NCBI RefSeq assembly: GCF_022370835.2
Contig: NZ_CP092365.1
Location: 1,488,001-1,552,000 of the forward strand
From: Mycolicibacillus parakoreensis
GTDB lineage: Bacteria > Actinomycetota > Actinomycetes > Mycobacteriales > Mycobacteriaceae
Direction: 5' to 3'
DNA length: 64,000 nt
The translations under genes were made by a program, and so were the position numbers. A model generated the notes under the pieces. It saw only the letters and a list, made by a program, of their open reading frames with translations. It did no database searches and was not told the DNA's origin. How positions within the stretch are numbered: position 1 is the first letter of the stretch; the number at the start of each line of letters is the position of its first letter. Positions 1 through 64,000 of the stretch are shown piece after piece.

Positions 1-777
1 CAACGTGGCCCCACCGATGCGGTCGGTGTTGCGCACGGTGTGCGTCCAGTACTCCAGCGAATCCTGCCGCGCGAGCACCGCCGCCAGCAGGGTGGCCCCC
101 ACCAGCGACACCGCGGTCATCGCCATGGCGCGGCCGTCCCGGCGCAGCAGAAAGAACAGCACAAACACCGCGGGGGTCAGCTTCAGCGCGATCGCGAACC
201 CCAGCAGCAGCCCGCGCGGCCACGGGGTGCGCCGGGGCAGGCAGTCGGCGATCACCAGCGCCATCAACACCACGTTGATCTGGCCGAACGAGAAATTCGA
301 CCGGATCGGCTCGAAGGCGATCACGGTCGGGGCGGCCACCGCCGCGGCCAGCCAGGCCCGCCGCCACCAGGCCGGTCCCGGCGCCACCGCCGTGGTCGGC
401 CAGACGTCGAGGGACGTCAGCACCAACGTCACCGAAACGATCAGCAGCACCAGCGTCACCAGGGTGATCACCGCGGTGGCCACCGGCAGCGGCATCACGG
501 CGAACGGGCTGAACACGATCGCGGCCAGCGGGGGATAGGTGAACGGCAGATTCAGCCCGCTGCGGGTGGGGAACAGCACCCCGTCGGTGTACAGCGGCAG
601 GCCGTCCAGCCACGCCCGCCCGCCCATGCGGTAGACGTCGATGTCGATGCGGTACGGCCAGTGGGTCAGCACCCACCAGCTCGCCCCGGCCAGCGCCACC
701 GCGGTCAGCGCCTGAAAGATCCGCCACGCCACCCGTTTGCGTCGCATGCCCCCGTCGGGCGACCGCCATCTGCTCAT
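1..777 (-). CDS. GT87-type alpha-(1->2) mannosyltransferase, truncated by window edge
   Basis: Only the first 259 codons lie in the window; the gene runs off the left end. The translation starts [10 protein letters not shown] and carries a series of hydrophobic segments. The first periplasmic loop has the [16 protein letters not shown] stretch, with the acidic residues expected of polyprenyl-phosphate-mannose-dependent GT-C enzymes. FTYPPLAA and [11 protein letters not shown] motifs follow, as in DUF2029/GT87 proteins. From memory it resembles M. tuberculosis Rv2181, which adds alpha-(1->2) mannose branches to lipomannan/lipoarabinomannan at the outer face of the membrane. The ATG at 777 was chosen because its N-terminus resembles that of Rv2181; an in-frame ATG at 747 is the alternative. 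It is divergent from the downstream membrane-protein gene. Confidence 0.8.
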
Positions 778-878
778 GTTGACCCACACACTATCGGGGT
801 GGGCCGCAGCGGCCGGGGCGGCGACGCGCCGGGGCCCGCGCGCCCCCGGACTCGGTGTCGGCGGGCTACGTTTTCCCC

Positions 879-1838
879 ATGCTCGACTGGTTTCGCCAGG
901 ACATCGTCGACGGCGGCCGCCTGCCGTTGCTGTGCTGCCTCATCGCGTTCCTGGCGACGTTTCTGATCACCCGCATCACCGTGCGCCACATCCGCAGCCA
1001 GAACGCCAAGGGGGTGCGTCCGCGCTGGTGGCAGCCGCGCAACGTCCACCTGGGCACCAAACACATCCACCACGTGGTGTTCGGGGTGGTGCTGGTGCTG
1101 GTCTCCGGGATCGGGTTGGTCATCGTCGCCGGGGAGGGCCACGAGCTGCCGGTCACCATCGCCGCGATCGGTTTCGGGATCGGCGCGGCCCTGGTGCTCG
1201 ACGAATACGCGCTGATCCTGCACCTGGCCGACGTGTACTGGGAGGAGGACGGGCGGGCCTCGGTGGACGCGGTGTTCGCCGCCACCGCGGTGACCGGGCT
1301 GCTGGTGCTGGGTTTTCATCCGCTGACGTTTCTGGTGGCGCTGTGGCACGACACGTCCTCGCTGATCGTGCAGATCGGGGTGTTCTCCAGCCTGGTGCTG
1401 ACCTTGCCGCTGGCGGTGGTGGTGCTGTTCAAGGGCAAGGTGTGGACCGGGCTGTGCGGGATGTTCTTCTTCCCGCTGTTGGTGATCGGGGCGATCCGGC
1501 TGTCCCGGCCGCACGCGCCGTGGGCCCGGTGGCGCTACCACGCCCGGCCCACCACCATGCGCCGTGCCCTGGACCGGGAACGCCGGCAGCGCCGGCCGGT
1601 GGTGCGGGCCAAACTGTGGCTGCAGGACGCCATCGCCGGGCGCCCCCAGGTGCACGACGAGGTCACCGTCACCGCCGCGGTCAACCGGGAGGTGCGGGTG
1701 GCCTCGGCGCCGACCGAGCCGATCATGATCCGGCGGGTCCGCCCGACCCGCACGCCGTCGGCGGCGGCCGACCGGGCGGCCTCGGCGCCGACGGTGCCGA
1801 TCGCCCGGCTGCGCGCCCCCGGTGACCGCCGCCAGTGA
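879..1838 (+). CDS. Conserved multi-pass membrane protein (Rv2180c-like)
   Basis: The protein has 319 residues and starts [16 protein letters not shown]. It has about six hydrophobic segments: near residues 12-30, 65-83, 92-112, 128-150, 165-185 and 190-205. A basic cytoplasmic tail of about 100 residues follows, rich in Arg and Ala/Pro. The loop after the first helix has a conserved-looking HLGTKHIHH His cluster, which may bind a metal or lipid head group. The family has no assigned function that I know of. I chose the ATG at 879 over upstream in-frame starts because the protein then begins with the family-like MLD and sits just after the divergent promoter. It is followed at 18 bp by the exoribonuclease gene, so the two are probably co-transcribed. 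Confidence 0.7.
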
Positions 1839-1856
1839 GGCCATAGTGAGGTTTGC

Positions 1857-3792
<1,936 letters not shown>

Positions 3793-3810
3793 GAGTTTGA
3801 CCCGCCCCGG

Positions 3811-5019
3811 CTACAGCAGCCCCGCCAGGTTGGAGCCCAGGGCCCAGCCGCCGGCACCGGCCAGCCCGGTTGCCGCCACCACGAGCGCCAGCGCGATCAG
3901 CACCCGGCGTCGACCCCGGTGGCGCTGCCAGGCGAATTCGCTCATCGCGATCCCGGCGAAATGATCTTCCTCCGGCCCGGTGTGGTCGGGTGCCTGCGCT
4001 GCGGTGTCCTCCTCGTCCCACTCGGCGACGTCGAAGGTGAACTGCCGGGTGGGGTGCGGGGTCGGCGCCGCGTCGGCGGCCGTGGAGCGCCGGGGGCGCC
4101 GCCACGTCGTCGCGGGTGCGCTCAGCGCGGTCGTCGAGCGGTGCTCGGCGGAGTTGTGCGGGGCGGGAACCCGGAAATCCGGCAACTCGAGTTCCTCGAC
4201 GATGCCCGCCACGGCGGCCGCCATCTGCGCGGCGTCGGCGTAGCGTTCCGATGCCGACCGCCGGGTGGCGCGTGCCACCAGCGCATCGAATTGCGGTGGC
4301 ACCCCGTCGATCGCCGCGCTCGGGGGCGGCACGTCGTGGTCGAGTCGTTGATAGGCCACCGTCATCGCGGAGTCCCCGGCGAACGGGGTGCGTCCGGTGA
4401 GCAGTTCGTAGGTGAGCACCCCGACGCCGTAGACGTCGCTGGCGGGCCCGGCGTCACCGTGGCTGACCTGCTCGGGGGAGAGGTAGGCGGCGGTGCCCAA
4501 AATGACGCTGGTGGAGGTGATCCCGGCGGCGGACACGGCGCGCACCAGACCGAAGTCGGCGACTTTGACGTCGCCGTCATCGGAGATCAGCACGTTCTCC
4601 GGTTTGATGTCGCGGTGCACCAGCCCCGCCCGGTGGGCGACGCCCAGCGCGCCCAGCAAGGGGCGCAACACCGCCACCACCGCGTGCGGCGGCATCGGTC
4701 CGCGTTCGGCCAGCAGCTCCCGCAGGGTTCCGCCGCTGACCAGCTCCATCACCAGAAAAGGGTGCTGGGCGTCGAGGCCCTGATCGTAGACGGCCACCAG
4801 CGCCGGGTCGGTCAGCCGCGCGATCGCGCGGGCCTCCATCTGGAACCGGGTCAGAAACTGACGATCCCCGGCGTAGCGGGCGTCCATCACCTTCACCGCC
4901 ACCGGCCGGTCCAGCCGCAGGTCCAGCCCCCGGTACACCGTGGACGTGCCACCGGCGGCGATGGTCGCGTCGACCCGGTAGCGGCCGTCCAGCACCATTC
5001 CCTCAAGCCCGGCCTGCAC
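3811..5019 (-). CDS. pknL: Serine/threonine protein kinase PknL
   Basis: This is a Hanks-type kinase of 402 residues. It has a glycine-rich loop (AAGGTSTVYRG), an ATP-binding Lys near residue 42 (VAVKVMD), the catalytic loop HRDIKPEN near residue 134, DFG near 154, and an activation segment with ITSTSVILGTAAYLSPEQ. A Pro/Ala-rich juxtamembrane region follows. One transmembrane helix lies near residues 370-392, with a very short extracytoplasmic tail, so there is no PASTA sensor. In M. tuberculosis PknL phosphorylates the neighbouring DNA-binding protein Rv2175c, and that gene is divergent here too. The start is GTG at 5019, supported by a -10 element placed for a leaderless mRNA. Confidence 0.93.
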   Translation of the reverse strand: MQAGLEGMVLDGRYRVDATIAAGGTSTVYRGLDLRLDRPVAVKVMDARYAGDRQFLTRFQMEARAIARLTDPALVAVYDQGLDAQHPFLVMELVSGGTLRELLAERGPMPPHAVVAVLRPLLGALGVAHRAGLVHRDIKPENVLISDDGDVKVADFGLVRAVSAAGITSTSVILGTAAYLSPEQVSHGDAGPASDVYGVGVLTYELLTGRTPFAGDSAMTVAYQRLDHDVPPPSAAIDGVPPQFDALVARATRRSASERYADAAQMAAAVAGIVEELELPDFRVPAPHNSAEHRSTTALSAPATTWRRPRRSTAADAAPTPHPTRQFTFDVAEWDEEDTAAQAPDHTGPEEDHFAGIAMSEFAWQRHRGRRRVLIALALVVAATGLAGAGGWALGSNLAGLL

Positions 5020-5025
5020 CGCGCC

Positions 5026-5031
5026 ATTTTA
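5026..5031 (-). promoter_or_regulatory. -10 element for leaderless pknL transcript
   Basis: On the minus strand TAAAAT lies exactly 6 nt before the pknL GTG. It is the most A+T-rich spot in the pknL upstream region, and no Shine-Dalgarno sequence is present. Confidence 0.55.
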
Positions 5032-5086
5032 AAGGGTGAGTCGGGCGTGTCGCGGCCGCCGGGCCGACGCCCCCCGACCCGATCCT

Positions 5087-5092
5087 TAGACT
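5087..5092 (+). promoter_or_regulatory. -10 element for leaderless Rv2175c-like transcript
   Basis: TAGACT is followed by 7 nt and then the GTG at 5100. This spacing supports that GTG over the in-frame GTG at 5097. With the pknL -10 element it forms a compact divergent promoter of about 65 bp. Confidence 0.5.
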
Positions 5093-5099
5093 GGGTGTG

Positions 5100-5504
5100 G
5101 TGAGCAGCATCCCCGCCGGCGAGGACGTGTTGAGTCCCGACGAACCCACCTACGATCTACCCCGGGTCGCCGAGCTGTTGGCGATACCGGTCACCAAGGT
5201 CCACCAGCAGCTGCGCGACGGCCATCTGGTGGCGGTGCGCCGCGACAAGGCGGTGGTGGTGCCGCGGGTGTTCTTCACCGACGGCGGTGCGGTGCTCAAA
5301 CACCTGCCCGGCCTGCTGGCACTGCTGCACGACGGCGGCTATCGCGACACCGAGATCCTGCGCTGGTTGTTCACCCCCGACCCGTCGCTGAGCATCCTGC
5401 GCGACGGGATGCGCGAGGCCACCGACAACGCCCGCCCCATCGACGCCCTGCACTCCCACCAGGCCCGCGAGGTGATGCGCCGCGCCCAGGCGATGGCGTA
5501 TTAG
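5100..5504 (+). CDS. Winged-helix DNA-binding protein, PknL partner (Rv2175c-like)
   Basis: The protein has about 134 residues. The N-terminal half contains a helix-turn-helix-like segment (LPRVAELLAIPVTKVHQQLRDG) and a following basic wing (AVRRDKAVVVPRVF). The C-terminal half is helical, with LRWLFTPDPSL and a conserved AREVMRRAQAMAY end. In M. tuberculosis Rv2175c binds DNA, and phosphorylation by PknL at an N-terminal Thr abolishes binding. Here the N-terminal arm is short but has Ser and Thr (SSIPAGEDVLSPDEPTYD) that could serve. It is divergent from pknL and converges with mptA. It is probably a regulator whose targets cannot be read from this sequence. Confidence 0.85.
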   Translation: MSSIPAGEDVLSPDEPTYDLPRVAELLAIPVTKVHQQLRDGHLVAVRRDKAVVVPRVFFTDGGAVLKHLPGLLALLHDGGYRDTEILRWLFTPDPSLSILRDGMREATDNARPIDALHSHQAREVMRRAQAMAY

Positions 5505-5526
5505 GCTCCGCCCGCCGTGGCGCGGA

Positions 5527-7041
5527 TCAGGCGCCGACCGAGGGCCGCTGTACGGCGGTCGCGCCCCGCCGGTACAGCCAGTACCCGGCGCCGACGGCGG
5601 CGGCGGTGGCGATCGCGACATGGCTCCAGGAATACATCCCGTGCGCCCCATCGGGTTTGAAGATCACCATCACCCAGGTGGAGAATCCGGCGATGGCGGC
5701 GATCCCGGCCGGGGTGGTGACCAGCGGCGCCACCACCGCCAACGGCCAGCTGTAATACCAGGGCAGTGCGGCCGGAACGAACAACACCACGATCAGCATC
5801 GCCCAGGCGATCCCGGTGAGCGCGGCGCGGTCGTCACGGCGGAACCGCCACCACAGCAGCGGCAGCGCCACCGCGATGATCGCGATCCCGATCATGCGGG
5901 TCAGGTGCAGCACGCTGTAGAAATCGACCGGCACCATCAGCCCGCCCACGGCGTGGGAGAGGTTGGCCACCGCGGTCGGCACCGTCAGCCAGTTGATGAT
6001 CTTCACCGAACCGGCCAGCGCGGTCAGCCAGCCCAGCCCGACCCCGGCGGTCGTGGAGAACACCGTGAACACCGCGACGAAGACCCCCAGCGAGGCGGCG
6101 GTCGCGGCCGCAAAGGCCGCCGGTGCGCTCAGCGCGCGGTGGTCGCGCAGATGACGCATCCAGACCCACACCAAAAACGGCAGCGCGATCCCGGCGGTGG
6201 CCTTGATCGCCACCGCCACCCCCACCAGCGTGAGGCCGCCGAGGTGACGCCCGTCGAACGTCAACGCGATCCCGGCGGTCATCAACCCGACCATCAGCAT
6301 CTCGTTGTGCACCCCGCCCATGAGGTGGATGAGCACCAGCGGGTTGAGCACACAGATCCACATCGCCGCCGATGGGTTGCCGCCGATGTGGCGGGCCAGC
6401 CGTGGGGTGGCCCACATCAGCAGCGCCAGCCCGGGCAGCATGCACAGCCGCAGCAACGCGGTGCCGACCACCACGTTGTTGCCGGCCAGCATCGTGATCA
6501 GCTTGGCGATCAGGATGAACGCCGGCCCGTACGGGGCGGTGGTGATCGTCCAGATGGGGCTGACATCGTCGAGCAGCGGATTGGGGTTGTCGACCGGCCC
6601 GACCACATACGGATCCAGGCCGTCGCGCAGCAGGGCGCCCTGCGCGAGATAGGAGTAGGTGTCGCGGCTGAACACCGGCACCGACACCAGCAGCGGGGCC
6701 AACCAGAACCCGGTGGTCACCGCGAGCGCGGCGGTGGAGACCGTGCCGTGGAGCACCCGACGGCCCAGCCGCAGCCAGGCCAGCAGCATCACCGCCACCC
6801 CCACCCACAGCAACGCCGAGGACAGCACCAGGCCATGGCCGAACCGCAGCCACGACAGGTGCATCGACTCCAACAGCGGGTCGGTGAGCCGGGTGCTGCC
6901 GGCCCCGAGCCCGCCGACGGTGATCAGCGCCGCACCCAGGCAGCCCTGCACGGCGGGGCGGCCCTGATCGGTGGTGGCGAACGCCCACAGGCGGTGCGGT
7001 GCGAGACCCGCGGTGGTCGGCGTGGGGGTCGGGGTGGGCAC
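5527..7041 (-). CDS. mptA: Alpha-(1->6) mannopyranosyltransferase MptA
   Basis: This is a 504-residue polytopic membrane enzyme of the GT-C fold with about 12-13 hydrophobic helices. It uses decaprenyl-phosphate-mannose to elongate the alpha-(1->6) mannan core of lipomannan at the periplasmic face of the membrane. The first extracytoplasmic loop holds the acidic motif region SRDTYSYLAQGALLRDGLDPY, followed by NPNPLLDDVSPIW. The cytosolic start has a PTPTPTPTT repeat. The start is GTG at 7041, only 4 bp after the idsA2 stop, so the two are probably one operon. This pairs a prenyl synthase with a prenyl-phosphate-sugar-dependent enzyme, as in M. tuberculosis Rv2174/Rv2173. Confidence 0.9.
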   Translation of the reverse strand: MPTPTPTPTTAGLAPHRLWAFATTDQGRPAVQGCLGAALITVGGLGAGSTRLTDPLLESMHLSWLRFGHGLVLSSALLWVGVAVMLLAWLRLGRRVLHGTVSTAALAVTTGFWLAPLLVSVPVFSRDTYSYLAQGALLRDGLDPYVVGPVDNPNPLLDDVSPIWTITTAPYGPAFILIAKLITMLAGNNVVVGTALLRLCMLPGLALLMWATPRLARHIGGNPSAAMWICVLNPLVLIHLMGGVHNEMLMVGLMTAGIALTFDGRHLGGLTLVGVAVAIKATAGIALPFLVWVWMRHLRDHRALSAPAAFAAATAASLGVFVAVFTVFSTTAGVGLGWLTALAGSVKIINWLTVPTAVANLSHAVGGLMVPVDFYSVLHLTRMIGIAIIAVALPLLWWRFRRDDRAALTGIAWAMLIVVLFVPAALPWYYSWPLAVVAPLVTTPAGIAAIAGFSTWVMVIFKPDGAHGMYSWSHVAIATAAAVGAGYWLYRRGATAVQRPSVGA

Positions 7042-7045
7042 CGGG

Positions 7046-8179
<1,134 letters not shown>

Positions 8180-8364
8180 TCAGCGTAGCGGGGCGACACG
8201 GAAGGACCGGCAGGTAGCGGGCCGCGTGGCGCCCGCCGGGGGTCGACGCGGCGACGCCGCCCGTGGCGTCGATCGGTAGGGTGATGGCGCCGAGGGGGAT
8301 CGCGCCGGTGCGGGGCGGGGGGCCGCCGTGCGGCGCGTCGACCGGAAGTCATAAGGAGCGATTT

Positions 8365-9249
8365 GTGACGCTGAGCAGCATCGTGCTGGAGTTGGTGCCA
8401 CCGAACGTGGAGCAGGGCCGCCAGAAAGCGCTGGAGGAGGCGCACAAGGTGGTGCGGTTCGCCGAGGAGACCGGGATCGCCGGGCGCATCGGGCACGTGA
8501 TGATGCCCGCGATGATCGAGGAGGACCCCGACCGTCCGGTGGCGATGAAACCGAAACTCGACGTCCTGGACTACTGGTCGATCATCGGTCCGGAGCTGCC
8601 CGGGGTCCGCGGGCTGTGCACCCAGGTCACCGCCTTCATGGACGAGCCGGCGCTGCGGCAACGCCTGGTGACGTTGCGCTCCGGCGGCATCGACGGGGTC
8701 GTGTTCGTCGGGGTGCCGCGCACCATGGCCGACGGGGAGGGCTCGGGGGTGCCGCCGACCGACGCGCTCTCGCTCTACCAGGATCTGGTGACCGACCGGG
8801 GCGTGGTGTTGATTCCCACCCGCGACGGCGAACAGGGCCGGTTCGGTTTCAAATGTGATCAGGGCGCCACGTTCGGGATGACCCAGCTGCTCTACTCCGA
8901 GGCGATCGTGGAGTTTTTGACCACGTTCGCGCGCAACAGCGACCACCGCCCGGAGATCCTGCTGTCGTTCGGGTTCGTCCCGCAGCTGGAGTCGCGCTCA
9001 CGGCTGATCAACTGGCTCATCCAGGATCCCGGTAACGCCGCCGTCGCCGCCGAACAGGAGTTCGTCGCCCGGCTGGCCGACAGCACCCCGGACCGCAAGC
9101 GGCAACTCATGGTCGATCTGTACCGACGGGTCATCGACGGGGTCGTCGGGTTGGGTTTCCCGCTCAGCATCCATCTGGAGGCCACCTACGGGGTGTCCAA
9201 ACCGGCGTTCGAGACGTTCGCCGCGCTGCTCGACTACTGGGCGCCGTGA
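8365..9249 (+). CDS. Non-canonical methylenetetrahydrofolate reductase-like protein (Rv2172c-like)
   Basis: The protein has 294 residues and should form a TIM barrel. Motifs include LELVPPN at the start, GRIGHVMMPAMIEED, GLCTQVTAFMDE, VVFVGVPRTMADGEGSGVPPTDAL, LIPTRDGEQGRF, KCDQGATFGMTQLLYS and SFGFVPQLESR. KC.QGATFGMTQ and the GVP loop match the architecture of MTHFR enzymes, where Gln/Thr pockets bind the folate. My memory is that M. tuberculosis Rv2172c was described as an unusual MTHFR; that assignment is knowledge, not visible here. The start is GTG 8365 with AAGGAG placed 7 nt upstream, which is better than the ATG 102 bp earlier. It is divergent from idsA2. Confidence 0.75.
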   Translation: MTLSSIVLELVPPNVEQGRQKALEEAHKVVRFAEETGIAGRIGHVMMPAMIEEDPDRPVAMKPKLDVLDYWSIIGPELPGVRGLCTQVTAFMDEPALRQRLVTLRSGGIDGVVFVGVPRTMADGEGSGVPPTDALSLYQDLVTDRGVVLIPTRDGEQGRFGFKCDQGATFGMTQLLYSEAIVEFLTTFARNSDHRPEILLSFGFVPQLESRSRLINWLIQDPGNAAVAAEQEFVARLADSTPDRKRQLMVDLYRRVIDGVVGLGFPLSIHLEATYGVSKPAFETFAALLDYWAP

Positions 9250-9265
9250 CCTGGGCGCCGTGACC
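9238..9265. repeat. 14-bp perfect tandem duplication across a stop codon
   Basis: The unit TGGGCGCCGTGACC occurs twice back to back. The first copy contains the stop codon of the MTHFR-like gene, and the second repeats it downstream. It is non-coding apart from the first copy. Confidence 0.9.
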
Positions 9266-9309
9266 GCGGGGCGGGCGACGGGTCCTCTCGCGCCCTGCCC
9301 GCGGGCGTC

Positions 9310-10068
9310 CTAGTCGTCGGCGTCGTCGGCGGCGACACCCACCCCGGGGCTGCGGTCGCGCGTCTGCCAGGCCAGCAGCGCCACCACCGCGGCCACCGCG
9401 AAGGCGCCGAGGCCCAGCCAGGTCGCCGCCCGGATGAACGAGCGGGTGCTGGGGTCGGTGTAGCGCGCCTGGGCGCTCATCGTGGAGACCGCCCCCGGCG
9501 CCGGCGTCCACTCCACCATCTCGGCGGTGAGCCGCTTGCCGTCGGTGGAGACCACCTCACCGGGGAACGTCACGGTCAGCCGGATGTCGGACTCCGAGGC
9601 ACCGGGCGCCTCGGAATCCTGCAGCCCGGTCAGATCCACCCGGCCCTCGAGGATCACCAGGTCCCCGGAGCGGCGCAGCGTCAGGTTCATCCCGGAGGCG
9701 TCGGGGTTCATCCCGGCCAGTTGGGGCAGCTCCCCGAAGGTCAGGTCGGAGAAGACCGCCTGGGATCCGACGTAGCCGTCGCGGGCGTATTTCGAGACCG
9801 CCACCTTGCGACCGAACGGCAGGTCGGCGTTGAGCTGCGGTCCCAGATCGGAGTCGCTGCTGGGTTTGGCGGCGGCAATGATCTGGCCCGAGACGGTGTC
9901 GTCGGGGGAGATGGTGATCGATGCCTTGACCCGCACGCAGCCGACCATCCACGGTGCCACTGCCAACAGCAGCAGGGCGATCGTCACCAGGCGGCGTGCG
10001 CCGCTGCGACGGGACGCGAGAGTACGGCGCCGAGGATGCACCCGGTCATCGTGCCAGACGCTGGTCAC
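9310..10068 (-). CDS. lppM: Lipoprotein LppM
   Basis: This is a 252-residue membrane-anchored lipoprotein. A basic N-terminus and hydrophobic stretch (LVTIALLLLAVAPWMVGC) end in a lipobox with the lipidated Cys at residue 44. The exported domain follows (about 45-205), and a second hydrophobic helix lies near 213-235 with an acidic tail ending DDADD. M. tuberculosis LppM (Rv2171) is a surface-exposed lipoprotein implicated in phagosome manipulation; that function is from the literature on the family and cannot be inferred here. The GTG start overlaps the stop of the upstream acetyltransferase gene (GTGA), so translation is probably coupled. Confidence 0.85.
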   Translation of the reverse strand: MTSVWHDDRVHPRRRTLASRRSGARRLVTIALLLLAVAPWMVGCVRVKASITISPDDTVSGQIIAAAKPSSDSDLGPQLNADLPFGRKVAVSKYARDGYVGSQAVFSDLTFGELPQLAGMNPDASGMNLTLRRSGDLVILEGRVDLTGLQDSEAPGASESDIRLTVTFPGEVVSTDGKRLTAEMVEWTPAPGAVSTMSAQARYTDPSTRSFIRAATWLGLGAFAVAAVVALLAWQTRDRSPGVGVAADDADD

Positions 10069-10673
10069 AGCGGCAGCCGGCGGCCCAGAATCGCGAACGC
10101 GCGCGGGTCGCCGGCAAAGCGATGGTCGCGGATCACATCGGTGAAGCCCAGCCGCCGATACAACCGCCAGGCCCGGTTGCCCTCCCCGTGGCTCTCCGGG
10201 GTGGACAACAACACGCCGGCCTCCGGGCGTTCGGTGAGCAACCGGCGCAGCAGCCCCTCACCCAAGCCGCGGCCCTGGGCGTGCGGATCGATGTGCAACT
10301 CGGTCAACTCGAAGTAGCTGTCCAGCAGCGCCGCGATCCGGGGTTCGGGCAGACCGGCGTGTCGCAGACCGGCCATCACCTGCTGGTGCCACCACTGGCC
10401 GGGGGCACCGCGATACCCGTAGGCCACCCCGAGCAGGGGGCCGTCGCGCAGCGCCGCCGCCGACGGCGCGGCGGCCGGCTGCGCGGGGTGCGCCGTGACC
10501 TCGACGGCGGCGACCGCCTTCCAGCCGGGCCGGCGGGTGTGCTCCAGCCACGTGGTGGCGCGCTGCTGCTCGGTGCCCGGCGGATAGCCCATCGCGGCGA
10601 CGTAGACCCGCAGGGCCTGATCGAGTCGGGTGGTCAACTCGGCGGGGGACCACTCGCAGAGGAACGTCGCCAT
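10065..10673 (-). CDS. GNAT-family N-acetyltransferase (Rv2170-like)
   Basis: The protein has 202 residues. The acetyl-CoA binding motif A is ELHIDPHAQGRGLGEGLLRRLL (Q/RxxGxG/A type), and the C-terminal motif B is NRAWRLYRRLGF. The start ATG at 10673 follows AGGAGG by about 10 nt and gives MATFLCEWSP. A longer in-frame start at 10724 exists but lacks a ribosome-binding site. M. tuberculosis Rv2170 has been reported to acetylate a metabolic protein; the substrate cannot be deduced here. It is co-transcribed with lppM, overlapping its start by 4 bp. Confidence 0.82.
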   Translation of the reverse strand: MATFLCEWSPAELTTRLDQALRVYVAAMGYPPGTEQQRATTWLEHTRRPGWKAVAAVEVTAHPAQPAAAPSAAALRDGPLLGVAYGYRGAPGQWWHQQVMAGLRHAGLPEPRIAALLDSYFELTELHIDPHAQGRGLGEGLLRRLLTERPEAGVLLSTPESHGEGNRAWRLYRRLGFTDVIRDHRFAGDPRAFAILGRRLPL

Positions 10674-10939
10674 CAAGCGCTGCCCTCCTCCCGAACGGGA
10701 TGCCCTACACGTCGCGGTCGCCACCGGCCATTATCGGGGTCGGGTCCCGTGGCGGGGCCCGCAGGGGCACCCGACGACCGGTACCTCCGGTGCTGAACTC
10801 ACCGGTGCGCTCGGCCCGCTACAATCGGGAGAACCCAGTGGTACAGCGCGGATCGAACTCGTAGTATGAGGGTAGCTGCCGGGCGTACCGCGTAGCTGCA
10901 CGCTTTAGTCAGTTCGGATCTGTCGGCAAGGAGGGACGA

Positions 10940-11350
10940 ATGCCACTCTCCGATCATGAGCAGCGCATGCTCGACCAGATCGAGAGCGCCCTCTACGCCG
11001 AAGACCCCAAGTTCGCCTCGAGCGTGCGGGGAGCGCGGCTGCGTGCACCGTCGACGCGCCGCCGGCTGCAGGGTGCGGCGCTGTTCGTCGTCGGGCTGGT
11101 CCTGCTGGTCTCCGGTGTCGCGTTCACCGCCACCATGCTGGGGGGCTTCCCGGTGCTCAGTGTGCTCGGGTTCATCCTCATGTTCGGCGGCGGGGTGTAT
11201 GCCATCACCGGGTCCGCGGACGCCGCCGCGCCGCCCGCCGACGCTGCGGCGGATTCCGACCAGGCGCCGCCGCGGCGGGTCAAAAAGGGGACCGGCGGCT
11301 CGTTCACCAGTCGGATGGAAGACCGGTTCCGGCGCCGCTTCGATTCGTGA
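10940..11350 (+). CDS. DUF3040 small membrane protein (Rv2169c-like)
   Basis: The protein has 136 residues and an AAGGAGGG ribosome-binding site. The N-terminus, MPLSDHEQRMLDQIESALYAEDPKFA, is the DUF3040 signature. Two adjacent transmembrane helices follow (about 45-66 and 69-90) with a short turn. The Ala/Asp-rich tail ends in a basic segment (RMEDRFRRRF). The function of the family is unknown. It sits just upstream of mraZ in mycobacteria but is separated here by a strong terminator, so it is its own transcription unit. The 266 bp upstream (10674-10939) contain no other gene. Confidence 0.85.
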   Translation: MPLSDHEQRMLDQIESALYAEDPKFASSVRGARLRAPSTRRRLQGAALFVVGLVLLVSGVAFTATMLGGFPVLSVLGFILMFGGGVYAITGSADAAAPPADAAADSDQAPPRRVKKGTGGSFTSRMEDRFRRRFDS

Positions 11351-11373
11351 TCGAGAGACCGGTAGCCGGATGA

Positions 11374-11398
11374 GGGCAGCGCCAGCGCTGCCCTTTTT
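11374..11398 (+). terminator. Rho-independent terminator after DUF3040 gene
   Basis: GGGCAGCGC and GCGCTGCCC form a perfect 9-bp G+C stem with a 2-nt loop (or 8 bp with a 4-nt loop), followed directly by TTTTT. It lies 24 bp after the stop codon and insulates the dcw cluster from upstream transcription. Confidence 0.9.
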
Positions 11399-11650
11399 GC
11401 TGTCCGGACCGCCTCGGATCTGACGCCGCCGGCCCGGCCTCGCGGGCCGGCGGCGCGCGCGGGCGCCCCATCTGACACGCCCGGAGACGGGGCGGCCGCC
11501 CATCCTCCCCCCACTTCCCCCCACCGGCCGGGTGGCGACGGTGAACTGGGGTTTTCGTGCTGCGCGTGGCGGCGGTCCCGGTGCGAGCGCACCAGGATTG
11601 GCCCAAAGTGGGGATGACACCCATTTGTGACCTCACAAAACGATTACGTG

Positions 11651-11690
11651 TGGGGTGTTGTGGGGTATTGTGGCGGAAGTTGGCGAGCGG
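11651..11690 (+). promoter_or_regulatory. MraZ box array upstream of mraZ
   Basis: There are four direct repeats with an exact 10-bp period beginning at 11651, 11661, 11671 and 11681: TGGGG, TGGGG, TGGCG and TGGCG, each followed by five bases. This matches the known MraZ operator pattern (TGGGN repeats spaced by 5 bp). It lies about 35-75 bp before the mraZ ATG, so it likely mediates autoregulation of the dcw operon. The rest of the 374-bp gap (11351-11724) holds the terminator and no gene. Confidence 0.8.
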
Positions 11691-11724
11691 GGTAGGCACT
11701 CCGGAGAACGGCGGGAGGTGCGCG

Positions 11725-12156
11725 ATGTTCCTCGGCACCTACACGCCCAAGCTCGATGACAAGGGCCGGCTGACCTTGCCGGCGAAGTTTCGGGACGCGC
11801 TAGCAGGAGGGTTGATGGTCACCAAGAGCCAGGACTACAGCCTGGCGGTCTATCCCCGCGAGCAGTTCGAGCACCTGGCCCGCCGGGCGGCCTCGGCCTC
11901 GCGCAGCAACCCGGAGGCCCGTGCCTTTCTGCGCAACCTGGCCGCGGCCACCGACGAACAGCGCCCCGACTCCCAGGGGCGGATCACGCTCTCGGCCGAC
12001 CACCGCCGCTACGCCAACCTCGCCAAGGACTGTGTGGTGATCGGATCGGTCGACTACCTCGAGATCTGGGACGCCCAGGCCTGGGCGGACTACCAACAAA
12101 CCCACGAAGAGAACTTCTCCGCGGCCACCGATGACGCGCTCAGCGACATTATCTGA
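11725..12156 (+). CDS. mraZ: Transcriptional regulator MraZ
   Basis: The protein has 143 residues, the exact length of the mycobacterial family. It has two tandem AbrB/MraZ-like halves, each with the D-x(2-3)-GR signature: [13 protein letters not shown] (residues 9-21) and [13 protein letters not shown] (about 84-96). MraZ forms a ring-shaped oligomer that binds repeated boxes in its own promoter and controls the dcw cluster. ATG 11725 follows GGGAGG by 7 nt, and the protein begins [11 protein letters not shown] as expected. It is the first gene of the cluster. Confidence 0.96.
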
Positions 12157-12169
12157 GGCGCCCGCCCGT

Positions 12170-13338
12170 GTGGCGTGGCCTCTGCCCGAGCCGGCCCTGA
12201 CGTACTTCCCCAACGCCAGGTCCGCGATATCGGACAGGGACCTCGCTACGGGGGCGGGGCCGCGGGATCACGCAGAGGAGCCGCCGGCACAGCCGGTGCG
12301 AAGGGTGCGAAGGGCAGGTGCCGCGATGACCGACACCGGTTCGGCCGCCGACTTCGGCCACCTGCCGGTGCTCGCCGAGCGGTGCCTGCAGCTGCTGACC
12401 CCGGCGCTGGCCGACCATCCCGAGGGGCGCGGCGCGGTCCTGGTCGACGCCACGGTGGGCGCCGGCGGGCACGCCGAGGCGTTTCTCACCGCGCTGCCGC
12501 AGTTGCGGCTGATCGGACTCGACCGCGACCCCGGTGCTTTGCGCATCGCAAAGGACCGGCTGGCCCCGTGGGGCCCCCAGGTGAGCTTGGTCCACGCCCG
12601 CTACGACGGGATCGCCGAGGCGGTGCGCCGCGGCGGGTTGGCCGCCCCGGGGTCGGTGCACGCGGTGCTGTTCGACCTGGGTGTGTCCTCGATGCAGTTG
12701 GACCGGGTGCAGCGGGGGTTCTCCTACGCCCACGACGCGCCGCTGGACATGCGGATGGACCCGGGCCTGCCGCTGACCGCCGCCGACATCCTCAACGACT
12801 ACGAGCGCGATGAGATCGCCGACATCCTGCACCGCTACGGCGAGGAGAAGTTCGCCCGCCGTATCGCCGATCGCATTGTCCGCCAACGGAAGACCACGCC
12901 GTTTCACACCTCGGGCCAGTTGGTCGAACTGCTCTACGACGCGATCCCCGCCCCGGCGCGGCGAACCGGGGGGCACCCGGCCAAACGCACGTTTCAGGCG
13001 CTGCGCATCGCGGTCAACGACGAGCTGGAGGTGTTGCGGCGCGCACTGCCGGCGGCGTTGAACCTGCTGGCAGTGGCCGGCCGGTGCGCGGTACTGGCCT
13101 ACCAGTCGCTGGAGGACCGCATCGTCAAGCAGGTGTTCGCCGCCGCCAGCGCCTCCCGGACCCCCCTCGACCTGCCGGTCGAACTCCCCGGCCACGGTGC
13201 GGAGTTCCGGTCGCTGACCCGCGGGGCCGAACGGGCCGGGGCCGCCGAGATCGACCACAACCCACGCAGCGCGGCGGTACGTCTGCGGGCGGTCCAGCGC
13301 ATCGCACCGCCACACCAGGTGATGAGAAGGGGTGAGCA

Positions 13339-13342
<4 letters not shown>
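12170..13342 (+). CDS. rsmH: 16S rRNA (cytosine(1402)-N4)-methyltransferase RsmH
   Basis: It uses SAM to methylate C1402 of 16S rRNA at N4. The core starts around [15 protein letters not shown]. The SAM motif I is [15 protein letters not shown], followed by [28 protein letters not shown] with the DMRMDP loop, [22 protein letters not shown], and [11 protein letters not shown]. The end RNPRS-like motif appears as [11 protein letters not shown]. An N-terminal extension of about 50 residues ([16 protein letters not shown]) precedes the core and resembles the one in M. tuberculosis Rv2165c, so the start is upstream: GTG 12170 or ATG 12131 inside mraZ. ATG 12326 would give the bare core. It overlaps the next gene by GTGA. 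Confidence 0.93.
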
Positions 13343-14303
<961 letters not shown>

Positions 14304-14307
<4 letters not shown>

Positions 14308-16292
14308 GCGGCGCACGGCGCGGCCGCCGGCCGGCGACCACACCGCACGGGTCGACGAAGCGGGCGAAAAAAGTCCGCAACAGCACCTCCGCGGGCCCGC
14401 GCAGACAAGCGGGCTCGACCCCCGCGGTCGCCCCCGCTGTCCGGTCGGCACGCAGCCGGCGCACCCGCCCGGCCGACCACGTCGTTTCGCGCACCGCCTC
14501 GTTCGCATTCCGTCAGCGCATCGGGGTCGGGGTGATCTTCGTGGTGTTGACCGTCGTCGCCGCCCAACTGTTCACCCTGCAGGTGCCGCGTGCGGCGGGG
14601 CTGCGGGCCGAGGCCGCCGGCCAGCTCAAGGTCACCGACCGGGAACAGGCGTTGCGCGGCAGCATCATCGACCGCAACAACAGCAAGTTGGCGTTCACCA
14701 TCGAGGCGCGCGCCCTGACGTTCCAGCCGACCCGGATCCGCAAACAGCTGACCGAGGCCAAACAGAAAGACCCGTCGGCCGCCGAGCCGGCCCAACGACT
14801 CCGTGAGATCGCCAAGGCCGTCGCCAGCCGCCTCGGGGACAAACCGGACTCCGCCACCGTGCTCAAGAAGCTGCAGAGCGACGACACCTTCGTGTATCTC
14901 GCCCGCGCCGTGGACCCGGCGGTGGCCACCGCGATCACCAGCGAGTACCCCGAGGTCGGCTCCGAACGCCAGGACCTGCGCCAGTACCCGGGCGGTTCGC
15001 TGGCCGCCAACATCATCGGCGGCATCGACTGGGACGGCCACGGCCTGCTGGGCCTGGAGGACTCCTGGGACGCGGTGCTGGCCGGCACCGACGGATCGGT
15101 CACCTACGACCGCGGTTCCGACGGAGTGGTCATCCCCGGCAGCTACCGCAACCGGCACAGCGCGGTCGACGGCTCGACGGTGCAACTCACTCTCGACGAC
15201 GACATCCAGTTCTACGTCCAGCAGCAGGTGCAACAGGCCAAGAACCTCTCCGGGGCCAACAACGTCTCGGCGGTGGTACTCGACGCCAAGACCGGTGAGG
15301 TGCTGGCGATGGCCAACGACAACACCTTCGACCCGTCCCAGGACATCGGGCGTCAGGGCGACCGGCAGATGGGCAACCCGGCGGTCTCCTCGCCGTTCGA
15401 GCCGGGCTCGGTCAACAAGGTGGTGACCGCGGCGGCCGCCATCGAGGCCGGCCTGACCAACCCCGACGAGGTGCTGCAGGTGCCCGGGTCGATCGAGATG
15501 GGCGGGGTCACCGTCCGCGACGCCTGGAACCACGGTGTGGTGCCCTACACCACCACCGGGATCTTCGGGAAATCCTCCAACGTCGGCACCCTGATGCTGG
15601 CGCAGCGGCTCGGCCCGCAACGCTGGTTCGACATGCTGCGCAAATTCGGCCTCGGGCAGCGCACCGGGGTCGGGTTGCCCGGAGAGAGCGCCGGACTGGT
15701 CCCCCCGATCGACCAGTGGTCGGGCAGCTCGTTTGCGAACCTACCGATCGGGCAAGGGCTTTCGATGACGCTGCTGCAGATGACCAGTATGTTTCAGACC
15801 ATCGCCAACGACGGGGTGCGGGTGCCGCCGCGCATCGTCAAGGCCACCATCGCCCCCGACGGCAGCCGCACCGAAGAGGAGCGCCCCGACGGGGTGCGGG
15901 TGACCTCGGCGCGGACCGCGCAGACCGTGCGCAACATGCTGCGCGCGGTGGTGCAGCACGACCCGAGGGGCTACCAGCAGGGGACCGGACCGGCCGCGGC
16001 GGTCGAGGGTTATCAGATCGCCGGCAAAACCGGCACCGCCCAGCAGATCAACCCGGCCTGCGGCTGCTACTTCGACGACGTGTACTGGGTCACCTTCGCC
16101 GGGATGGTCACCGCCGACGACCCGCGCTACGTCATCGGGCTGATGATGGACAATCCGCACCACGCCGCCGACGGGTCGCCGGGCACCTCGGGCGCCCCGC
16201 TGTTCCACAACATCGCGGCCTGGCTGCTGCAGCGCGAGAACGCGCCGCTGTCGCCGGACCCGGGTCCGCCGTTGACGCTGCAGGTCTTGTAA
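14304..16292 (+). CDS. pbpB: Septal peptidoglycan transpeptidase PbpB (FtsI/PBP3)
   Basis: This is a class B penicillin-binding protein of 662 residues. It has an Arg-rich cytoplasmic tail, one transmembrane helix near residues 72-95, a pedestal domain with RGSIIDRNN, and the transpeptidase domain. The catalytic set is SVNK (Ser about 369, in FEPGSVNKV), SSN (about 423, in GKSSNVG) and KTGT (about 574, in AGKTGTAQQ). It crosslinks septal peptidoglycan with FtsW. No C-terminal PASTA domains are present, as expected. In M. tuberculosis a PE_PGRS gene and others separate pbpB from murE; here only 96 bp do. The stop codon lies in a 14-bp tandem duplication. Confidence 0.95.
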
Positions 16293-16308
16293 AACAGGTC
16301 TTGTAAAA
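16281..16308. repeat. 14-bp perfect tandem duplication across the pbpB stop
   Basis: The unit CAGGTCTTGTAAAA occurs twice without a gap. The first copy encodes the last residues and TAA stop of pbpB, and the second repeats it downstream. The unit is A+T-rich for this genome. Confidence 0.92.
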
Positions 16309-16388
16309 CGTCCCCGGCGCCATCGCGTCGCCGGTGGCCGACCCCTGGATACAGTGGCAGGGCCGACAACGGGACGGAGGTGATGACG

Positions 16389-17903
16389 ATGGCCGCACCC
16401 ACGCGCCCCACCACCGTCGCCGGCGTGGCGTTGTCGCAGCTGGCCGCCCGGTTCGACGCCGTCCCGGCCGCCGACAGCGCCGACGCCGCCGTGGCGGTCA
16501 CCGGGGTGAGCCTGCGGGCCCAGGACTGCGGCCCCGGTGATCTGTTCGCCGCGCTGCCCGGCTCGCACACCCACGGTGCCCGCTTCGCGGCGCGGGCCAT
16601 CGGCGCCGGGGCGGTCGCGGTGCTCACCGACGCCGCCGGGGTTGCCGAGATCGCCGAGCCCGGGGTGCCGGTGCTGGTGCACCCGGCTCCGCGGGCCATC
16701 CTCGGCGAACTGGCCGCCGTGGTCTACGGTCGCCCGTCGGCGCGGCTGCCGGTCATCGGGATCACCGGCACCTCCGGCAAAACCACCGTCAGCTATCTGG
16801 TGGAGGCCGGGCTGCGCGCCGCCGACCGCCGTGCCGGGCTGATCGGCACCGTCGGGGTGCGCATCGACGGAGTCGCGGTCCCCAGCGCCTTGACCACGCC
16901 GGAGGCGCCGGATGTGCAGGCGCTGCTGGCGGTGATGGTCGAACGCGGCGTCGACGTCGCGGTGATGGAGGTCTCCAGCCACGCGCTGAGCCTGGGCCGC
17001 GTCGACGGCCTCGATTTCGCCGTCGGCGCCTTCACCAACCTCTCGCGCGACCACCTGGACTTCCACGCCAGCATGGTCGAGTACTTCGAGGCCAAGGCCC
17101 GGCTGTTCGACCGCCGCTCACCGTTGCACGCCCGCCGCACGGTGGTCTGCGTCGACGACGAGTCCGGTGCCGAGATGGCCCGCCGCGCCGAGTCCGTGGT
17201 CACCGTCAGCGCCGCCGGGCGGCCGGCGGACTGGCACGCCGACGGGGTGACCGTCACCGTCGACGGCGGCCAGGAGTTCAGCGTCACCGACCCGGTCGGG
17301 GTGCACCATCGGGTGGGTATCGGCCTGCCCGGCGCCTACAACGTCGCCAACTGTCTGGTCGCGCTGGCCGTGCTCGACAGCGTCGGAGTCTCCCCGGAGC
17401 AGGCCGCCCCCGGGCTGCGGGGCGCCCAGGTGCCGGGTCGGATGGAGGCGGTGCGACGCGGACAGGACTTTCTGGCGCTGGTCGACTACGCCCACAAACC
17501 CGGTGCGCTGCAGGCGGTGTTGAGCACGCTGCGTCGCGGGGGCGGCCGGCTGGCGGTGGTCTTCGGCGCCGGCGGCGACCGGGACCGCGGCAAGCGCGAA
17601 CCGATGGGCCGGATCGCCGCCGAGCTGGCCGACCTGGTGGTGGTCACCGACGACAACCCGCGCAGCGAGGATCCGGCCACGATCCGCCGGGCCATCCTGG
17701 CGGGGGCGGGCCACGGGCCCGCCGAGACCGTCGAGATCGCCGACCGGGCCGAGGCGATCGCCCACGCCGTCGGCTGGGCGCGCACCGGTGACGTGGTGCT
17801 GGTGGCCGGAAAGGGTCATGAGCGTGGGCAGACCGTCGCCGGACAGACCCGGGCCTTCGACGACCGCCAGGAGCTCGCCGCGGCGCTGGAGCGGCGTTCG
17901 TGA
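16389..17903 (+). CDS. murE: UDP-MurNAc-tripeptide synthetase MurE (meso-DAP adding)
   Basis: It adds meso-diaminopimelate to UDP-MurNAc-L-Ala-D-Glu in the cytosol. The protein has 504 residues in the three-domain Mur ligase layout. The ATP P-loop is [10 protein letters not shown] near residue 124. EVSSHAL and [12 protein letters not shown] belong to the central domain, with the carbamylated-Lys region at EAKARLF. The C-terminal DNPR motif near 421 ([11 protein letters not shown]) is the meso-DAP specificity signature. GGDRDRGKR and VAGKGHE follow. ATG 16389 is 8 nt after GGAGG, better spaced than ATG 16383 or GTG 16380. It overlaps murF by GTGA. Confidence 0.96.
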
Positions 17904-19411
17904 TCGCGCTGAGCGTCGCCGAGATCGCCGAGATCGTCGGTGGCCGGCTCTGCGACATCACCGCGACGCGAGCCGCCCAGACCCGCGTCAGCGGCACCGT
18001 GGAGTTCGATTCGCGCCGGATCTCCGCCGGGGGACTGTTTTTGGCATTGCCCGGTGCGCGGGTCGACGGCCACGACCACGCCGCGGCCGCGGTCGCCGCC
18101 GGTGCGGTCGCCGTGTTGGCCGCCCGCCCGGTCGGTGTGCCGGCGATCGTGGTGGACCCGGTGCCCGGCGACCGGCGCGCCGGGGTGCTCGAACACGACA
18201 GCGATGGCTCGGGGGCGGCGGTGCTGGCCGCGTTGGCGAAACTGGCCGCGGCGGTCGCCGCCCGCCTGGTCGCCGGCGGACTGACGATCATCGGGGTGAC
18301 CGGTTCGTCGGGCAAGACGTCGACCAAAGACCTGCTGGCCGCGGTGCTGTCCCCGCTCGGCGAGGTGGTGGCGCCCCCGGGATCGTTCAACAACGAGCTG
18401 GGCCACCCCTGGACCGTGCTGAACGCCACCGCCGACACCGCCTATCTGGTCCTGGAGATGTCGGCGCGGCGCCGCGGCAACATCGCCGACCTGGCCGCCA
18501 TCGCCCCCCCGTCGATCGCGGTGGTGCTCAACGTCGGCACCGCCCACGTGGGCGAGTTCGGCTCGCGCGAGGCCATCGCACAGACCAAAGCCGAACTGCC
18601 GCAAGCTGTTCCCGAGTCCGGTGTGGTCGTGCTCAACGTCGACGATCCGGCGGTGGCGGCGATGGCCGCGACGACCCGGGCGCGGGTGGTGCGGGTCAGC
18701 CGCGGCCCGCACCCGCCGAACCCCGGCGCCGACACCGTGTGGGCCGGCCCGGTGCGCCTCGACCCGCTGGCCCGGCCGCAGTTCGCCCTGCACAGCGCCG
18801 CCGGCACCGTCGAGGTCACCCTCGGGGTCCACGGCGACCACCAGGTCGGCAACGCGCTGTGCGCCGCCGCGGTCGCCCTGGAGTGCGGGGCCACGCCGGA
18901 GCAGGTGGCGAGCGCATTGGGCGAGGCGCGCCCGGCCTCCGCGCACCGGATGGCGGTGCACACCCGCCCCGACGGGGTGACCGTGATCGACGACTCCTAC
19001 AACGCCAACCCCGACTCGATGCGCGCCGGACTGCAGGCGCTGGCCTGGATGGCCCGTCAGCAGGCTCCGCGACGCAGTTTCGCGGTGCTCGGGGAGATGG
19101 CCGAACTCGGCGCCGACGCGATAACCGAACACGATCGCATCGGCCGGTTGGCGGTGCGCTTAGATGTGTCTCGACTTATCGTCGTCGGAACCGGGAGAGC
19201 TATGAGCGCCATGCACCACGGAGCGGTCATGGAAGGTTCGTGGGGAGCGGAGTCGACCATGGTCGCCGACACCGATGCCGCGTTGGCGGTGCTGCGCAGC
19301 GAGTTGCAGCCCGGCGACGTCGTGTTGGTCAAGGCCTCGAACTCGGCCGGGCTGGCCACGGTCGCCGACACCTTGATCGCCGAGCACGGCGGAGGGGATT
19401 CCCGCCGATGA
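17900..19411 (+). CDS. murF: UDP-MurNAc-tripeptide:D-Ala-D-Ala ligase MurF
   Basis: It ligates D-Ala-D-Ala to the UDP-MurNAc tripeptide, giving the pentapeptide. The protein has 503 residues. The P-loop is [13 protein letters not shown] (about residue 132), with [25 protein letters not shown], and the C-terminal [11 protein letters not shown] that positions the nucleotide. The N-terminal domain has the MurF-type [19 protein letters not shown] uridine-binding segment. Start and stop overlap murE and mraY by 4 bp on both sides, so it is tightly coupled. Confidence 0.96.
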
Positions 19412-20487
19412 TCCAGATCCTGATCTCCGCGGGGGTCGCGCTGGCGGTCGCCATCCTGGTCACCCCGGTGCTGATCCGGCTGTTCACCCGCCAGGGGTTC
19501 GGCCACGAGATCCGCGAGGACGGCCCCCCCAGCCACCGGACCAAACGCGGCACCCCGTCGATGGGTGGGGTGGCGATCGTCGCCGGGATCTGGGGCGGAT
19601 ACCTGGCCGCCCACCTCGCGGGGCTCTCGTTTCACGGCGCCGGGCCGTCGGCCTCGGGGCTGCTGGTGCTCGGGTTGGCCAGCGCGTTGGGCGTGGTCGG
19701 GTTCATCGACGACCTGATCAAGATCCGCCTGGCCCGCAACCTGGGGCTCAACAAGACCACCAAGACCGTCGGGCAGGTCAGTGCCGCGGTGATCTTCGCG
19801 GTGTTGGCGCTGGGTTTCCGCGACGCCGACGGGTTGACCCCGGGCAGCACGCAGCTGTCCTACGTGCGCGAGATCGCCACCGTCACCCTGCCGGTGCTGG
19901 TGTTCATCCTGTTCTGCGTGGTGCTGGTCAGCGCCTGGTCCAACGCGGTCAACTTCACCGACGGTCTCGACGGGTTGGCGGCCGGCGCGATGGCGATGGT
20001 CAGCGCGGTCTATGTGCTCATCACCGTCTGGCAGCACCGCAACGCCTGCGCCATCACCCCCGAGTTGGGCTGCTACAACGTGCGGGATCCGCTGGACTTG
20101 GCGTTCGTGGCCGCCGCGACCGCCGGGGCATGCATCGGTTTCCTGTGGTGGAACGCCGCGCCGGCCAAGATCTTCATGGGCGACACCGGCTCGCTGGCGC
20201 TCGGCGGCATCATCGCCGGGATCTCGGTGACCAGCCACACCGAGATCCTCGCGGTCGTGCTCGGCGCCTTGTTCGTCGCCGAGATCGCCTCGGTGGTCAT
20301 TCAGATCCTGGCGTATCGCACGACCGGGCGCCGGGTGTTCCGGATGGCCCCGTTCCACCACCACTTCGAGCTGCTCGGCTGGGCGGAGACCACGGTGATC
20401 ATCCGGTTCTGGCTGCTCACCGCGATCGCCTGCGGTCTGGGGGTGGCGCTGTTCTACGGCGAATGGTTCGCCACGGTCGGCGACTAG
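19408..20487 (+). CDS. mraY: Phospho-MurNAc-pentapeptide transferase MraY (MurX)
   Basis: It transfers phospho-MurNAc-pentapeptide to decaprenyl phosphate, forming lipid I at the inner face of the membrane. The protein has 359 residues, the same as M. tuberculosis MurX, with about ten transmembrane helices. Signature segments are [10 protein letters not shown], the acidic [36 protein letters not shown] and the cytoplasmic [13 protein letters not shown] with its His triad. ATG 19408 overlaps the murF stop (ATGA) and follows GGAGGGG by about 10 nt. A longer open frame extends upstream through murF, but it is only an out-of-frame shadow. Confidence 0.96.
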
Positions 20488-20496
20488 AGGACCGCG

Positions 20497-21960
20497 GTGG
20501 TGGGCTGGCTGGAACCGCTGAGCGCGTCGGCGCCGGTGCTGGTGGCCGGCGCCGGGGTGACCGGGCGTGCGGTGCTCGCGGCGCTGCGGGCGCTGCCGGT
20601 GCGCACCACCGTCTGCGACGGTGACCCGGCGGCGTTGAGCGCCTGCGCCGACGCGGGGATCGCCGCGGTGAGCACCGCCGAGGCGACCCGCACGATCGGC
20701 GACTACCGACTGGTCGTCACCAGCCCCGGATTCGCGCCGACCGCCCCGGTGCTCGCTGCCGCGGCCGGTGCCGGCGTGCCGATCTGGGGCGATGTGGAGT
20801 TGGCCTGGCGGCTGGACCGCGCCGCGGTGTACGGCCCGCCGCGCCGCTGGCTGGTGGTCACCGGCACCAACGGCAAGACCACCACCACCGCGATGCTCGC
20901 GGCCATGCTCACCGCCGCCGGACTGCCCGCCGTGGCCTGCGGCAACATCGGCGCTCCGGTGCTCGACGTGCTCGACGGGCCCGCCGAGGTGCTGGCGGTG
21001 GAGGCGTCCAGCTTTCAGCTGCACTGGGCGCCGTCGCTGCAGCCGGACGCCGGAGTGGTGCTCAACATCGCCGAGGATCATCTGGACTGGCACGGCGGCA
21101 TGACCGCCTACGCCGCGGCCAAGGCGCAGGCGCTGACCGGGCGGGTGGCCGTCGCCGGCCTCGACGACCCGGGCGCGGCGGCGCTGCTGGCCGCCGCGCC
21201 CGCCGCCACCCGGGTGGGTTTCCGGCTCGGCGCCCCCGAGGCGGGCGAACTGGGCGTGCAAGACGGTTGGCTGGTCGACCGGGCGTTCGCCGGGGCCGCC
21301 GACCTGGCGCCCACCGAGGCCATCCCGGTGCCCGGACCGGTCGGGGTCCTCGACGCGCTGGCCGCCGCGGCGCTGGCGCGCGCGGTCGCGGTGCCCGCGG
21401 CCGCCGTGGAGCGCGCCCTGCGGGGGTTTGCCGCCGCCCCGCACCGCGGCGCGGTGCTCACCGTCGCCGCCGGGGTCCGCTACGTCGACGACTCCAAGGC
21501 CACCAATCCGCACGCCGCCGAAGCCGCGATCGCGGCCTACCCGCGGGTGGTGTGGGTCGCCGGCGGTCTGCTCAAGGGTGCCGCGGTGGAGGCCACCGTC
21601 GCGCGGGTCGCCTCCCGGCTGGTCGGAGCGGTGCTGATCGGCCGGGACCGCGCCGAGATCGCCGAGGCGTTATCACGACACGCGCCGGATGTGCGCGTCA
21701 TCGAGGTGGTGACAGGGGAGGATGCTGGTGTGCGTGAGACTGGTGAGCCTTCTGTGACTACTGAGACTCGATGGGTCGGGTCCGGCGAGGGCAGCCTGGG
21801 CGCGCGGGTGATGACCACGGTCGTCGCCGCGGCCCGCGAGCTGGCCCGCCCCGGTGACACGGTGCTGCTGGCCCCCGCGGGTGCCTCCTTCGACCAATTC
21901 GGCGGCTATGCCGAGCGCGGTGAGGCGTTCGGCGCGGCCGTGCACGCCGCGACCCGGTAG
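20497..21960 (+). CDS. murD: UDP-MurNAc-L-alanine:D-glutamate ligase MurD
   Basis: It adds D-glutamate to UDP-MurNAc-L-Ala. The protein has 487 residues. The N-terminal Rossmann-like domain has [13 protein letters not shown] and the P-loop is [13 protein letters not shown] (about residue 129). [27 protein letters not shown] and the C-terminal [17 protein letters not shown] and [18 protein letters not shown] motifs are all in place. A less G+C-biased insert near residues 400-420 precedes the last motif. The start is GTG 20497, 9 bp after mraY, with GAGGA as ribosome-binding site. Confidence 0.96.
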
Positions 21961-21965
21961 CCGCC

Positions 21966-23570
21966 GTGCGTACCGCGTTAGCCCGGCTGCGGTCCCGGCG
22001 CGCCACCGGGGCAGACCGCGACGCCGACACCACCGAGACCACCGACACCGGCGCGGAGATCGACGCCGGCACGGCGCCCGCCGCTCCGGGGTCGAGCCCC
22101 GCGGGCGCGAAGCGGCGCTCGGTGGGCGCCTCGCTGGTCGCCGCGGTGGCCGTGCGCGCCCGGTTCGGCATCTGGCTGGGGCGCCCGATGACGTCGTTTC
22201 ACCTGATCATCGCGGTGGCGGCGCTGCTGACCACGCTGGGGCTGATCATGGTGCTCTCCGCGTCCGGGGTGCAGTCCTACAGCGACGACGGCTCGCCGTG
22301 GGTGATCTTCGGCTGGCAGGTGCTGTGGACCCTGGTCGGATTGGTCGCCTTCTACGTGGCGCTGCGCACCCCGGTCTGGTTGATGCGGCGCACCGCGTTC
22401 ACCGCGTTCGCGTGCAGTGTCGTGCTGCTGGTGTTGGTGCTCATCCCGGGCGTGGGCACCATCGCCAACGGCTCGCGCGGCTGGTTCGTCATCGCCGGGC
22501 TCTCGATGCAGCCGTCGGAGCTGACCAAGATCGCCTTTTTGGTCTGGGGAGCGAACCTGCTGGCCAGCCGGCGGATGGACCGGGCGTCGCTGCGCGAGAT
22601 GCTGGTGCCGTTGGTCCCGGGCGCGGTGCTGGCGATGGGCCTGATCCTCGCCGAACCGGACTTGGGCCAGACGGTCTCGATGGGGATCATCTTGCTGTCG
22701 CTGCTGTGGTTTGCCGGGCTGCCGCTGCGGGTGTTCGCCAGCTCGCTGGCCGCCGTGGTCGCGGTGATGGCGGCGCTGGCGGTGACCGAGGGCTACCGCA
22801 GCGACCGGGTGCGGTCCTGGCTGGATCCCGGCGCCGACCCCCAAGACGCCGGCTACCAGGCCCGCCAGGCCAAGTTCGCGCTGGCCAACGGCGGATTCTT
22901 CGGCAACGGCCTGGGCCAGGGCACGGCCAAGTACAACTATCTGCCGCACGCCCACAACGACTTCATCTTCGCGATCGTCGGTGAAGAGCTCGGTTTCCTC
23001 GGCGCCGCCGGCCTGCTGCTGCTGTTCGGGCTGTTCGCCTACACCGGGATGCGCATCGCGCGTCGCTCCGTGGACCCGTTTTTGCGGTTGCTGGCCGCGA
23101 CCACCACGATGTGGGTGCTCAGCCAGGTCTTCATCAACGTCGGCTACGTCGTCGGCCTGCTGCCGGTCACCGGTCTGCAGTTGCCGCTGATCTCCTCCGG
23201 CGGCACCTCGGCGGCCACCACCTTGCTGATGATCGGCATCATGGCCAACGCCGCACGCCACGAACCCGAAGCGGTGGCCGCGCTGCGCGCCGGTCAGGGC
23301 GACCGGATGAACCGGCTGTTGCGCCTGCCGTTGCCGGCGCCGTATTCGCCCACCCGCGCCGAGGCGCTGCGCGACCGGTTGCGGTCGCGCCCGCAGCCCC
23401 GCCGCGCCCCGCGCCGGGCCGAGCGACAGCCGCCGCGCGCCGCGCGATCGCGGACCGGCGCCACCGCCGCGCGGCGGGCCGGGCATCATGGAGGGGGCCA
23501 GCGCCGGGCTGGCCCGCGACGTCCCCGCCGGGGACGCGCGCCGGCATTGGAAGGTCCTCGTTACGGGTGA
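21966..23570 (+). CDS. ftsW: Septal peptidoglycan polymerase FtsW (SEDS)
   Basis: This is a SEDS-family glycosyltransferase of 534 residues that polymerises lipid II with PbpB at the septum. A hydrophilic N-terminal region of about 75 residues rich in Asp/Thr is followed by ten transmembrane helices. Key motifs are [26 protein letters not shown], the catalytic-loop region with the Asp of [28 protein letters not shown] and [11 protein letters not shown] basic Arg/Pro-rich cytoplasmic tail of about 95 residues follows, as in mycobacterial FtsW. It ends overlapping murG (GTGA). Confidence 0.95.
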
Positions 23571-24715
23571 ACGACACGGTCAGGCAGCCAGGCGGCCCCT
23601 CCCTCTCGGTGGTCCTGGCCGGTGGCGGCACGGCCGGCCACGTGGAACCCGCCATGGCGGTCGCCGACGCGGTGTCGGCGTTGGATCCGACCGCACGGAT
23701 CACCGCGCTGGGCACCGCGCGCGGCCTGGAGACCCGCCTGGTGCCCGAACGCGGCTATGAGCTGGAGCTGATCACCCCGGTGCCGTTGCCGCGCAAGCTC
23801 AACCGCGACCTGCTGGCACTGCCGCTGCGGGTACGCCGGGCGGTCCGGCAGGCCCGGGCCGTGCTCGATCGCGTCGACGCCGACGTGGTCATCGGGTTCG
23901 GCGGTTACGTGGCGCTGCCGGCCTACCTGGCGGCGCGCCGGCGGGCGGGCCGGGTTCCGGTGGTGATCCACGAGGCCAACGCGCGCGCCGGGCTGGCCAA
24001 CCGGGTGGGGGCCCGCCGCGCCGCGCGGCTGCTCGCCGCGGTGCCGGGCTCGGGGCTGCGCGGCGCCGATGTGGTCGGCATCCCGGTGCGTGCGGCGATC
24101 ACCGGCCTGGACCGGCCGGGCCTGCGGGCGGCGGCCCGGGCGCACTTCGGGTTCGCCGAGGACGCTCGCGTGCTGTTGGTGACCGGCGGCTCGCAGGGGG
24201 CGGCGTCGATCAACGCCGCGGTCGCCGGGGCCGCCGCCCCGCTGGCCGCCGCGGGGGTGTCGGTGCTCCACGCCCACGGCGCCAAAAACACCCTGGACCT
24301 GCGTGAGCCCGCCCCCGGCGACCCGCCGTACGTCGCGGTGCCCTACCTCGACCGGATGGATCTGGCCTACGCCGCCGCCGACCTGGCGATCTGCCGGTCC
24401 GGGGCGATGACGGTCGCCGAGGTGTCGGCGGTGGGGCTGCCGGCGGTGTATGTGCCGCTGCCGATCGGCAACGGCGAGCAGCGTCTCAACGCCCTGCCGG
24501 TGGTCGACGCCGGCGGTGGCCTGCTGGTCGCCGACGCCGACCTCACCCCGCAGGTGGTCGCCGAGACGGTGATCGGCCTGGTCGACGACCCGGCGCGGCT
24601 GGCCGCGATGACCGCCGCCGCCGCCGGGGTGGGCCACCGCGACGCCGCCGCCCAGGTGGCGCAGGTGGGCCTGGAGCTGGCCGCCCGCCGGCGGGCGGAG
24701 CGGAGCGGCCGGTGA
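23567..24715 (+). CDS. murG: UDP-GlcNAc:lipid I GlcNAc transferase MurG
   Basis: It adds GlcNAc to lipid I to form lipid II. It is a GT28 enzyme of 382 residues acting peripherally on the inner membrane. Signatures are [19 protein letters not shown] at the N-terminus, [41 protein letters not shown], and the C-terminal donor site [24 protein letters not shown] with GEQRLNA. The GTG at 23567 overlaps the ftsW stop, and the long in-frame open region before it is a shadow of ftsW. It overlaps murC by GTGA. Confidence 0.95.
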
Positions 24716-26169
24716 GCCCCCCGGACTCGGCGGCGCTGCCGACGGAGCTGCAGCGGGTGCACATGGTCGGCATCGGCGGGGCCGGCATGTCGGGGGTGGC
24801 CCGGATCCTGCTCGACCGGGGTGGACAGGTGTCGGGCTCCGACGCCAAGGAGTCGGCCGGGGTGCGCGCCCTGCAGGCCCGCGGCGCGACGATCCGCCTC
24901 GGCCACGACCGGTCGGCGCTGGACCTGCTGCCCGGCGGGCCCACCGCGGTGATCACCACCCACGCCGCGATCCCCAAAACCAACCCGGAGCTCCTCGAGG
25001 CCCGCCGTCGCGGCATCCCGGTTCTGTTACGCCCGGCGGTGCTGGCGAAGCTGATGCTCGGACGGACCACGGTGCTGATCACCGGCACCCACGGCAAGAC
25101 GACGACCACCTCGATGCTGGTGGTGGCGTTGCAGCACTGTGGGCTGGATCCGTCGTTCGCCGTCGGTGGTGAGCTGGGGGAGTCCGGGACCAACGCCCAC
25201 CACGGCACCGGCGCGATCTTCGTCGCCGAGGCCGACGAGAGCGACGGTTCGCTGCTGGAGTACACCCCCGACGTCGCGGTGGTCACCAACATCGAGTCCG
25301 ACCATCTGGACTTCTTCGGCAGCACCGAGGCCTACACCGCGGTCTTCGACGCGTTCGCCGCACGGCTGGCCCCCGGCGGCACGCTGGTCGTCTGTGTCGA
25401 CGACCCCGGCGCCGCGGCGTTCGCCGAGCGCGCCGGCGCCCGAGGGATCCCGGTGATGACCTACGGCAGCGGCCCGGGCCGGCTGGACGGGCGGTTGCTG
25501 GGCTGGGAGCAGCGTGGCACCGCGGCGACGGCGCAGATCCAGCTCGCCGGTGAACCGGACCCGCGGCTGTTGCCGCTGGCGGTGCCGGGCCGGCACATGG
25601 CGCTCAACGCCCTGGGCGCGGTGCTGGCCGCGCGGGCCGCCGGCGCGCCGGTCGAGGCCGTGCTGGCCGGGCTCGCCGGATTCGAGGGGGTGCGCCGGCG
25701 GTTCGACCTCGTCGGCACCGCCGCCGGGGTGCGGGTCTTCGACGACTACGCCCATCACCCCACCGAGGTCCGCGCCACCTTGGCCGCGGCCCGCGCCATG
25801 CTGGCCGACCCCGGCTCCGGGCGGCTGGTGGTGGTCTTCCAGCCCCACCTGTATTCGCGAACCAAGGCGTTGGCCGTCGACTTCGGGGCGGCGCTCAGCG
25901 TCGCCGACGAAGTGTTCGTGCTCGATGTCTACGGTGCCCGCGAACAGCCGCTGGCCGGGATCAGCGGGGCCAGTGTCGCCGAGCATGTCACCGCCCCGGT
26001 GCGCTATCTGCCCGACTTCTCCGCGGTGCCGCAGGTGGTCTCCGCCGCGGTCGCCGCCGGTGATGCGGTGATCACCATGGGCGCCGGTGACGTCACCCTG
26101 CTGGGCCCGGAGATCGTGGCCGCGGTGCGCGGCCGCGCCGGCGGGGTCGGTGCGGGGGAGCCGGCGTGA
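24712..26169 (+). CDS. murC: UDP-MurNAc:L-alanine ligase MurC
   Basis: It adds L-Ala to UDP-MurNAc, the first amino-acid step. The protein has 485 residues. It has an N-terminal [21 protein letters not shown] nucleotide-binding domain, the ATP P-loop [13 protein letters not shown] (about residue 122), [20 protein letters not shown], the C-terminal [13 protein letters not shown] with its HHP signature, and [10 protein letters not shown]. Both start and end overlap neighbours by 4 bp. Confidence 0.96.
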
Positions 26170-27086
26170 GCGATTCCGAGCACCCGGAGGCCGCCGACGC
26201 CACCGCGGCCGACGAACAGGCCGACCCCGCCCGGGACGGGGCCGAGTCCGCGTCCTCCGACGAGGAGTTCGAGGGTCCGCGCCGACGGGCCCGCCGCGAG
26301 CGCGCCGAGCGCCGGGCCGCCCAGCAGCGCGCGCGGGCGATCGAGGAGGCCCGCCGGGAAGCCAAGCGCCGCCTGCGCGGCAGCGCCACCGCGACCGCCG
26401 CGCGGCCGGTGCCGCGCGGGGCGGTGCGGGGCCTCAAGATGCTGCTGTGGGGGGTGCTGGCGGTGGTGGTCACGATCGGGCTCGGCACGGCGCTGTACTT
26501 CACCCCGGTGATGTCGGTGCGCAACCTCGAGGTCGTCGGGCTGGCCGCGATCGACCGATCCGAGGTCCTCGACGCCGCGCAGGTCGCCCCGGGCACGCCG
26601 CTGCTGCAGGTCGACACCGACGCGGTCGCCGACCGGGTGGCGACGATTCGGCGGGTGGCCCGCGCGCGGGTACAGCGCCAATATCCGTCGACGCTGCGGA
26701 TCACCATCGTCGAACGGGTGCCGGTGGCGGTGAAGGATTTCCCCGACGGCCCGCACCTGTATGACCGTGACGGCGTCGACTTCGCCACCGGGCCGCCACC
26801 GCCGTCGCTGCCGTATCTCGACGTGGACCATCCCGGACCGGCCGACCCGGCGACCACCGCCGCGCTTGACGTCCTCACCGCGCTGCAACCCGAGGTGGTC
26901 GCCCAGGTCGGCCAGATCGCCGCACCGTCGGTCGCCTCGATCACGCTGACCCTCGTCGACGGACGCACCGTGATCTGGGGGACCTCCGACCGCACCCAGA
27001 AGAAGGCCGACACCCTCGCGGCGCTGTTGACCCAGCCCGGTGAGGTCTACGACGTGTCCAGCCCGGATCTGCCCACGGTGCGCTGA
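26166..27086 (+). CDS. ftsQ: Cell division protein FtsQ
   Basis: The protein has 306 residues. A charged cytoplasmic N-terminus (about 1-88, acidic then strongly basic with [12 protein letters not shown]) precedes one transmembrane helix near 91-113. The periplasmic POTRA domain starts at [13 protein letters not shown]. The beta domain follows, with [25 protein letters not shown], a typical FtsQ/DivIB signature. It bridges early and late division proteins through FtsL/FtsB-like partners. It is the last gene of the overlapping murE-ftsQ chain. Confidence 0.93.
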
Positions 27087-27268
27087 CCGGCCCGAGACGC
27101 GGCGGGAAAAATTCGCGGAGCGCCCGTCGGCGCGCCTTCCCGGTTCCGACGGCTTTCGCCCCTACCGTTCTGTTTGCACGGAACTACTTGACATAACTCT
27201 AAGTCTCTGGTTGAGGTTGAGGGTTTGCCAGGGGTTCCGGTACCGATAAACCCGTCAGGGAGGAACGA
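27087..27268 (+). promoter_or_regulatory. ftsZ: ftsQ-ftsZ intergenic region with likely ftsZ promoter
   Basis: This 182-bp gap is the first real break in the mur-fts chain. TTGACA at 27188-27193 begins an unusually A+T-rich stretch (CATAACTCTAAGTCTC), followed by GGTTGAGGTTGAGGG with a TTGAGG direct repeat. AGGGAGGAACGA gives the ribosome-binding site. I recall a similar block before M. tuberculosis ftsZ. The exact -10 element is not clear. Confidence 0.6.
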
Positions 27269-28480
27269 ATGATGACCGCCCCGCACAACTACCTCGCCGT
27301 CATCAAAGTCGTGGGCATCGGCGGCGGTGGCGTCAACGCCGTCAACCGGATGATCGAGCAGGGGCTCAAGGGCGTGGAGTTCATCGCGATCAACACCGAT
27401 GCCCAGGCGCTGTTGATGAGCGACGCCGACGTCAAGCTCGACGTCGGACGCGAATCGACCCGCGGGCTCGGCGCCGGCGCCGACCCGGAGGTCGGGCGCA
27501 AGGCCGCCGAGGACGCCAAGGACGAGATCGAGGAGTTGCTGCGCGGCGCCGACATGGTCTTCGTCACCGCCGGGGAGGGCGGCGGCACCGGCACCGGCGG
27601 GGCGCCGGTGGTCGCCTCGATCGCCCGCAAACTCGGCGCGCTCACCGTCGGGGTGGTCACCCGGCCGTTCTCGTTCGAGGGCAAGCGACGCTCTGCCCAG
27701 GCCGAGGCCGGGATCACCGAGTTGCGGGAGAGCTGCGACACCCTCATCGTCATCCCCAACGACCGGCTGCTGCAGATGGGCGACGCCGCGATCTCGCTGA
27801 TGGACGCCTTCCGCAGCGCCGACGAGGTGCTGCTCAACGGGGTGCAGGGCATCACCGACCTGATCACCACACCGGGGCTGATCAACGTCGACTTCGCCGA
27901 CGTCAAGGGCGTGATGTCCGGGGCGGGCACCGCCCTGATGGGCATCGGGTCGGCCCGCGGGGACGGCCGGGCGCTCAAGGCCGCCGAGATCGCGATCAAC
28001 TCGCCGCTGCTGGAAGCCTCGATGGAGGGCGCCCAGGGGGTGCTGATGTCGATCGCCGGCGGCAGCGACCTGGGGCTCTTCGAGATCAACGAGGCCGCCT
28101 CGCTGGTGCAGGACGCCGCCCACCACGAGGCCAACATCATCTTCGGCACCGTCATCGACGACTCGCTCGGCGACGAGGTGCGGGTGACCGTGATCGCCGC
28201 CGGGTTCGACGCCAGCGGCCCGAGCCGCAAACCGGTGGTCGGCGCCGCGCCGGGCACCCCGGCGGGGCAGCAGGCGGCGACGTCGGCTGGAGCCTCCGGC
28301 GGCGGCAGCGGCCAGTCGATCGCGCCCGGGCAGGCGGGGCGGGTGTCGGCGTCGCTGTTCGAGCCCGCCGATGCGTCGAGCATCCCGGCACCGACCAACG
28401 GGGCGACGGTCAGCGTCGGGGGCGGTCGCGACGACGAGGATGACGACGACGTCGACGTCCCCCCGTTCATGCGTCGCTGA
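27269..28480 (+). CDS. ftsZ: Cell division GTPase FtsZ
   Basis: This tubulin-like GTPase polymerises into the Z ring. The protein has 403 residues. [17 protein letters not shown] binds nucleotide, the tubulin signature [13 protein letters not shown] sits near residue 105, [10 protein letters not shown] follows, and [12 protein letters not shown] is the T7 loop with the catalytic Asp. The C-terminal linker (about 320-385) is longer than I recall for M. tuberculosis (379 aa in total), rich in Gly/Ala/Ser. The end [11 protein letters not shown] is the conserved tail peptide that binds FtsW and SepF. The ribosome-binding site is GGGAGG. ATG 27269 and ATG 27272 are equivalent choices. Confidence 0.97.
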
Positions 28481-28493
28481 CCCACGCCGGCCG

Positions 28494-29198
28494 ATGAGCG
28501 TGCGGATCCGGCGGGTGACCACCACCCGGGCCGGCGGTGTCTCGGCACCGCCGTTCGACAGCTTCAACCTCGGCGACCACGTCGGCGACGCCCCGGCGGC
28601 GGTGGCGGCCAACCGGTCCCGGTTGGCCACCGTGATCGGGCTGCCCACCGAGCGGGTGATCTGGATGCACCAGGTGCACGGCACCCGGGTGCAGCGGGTG
28701 TCGGGCCCCGGCCCGACCCTGCCGGACACCGACGCGCTGGTGACCACCGAGCCGACGCTGGCGCTGGCCGTGGTCACCGCCGACTGCGTACCGGTGTTGC
28801 TCGCCGATGCGCGCGCCGGGGTCATCGGCGCCGCCCACGCAGGCCGGGTCGGTGCCCAGCACGGCGTGGTGTCGGCCACGGTCGAGGCCATGATCGCCGC
28901 CGGAGCCGAGCGGCAGGACATCTCGGCGTTTCTGGGCCCGGCGGTCAGCGGCGCCCACTACGAGGTGCCCGCCGCCATGGCCGACGAGGTCGAGGCCGCC
29001 CTGCCGGGCAGTCGCACCGTGACCGTCGCGGGCACCCCCGGGTTGGATCTGCGAGCCGGAATCACTTGCCAGCTCAGCTCTTTGGGGATCACGGCGATCG
29101 ATGCCGATCCACGCTGCACGGTCGCCGACCCGGAACTGTTCAGCCATCGACGCGGCGCCCCCACCGGCCGGCTGGCGTCACTGGTGTGGATGGAGTGA
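28494..29198 (+). CDS. yfiH: YfiH/PgeF-type polyphenol oxidase (LACC1 family)
   Basis: The protein has 234 residues of the Cu-oxidase_4/YfiH family. Members act as purine nucleoside phosphorylases or deaminases, or edit peptidoglycan errors such as L-Ser-containing precursors. Metal ligands are in WMHQVHGTRV (His), VTADCVPVLL (Cys) and GAAHAGRVG (His). FNLGDHVGD and SHRRGAPTGRLASLVW are family marks. The usual AAHAGW/RG core reads AAHAGRVG. It begins 13 bp after ftsZ without a clear ribosome-binding site, so it is probably co-transcribed. The dcw context supports a peptidoglycan quality-control role. Confidence 0.88.
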   Translation: MSVRIRRVTTTRAGGVSAPPFDSFNLGDHVGDAPAAVAANRSRLATVIGLPTERVIWMHQVHGTRVQRVSGPGPTLPDTDALVTTEPTLALAVVTADCVPVLLADARAGVIGAAHAGRVGAQHGVVSATVEAMIAAGAERQDISAFLGPAVSGAHYEVPAAMADEVEAALPGSRTVTVAGTPGLDLRAGITCQLSSLGITAIDADPRCTVADPELFSHRRGAPTGRLASLVWME

Positions 29199-29311
29199 CG
29201 GCCGTGACGGGAGTTCTGGCCGCCGCCGACGCCGGCAGCGGGGACCGTCCCGGGGTCCGCCGGCCGTCGGTGAGCATGGAGAACCCGGGTGAATCGGGAT
29301 GGCGCGGTGCG

Positions 29312-29359
29312 CGTGTCGGTACCGCGGTTACCGCGACGCGGCGGTTACGGTCACCGTGA
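29312..29359 (+). pseudogene. Possible 3' remnant of yggS (PLP homeostasis protein)
   Basis: Mycobacteria normally carry yggS between yfiH and sepF. Here the 219-bp gap (29199-29417) cannot hold it. The reading frame ending at 29359 closes with [15 protein letters not shown]. This resembles the usual YggS C-terminus as I recall it (RVGTALLGPRRLRSP). Upstream in the same frame I see no other convincing YggS sequence, except a weak VTGVLAAADAG that might derive from the N-terminus. I infer an internal deletion that removed nearly the whole gene. Chance similarity over 15 residues cannot be excluded. Confidence 0.5.
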
Positions 29360-29417
29360 ATCGTCACTCCAGTCACATCTTCATCACAGACATCATCTCG
29401 CTAAGAAGGGCCCCGCG

Positions 29418-30107
29418 ATGAGCACACTGCACAAGGTCAAGGCCTACTTCGGTATGGCTCCCATGGAGGACTACGACGACGAGTACTACGAAGACGACGC
29501 CCGCGCCCCGATGCGCGGATACGGTCGGCGGGGCGACCGGTTCGTCGACGAGGAGTTCGACCGCTTCGAGCGCGACTACGAGGACCCTCGTGATCCCCGT
29601 GACCTGCGCGATCTGCGGGATCCGCGTGGCGACCTCGATGACTTCCCCCCGGGCGCCTACCGCGGTGGCTACGACGGCGACCCGCGGGAGCCGCGGTTTC
29701 GGCCGCGGGAATTCGAGCGCCCGCATGACATGGGCCGCAGCCGGTTCGGGGCCCTGCGCGGGGCCACCCGGGGGTCGCTGGCGATGTATCCGCGGCGGAT
29801 GGCCATGCTGTTCGACGAGAGCAGCCCGATGTCGAAGATCACCACACTGCGGCCCAAGGACTACAGCGAGGCCCGCACCATCGGGGAGCGGTTCCGCGAC
29901 GGCACCCCGGTGATCATGGACCTGGTGTCGATGGACAACGCCGACGCCAAACGGTTGGTCGATTTCGCCGCCGGGCTGGCGTTCGCGCTGCGCGGCTCCT
30001 TCGACAAGGTGGCGACCAAGGTGTTCCTGCTCTCGCCGGCCGACGTCGACGTCACCCCCGAGGAACGGCGCCGGATCGCCGAGACCGGCTTCTACGCCTA
30101 CCAGTAG
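29418..30107 (+). CDS. sepF: Cell division protein SepF
   Basis: The protein has 229 residues. The N-terminal amphipathic membrane-binding helix is [13 protein letters not shown] long acidic/Arg-rich linker follows (about 15-110) with [15 protein letters not shown] internal repeats. The SepF core runs from about 135 to 225 ([52 protein letters not shown] and onward) and forms the FtsZ-binding dimer. It anchors FtsZ to the membrane in actinobacteria, which lack FtsA. ATG 29418 follows AAGAAGGG. In-frame codons upstream belong to the yggS gap and are not part of it. Confidence 0.95.
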
Positions 30108-30264
30108 GACCCCAGCAGCACCCCGATCGACCGGGTCGCGCCGCGGCCCCGAGGACGCACCGGGCGTGCGGGTCGCCGTCGGGTGATCGGTAGGGTGGTC
30201 GGCGTCGGGCTGGCCGCCGGTCAGCGATCCGTGCTCATCGGAGTGGTCGGTTTAGGTGGCTTAG

Positions 30265-30558
30265 ATGGCGTTGTTCTTCGGGATTCTCGGTTTTGCCCTG
30301 TTCTTGTTCTGGCTGTTGCTGATCGCGCGGATCGTCATCGAGTTCGTCCGATCGCTGAGTCGGGATTGGCACCCCCGCGGGTTCACCGTGGTGATTCTCG
30401 AGGTCATCATGAGCGTCACCGATCCACCGGTGAAACTGTTGCGCCGGTTGATCCCCCAGCTGACCATCGGTTCGATCCGGCTGGACCTGTCGATCATGCT
30501 GTTGCTGGTGGTGGCCTTCTTCGGGATGGAACTGGCGTTCAGCCAGGCCACGGGGTAG
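30265..30558 (+). CDS. YggT-family membrane protein
   Basis: The protein has 97 residues and two hydrophobic blocks: MALFFGILGFALFLFWLLLIARIVIEF (2-27) and LDLSIMLLLVVAFFGMELAF (73-92). They flank an amphipathic segment with the DPPVKLLRRLIP motif typical of YggT. The exact role is unknown; the family is linked to division and osmotic tolerance. Its place between sepF and wag31 is conserved in mycobacteria. The 157 bp upstream (30108-30264) hold no gene. Confidence 0.9.
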   Translation: MALFFGILGFALFLFWLLLIARIVIEFVRSLSRDWHPRGFTVVILEVIMSVTDPPVKLLRRLIPQLTIGSIRLDLSIMLLLVVAFFGMELAFSQATG

Positions 30559-30760
30559 TTTCGGCGGCTACAACGGCCTCGTCAACGCCACCGGACCGTG
30601 TCAAAATTGAGATTGAAAATCCGTCTTATTTCCTGGGCAGCAGGGTAATCTGCGCGTCAGGTGTGACAGGATGGACGCCAGTTACTGCACAGGTACCGTA
30701 TCGTTCAGCACGATCACATCAGTTCGATAATGCGACGGTCCAGACTTGAGGGGTTCGACA
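30559..30760 (+). promoter_or_regulatory. wag31: wag31 upstream region
   Basis: This 202-bp gap is clearly A+T-richer than its surroundings (for example ATTGAGATTGAAAATCCG and GTCTTATTTCC). GAGGGG lies 7 nt before the wag31 ATG. It likely holds one or more strong promoters, as expected for an abundant scaffold protein, but I cannot assign -35 and -10 boxes with confidence. Confidence 0.5.
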
Positions 30761-31570
30761 ATGCCGCTGACACCAGCCGATGTGCACAATGTGGCGTTCA
30801 GTAAGCCGCCGATCGGGAAGCGCGGCTACAACGAAGACGAGGTCGACGCATTCCTCGACCTGGTGGAGGCCGAGTTGGCCCGGCTGCTGGAGGAGAACTC
30901 CGACCTGCGTCAGCGTGTCAGTGAACTCGACCAGGAGCTGACCACCGCGCGGGCCGGCGGTGGGGCCGCCGCGCAGCCCACCCCGGCGGTGCCGCTGTAC
31001 ACCCCGGAGCCCGAACCCGAGCCCGAGCCGGTGCGCGAGCCCTCACGTGCGGTCAGCGGCGGCACCGACGAGCAACACCTCAAGGCGGCAGCCCGCGTGC
31101 TCAGCATGGCCGAGGACCAGGCCGAGCGGATGACCAGCACCGCGCGCACCGAGTCGGACAAGATGATGTCCGACGCCCGCGCCAACGCCGACCAGATCGT
31201 CACCGAGGCCCGCCAGACCGCCGAGACCACGGTGGCCGACGCCCGCCAGCGCGCCGACGCGCTGCTCGCCGACGCGCAGAGCCGCTCGGAGGCCCAGCTG
31301 CGCCAGGCCCAGGAGAAGGCCGATGCGCTGCAGGCCGACGCCGAACGCAAGCACTCCGAGATCATGGGCAACATCAACCAGCAGCGGACCGTGCTCGAAG
31401 GGCGTCTCGAACAGTTGCGGACCTTCGAACGCGAGTACCGCACCCGGCTCAAGACCTACCTGGAGTCCCAGCTGGAGGAGCTCGGCCAGCGCGGGTCGGC
31501 CGCCCCGGTGGACACCAGTGCCGCGGGCGATCCGGGCGGTTACGGTCAGTACAACCGGGGAAGCAACTAA
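30761..31570 (+). CDS. wag31: Polar growth scaffold Wag31 (DivIVA)
   Basis: This coiled-coil protein of 269 residues marks growing poles and organises cell-wall synthesis. The N-terminal DivIVA domain, [33 protein letters not shown], carries the membrane-binding turn. A first coiled-coil runs to about residue 65. A Pro/Glu-rich linker with [10 protein letters not shown] follows, then a long Ala/Gln/Arg-rich coiled-coil (about 105-245). The linker Thr in [12 protein letters not shown] may correspond to the PknA phosphosite (Thr73 in M. tuberculosis). ATG 30761 fits the family start; the frame opens 15 nt earlier. Confidence 0.96.
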
Positions 31571-31622
31571 CTTCGCCATCGCCTACCGCGATGTCGGGAG
31601 CAACACGGTTGGAGGATAGACG

Positions 31623-32048
31623 GTGCTGATCATCGCGTTGGTCCTGGCGGTCATCGGCTTGGCCGCACTGGTCTTTGCCATCGTCACCAGCAACGCCCTG
31701 GTGGCGTGGGTCTGCATCGGCGCCAGCGTGCTCGGGGTGTTGCTGTTGACCGCCGACGCGGTGCGCGAACGCCGGCGCCGCAGCGTCAGCGCCGCCGAGA
31801 ACGAGCAACCCGACATCGCCGACCCCGATACCGCCGAGGACGCCGCGGATCTCGAGGACACCGCCGACGGTGCGAGCCCGGACACCGGCGAGACCGGCAC
31901 CGAGGACGCCGAGGACACCGGGGACACTGCGGGCGCCGAGGACGGCGCGGACGCCGAGGACACCGAGGACGCCGCCGACGGTGGCGCGGCCACCGACTCC
32001 GATCCCGCCGACGGTGCCACCGAGGACGCTGAACACCGCGACAGCTGA
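31623..32048 (+). CDS. Two-helix membrane protein with acidic tail (Rv2144c-like)
   Basis: The protein has 141 residues. Two hydrophobic helices (2-21 and 26-45) and a basic VRERRRR patch are followed by a very acidic low-complexity tail of about 85 residues built from Asp/Glu/Thr/Ala/Gly (EDAEDTGDTAGAEDG-like repeats). The start is GTG 31623 with GGAGG 6 nt upstream. Its function is unknown. It follows wag31 by 52 bp, so it is probably in the same transcript. It converges with the phosphoribosyltransferase gene. Confidence 0.8.
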   Translation: MLIIALVLAVIGLAALVFAIVTSNALVAWVCIGASVLGVLLLTADAVRERRRRSVSAAENEQPDIADPDTAEDAADLEDTADGASPDTGETGTEDAEDTGDTAGAEDGADAEDTEDAADGGAATDSDPADGATEDAEHRDS

Positions 32049-32065
32049 ACCGCCTCGCAGCGCGG

Positions 32066-32731
32066 TCAGCGCGGGGCGGCCAGCAGGGCGCGGACCTCGT
32101 CGTCGCTGACCTGATGGAAGTCGACGAAGGCCTGCCCGACCGCCTCGAACGCCTCCGGGGTGTACACCGCCACCACCGCGTCGGCCTCCCGGCCCAGCGT
32201 CTCCGAGACCGACGGCGGGGCGACCGGCACGGCCACCACCACCGCGGCCGGGCCGCCGGCGCGCACCGCCTGCACCGCCACCCGCATGCTGGCCCCGGTG
32301 GCGATGCCGTCGTCGACGAGCAGCACCGTCTTGTCGCGCACCGCCACCGGCGGTCGATCACCCCGGTAGGCGCGTTCCCGTCGGTGTAACTCGGTGCGCT
32401 CCCGGTCGATGACCCGCTGCAGCTGCTCGTCGCCGACCCGGGCGTCGGCGATCACCGCGTCGTTGAGCACGACCGTGTCGCCGCTGGCCAACGCCCCCAT
32501 GGCCAGCTCCGGCCAGTGCGGCACCCCGAGTTTGCGGACCAGGAACACATCGAGGGGAGCGTCGAGCGCGGCGGCCACCTCCGCGGCCACCGGCATCCCG
32601 CCGCGGGCCAAACCCAGCACCAGCAGATCGGAGCGGCCACGATAGGAGGTGAGCAGTTCGGCCACCGCCCGGCCGGCCTCGCGGCGGTTGCGGAAACCGC
32701 GGAAGCCCCGGAAGCCACCCAAGGTACCCAT
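32066..32731 (-). CDS. Phosphoribosyltransferase-domain protein (Rv2143-like)
   Basis: The protein has 221 residues of the ComF-like/PRTase type I fold. The PRPP-binding loop is TVLLVDDGIATGAS (about residues 134-147). LGLARGGMPVAAEVA and DVFLVRKLGVPHWPELAMGALA match the stand-alone phosphoribosyltransferase family that often sits near erythromycin esterase or hydrolase genes. The substrate is unknown. The N-terminus has a short GFRGFRGFR repeat encoded by tandem 9-bp units. It is the last gene syntenic with M. tuberculosis before the accessory region. Confidence 0.85.
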   Translation of the reverse strand: MGTLGGFRGFRGFRNRREAGRAVAELLTSYRGRSDLLVLGLARGGMPVAAEVAAALDAPLDVFLVRKLGVPHWPELAMGALASGDTVVLNDAVIADARVGDEQLQRVIDRERTELHRRERAYRGDRPPVAVRDKTVLLVDDGIATGASMRVAVQAVRAGGPAAVVVAVPVAPPSVSETLGREADAVVAVYTPEAFEAVGQAFVDFHQVSDDEVRALLAAPR

Positions 32732-32801
32732 TGCTGGCTAGCGTGTCATCAAACGGCCGTCTTCGCAGGCCGTTCTTCGGCGTCGTTGGTGGTCATCGCA
32801 T

Positions 32802-32851
32802 TGACGCATGTCAGCTCAACGTTGACACACGTCAGAACGTCGGACTAGCGT
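32802..32851 (+). promoter_or_regulatory. Paired TGAC-N4-GTCA operators over promoter of hydrolase operon
   Basis: Two 12-bp palindromes, TGACGCATGTCA (32802-32813) and TGACACACGTCA (32823-32834), are spaced 21 bp apart (two helical turns). The second overlaps a -35 element TTGACA (32822-32827), followed by 18 bp and TAGCGT. The same pair with the same 21-bp spacing occurs before the monooxygenase-tetR unit at 35.9 kb, so I infer control by the TetR encoded at 37.3 kb. Confidence 0.75.
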
Positions 32852-33003
32852 AATCCTGCCATGGCTCGCGGTGGCGCGGATCACACGATGGAGGCACGGT
32901 TGCATCGGTCACGTCGGCCTACGGGCGCCGGTCGCCCCGAGCGGATCGTGAGGCAGCGCCGTTGAGTCCGCACGACGACGATTCCACGACGACTGGAGAT
33001 GAT

Positions 33004-33966
33004 GTGACGTACCGCGAACTCGGTTACACCTCTGATGGAGTGCATGGCGCTGCTTGGCACTTCGAAGGTCAGGGCCGGCGCTTCGCTACGCATTCGGGGC
33101 GTCCGGCCGTCGTCATGGCGCACGGCTTCGGCGGCACGATGGACTCGGGCCTCGCTCCGTTCGCCGAGAAATTCAGTGCCGCGGGATTGGAGGTGCTGGC
33201 TTTCGACTACCGGGGGTTTGGATACTCGGAAGGGCAGCCGCGGCAACGTATTTCCATCGAGGGGCAATTGGCTGATTTCCGTGCCGCAGTCGACGTCGCC
33301 AAGCGGTTACCCGGCGTTGACCCCGGCCGGGTGGTGCTCTGGGGGCCGTCGCTTTCGGGCGGGCACGTGCTGCGGATCGCCGCCGAGAGAACAGATGTCG
33401 TCGCGGTCATCGCCATGACGCCGATGACCAGCGCTCTGGCGGCGAGTCGTGCGGTATTTGCGCAGGGCGGTGTGGGCGCCGTCCTGAACGCGCTGCGAGC
33501 AACGGCGCGCGGCGTGCGGAGCCGAGTCGACGTTCGCCGCGGTAGGGCGCCGCGCTATATGCCGATCGTCGCGGCGTCTGGCCAGATGGGGGCGATGGCG
33601 CTTGACGGCGCACGGGACAGTTATCTGTCCATCGCGGGGCCCGCCTGGCGTAACGAAGTGGACGCGTCGGTGGGCCTGGACATCGCCGGTGTCCGTATCA
33701 AAAAGTACGCCAAGACATTAGATGTTTCGGTGTTGGTTCAGATCGCCGACGACGACCGGTACGTGCCCGCGCAGTCGGTAGTCGGCACAGCGGTCGCAGC
33801 GCGCGCCTGGATCCGACGCTATCCGTGCGATCATTTTGACGTCTGGCCCGGACACCCGTGGTTCGACAAGGCGTGCGCCGACCAGGTCAGTTTCCTGGAG
33901 AACGTGGTGGGCACCCGTTCCGCGTCGGAGGAGCCGGGCGTGCATGCTGGGCGGACCGGTGCATGA
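33004..33966 (+). CDS. Alpha/beta hydrolase
   Basis: The protein has 320 residues. AHGFGGTMDSG is the oxyanion-hole loop, GPSLSGGHVL carries the nucleophile Ser (about residue 121), an acid follows in IADDDRYVP, and CDHFDVW carries the catalytic His. The fold resembles S15/DLH-type serine hydrolases. GTG 33004 is 5 nt after GGAG and gives MTYRELGYTSDGV; the TTG at 32962 is the upstream alternative. It overlaps the next dehydrogenase gene by ATGA. In context with a monooxygenase, SDR and ADH it could cleave an ester or lactone made by the flavoenzyme, which is inference. Confidence 0.8.
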   Translation: MTYRELGYTSDGVHGAAWHFEGQGRRFATHSGRPAVVMAHGFGGTMDSGLAPFAEKFSAAGLEVLAFDYRGFGYSEGQPRQRISIEGQLADFRAAVDVAKRLPGVDPGRVVLWGPSLSGGHVLRIAAERTDVVAVIAMTPMTSALAASRAVFAQGGVGAVLNALRATARGVRSRVDVRRGRAPRYMPIVAASGQMGAMALDGARDSYLSIAGPAWRNEVDASVGLDIAGVRIKKYAKTLDVSVLVQIADDDRYVPAQSVVGTAVAARAWIRRYPCDHFDVWPGHPWFDKACADQVSFLENVVGTRSASEEPGVHAGRTGA

Positions 33967-34994
33967 AGGCCGCCTACGCCCGAGCGGGACACATCGAGGT
34001 CGATGTGGCCGACAATCCGGTTCCCGGGTTCGGTCAGGTGTTGGTTCGTCCGCTGGCCTGCGGTATCTGCGGTTCCGATCTGCACGTGCTGGAGATGCAG
34101 GCGAGCATGCCCGAGCAGCTCCCGCCGATCATCCCGGGCCATGAATTCGTCGGGGAGCTGATCGACTACGGCCCCCACTGCGAGCGTCGACTCCCGCTCG
34201 GCACGGCGGTGACCTCGGTTCCGTACCTGGACACCGCTGAGGGGCCTCAACTTCTCGGGCTGTCACCATCGGCGCCGGGCGCATTGGCGCAGCGCATGGT
34301 TCTGCAGGAGAGTCGACTGGTGGCGGTGCCCGACGGTTCGGTCGCGCGGGAGTTGATCGCGTTGGCCGAGCCGCTGGCCGTCGGCGCGCACGCCGTCGCC
34401 GCAGCCGGCATGCGCGAGCGGGATGTCGCGTTGGTCGTGGGCTGTGGACCCGTCGGTCTGGCGGTGATCGCGGCATTGCGGGCTGCCGGTCACGGCCCCG
34501 TGGTGGCCTCGGACTTCTCGCCACGCCGCCGTGAACTTGCCGAACGGCTCGGTGCCGATGTGATCGTCGACCCGGCCGAAACGAGTCCGTATACGGCGTG
34601 GTCGGAGCTCGCCGGACCCGCGCTGCCGCCCTCGCCCCTGCTGGGCGCCGGGCAGCACGCCAACACCGTGATCTTCGAATGCGTGGGTGTGCCGGGGGTG
34701 CTGTCAACGATCTGCGAGTCGGCCCTGCCTCACACCCGCATCGTCGTCGTGGGGGTCTGCATGCAACCGGATACGTTCACCCCGGCCATCGCCAACACCA
34801 AGGAACTGTCCTTCCATTACGTGTTCGCCTACCGGACAGAGGAATTCGCCACTGCGGTGACGTGGATCGCAGAAGGGGCCATCGATATCGCTCCGATCGT
34901 CACAGCCAAGCTGCCCCTCGGCGATACCGCCCGGGCGTTCACGCAATTGCGGAGCCCGGACGGGCACGGGAAGATCCTCATCACCGCAGAGTGA
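33963..34994 (+). CDS. Zinc-type medium-chain alcohol dehydrogenase (no structural zinc site)
   Basis: The protein has 343 residues of the MDR superfamily. Catalytic zinc ligands are in ACGICGSDLH and GHEFVGE. The NAD(P) Rossmann motif is VVGCGPVGLAVIAAL. The four-Cys lobe that binds structural zinc is absent: the region after GTAVTSVPYLDTAEGPQLLG has no Cys cluster. It oxidises alcohols or reduces ketones; the substrate is unknown. It lies within a hydrolase-ADH-SDR operon and starts inside the hydrolase stop. Confidence 0.82.
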   Translation: MKAAYARAGHIEVDVADNPVPGFGQVLVRPLACGICGSDLHVLEMQASMPEQLPPIIPGHEFVGELIDYGPHCERRLPLGTAVTSVPYLDTAEGPQLLGLSPSAPGALAQRMVLQESRLVAVPDGSVARELIALAEPLAVGAHAVAAAGMRERDVALVVGCGPVGLAVIAALRAAGHGPVVASDFSPRRRELAERLGADVIVDPAETSPYTAWSELAGPALPPSPLLGAGQHANTVIFECVGVPGVLSTICESALPHTRIVVVGVCMQPDTFTPAIANTKELSFHYVFAYRTEEFATAVTWIAEGAIDIAPIVTAKLPLGDTARAFTQLRSPDGHGKILITAE

Positions 34995-35018
34995 CCACAC
35001 GAGCAAAGGAACAACCGG

Positions 35019-35792
35019 ATGGGCAACGACGCTCGGCGCACGGCCGTCGTGATCGGGGGCGCCTCGGGAATCGGCTGGGCCAGCGCACAAGCGCTGGCCA
35101 CTCGTGGAGAACAGGTGACCATTGCGGACCGCAACGCTGACGGTGCCCGAGCAAAGGCGCTCGAACTCGGTGATCCGCATACCGGCGTCGAGGTCGACGT
35201 CACCGACGAGGCTTCGGTGCGGCACCTGTTCGACACCACCGGGCCGGTCGACGTGGTCGTCAACTGCGCCGGTTTCTCCCACATCGGTCTGATCACCGAC
35301 ATGGCCGTCGAGCAGTTCCGCGATGTTGTCGATGTGTGCCTGACCGGTGCGTTCATCGTGGCCAAGTACGCCGGCCGCACCCTTCGACCCGACGGTGTCT
35401 TGATCTCGATCAGCTCGCTGAACGCGCGCCAGCCCGCGGCCGGGATGAGCGCCTACTGCGCGTCCAAAGCGGGGGTGTCGATGCTCACCGAGGTCGCCGC
35501 TCTTGAATTCGGGGCGCGAGGTCTGCGGGCCAACGCGATCGCGCCCGGGTTCGTGCACACCCCGCTGACCGAGGGCGTTGCCCTGGTGCCGGGGGCGTTG
35601 GAGGACTACGTGGACAACACCGCGTTGGGCCGCTCCGGCACACCGGAGGACATCGCCGGCGCTGTGCTCTACCTGTCGTCGCCCGCGGCGTCGTGGCTGA
35701 CCGGTGAGGTGCTCGACCTCAACGGCGGTGCGCATTTGAAGCGGTACCCCGACATTCTCGGTCATGTCATGAAACTCGCTGAGCGGCAATGA
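35019..35792 (+). CDS. Short-chain dehydrogenase/reductase
   Basis: This classical SDR has 257 residues. VVIGGASGIGWA is the cofactor motif (TGxxxGxG variant). ADRNADGAR suggests NAD preference because of the Asp after beta-2. NCAGFSHIG corresponds to NNAG, the catalytic Ser is in SISSLNARQ, and YCASK holds the Tyr and Lys. The start is ATG 35019 after CAAAGGA. It probably interconverts a secondary alcohol and ketone in the same route as the neighbouring monooxygenase. It is the last gene of the first operon. Confidence 0.85.
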   Translation: MGNDARRTAVVIGGASGIGWASAQALATRGEQVTIADRNADGARAKALELGDPHTGVEVDVTDEASVRHLFDTTGPVDVVVNCAGFSHIGLITDMAVEQFRDVVDVCLTGAFIVAKYAGRTLRPDGVLISISSLNARQPAAGMSAYCASKAGVSMLTEVAALEFGARGLRANAIAPGFVHTPLTEGVALVPGALEDYVDNTALGRSGTPEDIAGAVLYLSSPAASWLTGEVLDLNGGAHLKRYPDILGHVMKLAERQ

Positions 35793-35906
35793 GGGACACC
35801 GGACGGGGCGCTGGTCCGGCGACGTTGCCGGTGTCGGCGACGGCCAACGATCGCGTGACGGCTTGCGGTGCGGTGTCGCGACCCGGGTCCCGGATCGGAC
35901 AGTGTC

Positions 35907-35955
35907 TGACAAGTGTCAGCTTTTTATTGACGTGTGTCAGAGGCGCGCATAGTAT
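35907..35955 (+). promoter_or_regulatory. Paired TGAC-N4-GTCA operators over promoter of monooxygenase-tetR unit
   Basis: TGACAAGTGTCA (35907-35918) and TGACGTGTGTCA (35928-35939) have starts 21 bp apart, as in the 32.8-kb site. The second overlaps a -35 TTGACG (35927-35932), with TAGTAT 17 bp downstream as -10. A repressor bound here would block polymerase, so autoregulation by the tetR gene in this unit is likely. Confidence 0.78.
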
Positions 35956-35982
35956 GGTCGGCGCCACACCCGGGGAGGCGAG

Positions 35983-37332
35983 TTGTCTAGATCACGCCCG
36001 CGTACAGCGGTGATCGGTGCCGGAATCAGCGGCCTGACCGCGGGGAAGATGCTCGGGGACTACGGAGTTCCGTATACGACGTTTGAGTCCTCCGACCGGA
36101 TCGGCGGAAATTGGGCGTTCGGAAACCCCAACGGCCACAGCAGCGCCTACCGGTCCCTGCACATCGACACGTCGAAAGACAGATTGTCGTTCAAGGACTT
36201 CCCCATCCCCAAGGGTTATCCGGCGTTTCCGCACCACTCGCAGATCAAGGCGTATCTCGATGACTACGCGAAGGCGTTCGGCTTATTGGACAACATCGAG
36301 TTCAACAACGGCGTTGTGCATGTGGACCGCGGGTCGGACGGTGGTTGGCTGATCGACGACGAGGGCGGCCGACGCCGCACGTTCGATTTGCTGGTGGTCG
36401 CCAACGGCCATCATTGGGACCCGCGACTGCCGGAGTTTCCGGGCGAATTCGCCGGCGAGACCATGCATTCGCACGACTATGTCGATCCGCAGACGCCGAT
36501 GGCATTGTCCGGCAAGAGGATTCTGATGGTCGGTATCGGCAATAGTGCCGCCGACATTACCGTCGAGTTGTCGTCGAAGGCGTTGCAGAACGAGGTGACC
36601 CTCTCGACGCGTTCGAGCGCATGGATCGTTCCCAAGTACCTGGCAGGCCGCCCGGGTGACACGTTGTGGCGCACTACGCCCTACCTGCCGCTATCGTGGC
36701 AGCGCAAGATGATGCAACTGTTGGCGCCGGCGATGGGCATTGACCCGCAGCTGTACGGACTGCCGCCGGCGAACCACAAGTTTTTCGAAGCGCATCCGAC
36801 GCAGTCGGTGGAGCTGCCCTTGCGACTGGGATCGGGTGACGTCGTCCCGAAGCCGAATGTTTCCCGCCTGGATGGACACACCGTGCACTTCGACGACGGC
36901 ACCAGCGGGGAGTTCGACGTCATCATCTATGCCACCGGCTACAACATCACGTTCCCGTTCTTCGACCCCGGGCTGGTGAGCGCACCCGACAACCACATCC
37001 GGCTCTACAAGCGCATGTTCAAACCGGGCCTGGAGAACCTGGTGTTCATCGGGTTTGCGCAGTCGATTCCCACGCTGTTCCCGTTTGTGGAATGCCAGTC
37101 CCGGTTGCTGGCCGCCTATGCGGTGGGAAAGTACGCCCTGCCGTCGGTGGAGAAGATGGAGCGTGTCATCGATGCTGACCAGCGTCTGCACGCAGGGCAC
37201 TGCACGGATCGCCCAAGGCACACCCAGCAAGTCGACTATTTCTACTACGAGCACGAGATGCGGACCAAAGAGCTGCCCGCCGGGGCTCGTCGGGCCGCGA
37301 AGGCAGCGAGGGCGGAGCCGAGTTTCGTATGA
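35983..37332 (+). CDS. Flavin-containing monooxygenase (FMO/Baeyer-Villiger type)
   Basis: The protein has 449 residues. The FAD motif is VIGAGISGLTAG and the NADPH motif is GIGNSAADI. The signature FAGETMHSHDYVDP matches FxGxxxHxxxY of class B FMOs, rather than HxxxW of canonical type I Baeyer-Villiger enzymes. IYATGYN is the ATG-containing linker. It would oxygenate a ketone or a heteroatom using NADPH and O2. The start is TTG 35983 after GGGAGG, which fits best. It overlaps the TetR gene by ATGA. The pairing with an EthR-like regulator recalls EthA-EthR, and the SDR/ADH/hydrolase neighbours recall the mymA operon. Confidence 0.85.
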   Translation: MSRSRPRTAVIGAGISGLTAGKMLGDYGVPYTTFESSDRIGGNWAFGNPNGHSSAYRSLHIDTSKDRLSFKDFPIPKGYPAFPHHSQIKAYLDDYAKAFGLLDNIEFNNGVVHVDRGSDGGWLIDDEGGRRRTFDLLVVANGHHWDPRLPEFPGEFAGETMHSHDYVDPQTPMALSGKRILMVGIGNSAADITVELSSKALQNEVTLSTRSSAWIVPKYLAGRPGDTLWRTTPYLPLSWQRKMMQLLAPAMGIDPQLYGLPPANHKFFEAHPTQSVELPLRLGSGDVVPKPNVSRLDGHTVHFDDGTSGEFDVIIYATGYNITFPFFDPGLVSAPDNHIRLYKRMFKPGLENLVFIGFAQSIPTLFPFVECQSRLLAAYAVGKYALPSVEKMERVIDADQRLHAGHCTDRPRHTQQVDYFYYEHEMRTKELPAGARRAAKAARAEPSFV

Positions 37333-37976
37333 GATCAGCATTGGACCGTCGGCCGCCGCAACGCAGTCGTAGCGACGATCGGCGCGATGCCCTACTCGAC
37401 GCGCTGGAATCCTGCTTGCGTGAGGCGACCTTTGACAAGGTGAGTCTGGCCGATATCGCGGCGTCCGCCGGCGTGTCCCGGCCGAGCTTCTATTTCTACT
37501 TCGAGAATAAGGCGGCGGCGCTGGCAGCGCTCATGGATCGGATGACGAACGACGCGTTCGTATTGAGCACCGAATTCGTGGACAGCACCGACGTACCCGA
37601 AGTGCGCATCGAGACGATGCTCGCCGCCCTGTTCGACACCGTCGACCGGCACCGATACATGTTTGCGGCGATGGTTCAGGCTCGTGGCCACAGTGAAGCG
37701 GTGCGACAGGTCTGGGATCAGATCAACGCCCAGCTCGTTGGCCGGATCAGCGACATGATCCGGACCGAACGCGATCGCGGTGCTGCGCCGCGGGGGATCG
37801 ATCCCACCGTATTGGCATCGGTTCTGCTGGAGTTCAACGATCGCCTGTTGGAACGGTTGGCGTTGGGGGGCCCGTTGTCGCGGGAGCAGATGATGATCGG
37901 CGCCAAGACCGTCTGGCTCGGTGCCATCTACGGTCGGACGGCAGCGCACCCCGACGAAGGTCGCGGTGTGCAGTGA
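37329..37976 (+). CDS. EthR-like TetR-family repressor
   Basis: The protein has 215 residues. The N-terminal helix-turn-helix is VSLADIAASAGVSRPSFYFYFENK (about residues 38-61), very close in pattern to EthR (ISRPTFYFYF). The ligand-domain segment with ERDRGAAPRGIDP also resembles EthR (ERDRGAAPR, from memory). It is co-translated with the monooxygenase. The repeated TGAC-N4-GTCA operators before this unit and before the 33.0-kb operon are its probable targets. The inducer is probably the substrate or product of the monooxygenase route. Confidence 0.85.
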   Translation: MRSALDRRPPQRSRSDDRRDALLDALESCLREATFDKVSLADIAASAGVSRPSFYFYFENKAAALAALMDRMTNDAFVLSTEFVDSTDVPEVRIETMLAALFDTVDRHRYMFAAMVQARGHSEAVRQVWDQINAQLVGRISDMIRTERDRGAAPRGIDPTVLASVLLEFNDRLLERLALGGPLSREQMMIGAKTVWLGAIYGRTAAHPDEGRGVQ

Positions 37977-37995
37977 CCCTCTGCTGACCCTCTGT
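37974..37995. repeat. 11-bp tandem duplication at the tetR stop codon
   Basis: TGACCCTCTGC is followed directly by TGACCCTCTGT and then TGAC. The first TGA is the stop codon of the EthR-like gene. It has one mismatch. Confidence 0.8.
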
Positions 37996-38323
37996 TGACG
38001 GCCCGTCTTGAGCAGGCGGAACGGCCGCGCGTCATGTCAGCCGGCACGGTGATTCGTGTAGCGGCGACGAACGCGATCGCCCGGATCTGCGGCGGTGAGA
38101 GCACCGCGGGCATCGTCGTCGTGATCCACGCAGGCCATCACCGCGATGTCCACCGGCCATCAGCAAATATGGACGCGTCGCTCCAGGCTGTTCAAGGAAT
38201 TTTTCCATCTGCCCAGCTAACAAAATTGTGTCCGAGGGGGGACTTGTCCGTCTACGACACGGGTCGTGGTCTGGCGATTGGGGCGCTGACCGCTTCGGTC
38301 AAGCACCGGTCCACCTTTTTCGC
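37977..38323. other. Intergenic stretch without recognisable gene
   Basis: These 347 bp lie between convergent genes. Short open frames on both strands show no family resemblance, no ribosome-binding site and poor codon structure. I see no clear terminator hairpin with a T-run. It may be residual sequence at a module boundary. Confidence 0.5.
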
Positions 38324-38902
38324 TCAATCGCGACGCCGAGGAGCTCGCCCATCGGGCGGCCAGCCGTCGGTACCGGACTCAAGCGGAATATTCAGAGATC
38401 GAAGCAGGATCGAAAAGAGCCGCCAATTGGCGATTGCTCCGACAAGTTCGACCAAAACCGCGTGATCGCTATTGAACGCCTTCTGGCACCCAGCCCAGTT
38501 TTCCTCGGAGATGACCCCGTCGCGTACCACATCATCGGTCGCTGCGAGGACCGCACGCTCGACTGGCCCGAGGCTTTCGGAATTCTGCCAGTCGCGCACC
38601 GCGAGGAGATCACGCTCAGGCACGCCGAGCAGTGTGGCGATTCGCCAATGTTGAGTCCATTCGTATTCGGAGCCAGTGATCCAGCCGATGCGCAAGATGA
38701 CCAGCTCGCGTAGCCGCGCGTCAAGGGAACCGCGGAAGAGTAACGCGTCCAGCAGCCCATACAGCGCAACCGCCACACGCGGCTGATGAAGTGCCACGCG
38801 GAATACCGACAGCTCTGCCAACTCTTCGGGCAACCCACATTCGGCAGCTCGCAGCTGGGCCTGCTCACGGTCGAGCATCGGTACGCGTTCCGCCATGGTC
38901 AC
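38324..38902 (-). CDS. Carboxymuconolactone decarboxylase-like (AhpD-fold) protein
   Basis: The protein has about 192 residues. The CMD core is RLRELVILRIGWITGSEYEWTQHWRIATLLGVPE. The usual CxxC redox pair is replaced by Glu and His (EYEWTQHW), so peroxidase chemistry of the AhpD type is unlikely. GTG 38902 is 6 nt after GAGAGGG; ATG 38896 is a close alternative, and the 38998 start overlaps the upstream ADH and is rejected. It is the last gene of the TLP1-ADH operon. The substrate is unknown. Confidence 0.78.
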   Translation of the reverse strand: MTMAERVPMLDREQAQLRAAECGLPEELAELSVFRVALHQPRVAVALYGLLDALLFRGSLDARLRELVILRIGWITGSEYEWTQHWRIATLLGVPERDLLAVRDWQNSESLGPVERAVLAATDDVVRDGVISEENWAGCQKAFNSDHAVLVELVGAIANWRLFSILLRSLNIPLESGTDGWPPDGRAPRRRD

Positions 38903-38936
38903 GGGTGGCCCTCTCTGTTGAACCTCTGCACCGCCG

Positions 38937-40037
38937 TTAGGGCGTGGGCAAAAAGACGTTGTGGAGCGCCCCACTTGATCGGGCACTTTCATCTGCAAGC
39001 GAAGTGAGCAGCTGTGCGAGCCCAGCGAATCCGGTTGATTCTCTGGTGATCCGGTCGAACGGCCAGCGGCCCATGGCGAGAATCTCGAGGGCTGCCCGGT
39101 AGGCGGGATACTCCACGCCGAGTGCGCCTACGACGTGTAATTCTTTATAGACCAACAAGTCTGGTTCAAACCGGGGCGCGCCGCCTCCTCCGCGGGTGCC
39201 GGCCACCACAATTGTGCCGCCGGGCCTGGCAAGGCCGACGGCATCGGCGAACGCGGAGGGTGCTTTGGCGGTGACGTCGACGACCACGTCGGCAAGCCGT
39301 CCGCCTGTCTCACGCTGAAGCGCGGTCGCTGCATCGTCCTGCGATACATCGATGGGCAGGTCGACACCGAATGATCTGGCGATGGCCAGTCGTTGTTCGT
39401 CGCGTGGGCCGACGCCGGTCATCGCGACGAACGCGGCTCCCGCCTCTTTGGCCGCCACCGCCGCACAGATTCCGCGGATGCCGGGCCCCAGGATCGCTAC
39501 GACGTCCCCGGCCTTGGTGTCGGGAAGAGTCGCCCCCCATTGGATACCGGCCCCGAGAGGGTTGAACAACGTGGCGAGAACGGGGTCCATGTCTTCGGCA
39601 ATCGGGAGCAGCATCGCGTCCCACGGAAGCTCCACATGGGTGGCGTATCCGCCCCATAAGCCCGCGCCGATCTCCACGTCGACGAACCCGAACATGGTGG
39701 CGATGCCGTTCACCGCGCACCGCCGGTATTCGCCGCGGCGGCACTCGGGGCAGTCTCGGCAGGACCGGAACACCTCAACGGCCACGCGCTGGCCGGCTTG
39801 TACACCCCAGCGTTGGCCGGCCGCAGCGCCGACATGTTCGACGATGCCGACGATTTCGTGCCCTGGAACGAATGAGAAGCCGGCAGGCAGGTGTCCGGTG
39901 AATTGTTCGTGATCTGTTCCGCACAGACCGCATGCTTCAACTCGCAGGATCGCACCCCGGTCGCCGACGTCGGGGATGATCATCTGGCGCCGCTGCAGAC
40001 TCCGCGGTCCGGTCAGCACCATCGCCTCGGCGATCAT
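38937..40037 (-). CDS. Zinc-dependent alcohol dehydrogenase
   Basis: The protein has 366 residues. The catalytic zinc site is CGLCGTDHE and GHEIVG, and the structural zinc lobe CRDCPECRRGEYRRC has all four Cys. The Rossmann motif is VAILGPGIRGICAA. ATG 40037 overlaps the stop of the thiolase-like gene (ATGA), so translation is coupled and the longer frame start at 40079 is not used. It would oxidise an alcohol in a pathway shared with the thiolase-like protein and the CMD protein. Confidence 0.85.
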   Translation of the reverse strand: MIAEAMVLTGPRSLQRRQMIIPDVGDRGAILRVEACGLCGTDHEQFTGHLPAGFSFVPGHEIVGIVEHVGAAAGQRWGVQAGQRVAVEVFRSCRDCPECRRGEYRRCAVNGIATMFGFVDVEIGAGLWGGYATHVELPWDAMLLPIAEDMDPVLATLFNPLGAGIQWGATLPDTKAGDVVAILGPGIRGICAAVAAKEAGAAFVAMTGVGPRDEQRLAIARSFGVDLPIDVSQDDAATALQRETGGRLADVVVDVTAKAPSAFADAVGLARPGGTIVVAGTRGGGGAPRFEPDLLVYKELHVVGALGVEYPAYRAALEILAMGRWPFDRITRESTGFAGLAQLLTSLADESARSSGALHNVFLPTP

Positions 40038-41539
40038 GGAAGCTCGAATCCGGTGAACGACCCTGTGTTTCGGAGGCACACCGTTTTACCTACATACATT
40101 TCCCCGCCCATCGCCTCGGCAATCTGCGGATCGTCGCTGCGTGCGACGACTCTTCGCCCGTCGGACAGGTGCGCGATGATCGGAGTCCATCGAGGTTGCC
40201 CGTCTCGGTCGTAGACGACGGTGTATCCGTCCACTGTCGCGCAACCGGTCGCCTCGTCGACGCCTGCGACACCCAACCTCGATGAATCGATCTGAGCTTG
40301 CTCGACCGCCGTGTCGAGCAGTCGCCACCCGGTTGGTGGCGGGGTGGCCGACCACAGACCGACCGAATGCTTCGTCGAATACCACCCGAGGCCGGTGACG
40401 AGTCCGACATCGGTTGGGTCGCGTCTACACCGTCGGACCATCTCAACGATCGAGTGGCTGACGTAATTGTTTCCGGGACCGCCGTGATACGGCAGGCCTC
40501 CGGTTACTGTGAGGCCTCTGTCGTCGAGGGGGTCCAAGTCGAGAGCCTCGGCAGTCATCTCAATTGCCGACGGGAAGCAGGAGTAGAGATCGAACCACCG
40601 GATGTCGTCGATGGTCAACCGCCCCGCATTGAGAGCCTTCCGTGCCGCTACCTCGATACCCGATGAGCGACTGAGGTCCGGCCGTTCCACGGGGAAGTAC
40701 ACGTCGTTGCAAGTCGCTGCTGACCAGGGAAAGACCCAACGATCGCGCGCGACGCCCAATTCGTCCGCCACCTCGGCCGCCATGAGAATGAAGGCGGCAG
40801 CCATGTCGACGGACATGATGCTGTTGAGCAACTTGGGATAGGGCAAGCAGACCATGCGGTTTTCCGCGGTGACTTCGCTGAGTTCGGTGGCACTTCGTGC
40901 GCGTGGGAACCAGGCCTGTTCCGGATGGCGTGCCGCCTCGGCTGTGAACGGTGCCATCAGCGTGCCCAGCCACTCCCGTTGAGCATCGAAGTCGCGGCCG
41001 TGGCGCGCGGCGATCGCGGACTCGAAGATGGGATACACCTCGTGCGGCCAACTCAGACCCACCGACAATTCGGCTTGACTCAGCCCGGGGCGGGCGTCGC
41101 CCAGGGATTCGTCGCCGGAGCGGGGTGGGGGCGGCGAGTCGAGAAGTGCCCTGCCCTGAAGCTTGCGTGCGGAATGCCCGCTCTCCGCCCCGACGACCAG
41201 GACGACATCTGCACGGCCTTCGCGTATTTCGCCACCCAACACCTCGACGAGATACTGCGGGGTGTTTCCGCCGACGGGACAGCTGATGCGGCGGGCGGGA
41301 CTGATGTGCATCGCTTCGGCGATCCTGCTGGCGGGATTGTCGCGCGGTATGACCAGGATGCCGGGAGTCGCGACGGTGTCGATGCGCCGCTCGACCGGGC
41401 GACCTGCGTCTTTGACCGCGCGGCGTGCGGCTTCTACCGCCAAGTCGATCGGGTCCACGAAGTCGTTCCCGCGATGGGTAACTTCGCCCACGCCGACGAC
41501 AACCGGGGTACGCGCTTCTACCAACATCGGCATCGGCAT
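40034..41539 (-). CDS. Thiolase-like protein type 1 (TLP1) with extra C-terminal domain
   Basis: The protein has 501 residues. The thiolase fold spans about 1-380, with VVVGVGEVTHR, CPVGGNTPQYLVEVLGGEI, FDLYSCFPSAIEMTAEALDL and GGLPYHGGPGNNYVSHSIVEMV. The last is the HGGPGNNY variant that replaces the thiolase active-site loop. An added C-terminal OB-type domain (about 400-501, GYTVVYDRDGQPRWTPIIAHLSDGRRVVA) is characteristic of mycobacterial TLP1. Such proteins bind CoA but are often poor thiolases. The N-terminus has an MPMPM start with three possible ATGs. It is the first gene of the minus-strand operon and divergent from the TetR at 41.6 kb. Confidence 0.82.
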   Translation of the reverse strand: MPMPMLVEARTPVVVGVGEVTHRGNDFVDPIDLAVEAARRAVKDAGRPVERRIDTVATPGILVIPRDNPASRIAEAMHISPARRISCPVGGNTPQYLVEVLGGEIREGRADVVLVVGAESGHSARKLQGRALLDSPPPPRSGDESLGDARPGLSQAELSVGLSWPHEVYPIFESAIAARHGRDFDAQREWLGTLMAPFTAEAARHPEQAWFPRARSATELSEVTAENRMVCLPYPKLLNSIMSVDMAAAFILMAAEVADELGVARDRWVFPWSAATCNDVYFPVERPDLSRSSGIEVAARKALNAGRLTIDDIRWFDLYSCFPSAIEMTAEALDLDPLDDRGLTVTGGLPYHGGPGNNYVSHSIVEMVRRCRRDPTDVGLVTGLGWYSTKHSVGLWSATPPPTGWRLLDTAVEQAQIDSSRLGVAGVDEATGCATVDGYTVVYDRDGQPRWTPIIAHLSDGRRVVARSDDPQIAEAMGGEMYVGKTVCLRNTGSFTGFELP

Positions 41540-41564
41540 CCGCTCAGGGCCACGGGGCTGACTT

Positions 41565-41588
41565 GAGACATAACTGCGATGGTGTCAT
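41565..41588. promoter_or_regulatory. 24-bp palindromic operator between TLP1 operon and tetR
   Basis: GAGACAT, 10 bp, GTGTCAT. It lies 26 bp before the TLP1 start and upstream of the chosen tetR start. A copy of the same arms and spacing, in inverted orientation, is found at 42262-42285 on the other side of tetR. Confidence 0.7.
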
Positions 41589-41635
41589 GTGCGTGGGCAA
41601 GTCACAATGGTGTGCGCGCGCGGCATACTGGCTGT

Positions 41636-42265
41636 GTGTCGACGAGGTTGTTGAGATGGGGCGCCGCCGCGCCGACAGATCGTGGGTCCGCTCGCGACCG
41701 GTTGCTCGATGCTGCCGAGCGGTGCCTCGAGAGTTGCGGTGTGGTGGGCACGACTATGGAGGACATCGGCAGAACAGCGGGTGTGTCCAGGGCAACGGTG
41801 TATCGCTACTTCCCCAGTCGGGAGGCGGTGATGTCGGGCGTCATCATTCGCGCCGCCGAGCGCTATCTCGACCGCATCAGCCCGCGGATCGCGGCGCACG
41901 CCGACCTGGGCTCCGCGCTCGTCGACTTCGTGGAATACACGGTTGAGGCCGCGCGCCGCGAAGAGATCATCGGATTGTTGTTCGGCAGCGACGAGGAACT
42001 AGCCGGCGTGGGTCTCGCGGCGGGGACCTCGACGTCCCTCTTCGAAATCGTCACCGAATTTCTGCGTCCCATCTTCACCAGACACTGGAGTTGCGTGGAA
42101 CCGGGCGTCTCCGTCGACGACGCCGCCGAGTGGGTTGTCCGCACGATACTGAGCCTGCTGACTGTTCGAGGGCCGCGGGAGCGCAGTCGTGACGGACTCC
42201 GGGCGTTTCTGTCGAGGTTTCTCCTTCCGGCGATCCTGGCGGGTGACCACGCTCGACCGATGTGA
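41636..42265 (+). CDS. TetR-family transcriptional regulator
   Basis: The protein has 209 residues from GTG 41636. The helix-turn-helix is TTMEDIGRTAGVSRATVYRYFPSR. The C-terminal ligand domain is helical and not recognised. The longer frame start at ATG 41579 lies inside the operator palindrome, so a later start is more sensible; GTG 41612 is also possible. It is divergent from the TLP1-ADH-CMD operon and followed at 45 bp by the thioesterase-hydrolase pair. The flanking operators suggest it represses both and itself. Confidence 0.82.
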   Translation: MSTRLLRWGAAAPTDRGSARDRLLDAAERCLESCGVVGTTMEDIGRTAGVSRATVYRYFPSREAVMSGVIIRAAERYLDRISPRIAAHADLGSALVDFVEYTVEAARREEIIGLLFGSDEELAGVGLAAGTSTSLFEIVTEFLRPIFTRHWSCVEPGVSVDDAAEWVVRTILSLLTVRGPRERSRDGLRAFLSRFLLPAILAGDHARPM

Positions 42266-42285
42266 CATCTATGGAGTAATGTCTC
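42262..42285. promoter_or_regulatory. 24-bp palindromic operator upstream of thioesterase operon
   Basis: GTGACAT, 10 bp, ATGTCTC. Its reverse complement has arms GAGACAT and ATGTCAC, matching the 41565 site in 13 of 14 possible arm positions apart from end variation. It overlaps the tetR stop codon and lies 26 bp before the thioesterase start, the same distance as the first site from TLP1. Confidence 0.7.
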
Positions 42286-42310
42286 GACGGCAGATGAGGT
42301 AGGAGGGCCT

Positions 42311-42748
42311 GTGCAATTCACCACGTTCAACGAACAGGTCGCTGAGCAACTCAAGAGCGCAGCAGAAACCACGGGCGGGTTGGCCGGTTACCTCGGCTTC
42401 CGTCACACCGAATTCGCTGCGGGACGGCTCGTCGCGGAGATGGACGCACGCGACGACCTGAAGACGCCGTTCGGCAACCTGCATGGGGGCTGCTTATCGG
42501 CCATGGTCGACCACTGCCTCGGCGTGGTGTTTTATCCCGTGATTCCACTGGGATCTTGGGTCGCGACAACGGAGTTCAAACTGAATCTGCTTCGTCCGGT
42601 CTCCAGCGGCACCTGTGTAGCCACAGCTGAGATCATCGCGCTGGGCAGAACCAGCGGGGTGGCGCGGATCGACATCTGCAACGACGGCAGAGCGGTGTGT
42701 GCGGCCCAGGGAACCGTCACCGTCGTCGCACCGAAGACGAGCTCCTGA
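42311..42748 (+). CDS. PaaI-type hot-dog thioesterase
   Basis: The protein has 145 residues with the single hot-dog domain. FGNLHGGCLSAMVDHCLG carries the HGG...D signature of PaaI/4HBT-like acyl-CoA thioesterases. It probably hydrolyses an aryl- or acyl-CoA and may recycle CoA in the neighbouring pathway. The start is GTG 42311 with GGAGGG 6 nt upstream. It overlaps the hydrolase start (TGATG). Confidence 0.82.
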   Translation: MQFTTFNEQVAEQLKSAAETTGGLAGYLGFRHTEFAAGRLVAEMDARDDLKTPFGNLHGGCLSAMVDHCLGVVFYPVIPLGSWVATTEFKLNLLRPVSSGTCVATAEIIALGRTSGVARIDICNDGRAVCAAQGTVTVVAPKTSS

Positions 42749-43659
42749 TGTCGGCAAAGAGAACAGGCGATTCGTCGGCTCCTGTGGTCGAGCGCGTGCC
42801 CACGGCAGACGGGCTGGCGCTGGCCGTCGACCTCTACCACTGTGACGCACCGCGGGCGGTCGTGTTGCTCCTTCACGGCGGCGGTCAAAGCCGACACGCC
42901 TGGGACGTCACCGCCCAACGCCTGCACCAGCGGGGATACACGGTGGCCGCGTACGACACCAGGGGACACGGGGACAGCGACTGGGACCCCGACGGACGCT
43001 ACGACATGGACCGGCTGGGGTCCGACCTATTGGCCGTGCGCTCATACGCCGATTCCGGCCGCCCCGTCGCCGCGATCGGCGCATCTCTGGGCGGGTTGAC
43101 CATTCTCGGAACACACTTGCTCGCCCCGCCGGATCTATGGCAGGCCGTCGTGCTGGTTGACGTCACTCCGAGAATGGAGATGGACGGCGCCCGACGAGTC
43201 GTAGCGTTCATGTCGGCACACCCCGAAGGTTTCGACAGCCTAGAGTCGGCCGCTGACGTGATCGCCGCCTACAACCCGCACCGCCCTCGCCCCGAAAACC
43301 TCGACGGGCTCCGAAAAGTCCTCGCCCGTCGCGAAGACGGTCGCTGGTCCTGGCGATGGGATCCAGCCTTCGTGACGTCGAATTTCCAGTTCCTGCAGGG
43401 TGATCCAGACGAGGGCGCTGAGTACTTCGAGATGATGAGCGCCTTCCTTCTCGATGGTGCGCGGCAGGTGTCCGCGCCAACGCTGCTGGTCCGGGGCCTA
43501 CTATCTGACATCGTCTCCGAAGAGACAGTAAGGCATTTCCTGACCGTCGTTCCGCACGCGCAAACCGTTGACGTGTCGGGCGCGGGACACATGATTGCCG
43601 GCGACAACAACGACGCATTCTCGACGGCGGTCGTCGAATTCCTCGACAGGACCATATGA
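42748..43659 (+). CDS. Alpha/beta hydrolase
   Basis: The protein has 303 residues. LLLHGGGQSRHAWD forms the oxyanion hole, YDTRGHGDSDWD is typical of the epoxide hydrolase/haloperoxidase-like family, GASLGGLTIL holds the nucleophile Ser (about residue 111), LLVRGLLSDIV the acid, and SGAGHMIAGD the His. It is translationally coupled to the thioesterase. Esters, lactones or C-C ketones are possible substrates. Confidence 0.82.
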   Translation: MSAKRTGDSSAPVVERVPTADGLALAVDLYHCDAPRAVVLLLHGGGQSRHAWDVTAQRLHQRGYTVAAYDTRGHGDSDWDPDGRYDMDRLGSDLLAVRSYADSGRPVAAIGASLGGLTILGTHLLAPPDLWQAVVLVDVTPRMEMDGARRVVAFMSAHPEGFDSLESAADVIAAYNPHRPRPENLDGLRKVLARREDGRWSWRWDPAFVTSNFQFLQGDPDEGAEYFEMMSAFLLDGARQVSAPTLLVRGLLSDIVSEETVRHFLTVVPHAQTVDVSGAGHMIAGDNNDAFSTAVVEFLDRTI

Positions 43660-43698
43660 ACCCTGCTGTCGGTTGACTGCCCATGTAGGGCTGGCGCC

Positions 43699-43704
43699 TA
43701 TCCT
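43699..43704 (+). promoter_or_regulatory. -10 element for leaderless tetR
   Basis: TATCCT is followed by 6 nt and then ATG 43711. No Shine-Dalgarno sequence is visible. TTGACT at 43673-43678 could be a poorly spaced -35. Confidence 0.45.
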
Positions 43705-43710
43705 GCTCCT

Positions 43711-44331
43711 ATGCCAACTGAACCAGTGCGGGTGTCTTTCCGCCGGCATGTGCGCGAAAAGGTTTTGAGGGCGACACGAGAACTCGCCATCGAGAAGGGC
43801 TGGGATCAGGTCCGGATGAGCGAGGTTGCCGAATCGGTCGGCGTCTCCCGCCCGACGTTGTACAAAGAGTTCGGCGACAAACAGGGGCTCGGCGACGCGC
43901 TTGTGGTGTCGGAGGGCCAGCGCTTTATGGAAGGCATTCTTGCCGTCCTTGCCGAACACGTGGGCGACGTGCGGGGCGGCATCACCGCAGCGGTGCAATT
44001 CACCCTCTGTGAAGCAGAAGACAGCCCGCTCCTCAAGGCAGTTCTGACGTCCAACGCTTCGGGGAATGATCGCGGTGGCTCGTCGTCTACTGGAGTCCTA
44101 CCTCTTCTGCCGACGTCGGCTTCCCTGCTTCAGCTCTGCTCCGCGGCTCTGATCACGTGGTTTAACGACCACTTCGACGATCTCGATCCCGAAGACGTTG
44201 AGGAGGTCGCAGATGTTCTGGTGCGACTGACAGTGAGTCATGTTGTACTCCCCGCCGCGGACATCGCCACCACCGGTGAGCGGATCTCCCGCGTAGCACT
44301 CAGGTACCTGGGAGTTGTCCACAGTTTGTAG
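43711..44331 (+). CDS. TetR-family transcriptional regulator
   Basis: The protein has 206 residues. The helix-turn-helix is VRMSEVAESVGVSRPTLYKEFGDKQGL (about residues 35-61). The C-terminal domain is unassigned. The YKEF variant of the third HTH helix end distinguishes it from the other TetR proteins here. It lies between the hydrolase and the convergent ferredoxin reductase of the CYP153 operon, a position that suits control of the P450 operon. A linked operator was not identified. Confidence 0.82.
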   Translation: MPTEPVRVSFRRHVREKVLRATRELAIEKGWDQVRMSEVAESVGVSRPTLYKEFGDKQGLGDALVVSEGQRFMEGILAVLAEHVGDVRGGITAAVQFTLCEAEDSPLLKAVLTSNASGNDRGGSSSTGVLPLLPTSASLLQLCSAALITWFNDHFDDLDPEDVEEVADVLVRLTVSHVVLPAADIATTGERISRVALRYLGVVHSL

Positions 44332-44347
44332 CCAGCAAGCTCTCGTG

Positions 44348-45547
44348 TCAGATCGAGCCGGCGAGGAGCTCTGAGCGGTCAACTCGGAGCTGCTGGCTGA
44401 TGGCCCGCTTACTGGACATGAAATCGCGAGGACGATTGACGCAGTCGGCGGCGATGAGTTCGCCCTCGCGGAAGTAGAAGCAGCTGAAGTCACGGTCACG
44501 CGACGGGTCACCACTGAGCAACAGTTCGTCGTATCCGGCGTTGAGACCGGCAATCTGGAGTTTGAGATCGTACTGGTCGGACCAGAACCACGGAAGCGCA
44601 GCGATTGCGCTGTGTTTTCCGCAGATTGTCGCCGCAGCGATCTTGGCCTGCTCGCCGGCGCTCGATACGGATTCCAAACGAATACGCGAGCCGTATCGAG
44701 CCATGGTGTGGCTCGTGCAGTCGCCGGCGGCCACGATGTCGGGGTCGCTGGTGCGGGCCTGGTCGTCGATCACGATGCCGTTGTCGACGGATAATCCTGC
44801 GGCCGAGGCGAGCTCGGTGTTCGGCACCACACCGACGCCGACGATGACCAAGTCGGCGGGGATCGATTCGCCGTCAGCCAGCACGACCTCCTGCACCCCA
44901 CCGTTACCGGAGAAGGCTTCGACGAGGGCGTGTGTTCGGATCTCCACTCCCTCGCCGCGGTGGATTCGCGTGTAAAACGCGGAAACCTCCGGCGCGGTGA
45001 CCCTTTCGAGTACACGCTCGGTTGCCTCGAGGACGGTGACGTTCATGCCGAGCGAACACAGCGAGGCCGCCGTTTCCAACCCGATGTAACCGCCGCCCAC
45101 GATCACAACCCTCCGACCCGGTGTGGCGGCGGCACGGATCAACTCGACGTCTGCAGCGGTACGCAGGTAGTGAATTCCGGGAAGATCCACCCCTGGTGTG
45201 GGGAGTCGTCTGGCCCTTGCGCCGGTGCACAACGCGAGCTTGGTGTACGTCAGCGTGTCGCCGGTGCTCAGAGACACACGCTTGGCACTCCGGTGGATCG
45301 CCTCCACGGTCGCATTCAAGAGTCGAATGTGCTGCTTTTCGTAGAAATCAGCGCCGCGAATCAGGAGGTCGTCGAGGCCGTTCTTGCCGGCCAGGTATCC
45401 CTTCGACAACGGAGGCCGGTGGTAGGGCAGTCCCCCCTCGTCGCCGATGAGCACGACCTCCCCAGACCACCCCTCCCTTCGAAGATTAGCTGCCAACTGC
45501 GCGCCGGCGTGGCTCGCGCCGACGATCACCGCTCGTTCGGGAGTCAT
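44348..45547 (-). CDS. Ferredoxin reductase (putidaredoxin/rubredoxin reductase type)
   Basis: The protein has 399 residues. The FAD motif is VIVGASHAGAQLAANLR, the second dinucleotide motif for NAD(P)H is VVIVGGGYIGLETAASL (about residues 147-163), and the FAD-ribityl motif is DPDIVAAGDCTSH (about 267). It transfers electrons from NAD(P)H to the adjacent 2Fe-2S ferredoxin for the P450. ATG 45547 overlaps the P450 stop. It completes the three-component system. The end lies 17 bp from the convergent TetR stop. Confidence 0.92.
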   Translation of the reverse strand: MTPERAVIVGASHAGAQLAANLRREGWSGEVVLIGDEGGLPYHRPPLSKGYLAGKNGLDDLLIRGADFYEKQHIRLLNATVEAIHRSAKRVSLSTGDTLTYTKLALCTGARARRLPTPGVDLPGIHYLRTAADVELIRAAATPGRRVVIVGGGYIGLETAASLCSLGMNVTVLEATERVLERVTAPEVSAFYTRIHRGEGVEIRTHALVEAFSGNGGVQEVVLADGESIPADLVIVGVGVVPNTELASAAGLSVDNGIVIDDQARTSDPDIVAAGDCTSHTMARYGSRIRLESVSSAGEQAKIAAATICGKHSAIAALPWFWSDQYDLKLQIAGLNAGYDELLLSGDPSRDRDFSCFYFREGELIAADCVNRPRDFMSSKRAISQQLRVDRSELLAGSI

Positions 45548-46932
45548 GCACTCGGCCTGGGAGTGAGGCGAACCATCAGCTTGCTGATACCCCTGACGAA
45601 ATTCGATTGCACATACTCGGGTTCGCCGACCACCTCGATGTTCTCAAAGCGAGGGAGCAATTCCTCCCACAGGATTCGAAGCTGCAACTCAGCAAGTCGG
45701 TTTCCCATGCACCTGTGCACGCCGAACCCGAACGAGATGTGATTGCGGGCGTTGCTCCTATCGATGATCAACTCATCGGCCCGCTCGAAGACACGCTCAT
45801 CGCGGTTACCAGAGGCGTACCACATCACGACCTTGTCGCCCTTGCGGATGAATTGCCCGTTCAACATGATGTCTTTTTTCGCGACTCGGCGCATGTACGC
45901 CAACGGGGTCTGCCAGCGAATGATCTCGGACACCATGTTGGGAATCAGGTCAGGGTTCGCCTTCAACTTCTCGAACTGATCGGGGAACTGGTTCAAGGCG
46001 AGAACCCCTCCGCTCATCGAGTTGCGAGTCGTGTCGTTTCCCCCGACGATCAGCAATACCAAATTGCCGAGGAATTCCATCGGGCGGTCGATGAGATCCT
46101 TAGTGTCCTCGTTGGCCTGCAGCATCGTGATCAGATCGAAGCCCGGTCGCTCCCCGTTGGCGGTACGGGCCGCCTTGTCATGCCAGAGAGCGCTGAGCCC
46201 CTTCGCCATGTCGACCATGCCACGAAACACTCTGTCGTTGTCGGAAGGACCGCCATTGGCTTGCTCCATGGAGGTGGCGAGGTCCGACCATTCCACGAGC
46301 TTGTGCCGCTGCTCGTACGGGAAGTCCAGCAGGGTCGCGAGCATGCGCGCTGTCAGTTCGATGGAGACGTGGTGCACCCAATTGAACGGCTGATCCACCG
46401 GTAGATCGTCCAGCACTTCCTGGACACGCGAGCGGATCAGCCCCTCCATCTCGCGCAGGTTCTTCGGCGCGACAACCCCTTGGACGGAAGCGCGCTGCAA
46501 GTCGTGTTGTGGCGGATCCATCGCGATGAACATGGCGATGTCCATAAAACGAGGCGGTCTCCCGATGATGATGAACGGCTCTGCGGAGAAAGCCTCGTGG
46601 TTCTTGTCGACGGCGATGATGTCCGCGTGGCGGGTCACCGACCAGAACGGGCCGAACGGACTGCGAGCCTGGTAATGCACCGGCGCCTCGTTGCGCACGC
46701 GTTCGAAGTAGGACTTCCAGCGGCCTTGGCGGTAGAGGAACGGGTTGCTGAGATCGATGTCGGCGATATCGACGTCCTCGACCGGAGGAATGGGCGTCTC
46801 GGTGAAGATCTTCTTACCATTGGTTCCGGTTACCCACCGACGTGTCTTGTCGTAGAGGTGTGCGCCGCGGATTTGCAGCTCCAGAGGCACGGCAGACTGG
46901 GCTTTGGCGGCCACTGCCGCGGGAATACTCAT
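45544..46932 (-). CDS. Cytochrome P450, CYP153-type alkane/fatty-acid terminal hydroxylase
   Basis: The protein has 462 residues. I-helix GGNDTTRNS lies near residue 299, ExxR in EIIRWQTPLAYMRR, and the heme-Cys loop FGFGVHRCMGNRLAE near 405. Family-specific stretches match CYP153A enzymes as I recall them: DIDLSNPFLYRQGRWKSYF, SPFGPFWSVTRHADI, MFIAMDPPQHD, VQGVVAPKNLREMEG and GGVLALNQFP. These hydroxylate n-alkanes at the terminal carbon. ATG 46932 is 8 nt after GGAGG; the frame start at 46953 is rejected. It lies in an operon with ferredoxin and reductase, the classical CYP153A layout. Confidence 0.92.
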   Translation of the reverse strand: MSIPAAVAAKAQSAVPLELQIRGAHLYDKTRRWVTGTNGKKIFTETPIPPVEDVDIADIDLSNPFLYRQGRWKSYFERVRNEAPVHYQARSPFGPFWSVTRHADIIAVDKNHEAFSAEPFIIIGRPPRFMDIAMFIAMDPPQHDLQRASVQGVVAPKNLREMEGLIRSRVQEVLDDLPVDQPFNWVHHVSIELTARMLATLLDFPYEQRHKLVEWSDLATSMEQANGGPSDNDRVFRGMVDMAKGLSALWHDKAARTANGERPGFDLITMLQANEDTKDLIDRPMEFLGNLVLLIVGGNDTTRNSMSGGVLALNQFPDQFEKLKANPDLIPNMVSEIIRWQTPLAYMRRVAKKDIMLNGQFIRKGDKVVMWYASGNRDERVFERADELIIDRSNARNHISFGFGVHRCMGNRLAELQLRILWEELLPRFENIEVVGEPEYVQSNFVRGISKLMVRLTPRPSA

Positions 46933-46962
46933 TATTGTTTCCTCCAAATCCATGACGTTGTT

Positions 46963-47283
46963 TCAGAGCTGGAACTCAGGTAGCTCGACCGTCAAGCCAT
47001 CCCATGCCTCGGAGGCGGCCATCTGGCAGGACAGCCTCGACGTCCGCTGACGCTCGGGGTTCATCGCGAGCATCTCCTCTTCGTTGGCGCCGCAGAGTCC
47101 CACCGTGTCCGACCACTCGGGAGCGACGATCACGTGGCATGTTCCGCATGCGGCTTCCCCTCCGCAATCGCCGTCGATGCCGGGCACCGCGTTATTGACC
47201 GCAATCTGCATCAAGGACTGCCCTTCGGCCAAGGGGGCTTCGTACTTCTCGCCGTCATGAGAGACGAAGGTGACGACTGCCAT
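46963..47283 (-). CDS. 2Fe-2S ferredoxin (putidaredoxin type)
   Basis: The protein has 106 residues. Cluster ligands are in DCGGEAACGTCHV (C-x5-C-x2-C) with the fourth Cys in SRLSCQMA, the vertebrate/putidaredoxin-type pattern. It carries electrons from the reductase to the CYP153 P450. The start is ATG 47283 after GGAGAGT. It is the first gene of the P450 operon, and 30 bp separate it from the P450 ATG. Confidence 0.94.
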   Translation of the reverse strand: MAVVTFVSHDGEKYEAPLAEGQSLMQIAVNNAVPGIDGDCGGEAACGTCHVIVAPEWSDTVGLCGANEEEMLAMNPERQRTSRLSCQMAASEAWDGLTVELPEFQL

Positions 47284-47321
47284 GATTAACTCTCCTCAAT
47301 CTGGAACTTCTCTTTTTAGTG

Positions 47322-47360
47322 TTGTCGCGCGTGACCAGCGTCGCTAGACTCGCAGGAGTC
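47322..47360 (+). promoter_or_regulatory. araC promoter and palindrome in ferredoxin-araC divergent region
   Basis: TTGTCG (47322-47327), 17 bp, TAGACT (47345-47350) form a plausible araC promoter. A perfect 5-bp-arm palindrome GACTC-GCAG-GAGTC (47347-47360) overlaps the -10. The 114-bp region also has TTTTTAG twice (47313 and 47372). Confidence 0.5.
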
Positions 47361-47397
47361 AAAGAGTTGTGTTTTTAGCTCACGCGCAGGGAGGCAC

Positions 47398-48402
47398 GTG
47401 AAACTCGACGACTCGGGTATGCCAGCGCTGGCTTTCCTGCAGATGCTGGACAGTGAGGCGCTGGGGCATGACGCCAGCATTGCGCTGCGCAGCATCATGG
47501 TTCGCGAGCACGTCACCGAGTCGATGTTGGTGGGCCGCGACGCGCAGGTCCCCTTACGGTGGTTCAGGGAGATATATTCCGATTTCGATTGTGATCAGGG
47601 AACCCGTCTGGGTTTCGCGTTCGCTGAACACGCCAAACTGACGTCCTTTGGGGCACTCAGTGTTCCCTTGGTCAGCGCGGGCTCGGTAGCCGAGGTTGTC
47701 GAGTTGCTTGCTTATCTGCCGGTGATCACCACAGCCCTCAGCCCGTCGTTCCATTCGACGGAACGCGGCCTCACGATCGGGCTCACCGGTCGCACCGGTG
47801 ACGCGGGCCTGAACTGCCTGGCCGTCACCTACGGTGGGCTGGCGCTGTTGCGTCTGCTCGACATGCTCGCGGGTGCCGTACCGAATATTGAACTGCATCT
47901 GAGTCATTCAGCGCCGGAGTCGTGGGTTCTTCATGACGAAGTGTTGGCGGGTCGGATCTTCTTCGACGCCCCCAGCTCGTTCGTCCACGTTCCCGCGGCT
48001 ACGCTGGAGGAGGTCTGTCGATTCTCCGATCCTGTGGCGTACCGGATTGCCGTCACCGATTTGCAGCGAACTCTCGATCAACGACGTGACACGTCGGTCT
48101 CCGAAAAAGTAAGGGACCTGCTCGAGAAAGATCCCGGAAAAACGAACATCAGCCGGACGGCGGGCGAGCTCTCGATATCCCCGAGCACGTTGAAGCGGCG
48201 CCTGCGCGAAGAGGGGACCACCTTTCGAGAATTACGTCAGTCGTTCTTGCAGGAGCGAGCAATTCTGCGAATTCTCGACAGATCGGTGTCTGTAAGCGAG
48301 ATCGCGGCAGAACTCGGGTACGCGGACCTCACGAACTTCACACATGCGTTCAAACGGTGGACCGGTCGGTCACCGCGCCACTTCAGAAAAACGCGCGACT
48401 GA
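47398..48402 (+). CDS. AraC-family transcriptional regulator
   Basis: The protein has 334 residues. The N-terminal half is of the arabinose-binding-like domain type found in OruR/VirS-like AraC proteins (ALRSIMVREHVTESML, FGALSVPLVSAGSVAEVVELL). The C-terminal double HTH has ISRTAGELSISPSTLKRRLREEGTTF and VSEIAAELGYADLTNFTHAFKRWTGRSPRHFR. The start is GTG 47398 with GGGAGG 5 nt upstream. It is divergent from the CYP153 operon, which strongly suggests it activates that operon in response to alkane or its products. Confidence 0.9.
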   Translation: MKLDDSGMPALAFLQMLDSEALGHDASIALRSIMVREHVTESMLVGRDAQVPLRWFREIYSDFDCDQGTRLGFAFAEHAKLTSFGALSVPLVSAGSVAEVVELLAYLPVITTALSPSFHSTERGLTIGLTGRTGDAGLNCLAVTYGGLALLRLLDMLAGAVPNIELHLSHSAPESWVLHDEVLAGRIFFDAPSSFVHVPAATLEEVCRFSDPVAYRIAVTDLQRTLDQRRDTSVSEKVRDLLEKDPGKTNISRTAGELSISPSTLKRRLREEGTTFRELRQSFLQERAILRILDRSVSVSEIAAELGYADLTNFTHAFKRWTGRSPRHFRKTRD

Positions 48403-48597
48403 GCGCGCAAAGTTCCGCCCGGGCGCGTGCCGGGCGTCCACCGGAACCAGCGGGCTTCGCGATCGGCCTCATCTGTCACCTGGACATCGTCGAGAAACGA
48501 CACGATCGGCGCGGGTTTCGGTCATCGCAGCACCCTCTTGGGAAGAGGCGCAACGACATCCAGAGAATCCATACCGCGCTGGCGGCGGGTGCGGGCC

Positions 48598-48647
48598 GGG
48601 GGTGACGCGGACCCCCTAGTCACGCTATGCTAACCGTCGTTCACGTC
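48598..48647 (+). promoter_or_regulatory. Promoter and putative TetR operator of the 48.7-kb operon
   Basis: TATGCTA, 8 bp, TCACGTC (48626-48647) is an imperfect palindrome whose arms match those of the perfect site at 63813-63836 in 5 of 7 positions each. It overlaps a -10 TATGCT. A separate GGGGGT-N7-ACCCCC hairpin (48598-48616) sits just upstream. The rest of the 282-bp gap (48403-48684) holds no recognisable gene. Confidence 0.5.
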
Positions 48648-48684
48648 GGGACCGGCGTTGAACGCGTGGTCGGAAGGAGTCCGG

Positions 48685-49852
48685 ATGCCACACGACCAGC
48701 CGGCCATCATCGGTGCCGCCGAAGTCGCTCCAGGAAGAAACGTTCCGTACACCTCCACTGAATTGCATGTGCGCGCCGCGGTCGCGGCTCTCGCCGACGC
48801 AGGGGTGGTCCCAGACGAGGTCGACGGTCTCGTGTGCGCCGGGCCGATGACGAACGAGGGTTCGATCTTCCTGTCCGAGGACCTCATGGACTATCTCGGG
48901 CTGCACAACCTGAAACTTCAGATGACCTGTCAGCTTGGCGGCGGGACCCATCTGGCCATGACGCGCATGGCGAGTAACGTCATCGCCCGGGGCGAGGCCG
49001 AGACGGTGCTGGTCGTGTCGGCGGGCAAGTTTCCACCGATCCGCGATGGCGGGCGCGAACTGATGGCGCTGGTGTGTGACCACGCGTTCGAGATGCCCTA
49101 CGGACCCTCCGTGCCGGCGCTGTACGGTTTGATCGCGCAGGCCTGGATGCACGAGACGGGACAGGGCAAGGCGGACATCGCCGAGGTCACCGCGTCGCAG
49201 GACCGGTGGGCCGCGCTGAATCCCGCGGCGATCGCGCACCGCTCACAACGCCTGACTGTGGAGGACGTGCTGGCGTCCCGCCCGATCGCCGGGCCGTTCC
49301 ACTTCTACCACTGCTCGATTCCCTGCGAGGGCGGTGGCGCGCTCGTGCTGGGCTCGGCCCGCCGGGCTCGCGCGGGCAAACACCGGCCGGTACACCTGCT
49401 CGGGTTTGGAGAGGGTCACACCCACGGTTTTCTGACCTCGCTGGCCCGCCCGGGTCGTACCGGGGCCGCCCGTTCGGGTCCGATGGCCTTCGAGCGCTCC
49501 GGACGGGCGCCGGCCGACATCGACATCGCCTTGCTCTACGACGCCTTCGCCTCAAACCCGGCGATGATCCTGGAGGAGGCGGGCTTCGTGAAGCCCGGCG
49601 GGGCAGGCGATTTCTACCGTGACGGCCGCGCCGATCCGGGGGGCGACCTTCCGGTGAACACCGACGGCGGCCTGATCCGGTTCGGGCACACCGGGACCTC
49701 CTCTGGCATTTCGCAGATCCTCGAGGGTTATTGGCAGTTGTCCCGGTCGCGCCGAGGGCCGTCAGGTCTTCGGGGCGGACACCGCGTTCGTGCACAGCTA
49801 CGGCTCGATGCTGTGCAGTCACGTCAGCATGGTGATGGAGGGAGCGTCATGA
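48685..49852 (+). CDS. Thiolase/lipid-transfer (aldolase-like) protein with apparent +1 frameshift near its 3' end
   Basis: The protein is thiolase-superfamily: AIIGAAEVAPGR, MTCQLGGGTHLAM (Cys in the usual nucleophile area), HCSIPCEGGGALVL, ALLYDAFASNPAMILEEAGF and LPVNTDGGLIRFGHTG. After EGYWQLS the frame runs into a nonsense tail and through the next gene. One extra C at 49741-49744 explains this. Removing it gives SGRAEGRQVFGADTAFVHSYGSM and on to a TGA at 49850-49852 overlapping the DUF35 ATG. Start ATG 48685 follows GGAAGGAG. The pairing with DUF35 recalls the Ltp2-ChsH2 retro-aldolase of steroid side-chain breakdown. The frameshift may be an assembly error or real. Confidence 0.78.
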
Positions 49853-50286
49853 CCGCAGCTTCGAGTTCCCTCGACGGTCTGCACGATCCTGAGGCGCTGC
49901 CGCCGCTGACCGATGTCAACCGTCCCTACTTCGCAGCAGCGGCCCGCGGCGTACTCGTCTTCCAGCGGTGCGCGAACGGCCACCCGTTCCTCTACCCGCG
50001 GCTGGTGTGTCCCGTCTGCCATGACGGTGAGTTGGCCTGGGAGACCGCGGCGGGTACTGGTGAGATCGTCAGTTTCGCGCCGGTGTACCGCCCCCCGTGG
50101 GACTCGTTCCCGCGCAGCGAGCCGTACGTCGTCGTGCTCGTTCGTCTGGACGAGGGGCCGCAGTTGTTGGCCAGTCTCGAGGGCGTGGCCCCCGATGAAG
50201 TTGCGATCGGCGCAAGAGTGCGCGCAGTGTTCGAGCGGGTGAACGAGGACCTTGGGCTGGTCCGATTCAGGCCGGCGGCGTCGTGA
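49849..50286 (+). CDS. DUF35 OB-fold acyl-CoA-associated protein
   Basis: The protein has 145 residues. A zinc ribbon (CANGHPFLYPRLVCPVC, near residues 45-61) precedes an OB fold with GEIVSFAPVYRPPW, PYVVVLVRLDEGPQLLASLEG and IGARVRAVFERVNEDLGLVRFRP. DUF35 proteins partner thiolase-like enzymes as acyl-CoA-channelling subunits. The ATG overlaps the restored thiolase stop (ATGA), and the end overlaps the LLM start (GTGA). In the present sequence it appears fused to the thiolase frame only because of the upstream frameshift. Confidence 0.85.
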   Translation: MTAASSSLDGLHDPEALPPLTDVNRPYFAAAARGVLVFQRCANGHPFLYPRLVCPVCHDGELAWETAAGTGEIVSFAPVYRPPWDSFPRSEPYVVVLVRLDEGPQLLASLEGVAPDEVAIGARVRAVFERVNEDLGLVRFRPAAS

Positions 50287-51326
50287 GCACGTACGGGGTC
50301 TCGGTGCTCGGCGCGGACTTGGCCACCCTTGTCGAGACCGCCGAGGCTACCGACCTCGCCGGCTTCGACGCCGCCTGGGCCTCGGAGTTCTACTCGCGCT
50401 CCGGCTCGATCTCGATGGCCGCGATGGCCGCGCGCACAAAGCGCTGCCGCATCGGGTCGTCGATCCTGTATGGCGTCGGGCGCAGCCCGCTCGTGCTCGC
50501 CACCGAGGCGCGTGACCTCGACGAGCTTTCAGGCGGGCGCGTCGTGCTCGGGCTCGGCAACGGCACACGCCGCATGATGAGCGACTGGCACGGCGTGGAG
50601 GACACCTCCGCTCCCGCTCTGCGCATGGAGGAGCTGGTCCCGCTCGTGCGTCGGATCTGGAACCTGCACGAGGGCCCCGTGCGCCATGAGGGTCGCTTCT
50701 ATCGGATGAATCTCGTCCCGACCGGCGACGTCGCGCCGCCGCAGCGGGCCATCCCGATCATCACCGCGGGCGTGCGTCCGCGGATGTGCGAGGTGGCAGG
50801 GCGCGTCGCCGACGGGTTGGCCGGTCATCCGCTATTCACCACGACCTACGTCGAGGAGGTCGCCCGCCCAGCCGTCGTGCGCGGTGCGGAGCGGGCCGGA
50901 CGCGATCCCGCCGACATTGAGATCGTCTCGATGGTCATCTGCGCGGTGCACGACGACCCACAGATCGCACGCCGTGAGGCCGCGCAGCAGATCGCGTTCT
51001 ACTCCTCGGTGAAGACCTACGAACACGTTCTCGATGTGAGCGGCTTCGCCAGGCAGGGGGCGGCGATTCGCGACGCGTTCGCGCGGCGTGACCTGCCGGC
51101 CATGTTCGCAGCCGTCACCGACGACATGATCGACGCGATGGCGGTGGCCGGCACCGCCGCCGAGGTCCGAGAAGGGCTGCGCCGCTACGAGGGCGTGCTG
51201 GACCACATCGTTCTCTACTCACCCTCGATCGGCCTCGCGCCCGAGCGCATCGCCGAGAACCTAGGCAGCCTCATTCGCGATTGTGCACCGGCCTTCGCCG
51301 GCGGGAAAGGTGACCAGAGTGGCTGA
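50283..51326 (+). CDS. LLM-class flavin/F420-dependent oxidoreductase
   Basis: The protein has 347 residues of the luciferase-like TIM barrel type. TDLAGFDAAWASEFYSRSGSISMAAMAARTKRCRIGSSI and RDLDELSGGRVVLGLGNGTRRM match F420-dependent LLM proteins common in mycobacteria, with PIITAGVRPRMCEVAGRVADGL later. It probably reduces or oxidises a CoA-linked or carbonyl intermediate. The GTG at 50283 overlaps the DUF35 stop. Confidence 0.85.
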   Translation: MSTYGVSVLGADLATLVETAEATDLAGFDAAWASEFYSRSGSISMAAMAARTKRCRIGSSILYGVGRSPLVLATEARDLDELSGGRVVLGLGNGTRRMMSDWHGVEDTSAPALRMEELVPLVRRIWNLHEGPVRHEGRFYRMNLVPTGDVAPPQRAIPIITAGVRPRMCEVAGRVADGLAGHPLFTTTYVEEVARPAVVRGAERAGRDPADIEIVSMVICAVHDDPQIARREAAQQIAFYSSVKTYEHVLDVSGFARQGAAIRDAFARRDLPAMFAAVTDDMIDAMAVAGTAAEVREGLRRYEGVLDHIVLYSPSIGLAPERIAENLGSLIRDCAPAFAGGKGDQSG

Positions 51327-51777
51327 CGCATCGCTCATCGGGACGCAACTCGGGAGCACCACATTTCCCGTCGACCGGTCCAAAGTGCGCGAGTTCGCGC
51401 TGTCCCTCGACGACCACGACCCGATCTACCAGGACGCCGCAGCGGCCCGCGCCGCCGGCTTCGGCGCGATCCCCGCTCCGCCGACCTTCGTCGTCTCCTC
51501 GGCTCACTGGCGCGCCGACGACGACATGTTCGGCGCCCTCGGGCTCGACCTGCGACGCGTACTGCACGGTGAGTGCGGCTGGGAGTATTTCGCGCCGGTG
51601 GTCGTCGGCGACGAGCTCACCGAGACGCGTCGGGTGTCGAACGTGACCAGCCGCGAGGGCAAGCGCGGCGGCACCATGACAATCGTGACGATCGAGACCG
51701 ACTTCACCAACCAGCGCGACGAACTCGTCGTGCGCCAGACCGACGTCTTGATCGAAACCGGAGGCTCCACCCAATGA
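51319..51777 (+). CDS. FAS1_N/MaoC-type hot-dog protein (likely non-catalytic partner)
   Basis: The protein has 152 residues. KVREFALSLDDHDPIYQDAAAARAAGFGAIPAPPTFVV is the N-terminal MaoC dehydratase-like domain. It lacks the catalytic Asp-x-x-Pro-x-His set, suggesting that it pairs with the next gene product to form an (R)-specific hydratase. GTG 51319 is inside the LLM stop and about 9 nt after GGAAAGG; GTG 51310 is also possible. Confidence 0.78.
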   Translation: MADASLIGTQLGSTTFPVDRSKVREFALSLDDHDPIYQDAAAARAAGFGAIPAPPTFVVSSAHWRADDDMFGALGLDLRRVLHGECGWEYFAPVVVGDELTETRRVSNVTSREGKRGGTMTIVTIETDFTNQRDELVVRQTDVLIETGGSTQ

Positions 51778-52199
51778 CGACATCCCCCGCGCCGGTGGCG
51801 TTGGCCGCCGGCGACGAGATGCCGAGCTCACAGTTCGGCCCGCTGACGCGCTCGCACATCGTCCGCTACGCCGGGTCCGGCGGCGACTTCAACCCGATCC
51901 ACCATGACGAGGAGTTCGCCCGCGCGGCCGGCATGCCCGGTGTGTTCGGTATGGGACTGCTGCACGGCGGTGTGCTCGCCCAGCGGCTGACCGCCTGGGT
52001 GGGGCTGGCCAACATCCGCTCGTTCCGCATCCGGTTCACCGGTCAGGTATGGCCCGGTGACCTGCTCAGCTTCGGCGGCAGGGTCACCGGCGTGCGCGAG
52101 GCCGGAGGGCAGCAGGTGGCAGACCTCGAACTCGTGGTCACGCGCCAGTCCGGCGAACCCGCGATAAAGGGGAGCGCCGTCGTGCAGGTGGCCCGGTGA
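51774..52199 (+). CDS. MaoC-like enoyl-CoA hydratase (catalytic hot-dog)
   Basis: The protein has 141 residues. YAGSGGDFNPIHHDEEFARAAGMPG carries the full hydratase-2 signature with catalytic Asp and His. GMGLLHGGVLAQRL follows. It hydrates trans-2-enoyl-CoA to (R)-3-hydroxyacyl-CoA. Start and end overlap neighbouring genes by 4 bp (ATGA, GTGA). It is probably a heteromer with the upstream hot-dog protein. Confidence 0.85.
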   Translation: MTTSPAPVALAAGDEMPSSQFGPLTRSHIVRYAGSGGDFNPIHHDEEFARAAGMPGVFGMGLLHGGVLAQRLTAWVGLANIRSFRIRFTGQVWPGDLLSFGGRVTGVREAGGQQVADLELVVTRQSGEPAIKGSAVVQVAR

Positions 52200-52723
52200 G
52201 CGCGCCAACGAGCGACGTCACCGGCCTCGGGATGACATTCGGGACCTTCGACGAAGGCCGGGCGTGGGTCGGTCATCGCTCCGAACCGCGGCGTGCGTGG
52301 TTCCCGATCGACCGCTCGATGGTGTTGTACTACTGCTCGCTCGTCGAGGACGCGAACCCCCGTTACTGGGAGGGTGAGGACTGCCCGCCCGGGCTGCTGA
52401 TGAGCCTCGGCTTCGCGCCGCAGTGGGTGCCCGGGTACCTAGCGCGTGCCGACATGATGTTCGCGCTCAGCGTCCCGTTGCCGGGCCACCACATCATCAA
52501 CGCCTCGACGACGACGGAGTTCGAACGCCGGCCCCGGGTAGGCGATCACGTGTCGATCGTGGAGGAGATCGCCTCGATCTCCGAGCCGAAGACGACGCGG
52601 GTGGGCACCGGCGTGTTCATCACCACGGTGAGTACGTTCTCCGACCAGCACGGTGAGGTCCTCGGCCGCAACACCAACGTGCTCTTCCGATACGACACCG
52701 CCGATAGTGAAGGCGCATCATGA
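52196..52723 (+). CDS. FAS1_N-like hot-dog protein (second non-catalytic partner)
   Basis: The protein has 175 residues. WFPIDRSMVLYYCSLVEDANPRYWEG and the CPPGLLMSLGFAPQWVPGY segment match MaoC N-terminal-like domains without the catalytic dyad. It is longer than the other hot-dog proteins here. GTG 52196 overlaps the upstream stop, and the end overlaps the next gene (ATGA). Confidence 0.72.
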   Translation: MSAPTSDVTGLGMTFGTFDEGRAWVGHRSEPRRAWFPIDRSMVLYYCSLVEDANPRYWEGEDCPPGLLMSLGFAPQWVPGYLARADMMFALSVPLPGHHIINASTTTEFERRPRVGDHVSIVEEIASISEPKTTRVGTGVFITTVSTFSDQHGEVLGRNTNVLFRYDTADSEGAS

Positions 52724-53190
52724 ACGGATCCACCGAGCACAGCATGGTCCGCTTCCCCGTGCGGTTCGAGGACATCGCCGTCGGCGACACCCTGACGCCC
52801 GTCTCGATCGAGATCAGCTACAAGCGCATCTGCATGAACGCGGCTTCGACATGGGACTGGTTCCCCGGTCACCACGACCCCGACTACGCGCGCAGCCAGG
52901 GCCAGCGCACAATCTACCTGTCAACCCTCTTCTTCCATGGCTTCATCGACCGCGGCCTCAACGAATGGGCCGGACCCGACGCGCTCATCCGGCGCCGCAG
53001 AATCTCAATGATCCGGTCGATCTACCCGGGCCAGACCGCGACCCTGAGCGGCAAGGTCGTGGCCAAACGCGACGATGGCGGACGGCGCCTCGTCGACCTC
53101 GAGTTGCTCGTCTCGAGCGAAGATGGTCCGTGCGTGCCGAGTGAAGCCACCGTTGAGCTGGCCGACCCGTTTGTCGAGGTGCCGGGGTGA
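52720..53190 (+). CDS. MaoC-like dehydratase (second catalytic hot-dog)
   Basis: The protein has 156 residues. TWDWFPGHHDPDYARSQGQRTIYLSTLFFHGFIDR has the D-x-x-P-x-H arrangement of MaoC active sites. The C-terminal strand region is IYPGQTATLSGKVVAKRD. With the preceding gene it forms a second non-catalytic/catalytic pair. Its substrate probably differs from that of the first pair. Confidence 0.78.
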   Translation: MNGSTEHSMVRFPVRFEDIAVGDTLTPVSIEISYKRICMNAASTWDWFPGHHDPDYARSQGQRTIYLSTLFFHGFIDRGLNEWAGPDALIRRRRISMIRSIYPGQTATLSGKVVAKRDDGGRRLVDLELLVSSEDGPCVPSEATVELADPFVEVPG

Positions 53191-53233
53191 ACTGCCACTC
53201 ACATGCGAGACGACGGTGAGGGACGGAGGCTCG

Positions 53234-54001
53234 GTGGCCGAGCAACCGATTCGCTACGAGGTCGTCGACAGCGTGGCCTGGCTGACGATCAACCGGCCCG
53301 AGGCGCGCAACGCGCTGAACAACGCTGTGCGCACGGGGCTTATCGACGCGGTACTCCGCTTCAATGACGACGACGCGGCGAAGGTGCTCGTCCTCACCGG
53401 CGTGGGCGATAAGGCGTTCTGCGCCGGCGGGGACTTGAAGGAGATGGCGCAGAACGCGCTCAAGGTGCCCCCGAAGGACTTCGCTCCGCAGTTCGGCCGC
53501 AACATCGATGTCGCGAAGCCGACGATCGCGGCCGTCAACGGTGTCGCGTTCGCCGGGGGCTTCCTGCTCGCGCAGCAGTGCGACCTGGTCGTGGCCGCCG
53601 AACACGCGACCTTCGCCGTCAGCGAGGTCAAGGTCGGCCGCGGTTCGCCGTGGGCGACACCCCTGTCGTGGCTGGTGCCCCCGCGCGTTGCCATGCAAAT
53701 CCTGCTGACCGGCGACCCGATCACCGCCGCGCGCGCCCACCAGGTCGGCTTGGTCAATGAGGTGGTGCCGGCCGATCAGTTACGCGAGCGTACCCAGCAG
53801 TTGGCGCTCAGCATCGCCGCGAACGCACCGCTGTCCGTGCTCGCGTCCAAGCGCACCGTGTACCTCTCGGCGCAGCACCACCTCGCCGCCGCGTACGACC
53901 TGGCCGACGAGATATGGGAGCCGGTCTATCTGAGCGACGACGCGCAGGAAGGCCCGGCGGCGTTCCGCGAGAAGCGCGCGCCGCAGTGGAAGGGACACTG
54001 A
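53234..54001 (+). CDS. Enoyl-CoA hydratase/isomerase (crotonase family)
   Basis: The protein has 255 residues. The oxyanion hole is FCAGGDLKEM and GVAFAGGFLLAQQCDLVVA. The first catalytic Glu position is kept in FAVSEVKVG. The second, usually Glu in the AMEMVLTGD helix, is Gln here (AMQILLTGD). Loss of one Glu suggests a hydratase with altered chemistry, an isomerase or a hydrolase. GTG 53234 is preceded by GGAGG at 4-5 nt. It follows the hot-dog genes by 43 bp. Confidence 0.85.
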   Translation: MAEQPIRYEVVDSVAWLTINRPEARNALNNAVRTGLIDAVLRFNDDDAAKVLVLTGVGDKAFCAGGDLKEMAQNALKVPPKDFAPQFGRNIDVAKPTIAAVNGVAFAGGFLLAQQCDLVVAAEHATFAVSEVKVGRGSPWATPLSWLVPPRVAMQILLTGDPITAARAHQVGLVNEVVPADQLRERTQQLALSIAANAPLSVLASKRTVYLSAQHHLAAAYDLADEIWEPVYLSDDAQEGPAAFREKRAPQWKGH

Positions 54002-54002
54002 C

Positions 54003-54815
54003 ATGGCGGTGAGCATGCAGTCGGTTATCACCGACATCGAAGCGGAGACGGCAGCCCTACGCGGATTGGTCGCGCCGCTGACCGAAGGTCCGCGCGGCTG
54101 GGACGCGCCGACTCCGGCCGTGGGCTGGACGATCCGCGACCAGATCAGCCATCTGGCGTTCTTCGACGACGTCGCGGTGCGCTCGGCCACCGACCCCGAC
54201 GGGTTCAGCAGCGACTACCTGCCGATGATGGCCGACGGAGCCATCTCACCCGACGTCATCGCCGAGCGCTACCGTCAAATGCCGGCTGCCGACCTGCTCG
54301 CGTGGTTCGACACGTCGCGTGCCGCCCTCGTTGCGGCGTTCGCGGACATTGACCCGGCGACCCGCCTGCCGTGGTTCGGGCCGCCGATGAGCGCGGTCTC
54401 GTCGCTGACAGCGCGACTCATGGAGACCTGGGCGCACGGCCAGGACGTCGTCGACGCGCTCGGCGCGACCCGCGAGGCCACGGCACGGCTGCGTCACGTG
54501 GCCCACATCGGGGTGGGTGCACGCGCGTTCAGCTACCTGGCCAACGGTCTGGACCTGCCCGCGGACCCGGTACGCGTTGAGCTGACCGCTCCGGACGGCA
54601 GCGTCTGGACGTGGGGGCCAGCCGACGCGGCCAACCGCGTGAGCGGGCCGGCGCTCGACTTTTGCCTGTTGGTCACCCAACGCCGCCACCGCGACGACAC
54701 CGCTTTGGTCGCCGACGGCCCGCTGGCCGACCAGTGGCTCGCGATCGCCCAGGCCTTCGCGGGGCCCCCTGGCGGCGGGCGCGTGGCGGGCCAGTTTGCA
54801 GGGCGTCAGCGGTGA
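54003..54815 (+). CDS. TIGR03084-like protein (DinB/maleylpyruvate isomerase fold)
   Basis: The protein has 270 residues. The N-terminal four-helix bundle has GWTIRDQISHLAFFDD and METWAHGQDV, which supply His/Asp-type metal ligands as in mycothiol-dependent isomerases. The C-terminal part carries VELTAPDGSVWTWGP, an SCP2-like strand region. I recall that TIGR03084 proteins are usually encoded near AtuA/DUF1446 genes in actinobacteria, as here. The stop overlaps the atuA-like GTG start. A thiol-dependent step is possible but unproven. Confidence 0.78.
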   Translation: MAVSMQSVITDIEAETAALRGLVAPLTEGPRGWDAPTPAVGWTIRDQISHLAFFDDVAVRSATDPDGFSSDYLPMMADGAISPDVIAERYRQMPAADLLAWFDTSRAALVAAFADIDPATRLPWFGPPMSAVSSLTARLMETWAHGQDVVDALGATREATARLRHVAHIGVGARAFSYLANGLDLPADPVRVELTAPDGSVWTWGPADAANRVSGPALDFCLLVTQRRHRDDTALVADGPLADQWLAIAQAFAGPPGGGRVAGQFAGRQR

Positions 54816-56537
54816 GCGTCCCGGTCCGCATCGGCAACTGCTCCGGCTTTTACGGCGACCGCATCGCCGCAGCCCGCGAGATGGTCGAGGGCGGACCGAT
54901 CGACGTCCTGTGCGGTGACTATCTGGCCGAGCTGACCATGCTCATCCTGGCCAAGGCCCAGGCCAAAGACCCGTCCGGCGGGTACGCGCGGACTTTCCTC
55001 ACCCAAATGGAACAGGTGCTGGGCACCTGTCTCGATCATGGCATCAAGGTCGTCGCGAACGCGGGCGGGCTGAATCCCGCCGGCTTGGCCGCCGCGTTGC
55101 GCGAGCTGTCCGCCCGTCTCGGCCTCACCGCGCGCGTCGCTCACGTCGAGGGCGACGACCTACGTGGCGACCTCCACGCAATCACGCCGCCCGTCGGCGA
55201 CATCAAACCGGTATCGGCCAACGCGTACCTCGGCGCCTGGGGCATCACCGAGGCGCTGCGTTCGGGCGCCGACGTCGTCGTGACCGGCCGGGTCACCGAC
55301 GCATCCCTGGTCGTCGGTCCAGCCGCCTGGTGGCACGCCTGGGCACCCGCCGACTGGGATCGGCTCGCGGGCGCGGTCGTCGCCGGGCACGTGATCGAGT
55401 GCGGCCCTCAGGCGACGGGCGGCAACTACGCGTTCCTGGACGAGATCACGGACCGCCGCTACCCGGGGTTTCCGATCGCCGAGGTCGCCGAGGACGGCTC
55501 TTCGGTGATCACGAAGCATCCCGGCACCGGGGGACTGGTCTCAGTCGGCACGGTCACCGCCCAGCTGCTCTACGAGACCGCTGAACCTGCCTACCTCGGC
55601 CCCGACGTCGTCGCCCACTTCGACACCATCCGGCTGGCTCAACAGGGTGAGCACCGCGTCGCGATCAGCGGTACGAAAGGCAGTCCGCCGCCGGACACGT
55701 TGAAGGTGGCGTTGAATGAGGTGGGCGGCTTCCGTAACACAATGACCATGGTGCTCACCGGCCTCGACATCGGGGCCAAGGCGGCTTTCGCCGAACAGCA
55801 GCTCTTCGACGTTCTCGGCGGACGCGACGCCTTCGACGAAGTCGACGTGAGGCTGTTGCGTTTCGACGTCTCCGACGCACCGACGAACGAGCAAGCCTGC
55901 GCGCACCTGCGTGTGACGGTGAAGGACGCCGACCCGCGCAAGGTGGGCCGAGCCTTCTCCGGGGGGGGTCATGGAGATCGCCCTGGCTGGTTTCGCCGGC
56001 TTCCACACCACCACGCCACCGTCCTCGGAGACCGCCTTCGGCGTCTACCGGCCGGCCTACGTAGCGCGGTCGGCCCTCACGCACGTACTCGTCGACGCCG
56101 ACGGCACACGGCACGAGATCCCCGACCCGCCGACCGGTGCCGTCCCGCCGGCTAGGATCGCCGCGCTCGCGAAGCTGCCAGTGCCGTCCGGGCCGACACG
56201 TCGCGCGCCGCTCGGGTCGGTACTCGGCGCGCGGTCCGGAGACAAGGGCGGCAACGCTAACCTCGGCCTGTGGGCACGGGATGACCCTGGGTACGCGTGG
56301 GCGCGTGACTACCTCAGCGTCGAGCGGCTGCGCACTCTGCTCGGGCCGGAGACGGCGCACCTGCCCATGGAGCGCTTCGAACTGCCGAACCTGCGCGCCC
56401 TCAACGTGGTGGTGCACGGCTTGCTCGGTGACGGGGTGGCCTCCTCGACCCGGCTGGACGCACAGGCCAAGGGGCTCGGGGAATACGTGCGGTCCCGCAT
56501 GGTGGACATTCCCCAGTCGCTGCTCGACACACACTAA
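54812..56537 (+). CDS. AtuA-like (DUF1446) protein with apparent +1 frameshift at a G8 run
   Basis: The first part (GTG 54812 on) reads RIGNCSGFYGDRIAAAREMVEGGPIDVLCGDYLAELTM and other acyclic-terpene-utilisation family stretches: GGLNPAGLA, VVTGRVTDASLVVGPAAWW and HVIECGPQATGGNY. At 55961-55968 a run of eight G shifts the frame. With seven G it reads RAFSGGVMEIALAGFAGFHTTTPP and continues to the TAA at 56537, including GVYRPAYVARS and LGARSGDKGGNANLGLWARD. The total would be about 575 residues, normal for the family. AtuA is needed for citronellol/geraniol-type degradation in pseudomonads; its reaction is not settled. Two conserved C-terminal pieces are thus split in this sequence. Confidence 0.82.
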
Positions 56538-57127
56538 ATCCGGTGCGGGGCGCCGTCTACCTGCTGTGTAACCGCGCGGCTGAACAGCGCCGCAACGGCC
56601 GCGGCGGCCAGCATCGCCTCAATCGTCGCGTCGTCCAGCGACGCCGGCATGTACGCGGACGCGTTGAGCAATGACAGCACGGCGGCGACCAGGCCCTGTG
56701 CGCGCTCACGGTCCAGATCGCCCCGTGCTCGTACGAGTGCCTCGACCCAAAAGGACTCGTAGCTGTGCTGTCGGCGTCGCAGGGCACGGGTCGCCAGCGG
56801 CGACAGCGAGCGGTGCTCGCGGGCGTAGACGGCCAACAGGCCGCGTCGTCGCGCGCCGAAGGCCGCGTGCAGGTCGACAAGGGCGTGCAGGACCTCCGTC
56901 GGTGTGCCGGCCGTGGTGGCGCGCCGGGCGCCGGCCAGCAGCTCAGTCATGGCGGCGTCGCATAACTCGCGAAGGATCGCGTCCTTGTTCTGAAAGTGCC
57001 GGTAGACGGCCGGCCCGCTCACCCCTGCTGCGGCACCGATGTCGTCGATGCCCACGGCGTGAAAGCCTTGCCGCGCGAACAGGTCGGCGGCGGCCTCGAG
57101 GAGCAGTTTGCGGCGCAAACCGGCCAC
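56534..57127 (-). CDS. TetR-family regulator at the meeting point of the two operons
   Basis: The protein has 197 residues. The helix-turn-helix is VGIDDIGAAAGVSGPAVYRHFQNKDAIL, a sub-type common in repressors of fatty-acid or branched-chain catabolism. GTG 57127 follows AGGAGG by 7 nt; the 57229 start lacks one. It ends overlapping the atuA stop by 4 bp (tail to tail) and lies 213 bp downstream of the acyl-CoA ligase gene. It probably controls both operons through the TGATGTTA-type palindromes. Confidence 0.85.
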   Translation of the reverse strand: MAGLRRKLLLEAAADLFARQGFHAVGIDDIGAAAGVSGPAVYRHFQNKDAILRELCDAAMTELLAGARRATTAGTPTEVLHALVDLHAAFGARRRGLLAVYAREHRSLSPLATRALRRRQHSYESFWVEALVRARGDLDRERAQGLVAAVLSLLNASAYMPASLDDATIEAMLAAAAVAALFSRAVTQQVDGAPHRI

Positions 57128-57340
57128 TTTCAGGCCTCCTGTCGATTTGTGGTTACGTTGTTCGCCGTCCGATCCGCTGGGCTGGGATCCTACCGACGCT
57201 GGGGTTGCCTGCGTCGGCACCCGCCGCACCGAATCGAGGGAGGTGAACGAAACCGCTAGCCCCCGCCGATGCTGTCGATCCTTTTCTCAGTTCATGATTT
57301 AGGGGCCCTGCTCCGAACCCGCGATGTGCAGCGGCACGAC

Positions 57341-58894
57341 TCAGCGCAAAACGACTCCGCCCTCGATGCCCGTGAACTGCGCGCGCAGCTCGGTCTTGAG
57401 CAGCTTGCCGGTGGCGTTGCGCGGCAGTTCGGCGACGAAGTGCACGTCACGCGGACACTTGAAGTGTGCCAGCCGCTCCCGGCACCACGCCACGATCTCC
57501 TCGGCGCTCGGCGCCTGCGTCGCCGGGTCGGCAACCACGACCGCGACGACGCGTTCGCCCCACTTCGCGTCCTTACCGCCGATCACGGCGGCGTCGAACA
57601 CCGCCGGGTGGCGGAAGAGGACCTGCTCGACCTCGATCGGGTAGACGTTCTCGCCGCCGGAGATGATCATGTCCTTCTTGCGGTCGACGAGGGTGATGAA
57701 GCCCTCCGCGTCCATGCGCCCGAGATCGCCCGTGTGGAACCAGCCCCCGCGCAACGCCTCGGCGCTCGAATCGGCCTTCATCCAGTAGCCGGTGAACACA
57801 TTCGGACCGCGCACGATCAGTTCGCCCACGGTGTCGGTCGCGACGTCGCGGTCGTCGTCGTCGACGATGCGGGCGTCGACATGCATCGCGACGCGGCCGA
57901 TCGACCCGGCCCGCGTGCTGATGTTCTCGGCGTCGAGGACGGTCACCAGGGGAGCGGTCTCGGTCATGCCGAAGCCCTCGGTGAAGGGCACGCCTCGCTC
58001 GCGCATGAAGTCGATGACCGTGAGGGGGACGGGCGACCCGCCGCCCATGGCGAAACGCAGCGCAGACAGGTTGAAGGAGTCGAAGTCGGACACCTGTGTG
58101 AGAGCGGTCCACATGGCCGGCACCATGAACTGAACCGTGACGTGGTGGTCGGCCATCGCCTGCAGCGTAGCTCGCGGCTCGAAGGACGGCATGATGACGC
58201 TGGTGCCGCCGACGTAGAGCAGCGGCAGGGTGTGTACTCCCAGCCCGCCGATGTGGAACAACGGCGCCACCGCGACGGTGACGTCCTCGCCCCGCAGGCC
58301 GATGTCGGTGCCGAGGACGTTGATCGCGTTCCATAGCAGGTTGTCGTGGGTGAGGATCGCGCCCTTGGGTCGGCCCGTCGTCCCCGACGTGTACATGATG
58401 AACGCGGGGTCGCTGCCGTCGACGTCACCGTTGAGCGGTTCGGGCGCGGCGCCCGAGACGACGTCTTCGTAGCCGAGCTCGCCCGGCGCCGGCGCCCCAC
58501 CGGCGCGTACGACATGGCGCACGCGGACTCCGGACTCGGTGACGGCGCTCTTGGCCTGCGCGGCGAACGGCTCGTGGAAGACCAGAACATCGGCGCCTGA
58601 GTCGGCCAGGATGTAGCCGATCTCGGGTCCGGCAAGGCGCACGTTGAGCGGAACTGCAAGTGCGCCGATTTTGGCGCAGCCCAGCAGCACCTGGATGAAC
58701 TCGGTCGAATTGACCAGCAGCATCGCGACCCGATCGCCCTTGCGCACGCCGAGGGCGATGAGTGCGGCGGCGACCTGGTTGGTGCGCCGATCGAGGTCGG
58801 CGTAGGTGATGTGCGCGCCGTTGCTGATCAACGCGGTGCGCCCGCCGTTGAGGAAGGCGCGCCGGGTCACCCACTGACCGATGCCGAGTTGCAT
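57341..58894 (-). CDS. Acyl-CoA ligase (fatty-acid--CoA ligase family)
   Basis: This is an ANL-superfamily adenylating enzyme of 517 residues. P-loop YTSGTTGRPKGAILTH, A4-like FNLSALRFAMGGGSPVP, GFGMTETAPLV, the hinge DLGRMDAEGFITLVDRKKDMIISGGENVYPIEVE and the catalytic Lys in RNATGKLLKTEL are present. It activates the entry carboxylic acid with ATP and CoA. ATG 58894 follows GGAAAGGGA; the 59020 start overlaps the dehydrogenase gene and is rejected. Confidence 0.9.
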   Translation of the reverse strand: MQLGIGQWVTRRAFLNGGRTALISNGAHITYADLDRRTNQVAAALIALGVRKGDRVAMLLVNSTEFIQVLLGCAKIGALAVPLNVRLAGPEIGYILADSGADVLVFHEPFAAQAKSAVTESGVRVRHVVRAGGAPAPGELGYEDVVSGAAPEPLNGDVDGSDPAFIMYTSGTTGRPKGAILTHDNLLWNAINVLGTDIGLRGEDVTVAVAPLFHIGGLGVHTLPLLYVGGTSVIMPSFEPRATLQAMADHHVTVQFMVPAMWTALTQVSDFDSFNLSALRFAMGGGSPVPLTVIDFMRERGVPFTEGFGMTETAPLVTVLDAENISTRAGSIGRVAMHVDARIVDDDDRDVATDTVGELIVRGPNVFTGYWMKADSSAEALRGGWFHTGDLGRMDAEGFITLVDRKKDMIISGGENVYPIEVEQVLFRHPAVFDAAVIGGKDAKWGERVVAVVVADPATQAPSAEEIVAWCRERLAHFKCPRDVHFVAELPRNATGKLLKTELRAQFTGIEGGVVLR

Positions 58895-58920
58895 GCGATT
58901 CCCTTTCCGTCCGCGGCGAC

Positions 58921-60075
58921 TCAGTAGGACGCGGGCAGTTTCAGGCTGTGCTGCGCCACGAAGTTGAGGATCATTTCGCGGCTGATCGGCGCGGTGCGCA
59001 TGAGCCGGGCCGGACCCCACAACGTGGCGAGGCCGTACTCGGTGGCCATGCCGTTGCCGCCGTGGGTCTGAATCGCCTGGTCGAGCGCCAGGATGCCCGC
59101 CTCGGCTGCGGCATATTTCGCCATGTTCGACGCCTCACCCGACCCCGGATCGCCGGCGTCGTGCAGGGCGGCGGCACGCTGGGTCATCAACCGGGCCAGC
59201 TCGACCTGGATCTTGGCGTGGGCGAGGGGGTGCGATACGCCCTGGTGCGAGCCGATCGGCGCTCCCCACACGTGGCGGTTGCGGGCGTAATCGGCGGCTT
59301 TATCCAGCGCGTAACGGCCGATGCCGTTGCCGAGCGCTGCCCCCATGATTCGCTCCGGGTTCAGGCCCATGAAGACCTGGCGCAGGCCCTCGTTCTCCGT
59401 GCCGATAAGGTTGGCGGCCGGCACGCGGACGTCATCGAAGAATAGAGTGAACTGCTTCTCTGGAGTGACCGCCTGGACCGGGATGAGTGACTTGGTGAGC
59501 CCGGGGACATCGGTGGGCACGACGAGCAGGCTGAGTAGTCCGCGACCACTGTCGTTGGTAGACGTTCGGGTGACGACCAGGATCGCTTCGGCTTCGTCGA
59601 CACCGGAGATGTAGTACTTGGTGCCGTTGATGACCCAGTCGTCGCCGTCGCGTTTCGCGGTCGTGGAGATGTTGTGCGAGTTCGAGCCCGCGTCCGGCTC
59701 GGTGATTGCGAATGCCATGATCGTCTCGCCGCTGGCGATGCCCGGCAGCCACTGCTGCTTGAGTTCCTCACTGCCGAATGCCTGGATGATCGTGCCGCAG
59801 ATGGTTGGCGAGACGACGGTCATCAGCAGCGGGCAGCCCGCCGCGGCGAGCTCCTCACCGACGATCTGCATGTCGTAGATGCCGCCGCCGCCGCCGCCGT
59901 ACTGCTCGGAAAGGTTCACCCCGAGGAAGCCCTGTTTGCCCACGGCCTGCCACAGCTCGGTGCTCTTCGCGCCGGCCAGCGATTTTTCCAGGTAGTACTC
60001 GTGTCCGAAGTCCTTGGCGATCTCGGCGACCGCCTTGCGCAGGTCCTGACGTTCCTCTGTCTCGTGCAATTCCAT
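58921..60075 (-). CDS. Acyl-CoA dehydrogenase
   Basis: The protein has 384 residues. FAITEPDAGSNSHN is the FAD/substrate signature 1, YYISGVDEAEAILVV follows, and QTHGGNGMATEYGLATLWGPARLMRTAPISREMILNFVA is the C-terminal signature. The catalytic Glu is not in the usual GYxxEYPVE position, so it belongs to a branch that places it elsewhere or uses another base. ATG 60075 is preceded by GAGGAG; the 60087 start is rejected. It introduces the alpha-beta double bond needed before carboxylation. Confidence 0.88.
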   Translation of the reverse strand: MELHETEERQDLRKAVAEIAKDFGHEYYLEKSLAGAKSTELWQAVGKQGFLGVNLSEQYGGGGGGIYDMQIVGEELAAAGCPLLMTVVSPTICGTIIQAFGSEELKQQWLPGIASGETIMAFAITEPDAGSNSHNISTTAKRDGDDWVINGTKYYISGVDEAEAILVVTRTSTNDSGRGLLSLLVVPTDVPGLTKSLIPVQAVTPEKQFTLFFDDVRVPAANLIGTENEGLRQVFMGLNPERIMGAALGNGIGRYALDKAADYARNRHVWGAPIGSHQGVSHPLAHAKIQVELARLMTQRAAALHDAGDPGSGEASNMAKYAAAEAGILALDQAIQTHGGNGMATEYGLATLWGPARLMRTAPISREMILNFVAQHSLKLPASY

Positions 60076-60129
60076 GACACTCCTCACATCGGTATCGACG
60101 CGCCACCGATCGGGAGCGCGCCGGGTTCA

Positions 60130-62169
60130 TTAGAGCTCGGTGGCGTCCGACGCCACTTCACCGCCGTCCACCGCCTCGACCACGGCGAGGACGTCACCGC
60201 TCGAGACCTGATGGCCGACCTGGACCGGCAGGGCGCTCAGCACCCCGTCGATCGGGCTCGCGACGGTGTGCTCCATCTTCATCGCCTCCAGGACGACAAG
60301 GGTTTGGCCCGCCGAGACCGTCTCGCCCTCGGCGACCGGTAGTCGGATCACCGAGCCCGGCATCGGCGCGGTGAGCGACCCGGGCGGGTTGAGAGTGCTC
60401 GGGTCGACGAAGCGTGGCGCCAGCCGCAGGGCGGAGTAGCCGGCGACCGAGTCGAGGTGGGCAACATCGCCGTCGAGGACGACATCATAAGTGCGGCGCA
60501 CCCCGTCGACGCGCAGCACCACCCGCTCGCTACTGCCCTCGACAACCTCGACGTCGGCCAACGGCTCGTCGTCGACCTGCAGGCAGGTCCCTGTCGAACC
60601 TAACGTGTACCCGACGCGCACTTCGCGCCCACCCTGGGTCTGCCAGGTCGTGGTCTGCGGCTGCGAAGGGTTGTTGCGCCAGCCGGCGGGCAACGTGGCC
60701 TGCAGAGTTGCGACGGCACGCCGCGCGGCCACCCCGGCCACGGTCGCCGCGACGGCGTGCAGGCGCTCGGACTGCGTGTCTGGGAGGGCAGCGCCGAGTT
60801 GGGCGACGTCGTGTCGGTCAAGGAACCCAGTGTCGGTGCCCCGCCCGGCGAACTCGTCATGGCGCAGGACGCGAACAAGCAGGTTGCGATTGGTGGTCAC
60901 GCCGTGAATACGGGCGCCGGCCAGCGCCGCCGAGAGGCTGGCAAGTGCCTCGTCGCGCGTTGGTGCCCACGCGATGACCTTGGCCAGCAGCGAATCGTAG
61001 TAATGACTGATGACCGAACCGGCACGAAAACCCGAGTCAACCCGCACGCCGGCAAGCGCCGGGACATCCAAGGTGCGCAGGGTGCCGGTACAGGGCCGGT
61101 AGTCATCGGCCGGATCCTCGGCGCACAGACGGGCCTCGACCGCGTGACCGCGAATTCGCGGGTTGTGCATCTCCTCAGGCAGCGGGCGGCCCATGGCTAC
61201 GAGCAGCTGGGCACGCACCAGGTCGAGGCCGGTGATCAGCTCGGTAACCGGGTGCTCGACCTGCAGCCGGGTGTTCATCTCGAGGAAGGCGAAGGAGTCG
61301 GCTTTGCCATCCTGAGCGGCGTCGTAGACGAACTCGACCGTCCCGGCGCCTACGTAGCCGACGGCGCGCGCGGCGGCGATGGCGGCCTCGCTCATCCGAG
61401 CGCGCAACGCGTCGTCGACGACCGGTGACGGCGCCTCCTCGATCACCTTCTGGTGTCGACGCTGCACGGAGCACTCGCGCTCGAACAGAGAGACGACGTT
61501 TCCGTGCGTGTCGGCCATGATCTGGATCTCGACGTGGCGTGGGCGCTGGACGTAACGCTCGAGGAAGACGGTGCCGTCGGCGAACGCGGCGGCGGCCTCA
61601 CGCGAAGCGGAGGTGACCGCTTCGTCGAGCTCGTCCGGCGACGCGACAATGCGCATGCCTCGGCCACCGCCGCCGGCGCTGGCCTTGACCAGCACGGGGT
61701 AGCCGACGTCGGCGGCCAGCTTCGCCAGCTGCTCGGCCGATAGCCCCGTCGTGTCGCCACCGGGCAGCACAGGCACCCCCGCGTCGGACATCGTCTTCTT
61801 GGCCTGCAGCTTCGAGCCCATCGCGTCGATCGCCCCGGGCGGCGGACCGATGAAGACGAGGTCGGCGGCGGCACAGGCGCGCGCGAACCCGGCGTTTTCC
61901 GAAAGGAAGCCGTAGCCGGGGTGTACTGCGTCCGCGCCGGTGAGCGAGGCAGCGGCGATGATCCGGTGGATGTCGAGGTAGGTCTCAGCGGCAGACGAGC
62001 CGGGAAGGTGCACGGCCTCGTCGGCGTCGGCGACGTGCCACGCGTCGGCGTCGGCGTCGGAATAGACCGCGACGGTGGCGATGCCGAGATCGCGGCAAGT
62101 GCGGAACACCCGCCGCGCGATCTCGCCACGGTTGGCGACCAGGACCTTGCGGATCTTGGGCATCGCCAT
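60130..62169 (-). CDS. Acyl-CoA carboxylase alpha subunit (biotin carboxylase-BCCP)
   Basis: The protein has about 679 residues. The biotin carboxylase domain opens KVLVANRGEIARRVFRTCRDLGI. The ATP-grasp glycine loop is KASAGGGGRGMRIV, with ECSVQRRHQKVIEEAPSP and FLEMNTRLQVEHPVTEL. The C-terminal BCCP has EAMKMEHTV with the biotinyl Lys near residue 630. The size and layout match MCC/GCC/AtuF-type alpha subunits. ATG 62169 overlaps the beta-subunit stop (TGATG); GTG 62172 is the alternative. Confidence 0.92.
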   Translation of the reverse strand: MAMPKIRKVLVANRGEIARRVFRTCRDLGIATVAVYSDADADAWHVADADEAVHLPGSSAAETYLDIHRIIAAASLTGADAVHPGYGFLSENAGFARACAAADLVFIGPPPGAIDAMGSKLQAKKTMSDAGVPVLPGGDTTGLSAEQLAKLAADVGYPVLVKASAGGGGRGMRIVASPDELDEAVTSASREAAAAFADGTVFLERYVQRPRHVEIQIMADTHGNVVSLFERECSVQRRHQKVIEEAPSPVVDDALRARMSEAAIAAARAVGYVGAGTVEFVYDAAQDGKADSFAFLEMNTRLQVEHPVTELITGLDLVRAQLLVAMGRPLPEEMHNPRIRGHAVEARLCAEDPADDYRPCTGTLRTLDVPALAGVRVDSGFRAGSVISHYYDSLLAKVIAWAPTRDEALASLSAALAGARIHGVTTNRNLLVRVLRHDEFAGRGTDTGFLDRHDVAQLGAALPDTQSERLHAVAATVAGVAARRAVATLQATLPAGWRNNPSQPQTTTWQTQGGREVRVGYTLGSTGTCLQVDDEPLADVEVVEGSSERVVLRVDGVRRTYDVVLDGDVAHLDSVAGYSALRLAPRFVDPSTLNPPGSLTAPMPGSVIRLPVAEGETVSAGQTLVVLEAMKMEHTVASPIDGVLSALPVQVGHQVSSGDVLAVVEAVDGGEVASDATEL

Positions 62170-63770
62170 CACATCCGGAACACGCCGTAGCCACGCTGGC
62201 CACGGACCTCGCCGTTGTGGATCACCGACAGGCAGAACCCGAGAACGGTCCGCGTATCGCGGGGATCGATGATCCCGTCGTCGTAAAGTCGGCCGCTGTT
62301 GGCCAGTGCGACGGATTCGCGCTCGATCTGTTCCTCGACGGCGGCGCGCATCTGGGCGTCGGCCTCCTCGTCGAAGGGCAGCCCGCGGTCGGCGGCGGAC
62401 TCGCGCGCCACGATGGACAGCACTCCGGCCAGTTGCGCCGGACCCATCACGGCCGACTTCGAGTTAGGCCAAGCGAATAGGAAACGCGGCGAGTACGATC
62501 GCCCGCACATGCCGTAGTTCCCGGCACCGTAGGACGCACCCATGGTGATGGTCACGTGGGGGACCGTGCTGTTGGATACGGCGTTGATCATCTTGGCGCC
62601 GTCCTTGATGATGCCGCCCTGTTCGTACTCGGCACCGACCATGAAACCGGTGGTGTTCTGCAGGAAGATGAGGGGGGTGTCGATCTGATTTGCCAGTTGG
62701 ATGAACTGCGAACCTTTCTCGGCCTCCTCACTGAACAGGATGCCCCGTGCGTTGGCGAGGATGCCGACTGGGAAGCCGTGGATCGAGGCCCAGCCGGTGA
62801 CGAGTGACGTGCCGTAGAGAGGTTTGAACTCGTCGAAGGCCGAGCCGTCGACCACTCGGGCGATGACGTCGCGGGGGTCGAAGGGCACCTTCGGATCGAC
62901 CGACGCGATGCCGAGCAGCTGATCGGGGTCGTGCACCGGTGGGTGCGGCGGCGTGGTGGGTCCGGGGCCGTTCTTCCGCCAGTTGAGCCGCGCCATGATG
63001 CGACGGCCGATGCGGATCGCATCCTGCTCGTCCTCGGCCATGTAATCGGCCAGCCCCGAGGTGCGGGCGTGCATGTCGGCGCCGCCGAGCGACTCGTCAT
63101 CGGAGACCTCGCCCGTGGCCATCTTGACCAGCGGCGGACCCCCGAGGAACACCTTGGAACGGTTGCGAACCATCACGACGTAGTCGCACATGCCCGGGAC
63201 GTACGCACCTCCAGCGGTGGAGTTGCCGAAGACCAAGGCCAGTGTCGGCAGCCCCGCTGCGCTGTGCTGTGTCAAGTCGTGGAACAGCTGTCCGCCGGGC
63301 ACGAAGATGTCTGCCTGTGTGGGCAGGTCGGCGCCGCCAGACTCGACGATGTTGATGATGGGCAGTCGGTTCTCCCGCGCGATGGCCATGCCGCGGAACA
63401 CCTTGCGGAAGGTATAGGGGTTCGATGCGCCGCCGCGGACGGTGGGGTCGTGGGCGATGATCATCGACTCGATGCCCTCGACTACGCCGATGCCGACCAC
63501 CACGCTACCGCCGACGGGGAACTTACTGCCCCAGGCGGCGAAGGGACATAGTTCGAGGAACGCCGTGTCGGGGTCGAGCATCAGCTCGATGCGCTCGCGG
63601 ACGAGCAGCTTGCCCCGCTTGCGGTGGCGCGCAACGTATTTCGCGCCTCCGCCGCCGTTGACCAGCGCCAGTTGCTCCACGATGGTGTGGAGTTGCGCGC
63701 TCAGTCCTTCGCGGTTCTTGAGATACCCGGGCGCGGTGTCGTCGACCCGGTCGGGCAAGACCTGTACCAA
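62169..63770 (-). CDS. Acyl-CoA carboxylase beta subunit (carboxyltransferase, MCC/GCC-like)
   Basis: The protein has 533 residues. The crotonase-fold carboxyltransferase has VESGGADLPTQADIFVPGG, NSTAGGAYVPGM and FLGGPPLVKMATGE in the N-domain. The C-domain has GILANARGILFSEEAEKGSQFIQLANQIDTPLIFLQNTTGFMVG and MGASYGAGNYGMCGRSY, which is typical of MCC/geranyl-CoA carboxylase subunits rather than propionyl-CoA ones. The start is TTG 63770 with GGAGGG 6 nt upstream. It is the first gene of the minus-strand operon. Substrate choice cannot be read from the sequence alone. Confidence 0.9.
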   Translation of the reverse strand: MVQVLPDRVDDTAPGYLKNREGLSAQLHTIVEQLALVNGGGGAKYVARHRKRGKLLVRERIELMLDPDTAFLELCPFAAWGSKFPVGGSVVVGIGVVEGIESMIIAHDPTVRGGASNPYTFRKVFRGMAIARENRLPIINIVESGGADLPTQADIFVPGGQLFHDLTQHSAAGLPTLALVFGNSTAGGAYVPGMCDYVVMVRNRSKVFLGGPPLVKMATGEVSDDESLGGADMHARTSGLADYMAEDEQDAIRIGRRIMARLNWRKNGPGPTTPPHPPVHDPDQLLGIASVDPKVPFDPRDVIARVVDGSAFDEFKPLYGTSLVTGWASIHGFPVGILANARGILFSEEAEKGSQFIQLANQIDTPLIFLQNTTGFMVGAEYEQGGIIKDGAKMINAVSNSTVPHVTITMGASYGAGNYGMCGRSYSPRFLFAWPNSKSAVMGPAQLAGVLSIVARESAADRGLPFDEEADAQMRAAVEEQIERESVALANSGRLYDDGIIDPRDTRTVLGFCLSVIHNGEVRGQRGYGVFRM

Positions 63771-63812
63771 AATTTTCCCTCCGGGCGAGCATCGACGTCA
63801 TCTGCTAGGCGC

Positions 63813-63844
63813 TGATGTTAGCCGCAATTAACATCAGGTGACAA
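63813..63844 (-). promoter_or_regulatory. Perfect palindromic operator over the carboxylase promoter
   Basis: TGATGTTA, 8 bp, TAACATCA (63813-63836) is a perfect 8-bp-arm palindrome. On the minus strand TTGTCA (63844-63839) is a -35 and TAACAT inside the palindrome a -10, 18 bp apart. Bound TetR would block this promoter. The remaining sequence to 64000 holds no gene; a GAAGCGC/GCGCTTC inverted repeat lies near 63894-63921. Confidence 0.75.
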
Positions 63845-64000
63845 CGGCGGCAGGGCTTGCGTCAGATTTGTTTCCCGCGCCGCGATTCCGTCGAAGCGCG
63901 ATGGATCGAAGCGGTGCGCTTCGCTGCAGATCGAGCGATCAAAGGAATTGACTGCGGGCGCGACGGCACACACAGGGCCCTTGCTAGGTCGTATCGAGTT

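What the first reader, a model, noticed from the sequence alone, without database searches (positions are those of the whole stretch)
48626..63836. Two convergent operons encode a possibly undescribed acyl-CoA carboxylation/aldol route
The plus-strand operon (48.7-56.5 kb) combines a thiolase/aldolase-like protein with a DUF35 partner, an LLM flavoenzyme, four hot-dog hydratase proteins, a crotonase, a TIGR03084 protein and an AtuA-like protein. The minus-strand operon (56.5-63.8 kb) supplies acyl-CoA ligase, acyl-CoA dehydrogenase and both subunits of an MCC/GCC-type carboxylase. Together they look like an Atu/Liu-type pathway, but no HMG-CoA-lyase-like gene is present. A retro-aldol step by the thiolase-DUF35 pair, as in steroid side-chain cleavage, could replace it. 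I do not know a described pathway with this exact set. Substrate candidates are terpenoid or other branched acids.
Basis: partly seen in the sequence, partly recalled or inferred. Interest (0 to 1): 0.72.

Follow-up and report, generated by a model that had tools for sequence, protein, structure and literature searches.

The report
Mobile island for branched-hydrocarbon degradation

The parts
38227..38246 (.). left 20-bp direct repeat (attL-like); its partner lies 52,776 bp to the right, at L087:9003, overlapping the 3' end of a tRNA-Leu gene
   Evidence: exact repeat; tRNA; identity to G022/G182/G100 begins at 38221/38227/38201
38937..40079 (-). zinc alcohol dehydrogenase (island cargo)
   Evidence: Pfam ADH_N, ADH_zinc_N
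44348..45547 (-). ferredoxin reductase of the P450 operon
   Evidence: Pfam/NCBIfam
45544..46953 (-). CYP153-type cytochrome P450 (alkane hydroxylase type)
   Evidence: PDB sequence search: CYP153A7 454 bits, 'Cytochrome P450 alkane hydroxylase' 8b2p 692 bits; NBB4 orthologue called CYP153 in PMC8784404
46963..47283 (-). 2Fe-2S ferredoxin
   Evidence: translation; NBB4 annotation
47398..48402 (+). AraC-family regulator
   Evidence: Pfam/NCBIfam (CypR model 92 bits, below its cut-off)
48658..50286 (+). thiolase-like (aldolase-like) gene, frameshifted near its 3' end so that it runs into the DUF35 frame
   Evidence: Pfam Thiolase_C_1; frame comparison; residues
49849..50286 (+). DUF35 (zf-ChsH2/OB_ChsH2) partner; a separate gene in NBB4; start inferred from NBB4
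   Evidence: Pfam; NBB4 annotation
50283..51326 (+). LLM-class flavin/F420 oxidoreductase
51319..51777 (+). MaoC/hot-dog 1 (no D..P..H motif in the NBB4 copy); start inferred from NBB4
51774..52199 (+). MaoC/hot-dog 2 (motif DFNPIHH); start inferred from NBB4
52196..52723 (+). MaoC/hot-dog 3 (no D..P..H motif in the NBB4 copy)
52720..53190 (+). MaoC/hot-dog 4 (motif DWFPGHH)
53234..54001 (+). crotonase, proposed glutaconyl-CoA-type hydratase (AtuE role); start inferred from NBB4
54003..54815 (+). TIGR03084 (MDMPI/DinB-type) protein, role unknown
   Evidence: NCBIfam 365 bits, cut-off 248
54812..56537 (+). AtuA, frameshifted: N-terminal part in the frame of 54812-56155, C-terminal part in the frame of 55971-56537; proposed acetate lyase
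   Evidence: Pfam AtuA 497 bits; frames; fold of an intact relative
56534..57229 (-). TetR regulator (SACE_7040-like, below that model's cut-off)
57341..58894 (-). acyl-CoA ligase; start inferred from NBB4
58921..60087 (-). acyl-CoA dehydrogenase (subtype that also accompanies the aldolase module elsewhere)
60130..62172 (-). biotin carboxylase/BCCP subunit with BT_MCC_alpha domain
62169..63770 (-). carboxyltransferase subunit with GCC-type active-site segment

Best explanation
The two operons are cargo of an actinobacterial integrative mobile element that joins three modules. (1) A CYP153 operon probably makes the first oxidation of a hydrocarbon (inferred). (2) An Atu-type core handles a beta-alkyl-branched acyl-CoA: ligase, acyl-CoA dehydrogenase, GCC-type carboxylase acting on the gamma carbon, crotonase hydrating to a 3-hydroxy-3-alkylglutaryl-CoA, and AtuA cutting this into acetate + 3-oxoacyl-CoA (role of AtuA inferred from family and fold). 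(3) A separate FadE + MaoC pair + thiolase-like/DUF35 module works like steroid side-chain cleavage: dehydrogenate, hydrate at a tertiary carbon, retro-aldol to a ketone + short acyl-CoA (inferred from residues and linkage). Shown here by sequence: the gene set, the island, the GCC marks, the loss of the thiolase nucleophile, the fold match of AtuA. Not shown: any activity, substrate or transfer. In this window AtuA and the thiolase-like gene are frameshifted, so this copy may be impaired.
Against: AtuA has only 15-17% identity to the citramalate lyase, a profile search of PDB sequences gave E 0.016 only, and a shared fold does not prove function; PMC4097962 gives the lyase step to LiuE. AtuA-family proteins at E<=1e-100 occur in 193 of 198 genomes of the genus, so AtuA is not specific to this pathway. 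AtuA frames are broken in 4 of the island copies looked at (window, G022, G100, G146). The aldolase-like protein has neither Ltp2's second Tyr nor Sal's Cys. Two clades (G065, G124; and L056) link CYP153 with ECH-TIGR03084-AtuA without the aldolase module; G065 and G124 also have no carboxylase in the 36-40 kb read.
Confidence: 0.55

Rival explanations
1. One reading: the thiolase-like/DUF35 pair is the retro-aldolase that splits the 3-hydroxy-3-alkylglutaryl-CoA in place of an HMG-CoA lyase.
For: Aldolase-type residues; the module sits with carboxylase genes and AtuA in three further arrangements: G002 and G185 (AtuA 2.5-4 kb away), G090 (carboxylase ~8 kb, AtuA ~27 kb away) and Amycolatopsis L023.
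Against: 38 of 41 non-island AtuA loci of at least 20 kb have no thiolase hit of at least 30% and 39 of 41 no DUF35 hit, so the carboxylase core usually works without it; it also occurs apart from the core (G176, G024); host lyase in 15 of 15 genomes; AtuA has a lyase fold.
Confidence: 0.15
2. The lyase step is done by the host's chromosomal HMG-CoA-lyase-like enzyme (LiuE model), and AtuA has another role.
For: Present above cut-off in 15 of 15 genomes searched, but in only 3 of 14 control genomes; LiuE assigned in PMC4097962.
Against: Lies 1.27 Mb away here and not in any of 83 AtuA loci; does not explain why AtuA accompanies the carboxylase in 33 of 41 loci.
Confidence: 0.25
3. Two unrelated catabolic cassettes merely lie together on a mobile element; there is no joint pathway.
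For: Modules occur apart (L056, G065, G124, G176, G024).
Against: Recurring association of FadE + aldolase module with carboxylase genes in diverged arrangements.
Confidence: 0.25

Closest known systems
Acyclic terpene utilization (Atu) cluster of Pseudomonas and Thauera linaloolentis
   Same: AtuA family, GCC-type carboxylase pair, crotonase, acyl-CoA dehydrogenase, ligase, TetR; lyase assignment split between AtuA (PMC4847356) and LiuE (PMC4097962)
   Different: CYP153 operon, TIGR03084, LLM, four MaoC proteins, thiolase-like/DUF35; on a mobile element in mycobacteria; no AtuB/AtuG-type dehydrogenase among the genes of 48.6-63.8 kb
Steroid side-chain aldolase systems ChsH1-ChsH2-Ltp2 and Shy-Sal
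   Same: thiolase fold without nucleophilic Cys, DUF35 partner, MaoC hydratases (PMC12329534 passages)
   Different: motif YDAF instead of YDHF or YDCY; second catalytic residue different; DUF35 not attached to a MaoC domain; linked to a biotin carboxylase
AtuA-family citramalate lyase CmlA/CmlB (PDB 9erq, 9evf)
   Different: 15-17% identity; one 574-residue chain where the PDB entry has two subunits; substrate presumably a CoA ester (inferred)
Mycobacterial AccA2-AccD2 carboxylase
   Same: MCC-related carboxylase of mycobacteria with unknown substrate (PMC4347857 passages)
   Different: not compared at sequence level here; called different from MCC in that paper by the same active-site segment
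Actinomycete integrative and conjugative elements (pSAM2 type)
   Same: RepSA, FtsK-like protein, integrase gene at a tRNA-overlapping repeat
   Different: serine recombinase; about 50 kb of hydrocarbon-catabolic cargo

Membership tests
Geranyl-CoA carboxylase beta subunit | lacks the 3-residue insertion of MCC-beta before Phe191 (PMC4673880) | tested here: met
   alignment to MCC-beta shows a 3-residue gap exactly there; criterion from passages
Geranyl-CoA carboxylase beta subunit | Phe191 of MCC replaced by Gly | tested here: met
   no Phe at that place; the gap falls on it or, shifted by a few columns, it pairs with Gly (exact column depends on gap placement)
Geranyl-CoA carboxylase | carboxylates geranyl-CoA | not testable with these tools
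   enzyme assay needed
3-Methylcrotonyl-CoA carboxylase (Liu) | Phe191 with its 3-residue insertion | tested here: not met
   although MCC-beta 3u9r is the best-scoring PDB chain (542 bits; GCC-beta 5ikl 467)
Atu cluster | AtuA family protein beside carboxylase, acyl-CoA dehydrogenase and crotonase genes | tested here: met
Atu cluster | growth on citronellol or geraniol | not testable with these tools
   culture needed
SCP2/DUF35 thiolases | nucleophilic Cys | tested here: not met
   Gly at that place against thiolase 6esq
Ltp2/Sal steroid aldolases | Tyr base in the YDxF/Y motif and no nucleophilic Cys | tested here: met
Ltp2/Sal steroid aldolases | second catalytic residue: Tyr344 (Ltp2) or Cys304 (Sal) | tested here: not met
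   His at the Tyr344/Gln352 place, Ala at the Cys304 place; so it is not filed as a member, only as working alike
AtuA-family citramalate lyase | fold | tested here: met
AtuA-family citramalate lyase | active-site residues | tested here: inconclusive
   profile alignment E 0.016; GG and GR..D segments align, active site of 9evf not examined
Actinomycete integrative and conjugative element | integrase, FtsK-like transfer protein, Rep, att repeats at a tRNA gene | tested here: met
Actinomycete integrative and conjugative element | excision and transfer | not testable with these tools
   only indirect: near-identical copies in four assemblies and M. lehmannii

The most novel reading that the evidence does not exclude
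AtuA is the acetate-releasing lyase for carboxylated beta-branched acyl-CoAs, and the FadE-MaoC-thiolase-like/DUF35 module is a general retro-aldolase route for tertiary 3-hydroxyacyl-CoAs, for example (1-hydroxycycloalkyl)acetyl-CoA to cycloalkanone + acetyl-CoA (EC 4.1.3.35, which by recall has no gene assigned). The three Baeyer-Villiger-type flavoenzymes and the hydrolase further along the same island would open the resulting ketone ring. The island would then be a transferable kit for alkylated alicyclic hydrocarbons or cyclic terpenoids.
Probability: 0.2. Interest if true: 0.78.

Novelty: new variant of a known kind. Interest (0 to 1): 0.6.

Why it matters
It points to a testable enzyme for a disputed step: the lyase of the Atu pathway has been given to LiuE in one source and to AtuA in another, and the AtuA fold now speaks for AtuA. 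It also offers candidate genes for retro-aldol removal of side chains from tertiary carbons outside steroid catabolism, and shows that such a pathway travels between mycobacterial species on an integrative element.

Tried and rejected
Reading the 542-aa protein as a natural thiolase-DUF35 fusion: rejected as the ancestral state, since NBB4 and the other island copies outside the G000/G022/G182/G100 group have two genes. Sequencing error as the cause of the thiolase frameshift: unlikely, as four assemblies share it; for AtuA it remains possible, because its G run has a different length in each of five near-identical copies (window, G022, G182, G100, L005). Carboxylase as MCC of leucine breakdown: rejected on the active-site segment. 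AtuA as a rare marker: rejected, 193 of 198 genomes of the genus have one at E<=1e-100. PDB sequence search with one AtuA: nothing relevant. A wider search for the thiolase-like protein over 394 genomes of the class at E<=1e-95 found 2, own included. Papers on TIGR03084: none held. Papers on the citramalate lyase structure 9evf: not found. Papers on an integrative element with alkane genes in mycobacteria: nothing to the point among the 12 listed. Papers on cyclohexaneacetic-acid genes: 3 listed; the passages seen in 2 gave no gene for its breakdown. M. tuberculosis Rv0971c-Rv0976c as the same kind of cluster is recalled and was not tested.

The AccD count of 52 includes the 6 island copies and L098 and only hits covering both anchor motifs. 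Of 10 non-island thiolase-like places, the second copy in G100 was not read.
Full report
Observation. Next to them, at 44.3-48.4 kb, lie a ferredoxin reductase, a P450, a ferredoxin and an AraC regulator. The P450 is of CYP153 type (CYP153A7 454 bits, 8b2p alkane hydroxylase 692 bits), and the NBB4 orthologue region is described as the CYP153 cluster in PMC8784404 (passages; locus tags match).

Mobile island. G+C is 0.68-0.74 at 1-36 kb and 0.61-0.69 at 36-64 kb in 4-kb steps, 0.58-0.65 from 64 to 92 kb and 0.675-0.73 beyond. A 20-bp direct repeat lies at 38227 and 52,776 bp to its right, where it overlaps the 3' end of a tRNA-Leu gene. Beside the right repeat are a large serine recombinase, a pSAM2-type RepSA protein and an FtsK/SpoIIIE protein. 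From the left repeat rightwards the DNA is 99.8-99.99% identical to three other assemblies, G022, G182 and G100; 19 kb is 99.96% identical to M. lehmannii and 96-98% to five further Mycobacterium or Mycolicibacterium records. NBB4 plasmid pMYCCH.01 matches 46-64 kb at 95.8%. Of 198 same-genus genomes, own included, 11 hold the LLM-MaoC segment at 93-100%. The genus is inferred to be Mycobacterium.

Broken genes. The thiolase-like gene is frameshifted in the window, G022, G182 and G100, and not in L005-L008, L015, L027, NBB4 or G146. AtuA is broken in the window, G022 and G100 and in pieces in G146, and has a full open frame in G182, L005-L008, L015, L027 and NBB4 and in G037, G047, G088, G121, G189 and G192. 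Intact relatives were used for all tests of function.

Carboxylase. The best PDB match is MCC-beta (542 bits), ahead of GCC-beta 5ikl (467 bits), but the MCC-specific 3-residue insertion and Phe191 are missing. By the criteria of PMC4673880 (passages) this is GCC type, so a substrate larger than 3-methylcrotonyl-CoA is expected. In 41 of 52 AtuA-linked carboxyltransferases, island copies included, the segment has the same short length; 11 have longer ones.

Is the set conserved? Among 41 AtuA loci of at least 20 kb outside the island, 33 have both carboxylase subunits, 26 TIGR03084, 23 a crotonase of at least 60%, 17 an acyl-CoA dehydrogenase of at least 55%; 3 have a thiolase hit and 2 a DUF35 hit of at least 30%. 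So the carboxylase-crotonase-TIGR03084-AtuA core is old and widespread, and the thiolase-like/DUF35/LLM/MaoC cassette is an addition. In a Nocardiaceae MAG (L056) and in G065 and G124, the CYP153-AraC genes sit beside ECH-TIGR03084-AtuA without the cassette.

The aldolase-like module. The thiolase-like protein has Gly where thiolase 6esq has its nucleophilic Cys, and YDAF where Ltp2 has YDHF and Sal YDCY. In intact homologues L023 (Amycolatopsis tucumanensis), L098 and L100 the same YDAF, GG and FGHTG/FGHSG motifs recur; L010 has YDCF and is another type. Orthologues at E<=1e-70 are in 20 of 198 genomes (21 places). Of ten non-island places, nine were read: an acyl-CoA dehydrogenase of 82-89% lies within 8 kb in eight, MaoC 3+4 in seven. 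In G002 and G185 AtuA is 2.5-4 kb away and carboxylase genes of 75-92% lie in the same run; in G090 the carboxylase genes are near and AtuA 27 kb away; in G176 and G024 the module is on a different contig from the AtuA-carboxylase core; in G165, G062 and G120 a remote AtuA relative (33%) is adjacent; G018 has DUF35 only. In the NBB4 copies MaoC 2 and 4 carry a D..P..H motif, 1 and 3 do not, which suggests two hydratase pairs with one active member each (inferred; motif recalled).

The lyase premise. The own genome has an HMG-CoA-lyase-like gene (287 bits, cut-off 246) 1.27 Mb away. The same family is above cut-off in 15 of 15 genomes searched, 11 of them island carriers, against 3 of 14 controls. 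None was found in 80 AtuA loci and 3 further loci, nor in 122 kb around and including the island.

Substrate. CYP153 acts on alkanes, and a CYP153 mutant of Dietzia CN-3 grew poorly on the branched alkane pristane (PMC12472514 passages). Further along the island are an SDR, three flavoenzymes with the long Baeyer-Villiger fingerprint, a hydrolase, a second P450, a ligase and two acyl-CoA dehydrogenases (fingerprint recalled). This fits branched alkanes, terpenoids or alkylcycloalkanes; cyclohexaneacetic acid builds up as a product from even-chain alkylcyclohexanes in several bacteria (PMC10837267 passages). The recalled Arthrobacter CA1 route (cyclohexylideneacetyl-CoA, 1-hydroxycyclohexylacetyl-CoA, cyclohexanone) would need exactly a FadE, a hydratase and a retro-aldolase; this is a hypothesis. 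PMC4591350 lists EC 4.1.3.35 under cyclohexanone and 'unknown' for cyclohexaneacetic acid (passages).

Verdict. A real, mobile, Atu-type catabolic island: new variant of a known kind. The most interesting points are AtuA as probable acetate lyase and the recurring aldolase-like module; the idea that the latter replaces a missing lyase is not needed and not favoured.

Noticed in passing
window 55950-55975 (AtuA): A G run in atuA has a different length in each of five near-identical island copies (window, G022, G182, G100, L005); two of the five keep the frame. Slippage, possibly phase variation, or assembly noise.
   Followed up: partly
window 35983-37976: FMO-like monooxygenase next to an EthR-like TetR regulator, just outside the island on the host side.
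   Followed up: no
L086:6467-12087 (right of the window): Three Baeyer-Villiger-type flavoenzymes and an alpha/beta hydrolase on the same island.
   Followed up: partly
L086:17193-18248: BtrH_N/DUF4872 protein among the catabolic genes of the island, role unclear.
   Followed up: no
window 40034-41539: Thiolase-like protein with the TLP1 additional C-terminal domain, at the left end of the island.
   Followed up: no
L085:21682-22656: An IS481-family transposase gene sits between the AtuA and TetR genes in the NBB4 copy.
   Followed up: no
window 40700-44318: This left part of the island is also on a Mycolicibacterium aubagnense plasmid at 87% identity, without the rest.
   Followed up: no
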